From a virus, in the IMG/VR virus record IMGVR_UViG_3300009093_000106, positions 1 through 29,591 of that record: a DNA stretch of 29,591 bases; one strand, 5' to 3'. Below are positions 1-29,591 of this stretch, piece by piece. Every line of letters begins with the position of its first letter. Position 1 is the stretch's first letter. The notes beneath the pieces are model-generated. The model was not told the origin of the DNA. It did not search any database and was given only the letters and a program-made list of their open reading frames with translations. A program made the translations under genes and the position numbers.

Positions 1-1
1 G

Positions 2-7
2 TATAGT
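2..7 (+). promoter_or_regulatory. possible -10 box at window edge
   Basis: TATAGT at 2-7 matches the sigma70 -10 consensus in five of six bases. Any -35 box would lie outside the window, so this is only a hint. If real, transcription would begin near base 13, exactly where the inverted repeat before the first gene starts. Confidence 0.2.
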
Positions 8-12
8 CGTTA

Positions 13-48
13 CCCTGGTAGATCGCAGCCGTCACCCTTTTACCAGGG
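13..48 (+). promoter_or_regulatory. leader hairpin overlapping the first gene's RBS region
   Basis: CCCTGGTA (13-20) and TACCAGGG (41-48) are exact reverse complements, giving an 8-bp stem with a 20-nt loop. The right arm contains the AGGG of the only Shine-Dalgarno-like sequence (AGGGAG, 45-50) before the ATG at 63, so folding could hide the ribosome site. That spacing of 12 nt is longer than ideal. The structure is seen; a regulatory role is inferred. Confidence 0.35.
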
Positions 49-62
49 AGATAAAGTACGAG

Positions 63-539
63 ATGTCGAATTTCGACGGCATGAGGGTGGAAGATGTCGT
101 TAACTACCTACGGGCATGCACGGGCAAGAAGGTTGAACTCATTGCAGAGGAGTTCCGGGCAGAGATACTAGAAGGAGTTCCGGTAGATTCAGCAGAGGGT
201 CCACCTTCCCCGGCAAGCCCGAGGGACACTGAACAGGATCCCCCGGATACTATCGATACAAAAATAGCGGAGGCGCAGGAACGAGGCGACCGTCTGTACG
301 GCGACGCAACCAGGACGGCAGACAATCACGGGTTGATCCTTACTGCCTTGATACAGCAACATTACGACCTTCTCCTGCCGCACCCTATTCCAGGGTGGCT
401 AGTGAACGCAATGAACGCAGGGGGTAAGGGTCTACGGTTCGCTCGACCGGGGTACCGGGAAGACGACGGGGTAGATTCTTCGTCGTACATGCAGCTAGCC
501 GACACTGGCAAGAAGAAGACAGAACCGAGGGCAGAGTAA
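63..539 (+). CDS. DUF6378-like conserved phage protein
   Basis: 158 aa. The first 60 residues are poorly conserved-looking, with a Pro/Ser/Asp-rich linker near residues 46-66. From about residue 67 it follows the pattern of DUF6378-type phage proteins: an A-x-x-R-G-D-R-x-Y-G-D segment, a central helix with conserved Trp, a K-G-x-R-x-A-R-P stretch and a final acidic D-G-V-D plus tyrosine segment. The family's function is unknown; it often sits near phage nucleotide-metabolism genes, as here. The stop overlaps the start of the HD-domain gene (TAATG), suggesting translational coupling. A second in-frame ATG lies at 81, but 63 is upstream and has the better leader. Confidence 0.7.
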   Translation: MSNFDGMRVEDVVNYLRACTGKKVELIAEEFRAEILEGVPVDSAEGPPSPASPRDTEQDPPDTIDTKIAEAQERGDRLYGDATRTADNHGLILTALIQQHYDLLLPHPIPGWLVNAMNAGGKGLRFARPGYREDDGVDSSSYMQLADTGKKKTEPRAE

Positions 540-1108
540 TGGACGTAACCAGAACGGGCGATTGGATACTGACCTTTATGAACCAGGCGATGTACCCTCT
601 TGACCCCAGACCGGAGGAGATACGGATAGAGGATATCGCCCATGCCCTGAGTAATATTTGCCGGTTCAACGGGCATACTCGTGAGTTTTACTCTGTGGCA
701 GAGCACTCCTGCAATGTGCATGACATTGCATATGGGACTGAGCATACCCTGGAGGATTGCCGTTGCGCCCTAATGCACGACGCGTCCGAAGCGTATCTCT
801 GCGATATACCCCGTCCTTTGAAGTTGCACGAGGGGTGGCCACAGATGTATCACGACGCGGAGGAACGGCTGATGCAGGTTATCTCCCAGAAATATAGGTT
901 CAAGTGGCCAATGCCGGATTTTCTCGGGGAACTTGACGACCGGGTGCTAGGGACGGAATTCCAGCAGCTACTGCCCAGTCACGGAGCAGTTCATCTCACG
1001 GACCGATTACTACCATATCCCGGTCTTTACATACACTGCTGGAACCCAATTGTGGCAGAACGGGAATTCCTTCATCGGTTCCGTAGACTCTTCGGGTTTG
1101 CCCGCTAA
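539..1108 (+). CDS. HD-domain phosphohydrolase (YfbR/5'-nucleotidase type)
   Basis: 189 aa, within the usual size of small phage HD hydrolases. Residues 20-60 carry the segment common to this phage group: L-D-P-R-P, E-D-I-A-H-A-L, C-R-F-N-G-H and S-V-A-E-H. The metal ligands of the HD superfamily are visible: His56 of A-E-H, the His80-Asp81 doublet followed by A-S-E-A-Y, and an Asp near 133-134. Family knowledge suggests removal of phosphate from deoxynucleotides, shaping the dNTP pool in the cytoplasm, which fits the neighbouring thyX. The substrate cannot be read from sequence. The start overlaps the preceding stop by one base. Confidence 0.85.
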   Translation: MDVTRTGDWILTFMNQAMYPLDPRPEEIRIEDIAHALSNICRFNGHTREFYSVAEHSCNVHDIAYGTEHTLEDCRCALMHDASEAYLCDIPRPLKLHEGWPQMYHDAEERLMQVISQKYRFKWPMPDFLGELDDRVLGTEFQQLLPSHGAVHLTDRLLPYPGLYIHCWNPIVAEREFLHRFRRLFGFAR

Positions 1109-1121
1109 AAAAAAACGATAA

Positions 1122-1133
1122 ATTTTCGAAAAT
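1122..1133. promoter_or_regulatory. 12-bp palindrome upstream of promoter
   Basis: ATTTTCGAAAAT is a perfect 12-bp palindrome in an A/T-rich stretch (1106-1145) immediately upstream of the predicted -35 box. It could be an operator or part of an UP element. No protein is known to bind it. Confidence 0.3.
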
Positions 1134-1147
1134 AACTCCAAAAGTCC

Positions 1148-1176
1148 TTGCCATTCCGCCGAAGTCGTGTTATACT
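1148..1176 (+). promoter_or_regulatory. sigma70-type promoter
   Basis: TTGCCA (1148-1153) and TATACT (1171-1176) each match consensus in five of six bases and are separated by exactly 17 bp. A poly-A/AT-rich tract lies upstream. Transcription would start near 1183 and read the gene at 1231 and probably those beyond it. This is the best promoter I can find in the window and implies recognition by a host vegetative sigma factor. Confidence 0.7.
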
Positions 1177-1230
1177 AAGTTTGTAAGTCGGGAGAGACGA
1201 AATCCCCGCAACGAATTGACGGAGACGACG

Positions 1231-1569
1231 ATGAAAATCACCACCGGATACTTTGCAGACAACCTAACAGTAGACGAAGCAATTGCAAGGGTCGAGGAAG
1301 GTGGGAGTATTAACGTATACGGCTTTAATTCGATGGAGGAAGCAAAGGAAATAGCCGCTAAATTCCCCAAGTTTGTGGGAGTTAAAGCAGTGAGATGCAA
1401 CGGTAGCAACTTTGAGAGATACGGAATAGCGACAATTGACGGAAATCATGCTCCCAGTCTTTTCCTGAATATCAGCGAAAAGAATAGAGTAACCGGAACG
1501 GCGAACGAAGGGGGAAACCGAAGATTGGTTGCTTTTGCAAAAGTTCTCCGGTCTCTCGAACTCGCATAG
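1231..1569 (+). CDS. hypothetical protein
   Basis: 112 aa from the ATG at 1231. This start is preferred over an upstream in-frame TTG at 1216 because GGAG at 1221-1224 lies 6 nt before the ATG, whereas nothing suitable precedes the TTG. The protein alternates short helices and strands, with an acidic N-terminal half (V-D-E-A-I-A-R-V-E-E) and a basic C-terminal end. I recognise no family. It is the first gene after the sigma70-like promoter at 1148-1176 and stands alone between intergenic gaps, so it may be expressed early. Confidence 0.65.
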   Translation: MKITTGYFADNLTVDEAIARVEEGGSINVYGFNSMEEAKEIAAKFPKFVGVKAVRCNGSNFERYGIATIDGNHAPSLFLNISEKNRVTGTANEGGNRRLVAFAKVLRSLELA

Positions 1570-1586
1570 TTTTCTACACAGCCGAA

Positions 1587-1608
1587 GTCCGGGCGGCAGA
1601 ACCCGGAC
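1587..1608 (+). promoter_or_regulatory. intergenic hairpin
   Basis: GTCCGGG (1587-1593) and CCCGGAC (1602-1608) form a 7-bp G/C-rich stem with an 8-nt loop between two genes. No T-tract follows, so it is not a standard intrinsic terminator. It may stabilise the downstream message or mark a processing site. A similar hairpin precedes the thyX gene. Confidence 0.4.
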
Positions 1609-1640
1609 ACCCAATAAACAGCCTTAAGGAGGCAATGAAA

Positions 1641-2645
1641 ATGGCACGAAGAACACCAGCAGCGCAACCCGTTATCCTGACAAAACAAGATACCGCACTC
1701 ATCAAGAAGATTGTGAACGACGGCGGCGACGGGTGCGACGGAACCCTCGGTAGCACGGCATGGATCGCTCCTCTCCTCGGTGGCAAGACCCGCGAGGCGG
1801 TCTTCGGTTCCCTGGAACAGAAGGGGGTCATCGAGATCCTGGATAACAAGGACAAGGGCGCGGTCAAGGACCTGTACCTCGCATTCCCTGAAACGGCGCG
1901 ACCGATCATCGAGACGGCAGTCCGGGCCGGAAATCTTCCTGCGTCTATCCTCGAAACTTCCGACGCAGCCGCAGATGAAGACGAGGAAGACGAAGACGAC
2001 GACGAGGAAGACGACGACGAAGAGGAAGATACCGAAGACGAGGAAGACGAAGACGACGACGAGGAAGACGACGACGAAGAGGAAGAGGAAGAGGAACCGG
2101 CTCCCGCACCGGCAAAGAAAGGAAAGACTGTGACCGCAGCAGCACCGGCAACGACCCCCGTGAAGGGTAAGAAAACGACCCCGGCACCCACGCCCGCACC
2201 GGCGTCCGGCAAAACGACGAAAGTGGCAGAGAAGGCTGCTCCAGCACCGGCAGCAGGCAAGAAGAAGACATCCTCTGCCGGACCCCGCGTAGAAGTAGGG
2301 GAAGACGGCAAGAAAGTCTACTACAACGCAGATGGCACCGTGATGAACTTCGCGACGAAGATGGCCTTCATCAAGTCCGAGAAAGCCGCCGGTCGCATCC
2401 TTCCGAGTGCACCGAAGGAGAAGACACCGAAAAAGGCGAAGGAACCGCGTATCCGAAACGGCGAAGATGATGAACTGCCCATCGCTCGGACGGTCGCGAC
2501 CCTGTCCCATATCGCCCTTCGCGCTCGGTGGGCACAGGAGAACTACCGCAAGGGAGATACTCGGTTCTCAGAAGAGCGTGCCGAGAACGCACGACAGGAC
2601 CTCCTGGACTTCCTTAAGAAGAACAGGAAGAACCTCGGGTTCTAA
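1641..2645 (+). CDS. protein with winged-helix-like N terminus and acidic repeat linker
   Basis: 334 aa. An ATG lies at 1635, but TAAGGAGG at 1625-1632 leaves only 2 nt before it and 8 nt before the in-frame ATG at 1641, so 1641 is the likely start. Residues 12-100 look helical and could be a winged-helix domain (inferred). Residues about 112-152 are almost entirely Asp/Glu, encoded by a duplicated 57-bp unit. An Ala/Pro/Lys-rich linker follows, then a basic, helical C-terminal domain. The acidic block between basic segments could mimic nucleic acid or bind basic proteins; that is speculation. No family recognised. Hairpins flank the gene on both sides. Confidence 0.75.
   Translation: MARRTPAAQPVILTKQDTALIKKIVNDGGDGCDGTLGSTAWIAPLLGGKTREAVFGSLEQKGVIEILDNKDKGAVKDLYLAFPETARPIIETAVRAGNLPASILETSDAAADEDEEDEDDDEEDDDEEEDTEDEEDEDDDEEDDDEEEEEEEPAPAPAKKGKTVTAAAPATTPVKGKKTTPAPTPAPASGKTTKVAEKAAPAPAAGKKKTSSAGPRVEVGEDGKKVYYNADGTVMNFATKMAFIKSEKAAGRILPSAPKEKTPKKAKEPRIRNGEDDELPIARTVATLSHIALRARWAQENYRKGDTRFSEERAENARQDLLDFLKKNRKNLGF
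1977..2086 (+). repeat. 57-bp tandem repeat, two copies, in acidic linker
   Basis: The sequence 1977-2029 recurs identically at 2034-2086, a 53-bp match with a 57-bp (19-codon) period. Each copy encodes only Asp and Glu. It keeps the reading frame, so copy number could vary without breaking the protein. The same composition creates long artificial open frames on the opposite strand. Confidence 0.85.
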
Positions 2646-2669
2646 GCCCGTCGGTTCTCTCCCAGAGGT

Positions 2670-2692
2670 TGCCGGTCCTCTCAAAACCGGCA
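2670..2692 (+). promoter_or_regulatory. intergenic hairpin before thyX
   Basis: TGCCGGT (2670-2676) and ACCGGCA (2686-2692) form a 7-bp stem with a 9-nt loop; two further G-C pairs form after one mismatch. No T-tract follows. It lies 38 nt before the thyX start and resembles the hairpin at 1587-1608 in position and size. Confidence 0.4.
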
Positions 2693-2730
2693 CCCCATTT
2701 GTTCACTCACCCATTGAAGGAGAATTGAAA

Positions 2731-3960
2731 ATGTTAGGTAGTCCTACCCCCAAATCCACCAGGGTATCCCTGCTGGCTGCACCGACCAATCCTCTGGGGA
2801 CCCTCCTGTACGTATGGCTGCAGTCGCGCCATAATGACGCGGTCCCGTCTCCGGCAGAACTCCAGAACTTGGTATCATGGGACATTGAAAGATACCCAAT
2901 ACCTAATGATGATATGTTCAACGCAGCGACCGATCTCGGGTTTGAAAATAAAGGAGAACGTCGCGCCGAAGTCGCCCGTACCTGGTTACGGAACATGCTC
3001 GCCAATCTTCTCGGGGAGGCGATCCCCGTCGTGGAGTTCCTGAACTTCACGTTCGAACTGGAGAACATTCCGATTTCCCTCCGTGAGCAATTAGTCCGGC
3101 ATCGTATAGGAACGGCGGTTGACCCCCGTCTGGGTGCGGACATTGTTCCTCATGTGGCAGAGAGTGCGTTCTGGGCACTCGGGGCGCGCATGCTGGATTA
3201 CTCAGACTTCTACGATAACGGAGACTGGCATCTGCCCGACACCCTGAAAGGGGTAGACTGCCAGGTGTACGAGAATACGTACCGGTCGGCAGAACACATC
3301 TACAGAGATGCCCTGAACACCGTACAGACCGCGTACCGTCTCCTCCAGGAAGCAGGTATACCGATAGAAGACTGTCGGCAGCTTCTCCCTGTCGGGGTGA
3401 CGCACCGTATTGCGTGGAACGTCAACTTCAAAAGCATGAAGCACATCCTCGGTCGCCGTTCGTGTTGGGTTACGCAGCTGGACCTGTGGGAACCCGTTGT
3501 AACGGGCATGGCATCGGAGCTACGGGTTATCGATCCTCTCCTCGGGCGCAGCCTGACTGATCCTCCCTGCTTCAAGGCCGGGGAATTCTCCGCGTGTCCC
3601 TTCAACCAGATCAATGTCGAACGGTTGATTGGGAAAGAGGGTGCGGCACCTCCGTGTTCTCTCTGGTTACATCATAATGCGGCGCAGGCAAAGGAAGTCG
3701 CCGAAGGGACACAGGGTTCGATGTGGGTAAAATGGCACGATACCGGATTGAATACCATCTACGGACCTAAGGGTGAAATACCCGCAGATGAAGAAGTCCT
3801 TCTTCAAAGCGATGCAGTAAGTCCAGAGAACGCGGATACCTTCCCCGGCGACTGGGTAACCTCCGACCCTCTTGCGGCGAAGAGGATGGCGGCGGACCGG
3901 CAAGCCCGTGCTTCCCTCTGGGGGAGAGATGTCGATACCGGCGCGGAGGTAACCGCGTAA
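2731..3960 (+). CDS. thyX: flavin-dependent thymidylate synthase (ThyX-type), extended
   Basis: 409 aa. The start at 2731 has GAAGGAG 8-14 nt upstream; the frame is open further back, but only through the preceding gene. ThyX makes dTMP from dUMP using FAD, NADPH and methylene-tetrahydrofolate. Seen: Q-L-V-R-H-R at residues 120-125, the signature arginine/histidine cluster, and the second conserved block at 219-246 (L-P-x-G-x-x-H-R-I-x-W-N, then H-I-L-G-R-R-S-C-W). The usual R-H-R-x7-S spacing is altered by an insertion before A-R-M-L-D-Y-S-D-F-Y (about 152-161). Classical ThyX is about 220-250 aa; here about 150 extra C-terminal residues contain several Cys. It ends by TAATG overlap with the next gene. 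Confidence 0.8.
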   Translation: MLGSPTPKSTRVSLLAAPTNPLGTLLYVWLQSRHNDAVPSPAELQNLVSWDIERYPIPNDDMFNAATDLGFENKGERRAEVARTWLRNMLANLLGEAIPVVEFLNFTFELENIPISLREQLVRHRIGTAVDPRLGADIVPHVAESAFWALGARMLDYSDFYDNGDWHLPDTLKGVDCQVYENTYRSAEHIYRDALNTVQTAYRLLQEAGIPIEDCRQLLPVGVTHRIAWNVNFKSMKHILGRRSCWVTQLDLWEPVVTGMASELRVIDPLLGRSLTDPPCFKAGEFSACPFNQINVERLIGKEGAAPPCSLWLHHNAAQAKEVAEGTQGSMWVKWHDTGLNTIYGPKGEIPADEEVLLQSDAVSPENADTFPGDWVTSDPLAAKRMAADRQARASLWGRDVDTGAEVTA

Positions 3961-4265
3961 TGAGGAACCCGATGCAACCTATAGTGATCGATGAAAGCGG
4001 TGCTGCCCGGTTCAAAGAGAACAAGATTGTCCGGTGGCTGTTCTCCTCGGGGAAGCTAAGCCTCAACGATATCGCAGTCATGCCGTTTGACGACGACGAC
4101 CGGATGCAGATCGCTCAACTCATAGGGTACTCTCTCACCGGGTACGGGGGCCTGTCATACGTCAGCCGAGAATCCATCGATGAAGCGGAAGAGGAGAAAC
4201 ATAGGGTACTTGCGAGGCAAGAAGCTCTTAAGTTCATCAAGGGAGAAGAAGTAGGTGGACGATAA
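3960..4265 (+). CDS. small conserved phage protein
   Basis: 101 aa. GGAGGT at 3945-3950 precedes the ATG, which overlaps the thyX stop by one base. Residues 15-65 show a pattern I associate with a widespread small phage protein of unknown function: R-F-K-E-N-K-I-V-R-W-L, L-N-D-I-A-V-M-P-F, D-D-R-M-Q-I-A-Q-L-I-G-Y-S and a final Y-G-G-L-S-Y-V. The C-terminal third is a charged helix. No enzymatic motif is visible. An in-frame ATG at 3972 is a less likely alternative start. Confidence 0.7.
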   Translation: MRNPMQPIVIDESGAARFKENKIVRWLFSSGKLSLNDIAVMPFDDDDRMQIAQLIGYSLTGYGGLSYVSRESIDEAEEEKHRVLARQEALKFIKGEEVGGR

Positions 4266-4325
4266 TACCGAATACGACGGATATACCTACCAACCGGTTC
4301 GATACCGGGAACCCCAGACGAAGGG

Positions 4326-4341
4326 AGGGGTTTAAACCCCT
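4326..4341. promoter_or_regulatory. 16-bp perfect palindrome
   Basis: AGGGGTTTAAACCCCT at 4326-4341 is a perfect 16-bp palindrome in the 110-nt gap between two genes. It lies 34 nt before the next ATG. It could be an operator or a short hairpin. No adjoining T-tract supports termination. The rest of this gap holds only the ribosome site GGAGG at 4361-4365. Confidence 0.4.
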
Positions 4342-4375
4342 ACTATCGGCGGAAAATCAGGGAGGAAAGGGCGAG

Positions 4376-4690
4376 ATGGATATAGAATATTATATAGAGA
4401 AAGACGGTGTCCTGCACAAAGTAGACGAACTCCTGACCTACTGCGTTATCTCGAAATGCGACGAGGTCTACAATCGTTCGGACAAGGTTAAGATCGGCAC
4501 AAATCTCCAGGGGCGTCCTTGTCCTAAGTGTGCAGGGCTGAAGTCTAGAGTCTTCCGGGTTCCCCCTCCGCTACCGGAACCTGCTAAAGTCGTAGGTTCG
4601 GCTCCAAGCAAGCCGAAGCCTCCGCCTCCTCCGCGAAGAGGGGCTCCGCCACCTCCGCCACCGCGAAGGGGTGTAATTCCGGCTCGATAG
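4376..4690 (+). CDS. small zinc-ribbon protein with proline-rich tail
   Basis: 104 aa, preceded by GGAGG (4361-4365) and AAAGG (4366-4370). Cys23, Cys28, Cys49 and Cys52 form a plausible four-cysteine zinc site (the last pair as C-P-K-C). Residues 64-104 are mostly Pro, Arg and Gly, with two copies of a P5-6-R-R-G element. Such tails are usually disordered and mediate protein contacts. Its place just before the DNA polymerase hints at a replication accessory role, but that is context only. No named family recognised. Confidence 0.65.
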   Translation: MDIEYYIEKDGVLHKVDELLTYCVISKCDEVYNRSDKVKIGTNLQGRPCPKCAGLKSRVFRVPPPLPEPAKVVGSAPSKPKPPPPPRRGAPPPPPPRRGVIPAR

Positions 4691-4725
4691 CGTGCTTGCT
4701 TGTTCCATCCGTTATCAATCCGGTT

Positions 4726-4770
4726 GAGAGGGTAGCGTGGACCCCTTTCGTTACCCTCTCCTTTTCTTCT
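4726..4770 (+). terminator. intrinsic terminator before DNA polymerase gene
   Basis: GAGAGGGTA (4726-4734) pairs exactly with TACCCTCTC (4752-4760). Three more pairs, one of them G-U, extend the stem to about 12 bp around an 11-nt loop. The stem is followed by CTTTTCTTCT. This is the strongest hairpin-plus-pyrimidine-tract in the window. It would end or attenuate the transcript before the polymerase gene. Confidence 0.6.
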
Positions 4771-4825
4771 CGTTCAGAGTACATAAGTCTTGACCGTGAG
4801 GCAAGCGATACTCAGGAGTTCGATT

Positions 4826-7090
4826 ATGCTCGTTCGCACTTCCCCCCGCACCGGCACTCAACGCCGCAATGCTTCATTTTCCCCCAGAGATTGGGTAGCA
4901 GTTGACACAGAAACGACAGGCCTGCATACCTGGAAGGACGCCCGTCCGTTCTCCGTAGGGATGTGTGATCAGGACGGCAATACCTGGTACTGTGAATGGC
5001 AAGTTGATCCACAGACCCGCATCGTCACGCCCAAACAGGAGGATCTAGAATTCCTCTGTTCCGTCGTCTCCAATCCCGACATTCCGAAGGTGTACCATAA
5101 CGCCCGGTTTGACATCCGGATGCTGCAATCTCTGGGAGTGGAACAGAAAGGTTGGTTCGATGACACCCTCATTGCGGCTCGGGTATGCTACACGGTTGAG
5201 CAAGCGTACGGTTTGAAGTACCTTGCAAAGAAGTATGCCAACATCGGTACCGACGACGAAAAGCAGATGGACGATGCTATCAAGATATGCAGACGACGGG
5301 CTCAGGCGGCGAACCGACAGTACATAAAGTACAACCCCGAGTGCTCGGAAGACGAACTTCCTTACTGTCTGGGGGAAGACGCAGGAGGGGACGCATGGAT
5401 ACTCAGGAACATGCTGCACCCCTCTGACCCTGCATACTGGTATTGTGAGCAATACTGCCGTCGTGACTGCGAACGGACGGCAGTATTGCTCATGCTTTAC
5501 AAAAGTATCATGGCGCGGGAGGGGGAGTGCCGCATTACCTATATGCGGGAGATGGAACTCTGGCATACTGTCTGGGGGATGGAAGACCGGGGGATCGCCG
5601 TTTCCTTCGAAGAAATCGACAAGGAGATCAAAGTCTCCAAGAGACTGACGGCAGAAGCTCTTGAGATGATGAAGGCGCACCTGAAGGACGATCTAGGGTG
5701 GACGGAGGAGCAGGTTGAGGGCACCCCGAAGGAACGGTACCGGGAATTAGCAAAGATAGGCAGGAAGCCCGAAGTAGGGTTCAACCCGGCGTCTCCTCCG
5801 CAGATTGTCAAGATCATGTACGACGGGTACGGTTTTGACGTAGACCCGCAATATGGCCGATCTTCCAAGCTGTTAGCTCTCACTCCTCATATCTCGCATC
5901 CCTTTGTTCGGAACCTCATCCTCTATCGTATGCACTACCAACGAACCAATACCTTCCTCGGGGTATACCGGGATCTCAGTACCCCGGATACCATTATTCC
6001 GGGCGGGAAAGCCCTGCACCCTGGCTTCGATCAGGTTGGGACGGCCACCGGACGTTTTAGTTGCAGAGATCCAAACATGCAGCAAGTGAGTACAATCGCA
6101 TCTTCGAAGATCCATGCTTTTCAAGCTGTAACCGTTAGGAGCGTGTTCGGTCCTCGGAAGGGGTATCGGATGTACACCGTAGACTACTCCCAACAGGAAG
6201 TCCGTATCTTCGCAGACCTTTCCCGTTCTCCGTTCCTCCTCGGGGTTATGGAGAGAGGGGAAGATATCTACGAAGCAACCTCCAACCGTATCTGGGGAGG
6301 GCGCAACAACCCCCATGCCCTGAATATGGCAGCCATCTCTCTGGAGCTATTCGAAGAGTGGCCGGTTGAAGGGGCATACTACGATAAGGTAGTCCAAACC
6401 TGGCAGCATCTCGGATGGAAGAGAGGAGACAGTCTACGGCGCGGGGCAAAGCAGCGGCAACTCGAACTTGCTAACCAATGGCTATCCGAGTTCAACTACG
6501 ACATCGTTGCAGCCGAACGAACCCTCGGGAAGAAGAAAACCCGGTCACGGGCTAAGACCTCGTTCCTTGCCAAGATCTACGGCGGGGGTGCTGAGAAGAT
6601 GGCCGGGTACATGGGTGGAACGGTCGAGGAAACCCGTACATGGCTGAACCAGTTCGACCAAGCCATGCCCGACATAAAGATCTTCATGCAGACGATGATC
6701 CGAATGGCCCGGTCTCAGGGATACGTGGTGAACCCGTATGGCCGGAAACTACGGGCGGAAAGCGGGTTCGAATATCGGTCGGTCAACCACCTCATCCAGA
6801 GCACCGGTGCGGATATGATCAAGTCGTCGATGGTCATGATCGATGAGTTCTTCCAGAGGGAGGATGTTCGCGGTCACCTTCTCCTGACAATACATGATGA
6901 ACTGGTGTATGAGATCCCCCGGCGGTTTGATGCGCCATGGATACACGAGGAGATCAAGCGTATCCTGGAGGATGTACCTATCGACATTACAGCGGCGATC
7001 CCCTATGGGCCGAAGATAACGGTCAAGATGCTCGCTGAGTTCAAGAAGGTGGAGAAGCAGTGGGACGTAGCGGAGGCAATTGAGGTATGA
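4826..7090 (+). CDS. family A DNA polymerase with 3'-5' exonuclease
   Basis: 754 aa. The ATG at 4826 has AGGAG 7 nt upstream; the frame also opens at a TTG (4790) lacking a ribosome site. The exonuclease domain shows Asp27/Glu29 (V-D-T-E-T), Asn92...Asp96 (H-N-A-R-F-D) and Tyr210-x3-Asp214. The polymerase domain shows T-G-R-F-S with P-N-M-Q-Q near 408-420, motif A Asp453 (V-D-Y-S-Q-Q-E-V-R), motif B (R-A-K...Y-G, about 575-586) and motif C His690-Asp691-Glu692. There is no 5'-nuclease domain, as is usual for phage enzymes. Motif A to the motif B lysine is 124 residues against about 53 in E. coli Pol I, so the fingers carry an insertion of about 70 residues. It is the replicative polymerase by context. 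Confidence 0.95.
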   Translation: MLVRTSPRTGTQRRNASFSPRDWVAVDTETTGLHTWKDARPFSVGMCDQDGNTWYCEWQVDPQTRIVTPKQEDLEFLCSVVSNPDIPKVYHNARFDIRMLQSLGVEQKGWFDDTLIAARVCYTVEQAYGLKYLAKKYANIGTDDEKQMDDAIKICRRRAQAANRQYIKYNPECSEDELPYCLGEDAGGDAWILRNMLHPSDPAYWYCEQYCRRDCERTAVLLMLYKSIMAREGECRITYMREMELWHTVWGMEDRGIAVSFEEIDKEIKVSKRLTAEALEMMKAHLKDDLGWTEEQVEGTPKERYRELAKIGRKPEVGFNPASPPQIVKIMYDGYGFDVDPQYGRSSKLLALTPHISHPFVRNLILYRMHYQRTNTFLGVYRDLSTPDTIIPGGKALHPGFDQVGTATGRFSCRDPNMQQVSTIASSKIHAFQAVTVRSVFGPRKGYRMYTVDYSQQEVRIFADLSRSPFLLGVMERGEDIYEATSNRIWGGRNNPHALNMAAISLELFEEWPVEGAYYDKVVQTWQHLGWKRGDSLRRGAKQRQLELANQWLSEFNYDIVAAERTLGKKKTRSRAKTSFLAKIYGGGAEKMAGYMGGTVEETRTWLNQFDQAMPDIKIFMQTMIRMARSQGYVVNPYGRKLRAESGFEYRSVNHLIQSTGADMIKSSMVMIDEFFQREDVRGHLLLTIHDELVYEIPRRFDAPWIHEEIKRILEDVPIDITAAIPYGPKITVKMLAEFKKVEKQWDVAEAIEV

Positions 7091-8196
7091 CATTCCAGAA
7101 TGCGACATACGCGGGTCCGGCTCAATCCCCCAGAGATCAATACTACTGCCGAAACTGCGGTAGCAGGTGTTGGCGGATAAACACGAAGGGTATCCTGGAG
7201 ATCGATTCGGGACTTAACAAGATTGTGGCAAAGGGGGAGATGAATTCAGGCATAATATGCGCTGATTGCGGTCAACCCCCGGTTCAATGGTTATTCCGGG
7301 AACTGGAAGACTGGTTCTTCGGGGTACGTGCAGAAAGTCAAAAGTCAGCGGAACAAAAGCAGAAGGAGGAAGAAATGTCGGAGAGTGAGCACAAGAAGGG
7401 TATCGTACTTCTATGTCCGGTTGATGGTGACACCCTTAACACGGTGCACGGGCAGAATGTCTGCGCGGTAATGTATTCCTCCAGAGAAGGGGTAGAACCG
7501 ACCGATAGGGAATGGCTCCAGCCTTGGGGGTTAGGATCGGCGGAAATTCCGACTATAGTAATCCAAGAGATATTCGAGAAGACTGATGCAACCGAAGTCT
7601 TTGTCGTCCCTCTGTCGTTCGGACATAGAACCCTGGTTGCAGCGCGGCGAACAATCCTGACAGTAGACGAAGAAGGAGACGGGGGAGATGCTGGTACGGG
7701 TACGGAAGAAAGCACCGACGGAACAGAGGAGGGAGAAAGCACCACCCCCACCGCCGAAACCCCCAGAATTGGCAACCAGGGGGCAAAGAATGGGAACGGG
7801 GAGACTGCCTCAATCCCCTACGGTGTCCAGATCGGTAACTATGCCTCCGGGTCCCCCTTCGAACCCACGGACCGCATCTACGACGGCAAACAAATCACAA
7901 CCTTCGACAGCGTCCTCGCAGACCGGAAAGCCTTTGTCGATGCCTGTGTTGCCGAGGCCGCAGAAGCAGCAGAGGGGGTCGAAGAACCCTACCTATGCTC
8001 CGGTTGCAGACCTATCCCTGAACTCGGCCCGAGATCCGAGCATCACTGCACTCATGCAGGCTGTACATGCGAGCAATGCATCCCAAACGACGGGGACGGC
8101 GGCATCGGACCCGGAGACGGAGAAAGAGAACGGTTCACCTATACTCCTTCCGGGCAGCGGGATACCAAGCAGAAAGTCAGGAAGAGGAGGATGTAG
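7087..8196 (+). CDS. zinc-binding protein of unknown function
   Basis: 369 aa; the ATG overlaps the polymerase stop (ATGA), so it is probably translationally coupled. Residues 21-61 hold a zinc-ribbon-like set: Cys21, Cys24, Cys28, Cys58 and Cys61. The middle (about 100-205) resembles a compact alpha/beta domain. A Gly/Thr/Glu-rich linker follows, then a Cys/His cluster near 303-333. Third codon positions favour C/G to the end, supporting this frame. Two oddities: an excellent ribosome site before the internal ATG at 7375, and a conserved domain in another frame that begins at this gene's stop codon. Function not recognised. Confidence 0.75.
   Translation: MTFQNATYAGPAQSPRDQYYCRNCGSRCWRINTKGILEIDSGLNKIVAKGEMNSGIICADCGQPPVQWLFRELEDWFFGVRAESQKSAEQKQKEEEMSESEHKKGIVLLCPVDGDTLNTVHGQNVCAVMYSSREGVEPTDREWLQPWGLGSAEIPTIVIQEIFEKTDATEVFVVPLSFGHRTLVAARRTILTVDEEGDGGDAGTGTEESTDGTEEGESTTPTAETPRIGNQGAKNGNGETASIPYGVQIGNYASGSPFEPTDRIYDGKQITTFDSVLADRKAFVDACVAEAAEAAEGVEEPYLCSGCRPIPELGPRSEHHCTHAGCTCEQCIPNDGDGGIGPGDGERERFTYTPSGQRDTKQKVRKRRM
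7363..7377 (+). promoter_or_regulatory. internal ribosome binding site and in-frame start
   Basis: AAGGAGG (7363-7369) sits 5 nt before an ATG at 7375 that is codon 97 of the 369-aa gene. It is a stronger ribosome site than that of the annotated start. A 273-aa product beginning M-S-E-S-E-H-K-K could be made separately, lacking the N-terminal zinc ribbon. Confidence 0.45.
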
Positions 8197-8398
8197 GCAT
8201 ACCCGGTTGAAGACCGAGGTATCATTTACGCATATCTCTGGTAGGTGGGAACTATCTGTATCCGCCACTTGCCGGGGTTGCGGCGTTCCCTTTTATTTTA
8301 TGAATGTGCCTATTACCGACATACCGGGCGGTGCTCGGTGCAGTGAAGATGGCATAACGGGGTACTTCTCCATTACTCCGGTATTGAGCAACGGTTGA
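7688..8398 (+). CDS. overlapping frame ending in a conserved phage zinc domain
   Basis: 236 aa if it starts at ATG 7688, which has AAGGAG (7673-7678) 9 nt upstream. The first about 165 codons overlap the 369-aa gene and read as low-complexity Pro/Ser/Thr/Arg, typical of a shadow frame. The last about 68 residues (8192-8398) lie mostly outside that gene and look genuine: C-x-H near the start, F-T-H-I-S-G-R-W, then C-R-G-C-G-V-P-F-Y-F and a closing G-Y-F-S-I-T-P. That is the pattern of a common small phage domain of unknown function. No ATG, GTG or close TTG with a ribosome site opens this part alone. It may instead be joined to the upstream gene by +1 frameshifting or a sequence error. Confidence 0.45.
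   Translation: MLVRVRKKAPTEQRREKAPPPPPKPPELATRGQRMGTGRLPQSPTVSRSVTMPPGPPSNPRTASTTANKSQPSTASSQTGKPLSMPVLPRPQKQQRGSKNPTYAPVADLSLNSARDPSITALMQAVHASNASQTTGTAASDPETEKENGSPILLPGSGIPSRKSGRGGCRHTRLKTEVSFTHISGRWELSVSATCRGCGVPFYFMNVPITDIPGGARCSEDGITGYFSITPVLSNG
8185..8196 (+). other. candidate +1 frameshift site
   Basis: In the 369-aa frame the last codons are AGG AGG ATG TAG. Tandem AGG codons, an SD-like AGGAGG and an immediate stop are all features known to promote +1 shifts in bacteria. A +1 move here would continue directly into the conserved C-x-H...C-x-x-C-G domain ending at 8398. This is inference from arrangement; no slippery pairing is obvious. Confidence 0.3.
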
Positions 8399-8423
8399 CC
8401 TGCACAGAAGGAGATAACTACGA

Positions 8424-8807
8424 ATGGATGGCAGCGTCACGGATCAGGGTCTGATCCTGGTTGAGCGCGAAGAGATGGCAAAAGCAGTCAGAGAAGCTTG
8501 GAGTATGGCGGTAAAAGAGGTGATCAAGGACCCACCTGCGTCGTGGAAGAAGAGTTTCGAGGAACTGCCGGAACATATGAAGGAGACAGAACGACGGCAG
8601 GGTGACCTTCTTCTGGGGGCGATTAATGATATATTAGTAGAGATAGGGGTAGCAGATTTATTAGTTGCGTGTCTGATACCCCCTCGGAAGAGCGGTGGAA
8701 TTGTTGATACCGTCTTATGGTCTCTGCAAATCTGCGGGGCAATAAACGAATACAGGAAGAAGCAATATTGCAAGAGCATCCGGAGAGGGGGTACGAATGC
8801 CTCCTAG
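8424..8807 (+). CDS. hypothetical protein
   Basis: 127 aa. AAGGAG at 8408-8413 lies 10 nt before the ATG. The N-terminal half is a charged helix (E-R-E-E-M-A-K-A-V-R-E-A-W). The middle (about 67-85) is hydrophobic but contains Asp and Glu and is too weak for a confident membrane segment. The C-terminal end is basic. The last codons overlap the primase start by 11 bases, so the two are probably coupled. No family recognised. Confidence 0.65.
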   Translation: MDGSVTDQGLILVEREEMAKAVREAWSMAVKEVIKDPPASWKKSFEELPEHMKETERRQGDLLLGAINDILVEIGVADLLVACLIPPRKSGGIVDTVLWSLQICGAINEYRKKQYCKSIRRGGTNAS

Positions 8808-11163
8808 AGTAGCGGCAGACGTTCCCGAGAAGATGCGCCCGTTTCTCGACCTGGGGTTCATTAAGCATCACGAAACCGGGAACGAGTGGGTTGGAGATTG
8901 TTTGCTCTGTGGAGGGATCAATAAGCTTTACATCAATACGGAAACAGGGCAATGGTCCTGCAAAAGGGGTAGATGTTCCGAAGAGGGGAATACCTATGGT
9001 TTTCTCCAGAAATGGTACTGGAACCTGACGCAGGACACCTCTACCCTGGCTTTTCGTTTCGCAGGGGCAGACGACCGGGATTGGTTAGAATTTGCGGCAG
9101 ACAGAAGGGTACCGGTCTCGGTGTTGAGATCTACCGGTATCGTCTACGACCATGAGATGGAGCGTTGGGTATTACCGACCTATAATTCGGCGGGATCGAT
9201 GGTGGCCTTTCAGTTCTACGATTGGAGACCGCATAACGGAGTACGAGGTGGCCGTAGGTTGCTGAATTTGGCGGGTATGCCGTCCGGTCTCTGGGGAGCT
9301 GAACTTCTGGGGCGTATTGCACCCGGTGGTAGCTTTGTGAGCGAGGGTGGAGTTGTATGGGTATGCGAGGGCGCATGGGACGGCATGGCAACCAGAGAAG
9401 CCCTGAGAGTGGCAGATCGCGCATGGGATATCGTCGTAGCCGTTCCTGGCAACAATGCCTTCAAGGATACATGGGCGGAACTCTTCGATGGGCTGGATGT
9501 TATCCTGGCTTACGATCATGATCACGCAGGCCGGGTAGGGGTCAAGAGGGCGTTCGCACAGATCGGAGCGATAGCCAGCAGGTTACGGTGGGTGGATTGG
9601 CCGGAAGAAACCCCCGAAGGCTTCGATATGCGGGATTTCTTCTCCTCGGGCGGCGATATCGACATGCTCCAGGAAGTTATCCGACCCTTCACCGTAGGCC
9701 GGACGGGAGAACCCCTTCTCACCGAGAACGAAGTCCTTACTGCCAGAGATCGCGGCAGAGGTCCGCAGGGTCAGGGGGTGAATACGGGGCAGGGTCAGGG
9801 GACAGGAACGGGAGCGGTTAGCAGGAACGGACGGCGACCCCCTCCACCCCCTTCTCCTAATCCCGACGCAAACCCCTCTAATCGCCCATCTCTGGGGTTT
9901 CCGGGCATTGGGGAGGGAACGGGCCGACCCTCGTTTGAGGAGGTGTTGGAAGTGTACCGTCGATACCTGGAGATGGATGAGAACATGACCCTGGCTTTGC
10001 GTGTTCTGTTCGCTACCGTGCTAACGAACGATCTTCCTGGCGAACCTCTCTGGGTACATGTTGTCGGTCCTCCCGGCAGTGGGAAGACTGCACTGCTAGA
10101 AAGCCTGTCGAAGTGTGAGCAGGTATACCTTGCTTCTCGAATGTCGGGGACCTCTCTTGTGTCGGGGTTCAAGGCACCGCATGACCCTTCCCTGATACCC
10201 AAACTCATAGGGAAGGTGTTCGTTCTCAAGGACTTCACCGAGGTACTGGGGATGAACAAGCCTGAGAAGGATAATATCTACTCTACCCTGCGCGGGGCGT
10301 ACGACGGTTCTGTTTACAGGGAGTTCGGAAACGGTGTCATCCGTTCGTACGAAGGACGGTTTAGCATGTTGACGGGCGTTACCCATGCGATATACCTGGA
10401 GAGTGATGCTACCCTTGGGGACCGTTTTCTTCGATTTCATCTTATGAGAGGGGTGGGAGCAGAGGTGGATATGACGGTACAGCGTGCCCTGGCTCACTTC
10501 GGAGGAGAGCAGGGTATCGTAGAGATGGCGGAAATAGCGCGAGACTTCCTCCGTGTGCGGGTAGACATAGAGAATGTAGCAGAGTTGCCACGGTGGGTCA
10601 TCGGTCGGCTGATACATCTTGCTCAGGTGGTCGCCATGCTCCGGGGAAAAGTACACCGAGATCTCCACGACAGCATCATAGCACGCCCGGATCACGAGAT
10701 AGGAACCCGGCTTGCGATACAGTTTGCTAAGTTGCTGAGGGGTCTAGCCCTTGTCCGGCTCGGGGAAGACGATAACGACAGAAATCGCGAGCGTAGCGAG
10801 CAGGCATCTTCGGTGGGTGGGGTAGCAATCATAGGGAGAGAGGATTACGATGTCGTTGTTCGGGTAGCCCTGGATACCTGCGTCGGGTACAACTTAGACG
10901 TAGCCCGATGGGTGTACCAGCATCCCGAGTGTACGGTAGCGGAGATTGCAGATGGGTGCGATATGTCGCGGTCCTCCATACGAGAACGGTTGGACGATAT
11001 GTTCGAACTCGGTATCCTCAAGAAGAAACGGGAAGAAACTTCCGGAGAAACAGGACGCGGTGCGCCTGTGATACGGTGGTCTCTGTCGAACAAATTCCGC
11101 CGTCATTGGAAGGGTTCCGGGTTCGGGGTTCGGCTCGTAAATTCGTCTGGAGAACGGTCCTGA
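8797..11163 (+). CDS. primase-helicase fusion (zinc finger, Toprim, AAA+-like NTPase)
   Basis: 788 aa. Order of parts: a primase zinc finger with Cys35, Cys38, Cys55, Cys60; a Toprim fold with Glu191 and Asp195 (C-E-G-A-W-D) and Asp240/Asp242 (Y-D-H-D-H-A-G); a Gly/Gln/Pro-rich linker (about 315-370); an NTPase with Walker A G-P-P-G-S-G-K-T (424-431) and a Walker B-like V-F-V-L-K-D ending at Asp479; and a C-terminal winged helix (about 720-780, V-A-E-I-A...S-R-S-S-I-R-E-R-L). It would lay RNA primers and unwind DNA at the fork. The winged helix may bind origin DNA; a repeat-rich region follows directly. The motor looks AAA+-like rather than RecA/DnaB-like, which is a judgement from motifs only. 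Confidence 0.9.
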   Translation: MPPRVAADVPEKMRPFLDLGFIKHHETGNEWVGDCLLCGGINKLYINTETGQWSCKRGRCSEEGNTYGFLQKWYWNLTQDTSTLAFRFAGADDRDWLEFAADRRVPVSVLRSTGIVYDHEMERWVLPTYNSAGSMVAFQFYDWRPHNGVRGGRRLLNLAGMPSGLWGAELLGRIAPGGSFVSEGGVVWVCEGAWDGMATREALRVADRAWDIVVAVPGNNAFKDTWAELFDGLDVILAYDHDHAGRVGVKRAFAQIGAIASRLRWVDWPEETPEGFDMRDFFSSGGDIDMLQEVIRPFTVGRTGEPLLTENEVLTARDRGRGPQGQGVNTGQGQGTGTGAVSRNGRRPPPPPSPNPDANPSNRPSLGFPGIGEGTGRPSFEEVLEVYRRYLEMDENMTLALRVLFATVLTNDLPGEPLWVHVVGPPGSGKTALLESLSKCEQVYLASRMSGTSLVSGFKAPHDPSLIPKLIGKVFVLKDFTEVLGMNKPEKDNIYSTLRGAYDGSVYREFGNGVIRSYEGRFSMLTGVTHAIYLESDATLGDRFLRFHLMRGVGAEVDMTVQRALAHFGGEQGIVEMAEIARDFLRVRVDIENVAELPRWVIGRLIHLAQVVAMLRGKVHRDLHDSIIARPDHEIGTRLAIQFAKLLRGLALVRLGEDDNDRNRERSEQASSVGGVAIIGREDYDVVVRVALDTCVGYNLDVARWVYQHPECTVAEIADGCDMSRSSIRERLDDMFELGILKKKREETSGETGRGAPVIRWSLSNKFRRHWKGSGFGVRLVNSSGERS

Positions 11164-11242
11164 ATTTTCCCTTGTTTGGGTATCGGATTTCTCGGGATTG
11201 GGTACAGATCGAAAATCCGGTAATTAGTCCAATTTTGAATAT

Positions 11243-11338
11243 GGAGTTGAGTCGGGAGTTGGGTTAGGAGTTGGAATTGATAGATATGGAGTTGAGTCAT
11301 GATCGTTTTTGGATCGGTCTGGATCGGGGTTGGAGTTG
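11243..11338 (+). repeat. GGAGTTG iteron-like repeats
   Basis: GGAGTTG occurs at 11243-11249, 11255-11261, 11267-11273, 11288-11294 and 11332-11338, with another at 11772-11778. The first three are spaced exactly 12 bp apart. Two copies sit in a longer shared ATATGGAGTTGAGTC context (11239-11253 is ATATGGAGTTGAGTC; 11285-11299 repeats it). Such helically irregular but clustered repeats could be initiator-binding sites. Confidence 0.7.
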
Positions 11339-11457
11339 TTTTTAGGGCGTTTTCTCTGGGAGTAAAACCTCCGATTTACGGGCGATTTGACCCAGAATAA
11401 AAACGGTGGAAAAAAGAAAGGCAATATGTATGGATGACGTTTTTTCTCTTTTTTGCC

Positions 11458-11550
11458 TTTAACTTGACTTTAACTTGATTAAATTCAACAATTAAGAAGT
11501 ATAGTGTAGAAAAGTTATAAGTTATAAATTATGAAAAGTTAGAAGTCATT
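11458..11550 (+). repeat. short direct repeats in the AT-rich core
   Basis: CTTTAACTTGA is repeated in tandem (11458-11468 and 11469-11479). AGTTATA is repeated in tandem (11514-11520 and 11521-11527). AAAAGTTA occurs at 11511-11518 and 11535-11542. AGAAGTCA occurs at 11542-11549 and again at 11582-11589. This is a DNA-unwinding-element-like composition lying between the inverted-repeat arms. Confidence 0.65.
11476..11506 (+). promoter_or_regulatory. weak promoter-like pair in the AT-rich core
   Basis: TTGATT (11476-11481) and TATAGT (11501-11506) resemble -35 and -10 boxes but are 19 bp apart, 2 bp longer than ideal. In such A/T-rich DNA matches arise easily. If used, it would transcribe through arm C and arm D towards the gene at 11828. 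Confidence 0.25.
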
Positions 11551-11827
11551 AACTCATAACCGAACAAAAGGCAAAAACTCAGAAGTCAAGAAAAACAAAA
11601 ACGCGTCGGACGTATACATATTGCCTTTGTTTTTTCTGCCGTTTTTAATCGGGGGTTTGGATGGGTGAAAAATGAGGGCAGAACATGGGTGGGTTCTGAG
11701 GAGGGTTCTGGAGAGGGGTTTTCGGTCGAGAGTTAGAGCTCTTGATGCGCTCGTACTAGCCTATAGGGTGCGGAGTTGGATGGAGGGATAGAAGGATGTT
11801 GGAATGTTGGATGGAGAGGGGTAAAAG

Positions 11828-12571
11828 ATGCCGACGCCTATACCGGATGTAATTCATGGGCGGAATAGACTGGGGATGCCGATCTGTTCTTATGATCTAG
11901 GGGACGGTAGAAAATGCGGGCAGACGATCCTACGTAGGAATGGACGGTGCCATCAACATGGTGGGAGTAAGAAGGGGGTGACCGCTAAGCAGGTAAAAGA
12001 TCGTCGGGCGGCGATAGAAGCAGCTCTGCCGGACGACCTGAGAGAGGTATTCATTCGTTCGGTTGACGACCCGGCGCAATTGTCGCTAAAGTTAGAGATC
12101 GGGCTGATGGATGCTAATCTCCACCGGGTGATGAAGATGATGGAGGGGATGCCGACCCCGGAAGGGTGGCGCAAGCTACAGATGCTCGGGATACGGCTAG
12201 ACCGTGCATTAGAGGGTCGCAATTGGGCGGCAGCGAAACGGTGTTGCGAGGACCTGAAGACTCTCTCAGAGATCGGGAACACGAACACCGAGATATGGCA
12301 AGAGATGCAGACTTCGATGGTGCAACGGGCGAAGATAGGAGAAGCCGAGACCCGACGCCTGGTGGCATCCAAAACTGTCGTGACGGTTGCAGAGGCGGAA
12401 CTTATCGTCGTTACCCTGTTCCGCATCATGCAGCAGGAGATCGCAGCCGAAGCCCTGAAACGGGTAAAGGAGCGATTTGTGGAGGCGATGCACGTCAACG
12501 AGCCTAGATCCCTGGAAGCCGGGTCGGACGACGACGACATCGAGGAGGGAGAACTCAGCAACGATGAGTAG
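11828..12571 (+). CDS. HGG zinc-motif phage protein, candidate small terminase
   Basis: 247 aa; GGAGAGGGG (11813-11821) precedes the ATG. The N terminus carries Cys20, Cys30, Cys41 and His44 in the C-H-Q-H-G-G arrangement found at the start of many phage packaging-region proteins. The rest is helical, with the conserved run L-P-D-D-L, D-D-P-A-Q-L-S-L-K-L-E-I, and R-A-K-I-G-E-A-E-T-R-R-L near residue 170. The C terminus is acidic (D-D-D-D-I-E-E-G-E). Proteins with this layout often sit where a small terminase is expected; that role is inferred. It lies about 10 kb before the large terminase. It is the first gene after the non-coding region. Confidence 0.65.
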   Translation: MPTPIPDVIHGRNRLGMPICSYDLGDGRKCGQTILRRNGRCHQHGGSKKGVTAKQVKDRRAAIEAALPDDLREVFIRSVDDPAQLSLKLEIGLMDANLHRVMKMMEGMPTPEGWRKLQMLGIRLDRALEGRNWAAAKRCCEDLKTLSEIGNTNTEIWQEMQTSMVQRAKIGEAETRRLVASKTVVTVAEAELIVVTLFRIMQQEIAAEALKRVKERFVEAMHVNEPRSLEAGSDDDDIEEGELSNDE

Positions 12572-12953
12572 GGAACATACAGTTGAGACGCTAATAGCCG
12601 AAGTAAAGAAGGTGATGCTCTCCTTCGGCAAGATACAGGATCTGCTTGACTGTCTCGAAACGGAGGAACCGAACGAGCAGCCGGTCGAGAAGCCTTCGAA
12701 GGAGGATCAGCGCATTGTTAGCTTAACTCCAGCACAGGTACTCACCTATCAAGCATTAGAGGTGCTGGACCGTCCAGCCCACCTGTACGATATCAGCAGG
12801 CAGGTACAGGCACAGGCAAAAGCACCCATTAACTCGCACCTTGTTGAAGCCCGTCTGAACGAACTCGTAGCCCTTCGGCTGGTACGGTACAGCAAAGTGG
12901 ACGGGCAGAAATTAGGACGGTTCACAATCTGTTCGACGGAGGAAATTCGATGA
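12564..12953 (+). CDS. small protein with winged-helix-like domain
   Basis: 129 aa from ATG 12564, which overlaps the previous gene's end by 8 bases and has GGAGGGAG (12545-12552) upstream. The frame is open earlier but only inside the previous gene. Residues 1-40 form a charged helix. Residues about 54-125 look like a winged helix: L-T-P-A-Q-V-L-T-Y-Q-A-L, L-Y-D-I-S-R-Q-V and L-N-E-L-V-A-L-R-L-V-R-Y. It could bind DNA, perhaps as a regulator or packaging accessory. Function unproven. Confidence 0.65.
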   Translation: MSREHTVETLIAEVKKVMLSFGKIQDLLDCLETEEPNEQPVEKPSKEDQRIVSLTPAQVLTYQALEVLDRPAHLYDISRQVQAQAKAPINSHLVEARLNELVALRLVRYSKVDGQKLGRFTICSTEEIR

Positions 12954-13159
12954 TCGGATCATGGTGGTCGTGGATGTACATCGCGGGGATGGTCGTCACA
13001 GCGGGGTGGATGACCTACAAATGCATTGAGAAGGGTAAACCGCTGGATGTGGAGGACCTCTTTTGGACGGTGGTCCTGTTCAGCCTGTTTGTCTGTTTTT
13101 GGCCGATCCTAGCGTTCCTATTCCTCTGGAGTGGGGCGATGGACAAGCTCAATCGTTAG
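12950..13159 (+). CDS. small two-helix membrane protein
   Basis: 69 aa; ATGA overlap with the preceding stop and GGAGG (12938-12942) 7 nt upstream. Two hydrophobic segments (about 5-22 and 38-61) are separated by a charged loop, so it is likely an inner-membrane hairpin. Size and topology fit a holin or a superinfection-exclusion protein, but it is not beside the lysozyme gene, so neither role can be assigned. Confidence 0.65.
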   Translation: MIGSWWSWMYIAGMVVTAGWMTYKCIEKGKPLDVEDLFWTVVLFSLFVCFWPILAFLFLWSGAMDKLNR

Positions 13160-13193
13160 AACCGCAGGATAACAGCGAAGGAGGGACTTGAAA

Positions 13194-13499
13194 ATGGGTA
13201 GGTGGATGTCGAAAGCACGACCGGTAGATGTCTTCCTGTGGACCGGTGGGCAGGGTCAAACCGAAGACCCCGAGTGGTTCAACAGACTGCTGGAGGAAGA
13301 CAAGGCTTTGATCCTCGGTCCTGGAAGTTCGGCGGTTTCCCTGCTACTGAGGGGAATGCCAACCCCGGTCAGACCCCCGTTGTGGGTAGTAAAAGACAGG
13401 TCGAAGGTCCGGGGATTTTCTGAAGAAGAGTTTCACAAGCGTTTCATGCCCGTCTTCGTATCGGTAGAAGAGGGGGATGGGCACGAGGAGCACCGCTAA
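13194..13499 (+). CDS. hypothetical protein
   Basis: 101 aa. AAGGAGG (13178-13184) is 9 nt before the ATG at 13194, which is preferred over a TTG two codons upstream. Central strands and a Gly-Pro-Gly-Ser turn suggest a small alpha/beta fold; the C-terminal end is charged (E-E-G-D-G-H-E-E-H-R). Its leader shares the GGAG...TGAAAATG layout with the genes at 1641 and 2731. It overlaps the next gene by TAATG. No family recognised. Confidence 0.6.
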   Translation: MGRWMSKARPVDVFLWTGGQGQTEDPEWFNRLLEEDKALILGPGSSAVSLLLRGMPTPVRPPLWVVKDRSKVRGFSEEEFHKRFMPVFVSVEEGDGHEEHR

Positions 13500-14284
13500 T
13501 GTCCGGTCTGGGGTATGATCGTAAACCTGCGCCACCCGGACAACCCTGGTGGACCAGCCTGTCTCCGCATCGAGATTTTGACAATGCAAAACAGCGTCAT
13601 AAAAACCGTATCGAAGAACTTTCGCAGGGACGGAGTAATGCACACCGCATGATCGCCCTCTTCTCTGCCCTTGTGGATTTGGAGGTAGAAATGGATCATG
13701 ATACGTCGTCGGTTTTCGAAGAAGAAGCAGGCCGGGAATTCCTGAAGTACCAGGGCGCGAAGGGTTGGGGCGATGTCGGACCCATGGATTTCTTCACCCA
13801 GGTGCTGGGGATGTCTCCGTCCCACCCCCTAATCCCGATGCTACGGCCCCTGGTTGCCACGGAGAGACTGATTTCCCGTTTAGATGGGGAATTGGACACG
13901 AGCCCTAAATTGGCTGCCCTGGCGGCGATGTGGTTCTACAAGTGTCACGAGTGCGCTCAGGTGTATGTCCGTATTCCGGATATCGAGGCGACGGTCAAAA
14001 AGGGGTTCTGGAAATTCTTCCGGGACATTTCTCTGACAGCAACCGACATATTCGAGGAGGAGAAAGCAGGGTTATTCGGCAAGATCCACTATCGCCACTT
14101 CCAACGAAGGACGGGGGTATTCGTAACTCAGCAGTTGCCTGTTGAGTACAGCCCGAATGTAATGTTCGTCTTTGGCGGAACGGCAGACTGGCCTCACGAC
14201 ACCGCACGGAAACTCTACATCTCCCAAACGGTAGAAGAAAATTCTTCCAACAGACAAAAGAGGGGTTTCCATGTTCCAAAATGA
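13499..14284 (+). CDS. hypothetical protein
   Basis: 261 aa. GAGGAG (13485-13490) lies 8 nt before the ATG, which overlaps the previous stop. It appears soluble and mostly helical, with an N-terminal Pro/Trp-rich stretch (P-P-G-Q-P-W-W) and a C-terminal part rich in aromatic and basic residues. A C-H-E-C pair at about 146-149 is the only possible metal site. I recognise no family. It overlaps the next membrane-protein gene by 14 bases. Confidence 0.65.
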   Translation: MSGLGYDRKPAPPGQPWWTSLSPHRDFDNAKQRHKNRIEELSQGRSNAHRMIALFSALVDLEVEMDHDTSSVFEEEAGREFLKYQGAKGWGDVGPMDFFTQVLGMSPSHPLIPMLRPLVATERLISRLDGELDTSPKLAALAAMWFYKCHECAQVYVRIPDIEATVKKGFWKFFRDISLTATDIFEEEKAGLFGKIHYRHFQRRTGVFVTQQLPVEYSPNVMFVFGGTADWPHDTARKLYISQTVEENSSNRQKRGFHVPK

Positions 14285-14762
14285 AATTAACGGCATAGAT
14301 GCGGAAACAGGGTATCGCAAGCAAGAACGCATGACAATTGAGAGCATATTTCAGAAGGTGCGAGAAACGGGTCTCGAAGTTTTCGGAACCGCCAAGTTTG
14401 CCGAGTTCTGGGGATCTCTAATCGTTCTCGCATGGGGCAGTCATTTAGTGGTAATTGGACGATCGCCGAATTACGACATCGTGAGCAGTTACCTAACTTC
14501 AATTCTGCCTTTCACCCTTCAATGCACCGGCTATTTACTCCTCTTGACGGGGGTTATACACCTGTTCAACCTCCCTCAGAGAACGCGGACAGCCTGGATT
14601 GCCCGGTGGCTATGCCTGCTCGCGGAATTCTGCTTCTTCCTCTTCTGCTGGATCGCACTTGCAAAGGGGAAAGCAAATCTTACGGAGGTTTCTATACTGC
14701 CTACATACTGGTTAGTCATGGCGATACGAAACGTATGGATATGCTTTAATCCCGAAAGATAA
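14271..14762 (+). CDS. polytopic membrane protein
   Basis: 163 aa; the ATG overlaps the previous gene by 14 bases and follows GAGGGG (about 14259-14264). About 45 soluble N-terminal residues are followed by four hydrophobic segments near 46-63, 76-98, 109-130 and 140-157. An ATG at codon 21 is an alternative start. Base composition is more A/T-rich than its neighbours. It could take part in lysis or exclusion; nothing in the sequence decides. Confidence 0.6.
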   Translation: MFQNEINGIDAETGYRKQERMTIESIFQKVRETGLEVFGTAKFAEFWGSLIVLAWGSHLVVIGRSPNYDIVSSYLTSILPFTLQCTGYLLLLTGVIHLFNLPQRTRTAWIARWLCLLAEFCFFLFCWIALAKGKANLTEVSILPTYWLVMAIRNVWICFNPER

Positions 14763-14809
14763 TACCGGCGTGTTGAGTCCGCCACTTGACAGTACAGGAT
14801 GCTCCAACC

Positions 14810-15418
14810 ATGACTGCCATGACTGCCGCATTGCCGTGGAATAACAGAACAATGCCGACTGATCCACAAGTAGCTGGTTATGTAGTAGGGGTGACTGGAA
14901 GTTCCGTTGGGTTGTTCGGTCTTATCGCCGCATGGCTGACCAACAGGAACAACAGGGCGATAGCGAAGGAGAAGCAGGATGCGGACGGGGAGAAGGATTA
15001 CATCACTAATCTCCGTGCGGATATGCAGGGTGCGAAGGACGAAATCAAGTCTCTGACCACCAACCTGTCGAGTGCAAATGATAAGATGTACTCGTTTCAG
15101 GATCAAATCATCCAAAACCGTGAAGCGTTAGGTCTGCTCAACCTCGAAGTTGAAACCCTCCGTCACAAACTGGACGCGGAGATCGACGAAAAACGACGGA
15201 TGAAGCAGGAATACGAAGAGGAGATTGCTCAACTTCAGCAAGAACTTGTTGAGAGGGAGCACCTGCACGAAGAAGAACGGCGCAGGTTACAAGCCCGTAT
15301 AGACGAGCTTGAGGGTGTAATCGGAGGGTTCCGGCCAATCGGGACTATGGAACCCCCGATTGCTCAGAGAACGCTAGGACAAACCCTCCTGCCGTCTCCA
15401 CCGGGGGATAAGGACTAG
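14810..15418 (+). CDS. single-pass membrane protein with long coiled coil
   Basis: 202 aa from ATG 14810, with AGGA about 10 nt upstream; a TTG at 14786 also opens the frame but has no ribosome site, and ATG 14819 is another option. A hydrophobic segment (about 22-43) is followed by a basic anchor (N-R-N-N-R) and about 130 residues of charged heptad-like coiled coil (about 50-180), then a Pro-rich tail. An i-spanin (Rz) has this layout and the lysozyme gene is near, but two genes intervene, so that is only a possibility. Confidence 0.6.
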   Translation: MTAMTAALPWNNRTMPTDPQVAGYVVGVTGSSVGLFGLIAAWLTNRNNRAIAKEKQDADGEKDYITNLRADMQGAKDEIKSLTTNLSSANDKMYSFQDQIIQNREALGLLNLEVETLRHKLDAEIDEKRRMKQEYEEEIAQLQQELVEREHLHEEERRRLQARIDELEGVIGGFRPIGTMEPPIAQRTLGQTLLPSPPGDKD

Positions 15419-15421
15419 ACA

Positions 15422-15724
15422 ATGGCCGGTTTTAACTTGGGTAGTTTGTTGGCAGGGGCAGTTCCCAGCATCGGCAAGGGGATACAGCATGGCCTGCAGT
15501 ACGGGGTAGATTGGGTTCGATACGACTTGCACGCCCTTGCAACCGGGGACAAGCAAGCTCAGGAGGACTTGAACGCGATTAAGGCCGAGTGGCTGAAGGA
15601 AGTAGCCGACGAAACAGGGGCCGTTCGGGGGGATGTCGTACGGGCAATCGAGAACGGAGCTGATCCCTTCCAGAAATCGCGCAAGATGCTCCAGGCTTAC
15701 GAGGCGAAGCATGGTAAACCCTAA
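15422..15724 (+). CDS. hypothetical small protein
   Basis: 100 aa, starting 4 bases after the preceding stop, with only a weak ribosome site. The N-terminal 30 residues are Gly/Ala-rich and mildly hydrophobic; the rest is an amphipathic helix with many charged residues. The layout resembles minor virion or membrane-active peptides, but I recognise no family. Its end overlaps the next gene by 14 bases. Confidence 0.55.
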   Translation: MAGFNLGSLLAGAVPSIGKGIQHGLQYGVDWVRYDLHALATGDKQAQEDLNAIKAEWLKEVADETGAVRGDVVRAIENGADPFQKSRKMLQAYEAKHGKP

Positions 15725-16061
15725 CATCACCCCGTCGAATGGTCCAACACCGACGATCGTAACAAGTCCGCCGGTCAGTGTCATTCCGAAAACGAAAGAA
15801 CAGCAAGTACGAAGCGCGTGGTACACCCTAATAGCCGGATTAGGACTTGTCCTTCCGGCGATTTGCGATTTCATAGGGAAGATTGAACCGCAGCTAAAAG
15901 CCCTGTTTCCGAAAGAAGCAGAGATAATCGGCCCGATCTGCCAGATTGCGTCGGGAATTGGTATCCTTCTGCTTGCCTCCCAGAGAAAGAACAGCGCAGA
16001 AACGGAACAGAGTGTCAATCTGTCGGTTCCGGTTATCCCTTCTGGAGGGCCGGATGTCTGA
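15711..16061 (+). CDS. candidate holin (two transmembrane segments)
   Basis: 116 aa from ATG 15711, with GAGG (15701-15704) 6 nt upstream. The frame is open further back but only within the preceding gene. A Pro/Thr-rich N terminus leads to hydrophobic segments near 36-56 and 72-90, joined by a short loop with Lys and Glu, then a polar tail. Size, topology and its place two genes before a GH25 lysozyme fit a class II holin, which would form pores in the inner membrane. Holins vary too much for certainty. Confidence 0.5.
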   Translation: MVNPNITPSNGPTPTIVTSPPVSVIPKTKEQQVRSAWYTLIAGLGLVLPAICDFIGKIEPQLKALFPKEAEIIGPICQIASGIGILLLASQRKNSAETEQSVNLSVPVIPSGGPDV

Positions 16062-16554
16062 TCTAACCCCAGAACAAGAACCCGTTACGATCACTGTTCC
16101 GGCAGGATCGACGGTTGCGGTCACCCCGGCGCATGAACAACGGGAGACTGAGACCTTTATCTACTCCTTTCCGGAACATGAAGCCCGAGAAGACGACCCG
16201 CATTACAAAGCTTTCGATGCCGCGAAACGACGGTTGGAACGGCTCGGGAAGATGAAATGCTGGATCGATAATGCGGACTGCCACGGAAATATCGAGCTGC
16301 ATCACTCCGTGGTGGAATTCGCTCTGGCAAATATCGTGGATGTAACCCATTTCGAGCAGCTATATCCCGAGTTCAAGATCGAGAACGACGAAGAATTCCT
16401 GACTTGGATCGAAGGAGAGGGCAATCTCCTGCCTCTCTGCGCGAACCATCACCGGGGTGTGGTGGGTATTCATTCGATCCATTACCCGGCATGGCTGGTG
16501 CAACGGGTTATGAAGGCAGGGGTCGGAGCACCGGAGAGAGTGGCACGGAAATGA
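16054..16554 (+). CDS. HNH-type nuclease
   Basis: 166 aa from ATG 16054, 6 nt after GGAGG (16043-16047), overlapping the previous stop by 8 bases. Residues 69-140 show the HNH arrangement: Cys69 and Cys76, E-L-H-H (His83/His84), N-L-L-P-L-C (Asn124, Cys129), N-H-H (His132/His133) and a final G-I-H. Two cysteine/histidine pairs would bind zinc and the central histidine would cut DNA. HNH proteins in phages may nick during packaging or act as homing nucleases; its position inside the lysis cluster makes a free-standing homing-type gene possible. Confidence 0.75.
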   Translation: MSDLTPEQEPVTITVPAGSTVAVTPAHEQRETETFIYSFPEHEAREDDPHYKAFDAAKRRLERLGKMKCWIDNADCHGNIELHHSVVEFALANIVDVTHFEQLYPEFKIENDEEFLTWIEGEGNLLPLCANHHRGVVGIHSIHYPAWLVQRVMKAGVGAPERVARK

Positions 16555-17174
16555 TACCAGGGATTGACGTCAGTCACTACCAGGGGACGATCGACTGGGC
16601 AAAGGTTGCAGCAGCAGGGATTAAGTTCGCCTACCTGAAAGCGACCGAAGGGGTCGACGCAACTGATGAGTTCTATATCAGGAACAGGGCAGCAGCCCGA
16701 AGTCACGGTATCTTGACGGGGAGCTACCACTTCTACCATTACGACCAGGCTTGGGGACCGCAGGCAACCCACTTTGTCGGGATCGTCGGGAACTTTAAGG
16801 ACGAACTACCGCCAATGCTGGACCTGGAACAGGACAAGTTCCGGAACCATAAGTTTACCCTGGCAACAGCAGATGCAACCCGGCAGACTTTAGCCTGGCT
16901 AGATACTCTCCAGAAATCGAGCCACAAGGTACCGGGTGTATATTGTGACCCTAATTTCCGTGAAACGTTCCTACGGGACGCAGGATACCGGCAATACCTG
17001 TTATGGGAAGCATCTCTCTCTGCTGTTGCACCTGTCTCGGTCGCCCCATGGACCCGGATAAGCTTCTGGCAGTACCGATGGAACGGAACCGTCCCTGGAA
17101 TAGCGGGGCATGGGTGCGATCTCGACCGGTTCATGGGTACCATGGATAGCTTGCAGAAACTGGCGAAAGGGTAA
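16551..17174 (+). CDS. GH25 lysozyme (endolysin)
   Basis: 207 aa, the size of a lone GH25 catalytic domain. The ATG overlaps the HNH stop (ATGA), with GGAGAG (16533-16538) upstream. It cuts the MurNAc-GlcNAc bond of peptidoglycan. Seen: G-I-D-V-S-H-Y-Q-G at the start (Asp6), K-A-T-E-G (Glu33), M-L-D-L-E (Asp91/Glu93, the usual catalytic pair) and the closing W-Q-Y...D-L-D-R-F (Asp190, Asp192). No signal peptide or cell-wall-binding domain is visible, so it would need a holin to reach the wall. Confidence 0.9.
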   Translation: MIPGIDVSHYQGTIDWAKVAAAGIKFAYLKATEGVDATDEFYIRNRAAARSHGILTGSYHFYHYDQAWGPQATHFVGIVGNFKDELPPMLDLEQDKFRNHKFTLATADATRQTLAWLDTLQKSSHKVPGVYCDPNFRETFLRDAGYRQYLLWEASLSAVAPVSVAPWTRISFWQYRWNGTVPGIAGHGCDLDRFMGTMDSLQKLAKG

Positions 17175-17179
17175 ACCGC

Positions 17180-18595
17180 GTGAAGACCGTCCTGCTTGTC
17201 CTTAACCCAAGTCGGTATACTCAACTCCAGCCAGAGATTAACGGGTGGACATTTGATCGTGCAGTGGAGGGGTGGAACGTATCCCTTCTCCAGACAACCC
17301 GGACAAACGGTTACGATCTACGTGCAGATCTCGTCATTCAGTACGGCAAGCAACCCTTTGATCATGTGTTCTTCCTCGGGAATACCCCGACGATCTGGGT
17401 TATGCTGAATTTGGACGGGCATGGCTGGCACCTTATGCCTGCACGCTCATTCCTCGTTAACTCAAACATTGCGATCGATAATGCACGGCAACCCGGTACC
17501 GACACCTGTAATCTCTCTTCGATGGGAGCGTTCAGCCGTCCGTATGCTCATGTAGGTCAGCTCAATTTTGACGGCATGGCCGGGTTTACCGATGACCAGA
17601 TTACTGATCAGTATAGACAGTGGTTCGTACGTCGCCATGATATCAGCGTCAACGGGTTCGCGGCATTCCCGCCGATCAATCTCCTGGATAACCACTTCGG
17701 GCTGAGTTTCGGTCCTGCCTGCGTTCAGGAGTTTGCGAAGTACCCGAAGTCGATGAATATGTACATGCCGACCCTGGGACCGGACGGTTACGATGGTCAG
17801 AGAGCTCTGCAACTTCCTGCTCTCACCTTCGGCATTTTTACCGGAGGGGAGAATTACGGCGACGGTCAATTCCTCTGGTATTACGGGAAACGCGACGAGC
17901 AGATAGCGACGCCGTCTCAGGCTGCTATCTGGCATTGCTACGGCTCGCATACGGGCGAGACCTACAGCGCGGGCAGTTACCTCGTCGCTGCACTCGTCAA
18001 TCGACCAGGCGCGGGTTTCAAGAGCTGCAAGACGGTCGCATCAGTCTTCAATTTCTCAGGTAGTTTTGCTTTTCACATCCTCCTCAACGGTGGCACAGGA
18101 GGAGAGGCTGCAAGTGAAACAGAGGCAACGAGCGGGTGGCCTGCCGACTACTGGAATGGGGATCCTACTCTCACCTTCGATACCGCCACCCTTGCACGAC
18201 TTGCAGCTAATGAAACGGAGGCACAAGTGACAGAAACACAGTTTGACGCAGCGGTAGCGAACCTACAACAGCAGATCACCGACTTGACCAATAAGGTACT
18301 TCCTCTGCTTGCAGGGGGAACAGGCGGTGGAACGGGCGGAACCGGAGGCGGCAACACCGATACAACCGTAGTCATCATAAAAGCGATCTACGAACGGGTA
18401 GACGGTGGGGGTTCGGTGGATGTGACGGCGCAGGTCCAAGCCCTGGTGAACTCGGGGGTACCCTGGAATGTACACCCCGGTCTGGCAGACTTCGCAGTTG
18501 GGTTTGAGAAACGGCTGCAGGTTGATTATACCGTTGGAGGGGTCGCCCGACCCCATGCAACCTTCAGCCAATATCAGCAGGTAATCTGCAAGTAA
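17180..18595 (+). CDS. gingipain-like (C25-fold) protein with C-terminal lectin-like domain
   Basis: 471 aa, starting at GTG 17180 with only a weak ribosome site. Residues 1-75 match the C25 N-terminal pattern (L-V-L-N-P, E-G-W-N-V, D-H-V-F-F-L-G). Residues 120-155 give the H-V-G-Q-L-N-F...Y-R-Q-W-F...H-D pattern. Residues 232-330 give F-L-W-Y-Y-G, W-H-C-Y-G-S-H and the closing W-N-G-D-P-T-L. These follow the order seen in C25-like proteins. The catalytic pair is not clear: G-H-G (80-82) and His252-Cys253 are candidates. A coiled coil (about 350-377) and Gly/Thr linker lead to a C-terminal domain (about 398-470; V-D-V-T and G-F-E-K-R-L-Q-V-D-Y). Probably virion-associated. Confidence 0.55.
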   Translation: MKTVLLVLNPSRYTQLQPEINGWTFDRAVEGWNVSLLQTTRTNGYDLRADLVIQYGKQPFDHVFFLGNTPTIWVMLNLDGHGWHLMPARSFLVNSNIAIDNARQPGTDTCNLSSMGAFSRPYAHVGQLNFDGMAGFTDDQITDQYRQWFVRRHDISVNGFAAFPPINLLDNHFGLSFGPACVQEFAKYPKSMNMYMPTLGPDGYDGQRALQLPALTFGIFTGGENYGDGQFLWYYGKRDEQIATPSQAAIWHCYGSHTGETYSAGSYLVAALVNRPGAGFKSCKTVASVFNFSGSFAFHILLNGGTGGEAASETEATSGWPADYWNGDPTLTFDTATLARLAANETEAQVTETQFDAAVANLQQQITDLTNKVLPLLAGGTGGGTGGTGGGNTDTTVVIIKAIYERVDGGGSVDVTAQVQALVNSGVPWNVHPGLADFAVGFEKRLQVDYTVGGVARPHATFSQYQQVICK

Positions 18596-18613
18596 CGGAT
18601 TGAGAGGTCCAAA

Positions 18614-19051
18614 GTGCCGTTCACGCTAACGCAGCTTGCAAACGAGATTAACGCCGACCCGACCGGCCTTGGATATGCGGCTTTTACTAATGCCGGGAAC
18701 GACCAGGGGGTCGTTACCCTGATTAATGCTGTCGGTGTAAGTGGATCTTTTCAGGTACCGAGGGAGCCCATCCCCACCGCTATGTTCATCGCTAACATGG
18801 ATCCTACTGAGTTTGCGGCGTTGACAAACGTGCAACTGCTCCGATTGCAGATCATACTTTCCGGCGGAACCGTGGACATCAACGGGGCAAACACTCGGGC
18901 TAGCCTGTTGGCTATATTTCCGTCCAACGGTGTCACCAAGACCAACATCGCAGCCCTTCTGAACCGACAGGGAAGCCGTGCAGAAGTCCTATGGGGGATT
19001 GGTACCGTAGTTACGACGGATAACGTCTCCAAGGCATTGAGGGGAGCGTAG
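18614..19051 (+). CDS. conserved phage protein of unknown function
   Basis: 145 aa from GTG 18614, 6 nt after GAGAGG. The pattern is one I know from many siphophage genomes: L-A-N-E-I-N-A-D-P-x-G-x-G-Y-A near the start, a central P-x-A-M-F-I-A-N-M-D-P-x-E-F-A-A-L, then I-F-P-S-N and a closing S-R-A-E-V-L-W-G-I-G-T-V-V-T. Its role is not established; relatives lie among structural genes. It is followed after one base by the next gene. Confidence 0.75.
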   Translation: MPFTLTQLANEINADPTGLGYAAFTNAGNDQGVVTLINAVGVSGSFQVPREPIPTAMFIANMDPTEFAALTNVQLLRLQIILSGGTVDINGANTRASLLAIFPSNGVTKTNIAALLNRQGSRAEVLWGIGTVVTTDNVSKALRGA

Positions 19052-19052
19052 G

Positions 19053-19523
19053 ATGGCAACTAACGAACTATGGGGTGCGCTCGGTACTGAAACGGTGCTG
19101 ATAAACAATACCAATTTCAGTAACCTGCTGAACAATGCCCTCGTACTCTCTGGAGACTATAACAACGTTCAAGGTGGTGGCGGGGGAGGTGGCGACACCC
19201 TTTGCCGACTACGGGCTATCCTCACAATGGCGGTGGGAGCCTCGGCCAATACCGGGTTCTCTGTCTGGTTCCTGAAGTCTACAGACGGAGGAACAACCTG
19301 GGAGCGGGGTGGAACTGGATTTACTCCCCAGAGATTGCCGGACGTGGTTTTTCCTGCACCGACTGACACCACGCAAACGGAAGTCAGTAGAGATGTACTT
19401 TGTCCGGCAGGTCACTTCAAAGTCTTGATTAAGAATGACGGTACCGGTCAAGCGACAAAGACAGATGTGACTTCAGCCGGGTCACAGCTTTCGATCATTC
19501 CGTTCACAAGGCAGATGGTATGA
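19053..19523 (+). CDS. conserved phage virion-type protein
   Basis: 156 aa, one base after the preceding stop. A run of seven Gly near residue 41-47 is followed by beta-rich sequence with S-T-D-G-G-T-T-W-E and a later P-A-G-H-F-K-V-L-I-K-N, a layout common among small phage structural proteins. No enzymatic motif. The stop overlaps the LamG gene start (ATGA). Probably a minor virion component; inferred. Confidence 0.65.
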   Translation: MATNELWGALGTETVLINNTNFSNLLNNALVLSGDYNNVQGGGGGGGDTLCRLRAILTMAVGASANTGFSVWFLKSTDGGTTWERGGTGFTPQRLPDVVFPAPTDTTQTEVSRDVLCPAGHFKVLIKNDGTGQATKTDVTSAGSQLSIIPFTRQMV

Positions 19524-20383
19524 TTGATACCCTGGGGTACGATACTTTTCTTCCGATCCATCTTGGAAATCCGATTAATCGGCGGCACCCGCTTAATGCA
19601 GGGAGACAGGCTTGGTGGCTTACCCTTACCGGTTTGGATGGAGGTAAGTTTTTCTATGACCTGATGGACCTATGGACGGGTACTCTTACGAGCATGGGGA
19701 CGGGTAGCGGTTGGCAGGGTACCCCGCGAAAAGGAGGGTTTGGACAGCTAAAATTCGACGGTACTAGCAGTTATGTAGCAACAACCGGGTTATTCAGCTA
19801 CGCACAGATGACTTGGAAAGCCTGGGTCAGACCGGATGACTTCTCCCTGTCCAATGCTATAAACCGCAGAATTGTTCACTCTTCCGACAACTCGGGTAAT
19901 AACGAAACAAACCTTGTTTTAGGCAGTACCAATAGCAACGTTACATGGTACACATTTACATCTAGCAGTCAGTTTAGCGTAACCTCTGCTCCCTCTTCTT
20001 TAGCTATTGGAAACTGGTACCATATCTGCGGTACAAGGGATGGCTCGAACGCTTTCTTGTACATTAATGGCAAGCAGGCAGCAACCGGTGCGGATGCGGG
20101 CGGCGTTGCAGTGCCGACTTCTGCAAGTTTCTTCACTATCGGGAAGGTTCAGTTCTTTGGCGGAGGGTTCTTATCGGGAGCGTTAGACGATGTAAGTGTG
20201 TGGAACCGTGCACTCTCTGCAACAGAAGTCAAAGCTGATTATGATCTGAGCCTGCTTCTATATCCGGATGTGCTTAACCGGGTAGAGTCGCATGAATTGA
20301 ACGCGCCGAACGTCTTTACTTTTCAGGATTTATCTGTCAGTATGCAACCTCGTAGGGATACTCCGGTCCCTATTCCTTACTAG
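19520..20383 (+). CDS. LamG / concanavalin-like lectin domain protein
   Basis: 287 aa. Residues about 75-240 show the LamG pattern: L-K-F-D-G-T-S-S-Y-V, a M-T-W-K-A-W-V-R-P strand, W-Y-H-I-C-G-T-R-D-G, L-Y-I-N-G-K and the closing F-L-S-G-A-L-D-D-V-S-V-W-N-R-A-L-S. This jelly-roll domain usually binds carbohydrate, so host-surface or capsid-exterior binding is likely. The ATGA overlap couples it to the preceding gene. Confidence 0.85.
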   Translation: MIDTLGYDTFLPIHLGNPINRRHPLNAGRQAWWLTLTGLDGGKFFYDLMDLWTGTLTSMGTGSGWQGTPRKGGFGQLKFDGTSSYVATTGLFSYAQMTWKAWVRPDDFSLSNAINRRIVHSSDNSGNNETNLVLGSTNSNVTWYTFTSSSQFSVTSAPSSLAIGNWYHICGTRDGSNAFLYINGKQAATGADAGGVAVPTSASFFTIGKVQFFGGGFLSGALDDVSVWNRALSATEVKADYDLSLLLYPDVLNRVESHELNAPNVFTFQDLSVSMQPRRDTPVPIPY

Positions 20384-20398
20384 AGAAAGGTTAAAACC

Positions 20399-20872
20399 AT
20401 GGGCCGTGCGTATTCCGTAAATGGAAACTGTATCAACACAGCGTCGAGCACCCTTCCAATCGGGTGTCTAATCGGAGCTACGACCGTTCGTCCCCGTATC
20501 CAGGATGTTGTACTGGGTTCGGATGCTTCTCCTGCTGACAACGCTTGCAAGGTAGCCTTCCAGAGGCAGACTTCTGCCGGTACATGGGCGGGTGCTGGAG
20601 GGGCGGCGATCACCCCGCAGGCAATTGACCCTGGTGACCCGGCATCCCTCTGCACTGCAAACCAGGGGGTAGCGTCGGTAGGACCGACCCTGACCGCAAG
20701 TGCGTTCCTACTGCAAATACCGTTCAACCAGAGGGCGTCGTTCCGGTGGGTATCTCAGCCGGGTAAAGATCTCGTTATTCCGGCGACCGCCAACAACGGC
20801 ATCTCGCTCGTCCCCCTCGTGGTCGGCGGTTCCGCATTCAACACCGTGTTCTCATTTGAGTTCGAGGAATAA
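20399..20872 (+). CDS. phage virion-type protein of unknown function
   Basis: 157 aa; AAAGG (20386-20390) is 8 nt before the ATG. The sequence is beta-rich and low in charge, with several Thr/Ala/Gly runs and four Cys (about 11, 23, 50, 85). R-A-S-F-R-W-V near residue 113 and a closing F-S-F-E-F-E-E suggest a jelly-roll or Ig-like fold. It resembles small phage surface proteins, but no family can be named. Confidence 0.6.
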   Translation: MGRAYSVNGNCINTASSTLPIGCLIGATTVRPRIQDVVLGSDASPADNACKVAFQRQTSAGTWAGAGGAAITPQAIDPGDPASLCTANQGVASVGPTLTASAFLLQIPFNQRASFRWVSQPGKDLVIPATANNGISLVPLVVGGSAFNTVFSFEFEE

Positions 20873-20904
20873 TCCGGGTACCATACCCCGGAAAGGAGAT
20901 ACAG

Positions 20905-21135
20905 ATGCCAGAGAAAGATAACAGACCGAAGTGTGAGCGATGCGACACTCGACAGGACGCCCTGCATGTTGCACCGGACAGTGGGCCGGTTGTGATCAAC
21001 AACCAGATCGAACACGTCCAAGTCGCGGTGTGCGATAAGTGCTACGCCGAAGCATTCCGGAAGACATACCCGGACGCCGAAATACCGGAGCAGTTCGCTC
21101 ATCTGGATACGGCGAAAGCAGGGACGGTCAAGTAA
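20905..21135 (+). CDS. small zinc-ribbon protein
   Basis: 76 aa; AAGGAGAT is about 7 nt before the ATG. Cys10-x2-Cys13 and Cys43-x2-Cys46 form a textbook zinc ribbon around a short beta core. The C-terminal third is an acidic helix. The next gene, also a zinc-cluster protein, starts directly at the following base. The role is unknown; protein or nucleic-acid binding is likely. Confidence 0.65.
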   Translation: MPEKDNRPKCERCDTRQDALHVAPDSGPVVINNQIEHVQVAVCDKCYAEAFRKTYPDAEIPEQFAHLDTAKAGTVK

Positions 21136-21438
21136 ATGAGCAGAGAACCGGTCATACTCCATCCTGGGATGCCGGATTTCTACGACGGCACAAAATGGGA
21201 GCGGAAACCTCACGGCACAATGCTGATAAATGGGGTGGAAGTCGCCCATACCCTGCAATGCCCGCATTGTAATGCCCATTTCATCTCCAGAAAAGGGTCG
21301 GGTCATCGCCGCACCTACTGCATGCTCTGTAACGCAGTAACGTGCGGCCACCCGGATTGCGACCGTTGTATTCCATGGGAGAAGAAAATGGAACTCATGG
21401 AACGCGGGTGGTCCCTCGAAAGAATACTGGCAAGCTAA
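21136..21438 (+). CDS. zinc-cluster phage protein
   Basis: 100 aa, beginning immediately after the previous stop. Cys42, Cys45, Cys62, Cys65, Cys70, Cys75 and Cys78 plus nearby His residues could hold two zincs. The stretch C-P-H-C...G-S-G-H-R-R...C-M-L-C and T-C-G-H-P-D-C-D-R-C-I-P-W-E is a pattern I recognise from phage structural regions, where such proteins lie next to terminase or tail genes. Function unknown. The next ATG follows directly. Confidence 0.65.
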   Translation: MSREPVILHPGMPDFYDGTKWERKPHGTMLINGVEVAHTLQCPHCNAHFISRKGSGHRRTYCMLCNAVTCGHPDCDRCIPWEKKMELMERGWSLERILAS

Positions 21439-22476
21439 ATGCAACAGTCAACGTGGCAGTATCAAAAACTAGCAGAACCGATAACGGAGATCTTCCCCGT
21501 CCCTACGTTGGATCGTTGGGTGGGGTTTGACGATGTACCGCCACCTCCGAAAAGGGTTCTGACGACCGCGATACAGTCAACGATGGCATTCCAAGAACCC
21601 CTAGTACCCCCCACCCCTCCGGTGCAGCAGTATCTCCAACCTACGGTACCGAAAAGGGATAACCGGAGGGACGGGTTCCGGTACGATTGGTTCGCAAACA
21701 CCACGCCTCCTCCGGCACCCCCGGTTCTCTCCTGGCAACCAGAGTTCCCGGATAGTGCACCGGTTCGAGTACGGGCTATTAATCTCAACGCAACGATCGA
21801 GCCTACCTGGTTCAAAGCATTCCCGGACCCGACAACTTTCACCTACTTCAACCTGACGACAGACGGGTACGAGCAGGGGGTCCGCAACAAAGCAGATACT
21901 CAGAGACGGACGCTTTCTCTGATTTCACCCCTCCTATACGGACAGGGTCCGGATCCGGTAACCTTTACCCCAATGCCGGATACCGAACTCTGGCAACCAA
22001 TTCGACGTGCGGTGTCGATGGCGACGTACCTACTGTATGGAAACGAACCGTATCAGCTAAGTTTTACCCCTCTACCGGATGTCGAAATCTGGCAGCCGGA
22101 TAAAACGGCTAGATCCCGACAGCACTTAGCCATGGGAACTCCTTCAGAGATCGATGTCCCGGTGTTCTCTCTGGTGAGTGCGGTTGTACCTCTTCCCCGG
22201 TTCCGCAGGGAATACCCTTCCGGTACTCTGGTTACCCCGACGACAAGTTTGGGGGTAATTGTTCCCCCTGTCTATCCAGACCGGGTGCTTCGAGTTCGTC
22301 CGACAAGTCTCTTTGAATTCAGCCTAGGGAGGGTAACCTCTGCTCCGACCGTTGCGCGCTTGATCTACGTAACCCGGTCTGGCGCAGGAGACTACATAAA
22401 GATTTCGGGTTCCGGTGACACGATACAAAGGCGGGGTTCCGGCGATATCATACGGAAGGGTGGAGGAGTAGCATGA
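21439..22476 (+). CDS. repetitive proline-rich virion-type protein
   Basis: 345 aa, starting right after the preceding stop without its own clear ribosome site. It consists of irregular repeats of about 35-45 residues built around F-x-P-x-P-D-x-x-x-W-Q-P (for example F-T-P-M-P-D-T-E-L-W-Q-P and F-T-P-L-P-D-V-E-I-W-Q-P). The C-terminal 30 residues hold three S-G-x-G-D-x-I type units. Such sequence suggests an elongated surface or connector protein. No enzymatic motif. It overlaps the terminase start (ATGA). Confidence 0.65.
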   Translation: MQQSTWQYQKLAEPITEIFPVPTLDRWVGFDDVPPPPKRVLTTAIQSTMAFQEPLVPPTPPVQQYLQPTVPKRDNRRDGFRYDWFANTTPPPAPPVLSWQPEFPDSAPVRVRAINLNATIEPTWFKAFPDPTTFTYFNLTTDGYEQGVRNKADTQRRTLSLISPLLYGQGPDPVTFTPMPDTELWQPIRRAVSMATYLLYGNEPYQLSFTPLPDVEIWQPDKTARSRQHLAMGTPSEIDVPVFSLVSAVVPLPRFRREYPSGTLVTPTTSLGVIVPPVYPDRVLRVRPTSLFEFSLGRVTSAPTVARLIYVTRSGAGDYIKISGSGDTIQRRGSGDIIRKGGGVA

Positions 22477-24086
22477 CGGTAGTCGCTTACCACAGTAATC
22501 GTCTGTCTTCTCAGACTTTGGATTTTCTGGAGGATATCTCCAGTAACCAACCAATGCGACCGAAACTCAACATCCCTCGGGAACTCACTCGGTGTTCGGT
22601 TGATGTGGTATACTTCGTTCGCCATTACTGCTATACCTTCGACCCGAGACTGCCTGAGAGCATTATCCCCTTTGACCCGTTCCCCCGGCAGGAGGAGTTC
22701 TTCCATTGGCTGGAGGAGAGTGACCGGTTGGAAGAAGGGGGTATCGTAGAGAAATCCAGGGATATGGGGGTAACCTGGTGCTGTTGCGCGTATGCTCTTT
22801 GGTGCTGGCTGTTCAAACGAGGGGATGCAACCGGGTTCGGTTCCCGAAAACTAGAACTTGTAGACAAACTCGGAGATCCGGATAGCATCTTCGAAAAGAT
22901 CCGGTTCATGCTTCGGTACCTCCCGGACTGGATGCGACCCCGAGGGTTCGGGGAACGGCACATGGGTTCTGGCAAAATCCTGAACCCTGAGAACGGTTCG
23001 ATAATCTCTGGAGAAGGCGGTGATCAAATTGGACGCGGTGGACGAAAGAGACGATATTTTGTCGATGAAAGTGCCTTCCTCGAACACCCAAAATTGGTTG
23101 ACGCTTCACTCTTCCAAAACACTAATGTCCGCATTGACGTTTCGACACCTAACGGTCCTGGCAACCCGTTTGCAACAAAGCGTAACTCAGGAGTCTGGAG
23201 AGTATTCAGGTTCCACTGGAGAGACGATCCCCGTAAGGATGACGCGTGGTACGAAGCCGTAAAACGGACGATGGACCCGGTGATCGTCGCACAGGAAGTG
23301 GATATTGACTTCAACGCATCGATCGAGGGTATCTGTATTCCGGGGATGTGGGTGCAGAGTGCTGTTGACTTCCTGTCTGATCCTCCGGGTCACCTGATCG
23401 CCGGGTACGACGTTGCAGACGAAGGGTCGAACCGGAATGTCATGGTCTTTCGGCGTGGTCCGAAAGTTATGGAAGTCGTATCCTGGGGACAGATGCTGAC
23501 AACGGAAAGCGCATACAAAGCAGCCGACGAAATGCGTAACCGCAGGGCGCATACCATGTATTACGACAACATCGGAGTGGGAACCGCGACGAAGGGTATC
23601 TACGATAGCATGGTACGAACCGATATGAACAACCATGTACGATCAACCCTGGGTTTCAACCCTGTTGGAGTAAACGGTGGCGGTCCCCCGAGTGAAGACC
23701 TGTGGCCGGATGGACGCACTTCGAAAGAGATGTTCTTTAACAAACGAGCGGAGATATGGTGGAAACTCCGACGGCGGTTCGAAAAGACACATGAATATGT
23801 GGAGAAAGGGATCGATCACCCGTTGGACGAATGCATCTCTATCCCCAACAACCCGGACTTAATTCGCGATCTCTCCCTTCCTCTTGTCTTTCGAACTGAC
23901 ACCGGGAAGATACAGATCGAAAGCAAAATCATGATGGCAAAACGAGGGGTAAAATCGCCCGACTTCGGAGACGGGTGCGCATATTCCTTCGCAGGGGATG
24001 CAGCCGCTGATTGGGCGGAATTTGCTGAACTCCTGAGAAATACCCCTCCCCCGGTTTCAGCATTTGCAGGAATGGAGATAGGCTAG
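22473..24086 (+). CDS. terL: terminase large subunit
   Basis: 537 aa. GGAGGAG precedes the ATG. The ATPase domain has an adenine-binding P-R-Q (71-73), a Walker A of the variant form K-S-R-D-M-G-V-T (94-101), Walker B Y-F-V-D-E (195-199) and the coupling motif S-T-P-N-G (224-228). The RNase H-like nuclease has Asp313 (A-G-Y-D-V-A), Asp365 (Y-Y-D-N-I-G-V-G) and Asp497/Asp500 (S-P-D-F-G-D-G). It packages DNA into the prohead and cuts it. The Walker A lacks the usual G-K-T ending, as in some terminases where the lysine lies earlier. The portal gene starts at the next base. Confidence 0.92.
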   Translation: MTVVAYHSNRLSSQTLDFLEDISSNQPMRPKLNIPRELTRCSVDVVYFVRHYCYTFDPRLPESIIPFDPFPRQEEFFHWLEESDRLEEGGIVEKSRDMGVTWCCCAYALWCWLFKRGDATGFGSRKLELVDKLGDPDSIFEKIRFMLRYLPDWMRPRGFGERHMGSGKILNPENGSIISGEGGDQIGRGGRKRRYFVDESAFLEHPKLVDASLFQNTNVRIDVSTPNGPGNPFATKRNSGVWRVFRFHWRDDPRKDDAWYEAVKRTMDPVIVAQEVDIDFNASIEGICIPGMWVQSAVDFLSDPPGHLIAGYDVADEGSNRNVMVFRRGPKVMEVVSWGQMLTTESAYKAADEMRNRRAHTMYYDNIGVGTATKGIYDSMVRTDMNNHVRSTLGFNPVGVNGGGPPSEDLWPDGRTSKEMFFNKRAEIWWKLRRRFEKTHEYVEKGIDHPLDECISIPNNPDLIRDLSLPLVFRTDTGKIQIESKIMMAKRGVKSPDFGDGCAYSFAGDAAADWAEFAELLRNTPPPVSAFAGMEIG

Positions 24087-25610
24087 ATGGCAGAAACAGC
24101 CCTTACCCCGTATGAAGCAATGAATGAAGCCCGAGGGATAGCATCCGGGCGTTATTCCCAGGCGACGGAAGACTACAGCATTCCGATTAATCCGACCGAA
24201 CTTCTGGAGGCTACCCTCGGGGCATATGACGGGGTATTCAAATCAACCTACCGTATTCCTCCGTTCAATCCAGACAACCTGATTGGGCGTCTCGGGTATG
24301 ACTTCATGGAAGACATGCTGAAGATGGCAGCGTGCCGTGCGGTTTTCAACCTCAAGCGATACACCGTCCTAAAGGATGGGTTCACCGTCAAACCGGCTGT
24401 TTCGGATGAAATGTCTTCGGATCACACCGAAAGTAAGTTCTACGCAGACGCTCTGACCTACTGCCTGAGTAATATCGTAGATGAGGAAGTCGATATGCCG
24501 CAGGATTTCGAAGCGGTCCTGTTCGATATGCAGATGGCGGCATGGTTGGGGTACGGGGCGGGAGAAATCCAATACCGTACGCTGGAGAACACAAACATCT
24601 CAGGGCTAGATGGACGGTTGGGATTTACTGGATTTTGGATAAAGACGAACAAGCAGATAGGGTTCGACATCGATGACCATACCCTAAACCCTAAACGGTT
24701 CATCTCCTTTACCCCGGACGGCGGGTACAACGGTGACATCCATCCCGAGAAAATCTGGCTATACACCCATGCGATGTCCGCCAACAACCCCACAGGCCAG
24801 GGGGACGCCCGAAGCGTATACAAGAATTACTTCGCTCTGGATGTACTGCAAAAGTTATGGGCGATTGCCTTGGAACGGTGGGGTGCACCCGTCTTCGTTG
24901 CATCTTACCCGCATGGGGATCCCACGGCGATGCAGAAAGCCGTGGATGCGATGAACCAGATACGGCAGGGGCAGGCTCCCATTATCCCCGACAACATCAA
25001 GTATGAGCTTGTTACCTGTCCGACAACCGTATTCGACGGGTTCCAGCGATCCGCAGATTGGCATGTACGGCAGATATCCTCCGCCATTCACTCTAACAAC
25101 CTCAGTACGGGGGAGGGGGAGCATGGCGCAACTTCAGCAGGTGCGGATGTACATCAGGATAGCGGTCAATCGGTGTATGATTTTCTCTCCCAGAGAATAT
25201 CCACCGGGTTCAATATGCAAGTCATCCGCCGTTGGATGCGGTACAATTGGGGTGTCAAATCCCTCCGTCTCATGCCCACCCTGGAACTCCGTAAAGCAGG
25301 AGAAGATCCGGCGATGATTACGGCCTTGAATAGCGTAATCAATACCTGTGTGGGTATAGGGAACATGCCCCCGACTTCAAAAGTAATTCGTGAAACCTTC
25401 AAGCTACCGCCGATTAGTGCGGATGAGCAGGATTTGCTTGAGCAGCAGAAGCAGGCGCAGGAAGAAGCAGAGCAACGGGCGATTGATGCGAAGCAGTCCG
25501 GGCAGGTAGCCGCAATGTCCGATCACGATATGGATGTCTGGATTAACCGTTTGACGACGGCAATCTTCAACCGGAATGAAATAGACCGGCGCGAAAGGAA
25601 AGCAGCGTGA
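24087..25610 (+). CDS. portal protein, DUF935 / Mu gp29-like
   Basis: 507 aa, starting directly after the terminase stop. The family signature is clear: Y-G-A-G-E-I-Q-Y (156-163) and a long helix with F-A-L-D-V-L-Q-K-L-W-A-I-A-L-E-R-W-G-A-P (249-268), followed by P-H-G-D and a helix ending I-I-P-D. Portal proteins form the dodecameric ring through which DNA enters and leaves the head. The C terminus is Gln/Glu-rich. A GTGA overlap joins it to the Mu-F-like gene. Confidence 0.88.
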   Translation: MAETALTPYEAMNEARGIASGRYSQATEDYSIPINPTELLEATLGAYDGVFKSTYRIPPFNPDNLIGRLGYDFMEDMLKMAACRAVFNLKRYTVLKDGFTVKPAVSDEMSSDHTESKFYADALTYCLSNIVDEEVDMPQDFEAVLFDMQMAAWLGYGAGEIQYRTLENTNISGLDGRLGFTGFWIKTNKQIGFDIDDHTLNPKRFISFTPDGGYNGDIHPEKIWLYTHAMSANNPTGQGDARSVYKNYFALDVLQKLWAIALERWGAPVFVASYPHGDPTAMQKAVDAMNQIRQGQAPIIPDNIKYELVTCPTTVFDGFQRSADWHVRQISSAIHSNNLSTGEGEHGATSAGADVHQDSGQSVYDFLSQRISTGFNMQVIRRWMRYNWGVKSLRLMPTLELRKAGEDPAMITALNSVINTCVGIGNMPPTSKVIRETFKLPPISADEQDLLEQQKQAQEEAEQRAIDAKQSGQVAAMSDHDMDVWINRLTTAIFNRNEIDRRERKAA

Positions 25611-26269
25611 TCCGTCCTGCCAAGACTAACAAAACTGACGGATTGGTGTTCGCAGCATTTCTCCTGTTGCAACAGAACCTACAGAAGGACATCATAAACG
25701 CGGTTGCACTGTATATCGGCAACATTGTTACCGAACGGGAACTCCGGAAGGGTCTGGAAGCCTCAATTCTAGGGGCGCATACACGCGCGGCGGGACTTGG
25801 GCGCATATTGGCGCAAAATGTCCCAGAATTGACCCTAGAGGGCAAAGATGAGGCATTTGGGCACCTGACTCTGGCAGACCAATCCGGTTACCTGCGCGGT
25901 TTGGCGGATGATGTGGTCACGGGCCGGTATACTACCCCAGAGAATTCGGTGGCACCTGCCCTGAAATCACGAGCATTGCTGTACGCCCGTCGTCTTCGGG
26001 GGACGGCAGACGAAGCCTGGGTCTCTGAATTCCCCGATGATACGCGGTTTCTCTGGCTGTTGGGGTATGGGGTGGAGCAGCATTGCGAAGTATGCCCGAT
26101 GTACGCAAGCAGATCGGTGATAGAACCGTACACAAAGCATGACCTTCCTCCTCCTCCGGGGTCTGGCAAAACCCCCTGCAAGGTGAATTGTGATTGTAGG
26201 TTACGGACGGTTGGCGGTAAATCGGGTTTTCCGTTCGAACCCGGTTCAAGTTTCGTGCTAAATCTTTGA
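25607..26269 (+). CDS. Mu-F-like minor head protein
   Basis: 220 aa from GTG 25607, overlapping the portal stop. A helical N-terminal half leads to a C-terminal cysteine-rich part: H-C-E-V-C (Cys160, Cys163), a P-P-P-P-G-S-G-K-T-P loop and C-K-V-N-C-D-C (Cys191, Cys195, Cys197), typical of Mu gpF-like head morphogenesis proteins. The P-G-S-G-K-T stretch resembles a P-loop but belongs to this loop. It likely joins the head near the portal. Confidence 0.8.
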   Translation: MIRPAKTNKTDGLVFAAFLLLQQNLQKDIINAVALYIGNIVTERELRKGLEASILGAHTRAAGLGRILAQNVPELTLEGKDEAFGHLTLADQSGYLRGLADDVVTGRYTTPENSVAPALKSRALLYARRLRGTADEAWVSEFPDDTRFLWLLGYGVEQHCEVCPMYASRSVIEPYTKHDLPPPPGSGKTPCKVNCDCRLRTVGGKSGFPFEPGSSFVLNL

Positions 26270-26293
26270 TGATCAGGAAAAGGAGGTAAATCT

Positions 26294-27733
26294 ATGTTCC
26301 TGAAAGAAAGAGTAACCCGGACCGGAAAAATTTTCCAGGTAGGGTCATATCCAGATAAGCAGTTCGACCTGAAAGAACCCGAAGCAGACGCAGCAATCGC
26401 AAGCATGAGCGAACCGATCCCTGCCAACATCGAGCATCGCCCTTCTCCTCTGGATGGAGCACTCGGGGAACTCAAAAGAGTATGGCGGGAAGGGGTAGAG
26501 CTCTTTGCAGAATGCTCTATCCCGAAGTGGCTGGATGAGCATCTAAAGGAGAAGGGCGTTCCGCTGCAGCCTTCTCTGGAGTGGGACCGGTCCACGAAGC
26601 AGATAAAGGGCGTTGCGTGGGTTAACTTCCCTCGTATCGAGGATGCAGCCCTGATGTCGGCGTTCTCGGTAGCGTTCTCTTCCCCAGAGATCACTGACCC
26701 GGCTCTTTTCTGGGATGACAGCGTAACCTGGTTCGATAAAGACGACAAAAAGTCCACCGGGGACGATCTGAAGTGGCAGCGGGATCTTGGCAGTACAAAC
26801 GGGAGTGAAACCCATGAGGCAGAAGCATCGCACGGTAAATACACTGTCAGTAAAAAGGATGCGACTTCTGCATACGATATCGGCTACACCCCTCACACCG
26901 GGCCGAAAGGCAAGAACTACAAGCCTGCAAAAGGTTCTGCCCTGAAACTGGAGGAGGCGAAACAGCGTTGCCAGCAGCACCATATGGAGGTGACAGGGAA
27001 AGCGGAGATGTCTCAGATCCCCGGTCTCAAGGATGTCCCCACCATTAACAACGGCGATAGGGCGTTTTTCGAGTTCATACTTAACCAACCGGCGGTCAAA
27101 TCCCGCCAGAAAGGAACCCCAACCGTGTCAAAATTTCTTGACAAGGCAAAGGCTCTCTTCCATCTCGCGGGAGTAGAAGAGAAGCAAATCGACAAGCTGA
27201 CCGACGATGACCTCAAAGAGAGCATCGAAGAGTTGGCCGAAGAAGAGGAGCAGCCCGATTTCTCCAAGTCCGCCGAGTTCACCGCACTCAAGACGGAGAA
27301 CGAAGAACTCAAGAAAAAGGTCGCCGAGTTCGACGATGAAATGAAACAGCAGAAGGCACTTGCTCAGTACAACGCCGACTGCGCCGAGATCAACAAACTC
27401 GCGCGTACCCCGAACAACCGCATTCTTCCGGCGGAGGCTGACGACTACAAGAGCATGGCGAAAGAGAACCCGGCAGCATTCGCAGCCACTCTTCCCATCC
27501 TCCAGAAGCGGGCACCTCTGGCACAGTTCTCCACTGAACCCCGTGTATTTTCTCGGGTAGGTGGCGCGGCTGACGGGGACAACCCAGGCAATCAGCTGAC
27601 CGAAAAGACGAAAACTCGCATGAAGGAGAACCCGAACGAAACGTATGACATTGCCTTCAGCCGTGTCTGCGAAGAGAACCGGGATCTGGCAGCGGCGTAC
27701 AACGCACAGTTCAGCACCGTAGGAGGGAACTAA
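26294..27733 (+). CDS. prohead protease with scaffold-like C terminus
   Basis: 479 aa. AAGGAGGT lies 7 nt before the ATG, the strongest ribosome site in the window. Residues 1-130 look like a phage capsid protease: Y-P-D-K-Q-F, P-A-N-I-E-H-R-P (His48), W-x-x-G-V-E-L-F, P-L-Q-P-S-L-E (Ser94) and F-P-R-I-E-D-A-A-L. His48 and Ser94 are the likely catalytic pair (inferred). An extra small domain (about 180-232, with E-E-A-K-Q-R-C-Q-Q-H-H) follows. The C-terminal half has an acidic coiled coil (about 325-365) suited to scaffolding. Protease and scaffold appear fused, as in Mu I. Confidence 0.72.
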   Translation: MFLKERVTRTGKIFQVGSYPDKQFDLKEPEADAAIASMSEPIPANIEHRPSPLDGALGELKRVWREGVELFAECSIPKWLDEHLKEKGVPLQPSLEWDRSTKQIKGVAWVNFPRIEDAALMSAFSVAFSSPEITDPALFWDDSVTWFDKDDKKSTGDDLKWQRDLGSTNGSETHEAEASHGKYTVSKKDATSAYDIGYTPHTGPKGKNYKPAKGSALKLEEAKQRCQQHHMEVTGKAEMSQIPGLKDVPTINNGDRAFFEFILNQPAVKSRQKGTPTVSKFLDKAKALFHLAGVEEKQIDKLTDDDLKESIEELAEEEEQPDFSKSAEFTALKTENEELKKKVAEFDDEMKQQKALAQYNADCAEINKLARTPNNRILPAEADDYKSMAKENPAAFAATLPILQKRAPLAQFSTEPRVFSRVGGAADGDNPGNQLTEKTKTRMKENPNETYDIAFSRVCEENRDLAAAYNAQFSTVGGN

Positions 27734-27736
27734 CCA

Positions 27737-28174
27737 ATGTCTCGACGCAAGGGAAGTGTAATCTCCCAGACCCGACCCTGTGATGCGGCAATACCCGCCA
27801 ACCGGGTAGTTCAGTGGTCTGGTAGCAACGTCGGGAACGTTACGATCACCACGGTCGTGGGTTCCCTCCTTATAGCCGGGGTCTCCGAAGAAGGGTCAAA
27901 CCAGTCGGCAACCTCTCCCCCTAACTGGTACGTGAAGGTTACTCAGGCGGGTATCGTCCAGATCGAAATGCTGACAGGTACCGCCATCGCACACGGAGAC
28001 AAACTAAAGATCGCAGATACAGCCGGTCGGATTACCTCTATCGCAGGAGCGGCAGCAGGTGCCGGTACTCTGACGGGCATTGTCGGCATCGCTCAATCGG
28101 CGCATGCATCGGGAGACGCAACCGGTACCCTGGTGGACGTTCTGCTCACCCCCGGTCTGCAGATGTTCACGTAA
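27737..28174 (+). CDS. capsid decoration / DUF2190-like protein
   Basis: 145 aa; AGGAGGG lies 8 nt before the ATG. Beta-rich and Gly/Ala/Thr-rich, with A-H-G-D-K-L-K-I in the middle and repeated short A-G-x-x-x-G runs. Size, composition and its place between protease and major capsid genes fit a head-stabilising or decoration protein that binds the capsid exterior. The family assignment is tentative. Confidence 0.65.
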   Translation: MSRRKGSVISQTRPCDAAIPANRVVQWSGSNVGNVTITTVVGSLLIAGVSEEGSNQSATSPPNWYVKVTQAGIVQIEMLTGTAIAHGDKLKIADTAGRITSIAGAAAGAGTLTGIVGIAQSAHASGDATGTLVDVLLTPGLQMFT

Positions 28175-28213
28175 GCCTGTCGGTTTTACTCCGCAGGAGA
28201 AAGGATAGACGAT

Positions 28214-29236
28214 ATGCCTCCGATAGGCTCCCTACACGTAGACAGCGCGCTCACGAACCTGTCTATCATGTACAAAAACCAGGAATACCACGCAGACGAA
28301 ATCTGGCCACCCCTCCCGGTCGCCAAACGTTCCGACGTGTACTTCCAGTATGACCCGGCGATGCTGGTACAGGGTTCACCGTTGGACGTGAACAACCTGC
28401 CAGACAGCGCAAGAGAACCCGCCGACGAAGCATCGGAAGTCAGCTTCAAGATGTCCACCCTGCCGTTCTATTGCAGGGAGTACGCGAAGAAGCAACTGGT
28501 AACCGATGCTGAGCAGGCAATCGCCGACAACCCACTGCAGCCAGCGACGGATGCAACCCTGAACGTGACCAACCTGCTCGCATTGGATAACGAGCGTGTC
28601 GTAGCCAATAGGGTCACCACCCGTGGCAATTACAACTCGGCCAACAAGGTTGCACTCACAACGGGCGGCACCGGAACATCGTGGAAACAGACGGCATCGA
28701 CCAACTCTGATCCGTTTGCGAACTTCACCACCGGGCGTCTGGCTATCCTGGCATCTTGTTTCCAGGAACCAAACGCCCTACAGGTGAGTATCTCCTCCGC
28801 GCAGTACCTCTCTCAGCACCCTCTGTACCGTGACCGGTACAAGTACGTAAATCAAGAAGGCCTGACAAAACGGCGACTGCTGCAGCCGGTCGTAAACGGG
28901 ATGGATGTCATCGAAACCGGCGCACAGGCGGCAACCTCCAAGGCCGGTCAGACGCTGACAACGGGCGGTGTGTGGGTAGCAGACGACGGAACAGACGAAG
29001 CCGTTATGTTCTACCGTTCCCCGTCCCTCGGTCCCCGCACCATCCACTTTGGCAGGACTTTCGAAGCACCGGACGACACAACGGGTTCCCGTGGGTTCTC
29101 CGTTCGCAGGTTCCGGTGGGAGATTAAGAAGGGTGAGTACGTGGAGTGCTCAACGCTCCGCGACTGGAGGGCAATCGCGATCGATAGCAACGGCAAGTAC
29201 CTAGCAGGGTACCTGATCACCGGTGTTAGCGCGTAA
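28214..29236 (+). CDS. major capsid protein
   Basis: 340 aa. AGGAG (28195-28199) and AAAGGA (28200-28205) precede the ATG. The start resembles phage major capsid proteins of the HK97-fold kind: L-T-N-L-S-I-M-Y-K-N-Q-E-Y-H-A-D-E-I-W-P-P, then V-Y-F-Q-Y-D-P. No long delta domain is visible, which fits scaffolding by the separate protease-scaffold protein. The order protease, decoration protein, major capsid protein is standard. Confidence 0.85.
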   Translation: MPPIGSLHVDSALTNLSIMYKNQEYHADEIWPPLPVAKRSDVYFQYDPAMLVQGSPLDVNNLPDSAREPADEASEVSFKMSTLPFYCREYAKKQLVTDAEQAIADNPLQPATDATLNVTNLLALDNERVVANRVTTRGNYNSANKVALTTGGTGTSWKQTASTNSDPFANFTTGRLAILASCFQEPNALQVSISSAQYLSQHPLYRDRYKYVNQEGLTKRRLLQPVVNGMDVIETGAQAATSKAGQTLTTGGVWVADDGTDEAVMFYRSPSLGPRTIHFGRTFEAPDDTTGSRGFSVRRFRWEIKKGEYVECSTLRDWRAIAIDSNGKYLAGYLITGVSA

Positions 29237-29312
29237 CTATAACGACAGGCTGTAACCTTCTCCAGAGATCGGTGGGTACGATTTCTGGGGAAGATTACGG
29301 AGGAGATAACAA

Positions 29313-29591
29313 ATGCCAGACGCAGAGACGAAACCAACCCGGACTATGAAACCGGCGAGGAATTACGGACTTCCGAAGCATGTCGATACTTCGGAACTTG
29401 TACCCGACGCGACCCGTGCCAATCACTTCGTATGGCCGCATCCAAGTGGAAACCCTGCACTTGACGAAGTGTACCATATGCCTGCTGAGTTCGCCGATGA
29501 GCGCAGCGAAGAGGAAGAGGAAGGCGCACTCAAGAAAGCAGCGCGCATCCGTGAGAAGTCCGCACAGACCGACGCAGAGGCAATCATTGCA
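29313..29591 (+). CDS. hypothetical protein, cut by window end
   Basis: At least 93 codons, open to the last base. GGAGGAG (29299-29305) is 7 nt before the ATG at 29313. The visible part is polar: an N-terminal Lys/Thr/Pro stretch, an H-F-V-W-P-H-P segment and an acidic helix (E-E-E-E-E-G near residue 72). It follows the major capsid gene, where connector or completion proteins are usual, but no family is recognisable from this fragment. Confidence 0.7.
   Translation, partial: MPDAETKPTRTMKPARNYGLPKHVDTSELVPDATRANHFVWPHPSGNPALDEVYHMPAEFADERSEEEEEGALKKAARIREKSAQTDAEAIIA

Follow-up and report, generated by a model that had tools for sequence, protein, structure and literature searches.

A nested four-site dyad between the primase-helicase and late genes of an IMG/VR virus record: a probable initiator-bound replication origin

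Introduction

The origins of most uncultured phages are not revealed by sequence similarity. Several known systems can be compared with the locus considered here. The domain content of the alpha protein of P4, which unites primase, helicase and winged helix, has been described previously (PMC4234260). In pRN1, a large imperfect stem-loop located 3' of the gene for a primase-helicase with a winged helix is required for replication, and an origin of this kind has been proposed for BIP-1 (PMC4234260). In the Rep-Cch2 systems of SaPI and SCCmec, an iteron origin lies directly downstream of the gene for an initiator helicase that loads itself and binds the origin through its C-terminal domain, and binding in SCCmec needed direct repeats, not inverted ones (PMC7581432). 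In phage NrS-1, the polymerase NrSPol recognises the 8-nt motif TTTGGTTA, on which primer-free synthesis starts (PMC8718748), and the middle of the genome, where the recognition sequence is said to be present twice, has been regarded as a possible origin (PMC7102993).

Here we analysed a stretch of 29,591 bases (hereafter the window), which is a complete IMG/VR record, linear and probably a fragment of a genome. Judged by its architecture, a 264-bp element in this window is probably (at about 0.75) an initiator-bound replication origin at the junction of the early and late genes.

Results

All the genes assigned in the window are carried by the + strand. The replication genes, encoding a 5'-nucleotidase-like protein, ThyX, a PolA-type polymerase and a primase-helicase, lie to the left of a 664-bp gap (11164-11827), the longest non-coding gap in the window's ORF list, and ORF 11828, a lysis gene (GH25), TerL and a Mu-type portal gene lie to the right of it. 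The order of primase-helicase, repeat array, ORF 11828, HTH-like protein, lysis, TerL and portal resembles that in the viral locus L007, which was the first clue: its TerL is 40% identical to that of the window, and an 800-aa PrimPol-helicase is encoded upstream of its array. The features are as follows.

4790..7090, + strand: PolA-type DNA polymerase, proposed elongation enzyme (profile matches)
8797..11163, + strand: 788-aa primase-helicase with a C-terminal winged helix, proposed initiator (profiles and AF2 model)
11164..11390, no strand: left non-coding flank, G-rich on the + strand, skew 0.45
11391..11431, + strand: left arm of the outer 41-nt inverted repeat
11417..11424, + strand: octamer site 1 (AAAGGCAA)
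11450..11460, + strand: left arm of the inner 11-bp dyad, not significant alone
11453..11460, - strand: octamer site 2
11461..11566, no strand: AT-rich core, proposed unwinding element (24% GC; AAGTTAT tandem repeat at 11512-11532)
11567..11574, + strand: octamer site 3
11567..11577, - strand: right arm of the inner 11-bp dyad
11614..11654, - strand: right arm of the outer 41-nt inverted repeat
11621..11628, - strand: octamer site 4
11655..11827, no strand: right non-coding flank, G-rich on the + strand, skew 0.66
11828..12571, + strand: 247-aa HGG-motif protein occupying the place of terS (putative TerS, by gene order)

A contig 99.4% identical to the window across 18185-29591 reaches 7.5 kb further right and does not contain the region of interest; searches with the major capsid protein (MCP) and portal found this near-identical contig only. 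No integrase was detected among the window ORFs scanned with Pfam, which bears on an integrase/attP reading to the extent that an incomplete genome allows. At 1977-2086, within ORF 1635-2645, there is a 57-nt perfect tandem duplication that codes for an acidic repeat.

The initial annotation had pointed to four copies of one octamer in alternating orientation, and exact AAAGGCAA was indeed found at 11417(+), 11453(-), 11567(+) and 11621(-), with one copy elsewhere in the record (26906; chance expectation 0.8). Within the whole record, the extended site AAAGGCAAWA is confined to the element, where it is found four times, with two sites on each side of the core that is the record's least stable DNA. 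The outer dyad, previously described as 23 bp with one mismatch, is real, but this length was too short and represents the inner portion of 41-nt arms, which are complementary at 36/41 positions, are separated by 182 nt and bound an element of 264 bp. Its score of 26 is twice the highest value (13) that 200 local dinucleotide shuffles reached in the significance check that had been proposed, and it is the best-scoring dyad of the 29.6-kb record. The second-best, at 5446-5492 within the polA coding sequence, is a perfect inverted repeat of 17 bp whose loop has 13 nt. As had been stated, the 11 bp of the inner dyad match exactly, but taken alone this dyad is within chance, being reached in 18/500 shuffles. 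Its unusual feature is that the octamer already present in the outer arm appears in it again: both orientations of that octamer appeared in 0/5000 shuffles (105/5000 for both orientations of any 8-mer from the arm). The two dyads are nearly concentric, as claimed, with centres at 11522.5 and 11513.5.

The AT-richness of the 106-bp core also held (24% GC versus 54%), as did its tandem repeats, an 11-mer repeated 2.4 times at 11453-11478 and a 7-mer repeated three times at 11512-11532. The 100-bp stretch with the lowest stability in the record (-107.7 kcal/mol) coincides in part with the core; the next such stretch elsewhere has -125.5. Both flanks are C-poor on the + strand, carry GGAGTTGG-type repeats and show the strongest G skew of all windows in the record; such G-rich flanks could favour R-loops. 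A G-quadruplex was considered and rejected, as the flanks, G-rich as they are, lie outside the top G4Hunter windows. A DnaA-dependent origin was rejected as well, TTWTNCACA being absent from the whole record. The GC-skew check that had been suggested gave no support: the sign is unchanged at the element, and the skew at 4-fold sites is 0.07 on the left and 0.12/0.10 on the right, a test that is weak when all genes lie on one strand and the genome is incomplete.

The protein encoded by ORF 8797-11163 matches a DNA primase profile (3.5e-14) and Toprim_2, with the primase/TOPRIM part at the N-terminus. Its P-loop reads VGPPGSGKT, and the ATPase segment was assigned to no family by profile, with no match to D5_N or DUF5906 up to E 5. 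The C-terminus matches MarR_2/IclR winged-helix profiles. The AF2 model of residues 690-788, of moderate confidence, has the secondary structure order HHHEEH in a winged-helix topology, with pLDDT in the 80s in its core. Among PDB entries it is closest to MarR proteins, at a best E of 1.5e-3, which is no more than suggestive. The full-length AF2 model (pLDDT 34) was unusable. BLASTP against P4 alpha aligned the P-loop region only (E 0.09), and the search for homologues among viral contigs, genome contigs, phages and plasmids returned only a weak match of the TOPRIM region to Campylobacter plasmids.

No close relative spanning the region was found, and therefore arm conservation gives no support either way. 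The 15-mer of the arm gave chance matches only in viral contigs (these loci were re-used as background), the pattern of arms with their spacing had no match in viral contigs, and the 23-nt arm core had none in 84,980 species genomes. The element itself was not matched in phages or plasmids and has no second copy in the record. Since these searches found no homologue of the element or of the primase-helicase, we tested the architecture instead.

The scan rule demanded an 8-mer present in at least four copies, arranged with dyad symmetry and with at least two copies on each side of a core of 40-300 bp whose GC content was at least 0.10 lower. Because the rule was fixed after the window and L007 had been seen, these two do not count as independent tests of it; the remaining loci, the isolates and P4 do. 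One match is present in the window; 0/60 global and 0/60 block shuffles contain any. In P4, which served as a positive control, the sole match at k=8 fell on the annotated crr, located 45 bp past the 3' end of the gene for the alpha primase-helicase, and at k=6 ori and crr ranked as the top two. In L007, nested dyads are built on ATACCCCGA with an AT-rich core between them. Among 75 loci with relatives of the L007 primase-helicase (L138 is L007 itself), arrays were located downstream of the gene in 9/75 and upstream in 2/75 (a near-identical pair), and 1/119 random viral loci had an array (Fisher test, 0.028 versus upstream and 0.001 versus random loci, the latter having been chosen by an AT-rich 15-mer and not being matched in composition). 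As L180, L182, L210 and L215 are near-identical, the downstream positives amount to about 6 independent cases. The strict rule detected no array at 66/75 of the class loci, nor in FZ14, which has a primase-helicase. The repeats vary by lineage (TCGGGGTA, TCGGGAGT, TTCGGTCA, TACCCCGT, TTATCCAC, TCACCAGC), and the downstream arrays follow unrelated primase-helicases, usually directly before terS. The isolates Acinetobacter 4316 and BPP-1 also carry arrays. The window shares the features of this class: dyad-symmetric copies of one short sequence flank an AT-rich core, and this core has the lowest stability in the region and lies between the primase-helicase and the late module.

Several of these arrays have characteristics of their own. 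In L203 (7448-7694), seven copies of TTATCCAC, which agrees with the DnaA box at 8/9 bases, are possibly host-DnaA-like sites; this array starts 146 bp past the primase-helicase match and stands directly before a TerS-like gene. L180, L182, L210 and L215 carry nested ATGACCGA/TGGGTCAT arrays with 41-47-nt dyads and an AT-rich core, about 80 bp upstream of a GP3-type small terminase gene. At L136:6608-6711 (BPP-1 26607-26710), inverted pairs of TTGCCTCG surround an AT-rich core. They lie about 470 bp 3' of the gene for the BPP-1 primase, close to the stem-loop proposed for BIP-1 (PMC4234260) but not identical with it.

The initial annotation had taken the position right after the primase gene as support for an origin. 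In the related loci the element is anchored directly before terS instead. In loci that have both an array and terS, no more than about 100 bp separates the end of the array from the start of terS, and this tie is tighter than that between the array and the primase gene. Moreover, the most AT-rich 100 bp per locus (6-14 kb; among L138-L215) was located 87-564 bp upstream of terS in 31/31 loci with an identified terS, a regularity absent from the 44 loci in which terS was not identified. It was this anchoring that first made a packaging-initiation site (cos or pac), bound by the small terminase encoded by ORF 11828, a serious rival.

ORF 11828 occupies the slot that terS has in L007, as this rival expects, and from this position in the gene order we infer that it encodes TerS. 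The identity is putative: its HGG_STG match scores 20.4 bits, under the cut-off of 29, its match to the terminase small subunit family phrog_10899 is very weak (E 0.5), and no further example of an HGG-motif protein acting as TerS was found. Six terminase relatives whose genomes have no annotated primase-helicase (F116, DC1, BcepIL02, Magia, IFTN9 and Vibrio 1.052) were all without an array (0/6), which argues against packaging; DC1 and BcepIL02 show a milder AT dip ahead of terS. Neither P4 crr nor the L213 array is adjacent to terS.

The comparison of NrS-1 with NrS-2 bears most directly on the choice between origin and packaging site. From the first base of terS rightwards (L218:17459, L222:3735) the two DNAs are 87% identical, and leftwards, in the stretch compared, they are unalignable, so that the start of homology coincides with the start of terS and splits the replication and packaging modules. 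Their terminases are 90% (TerS) and 95% (TerL) identical, yet NrS-1 alone has the array and, at this place, the PrimPol, and the homology begins to the right of the array. The NrS-1 array comprises 11 copies of TTACACTT at 17063-17376, begins 12 bp past the PrimPol stop codon and overlaps the small annotated ORF NRS1_29. The NrSPol motif TTTGGTTA has one exact copy in the NrS-1 genome, at 17198 within the array, whereas two copies were spoken of in PMC7102993. As the array occurs only where the PrimPol is, it appears to travel with the initiator, as expected of an origin. The window element adjoins the slot of terS, but in the class the array is inherited with the PrimPol. Mainly on the strength of this comparison, we consider a packaging site unlikely.

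Discussion

The reading of the element as an origin draws on the same architecture being found, in unrelated sequences, beside other primase-helicases, on its coincidence with crr in P4 and on the presence of the NrSPol motif in the NrS-1 array. It is also in line with the placement of origins 3' of primase-helicase genes in pRN1, as proposed in BIP-1, and in SaPI and SCCmec. The original proposal of an origin is thus supported indirectly, by architecture, and gains nothing from skew.

Quite unlikely, in our judgement, is that the region at the early/late junction serves instead to control the late genes, through a promoter and sites of the operator or activator type. The element does lie between replication and late genes of the same strand and is AT-rich, and one weak sigma-70-like match is present at 11464. 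However, such promoter-like matches occur at chance level (1 found versus 1.4 expected), a four-site dyad of 264 bp exceeds the usual size of an operator, and in the NrS-1/NrS-2 pair the array goes with the PrimPol. The two functions are compatible, as an origin could carry a promoter too.

The alternative of an RNA-forming element, raised together with the origin in the initial annotation, did not fare well. If the transcript of the + strand formed a structured RNA or a long hairpin for processing, this would account for the folding of that strand, far more stable than in shuffles (z -9.3; z -7.5 for the - strand), and for the 2/5 arm mismatches that become G-U pairs on the + strand only. However, the outer arms supply the whole fold signal and the inner 182 nt fold like shuffles (z -1.4), and both G-U mismatches would favour the + strand in about 1 of 4 cases by chance, which makes the strand bias of the arms weak. 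There was no Rfam family (best E 0.97, under the gathering score), and the class members are repeat arrays rather than conserved folds. We regard this explanation as very unlikely. A small MITE-like insertion is hardly credible: its 41-nt terminal inverted repeats, length of 264 bp and AT-richness in a 54% GC genome would suit, but no target-site duplication was clear on inspection, the record holds a single copy, the arm core was unmatched in the 84,980 species genomes and the element in phages and plasmids. The RNA, packaging and mobile-element readings are all weaker than that of an origin.

If the element is an origin, we infer that binding, melting, loading and the start of synthesis take place there. 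The C-terminal winged helix of the primase-helicase would bind the four AAAGGCAAWA sites, two per side, and oligomers would form on both near-symmetric arms. The 24% GC core between the arms would then melt, the helicase part would be loaded onto the exposed strands, the TOPRIM part would synthesise primers, and the PolA-type polymerase of the phage would elongate them.

The element would be an origin by the rule of the class, with repeats and an initiator that have no detectable homology to those of the class members. The class loci, P4 excepted, use PrimPols, and the initiator of the window is of the TOPRIM type, as in P4. We give even odds to the broader proposal that many phages with self-priming primase-helicases have, between the primase-helicase and terS, an origin recognisable from anatomy alone, with short repeats placed dyad-symmetrically about the most AT-rich DNA, which is swapped as a module together with the initiator while the terminase stays and whose sequence is lineage-specific; the window would represent a TOPRIM-based, independently evolved case with four sites in one palindrome with 41-nt arms. 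If this anatomical rule holds, origins could be predicted from contigs, the likely binding site of the initiator could be read from them, and small phage replicons could be built for testing. The NrS-1/NrS-2 pair offers a ready natural experiment.

Among the known systems, the origin of pRN1 (about 100 bp) has a 21-nt stem, no iterons and an archaeo-eukaryotic primase, whereas the window has a 264-bp dyad with four repeats and a TOPRIM primase. The SaPI/SCCmec systems differ in having no large nested dyad and a helicase of a different family. The NrS-1-type phages are similar to the window in that a repeat array with an AT-rich core lies between primase-helicase and terS in a comparable gene order. 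However, they possess a PrimPol (archaeo-eukaryotic) instead of a TOPRIM primase and 11 or more repeat copies, and their repeats, unlike those of the window, begin 12 bp past the primase stop.

The closest architectural match to the window primase-helicase is P4 alpha. Sequence similarity between the two is useful only at the P-loop, profiles did not place the window helicase in the P4 family (SF3/D5 type), the P4 octamer is TGTTCACC (type I), and crr is a 120-bp direct duplication whereas the window has one large dyad. At the same time, both proteins combine a TOPRIM primase, a P-loop helicase and a C-terminal winged helix in one chain of similar length (777 versus 788 aa), both loci have octamers in both orientations, crr lies directly 3' of its gene, and the same blind scan detects both.
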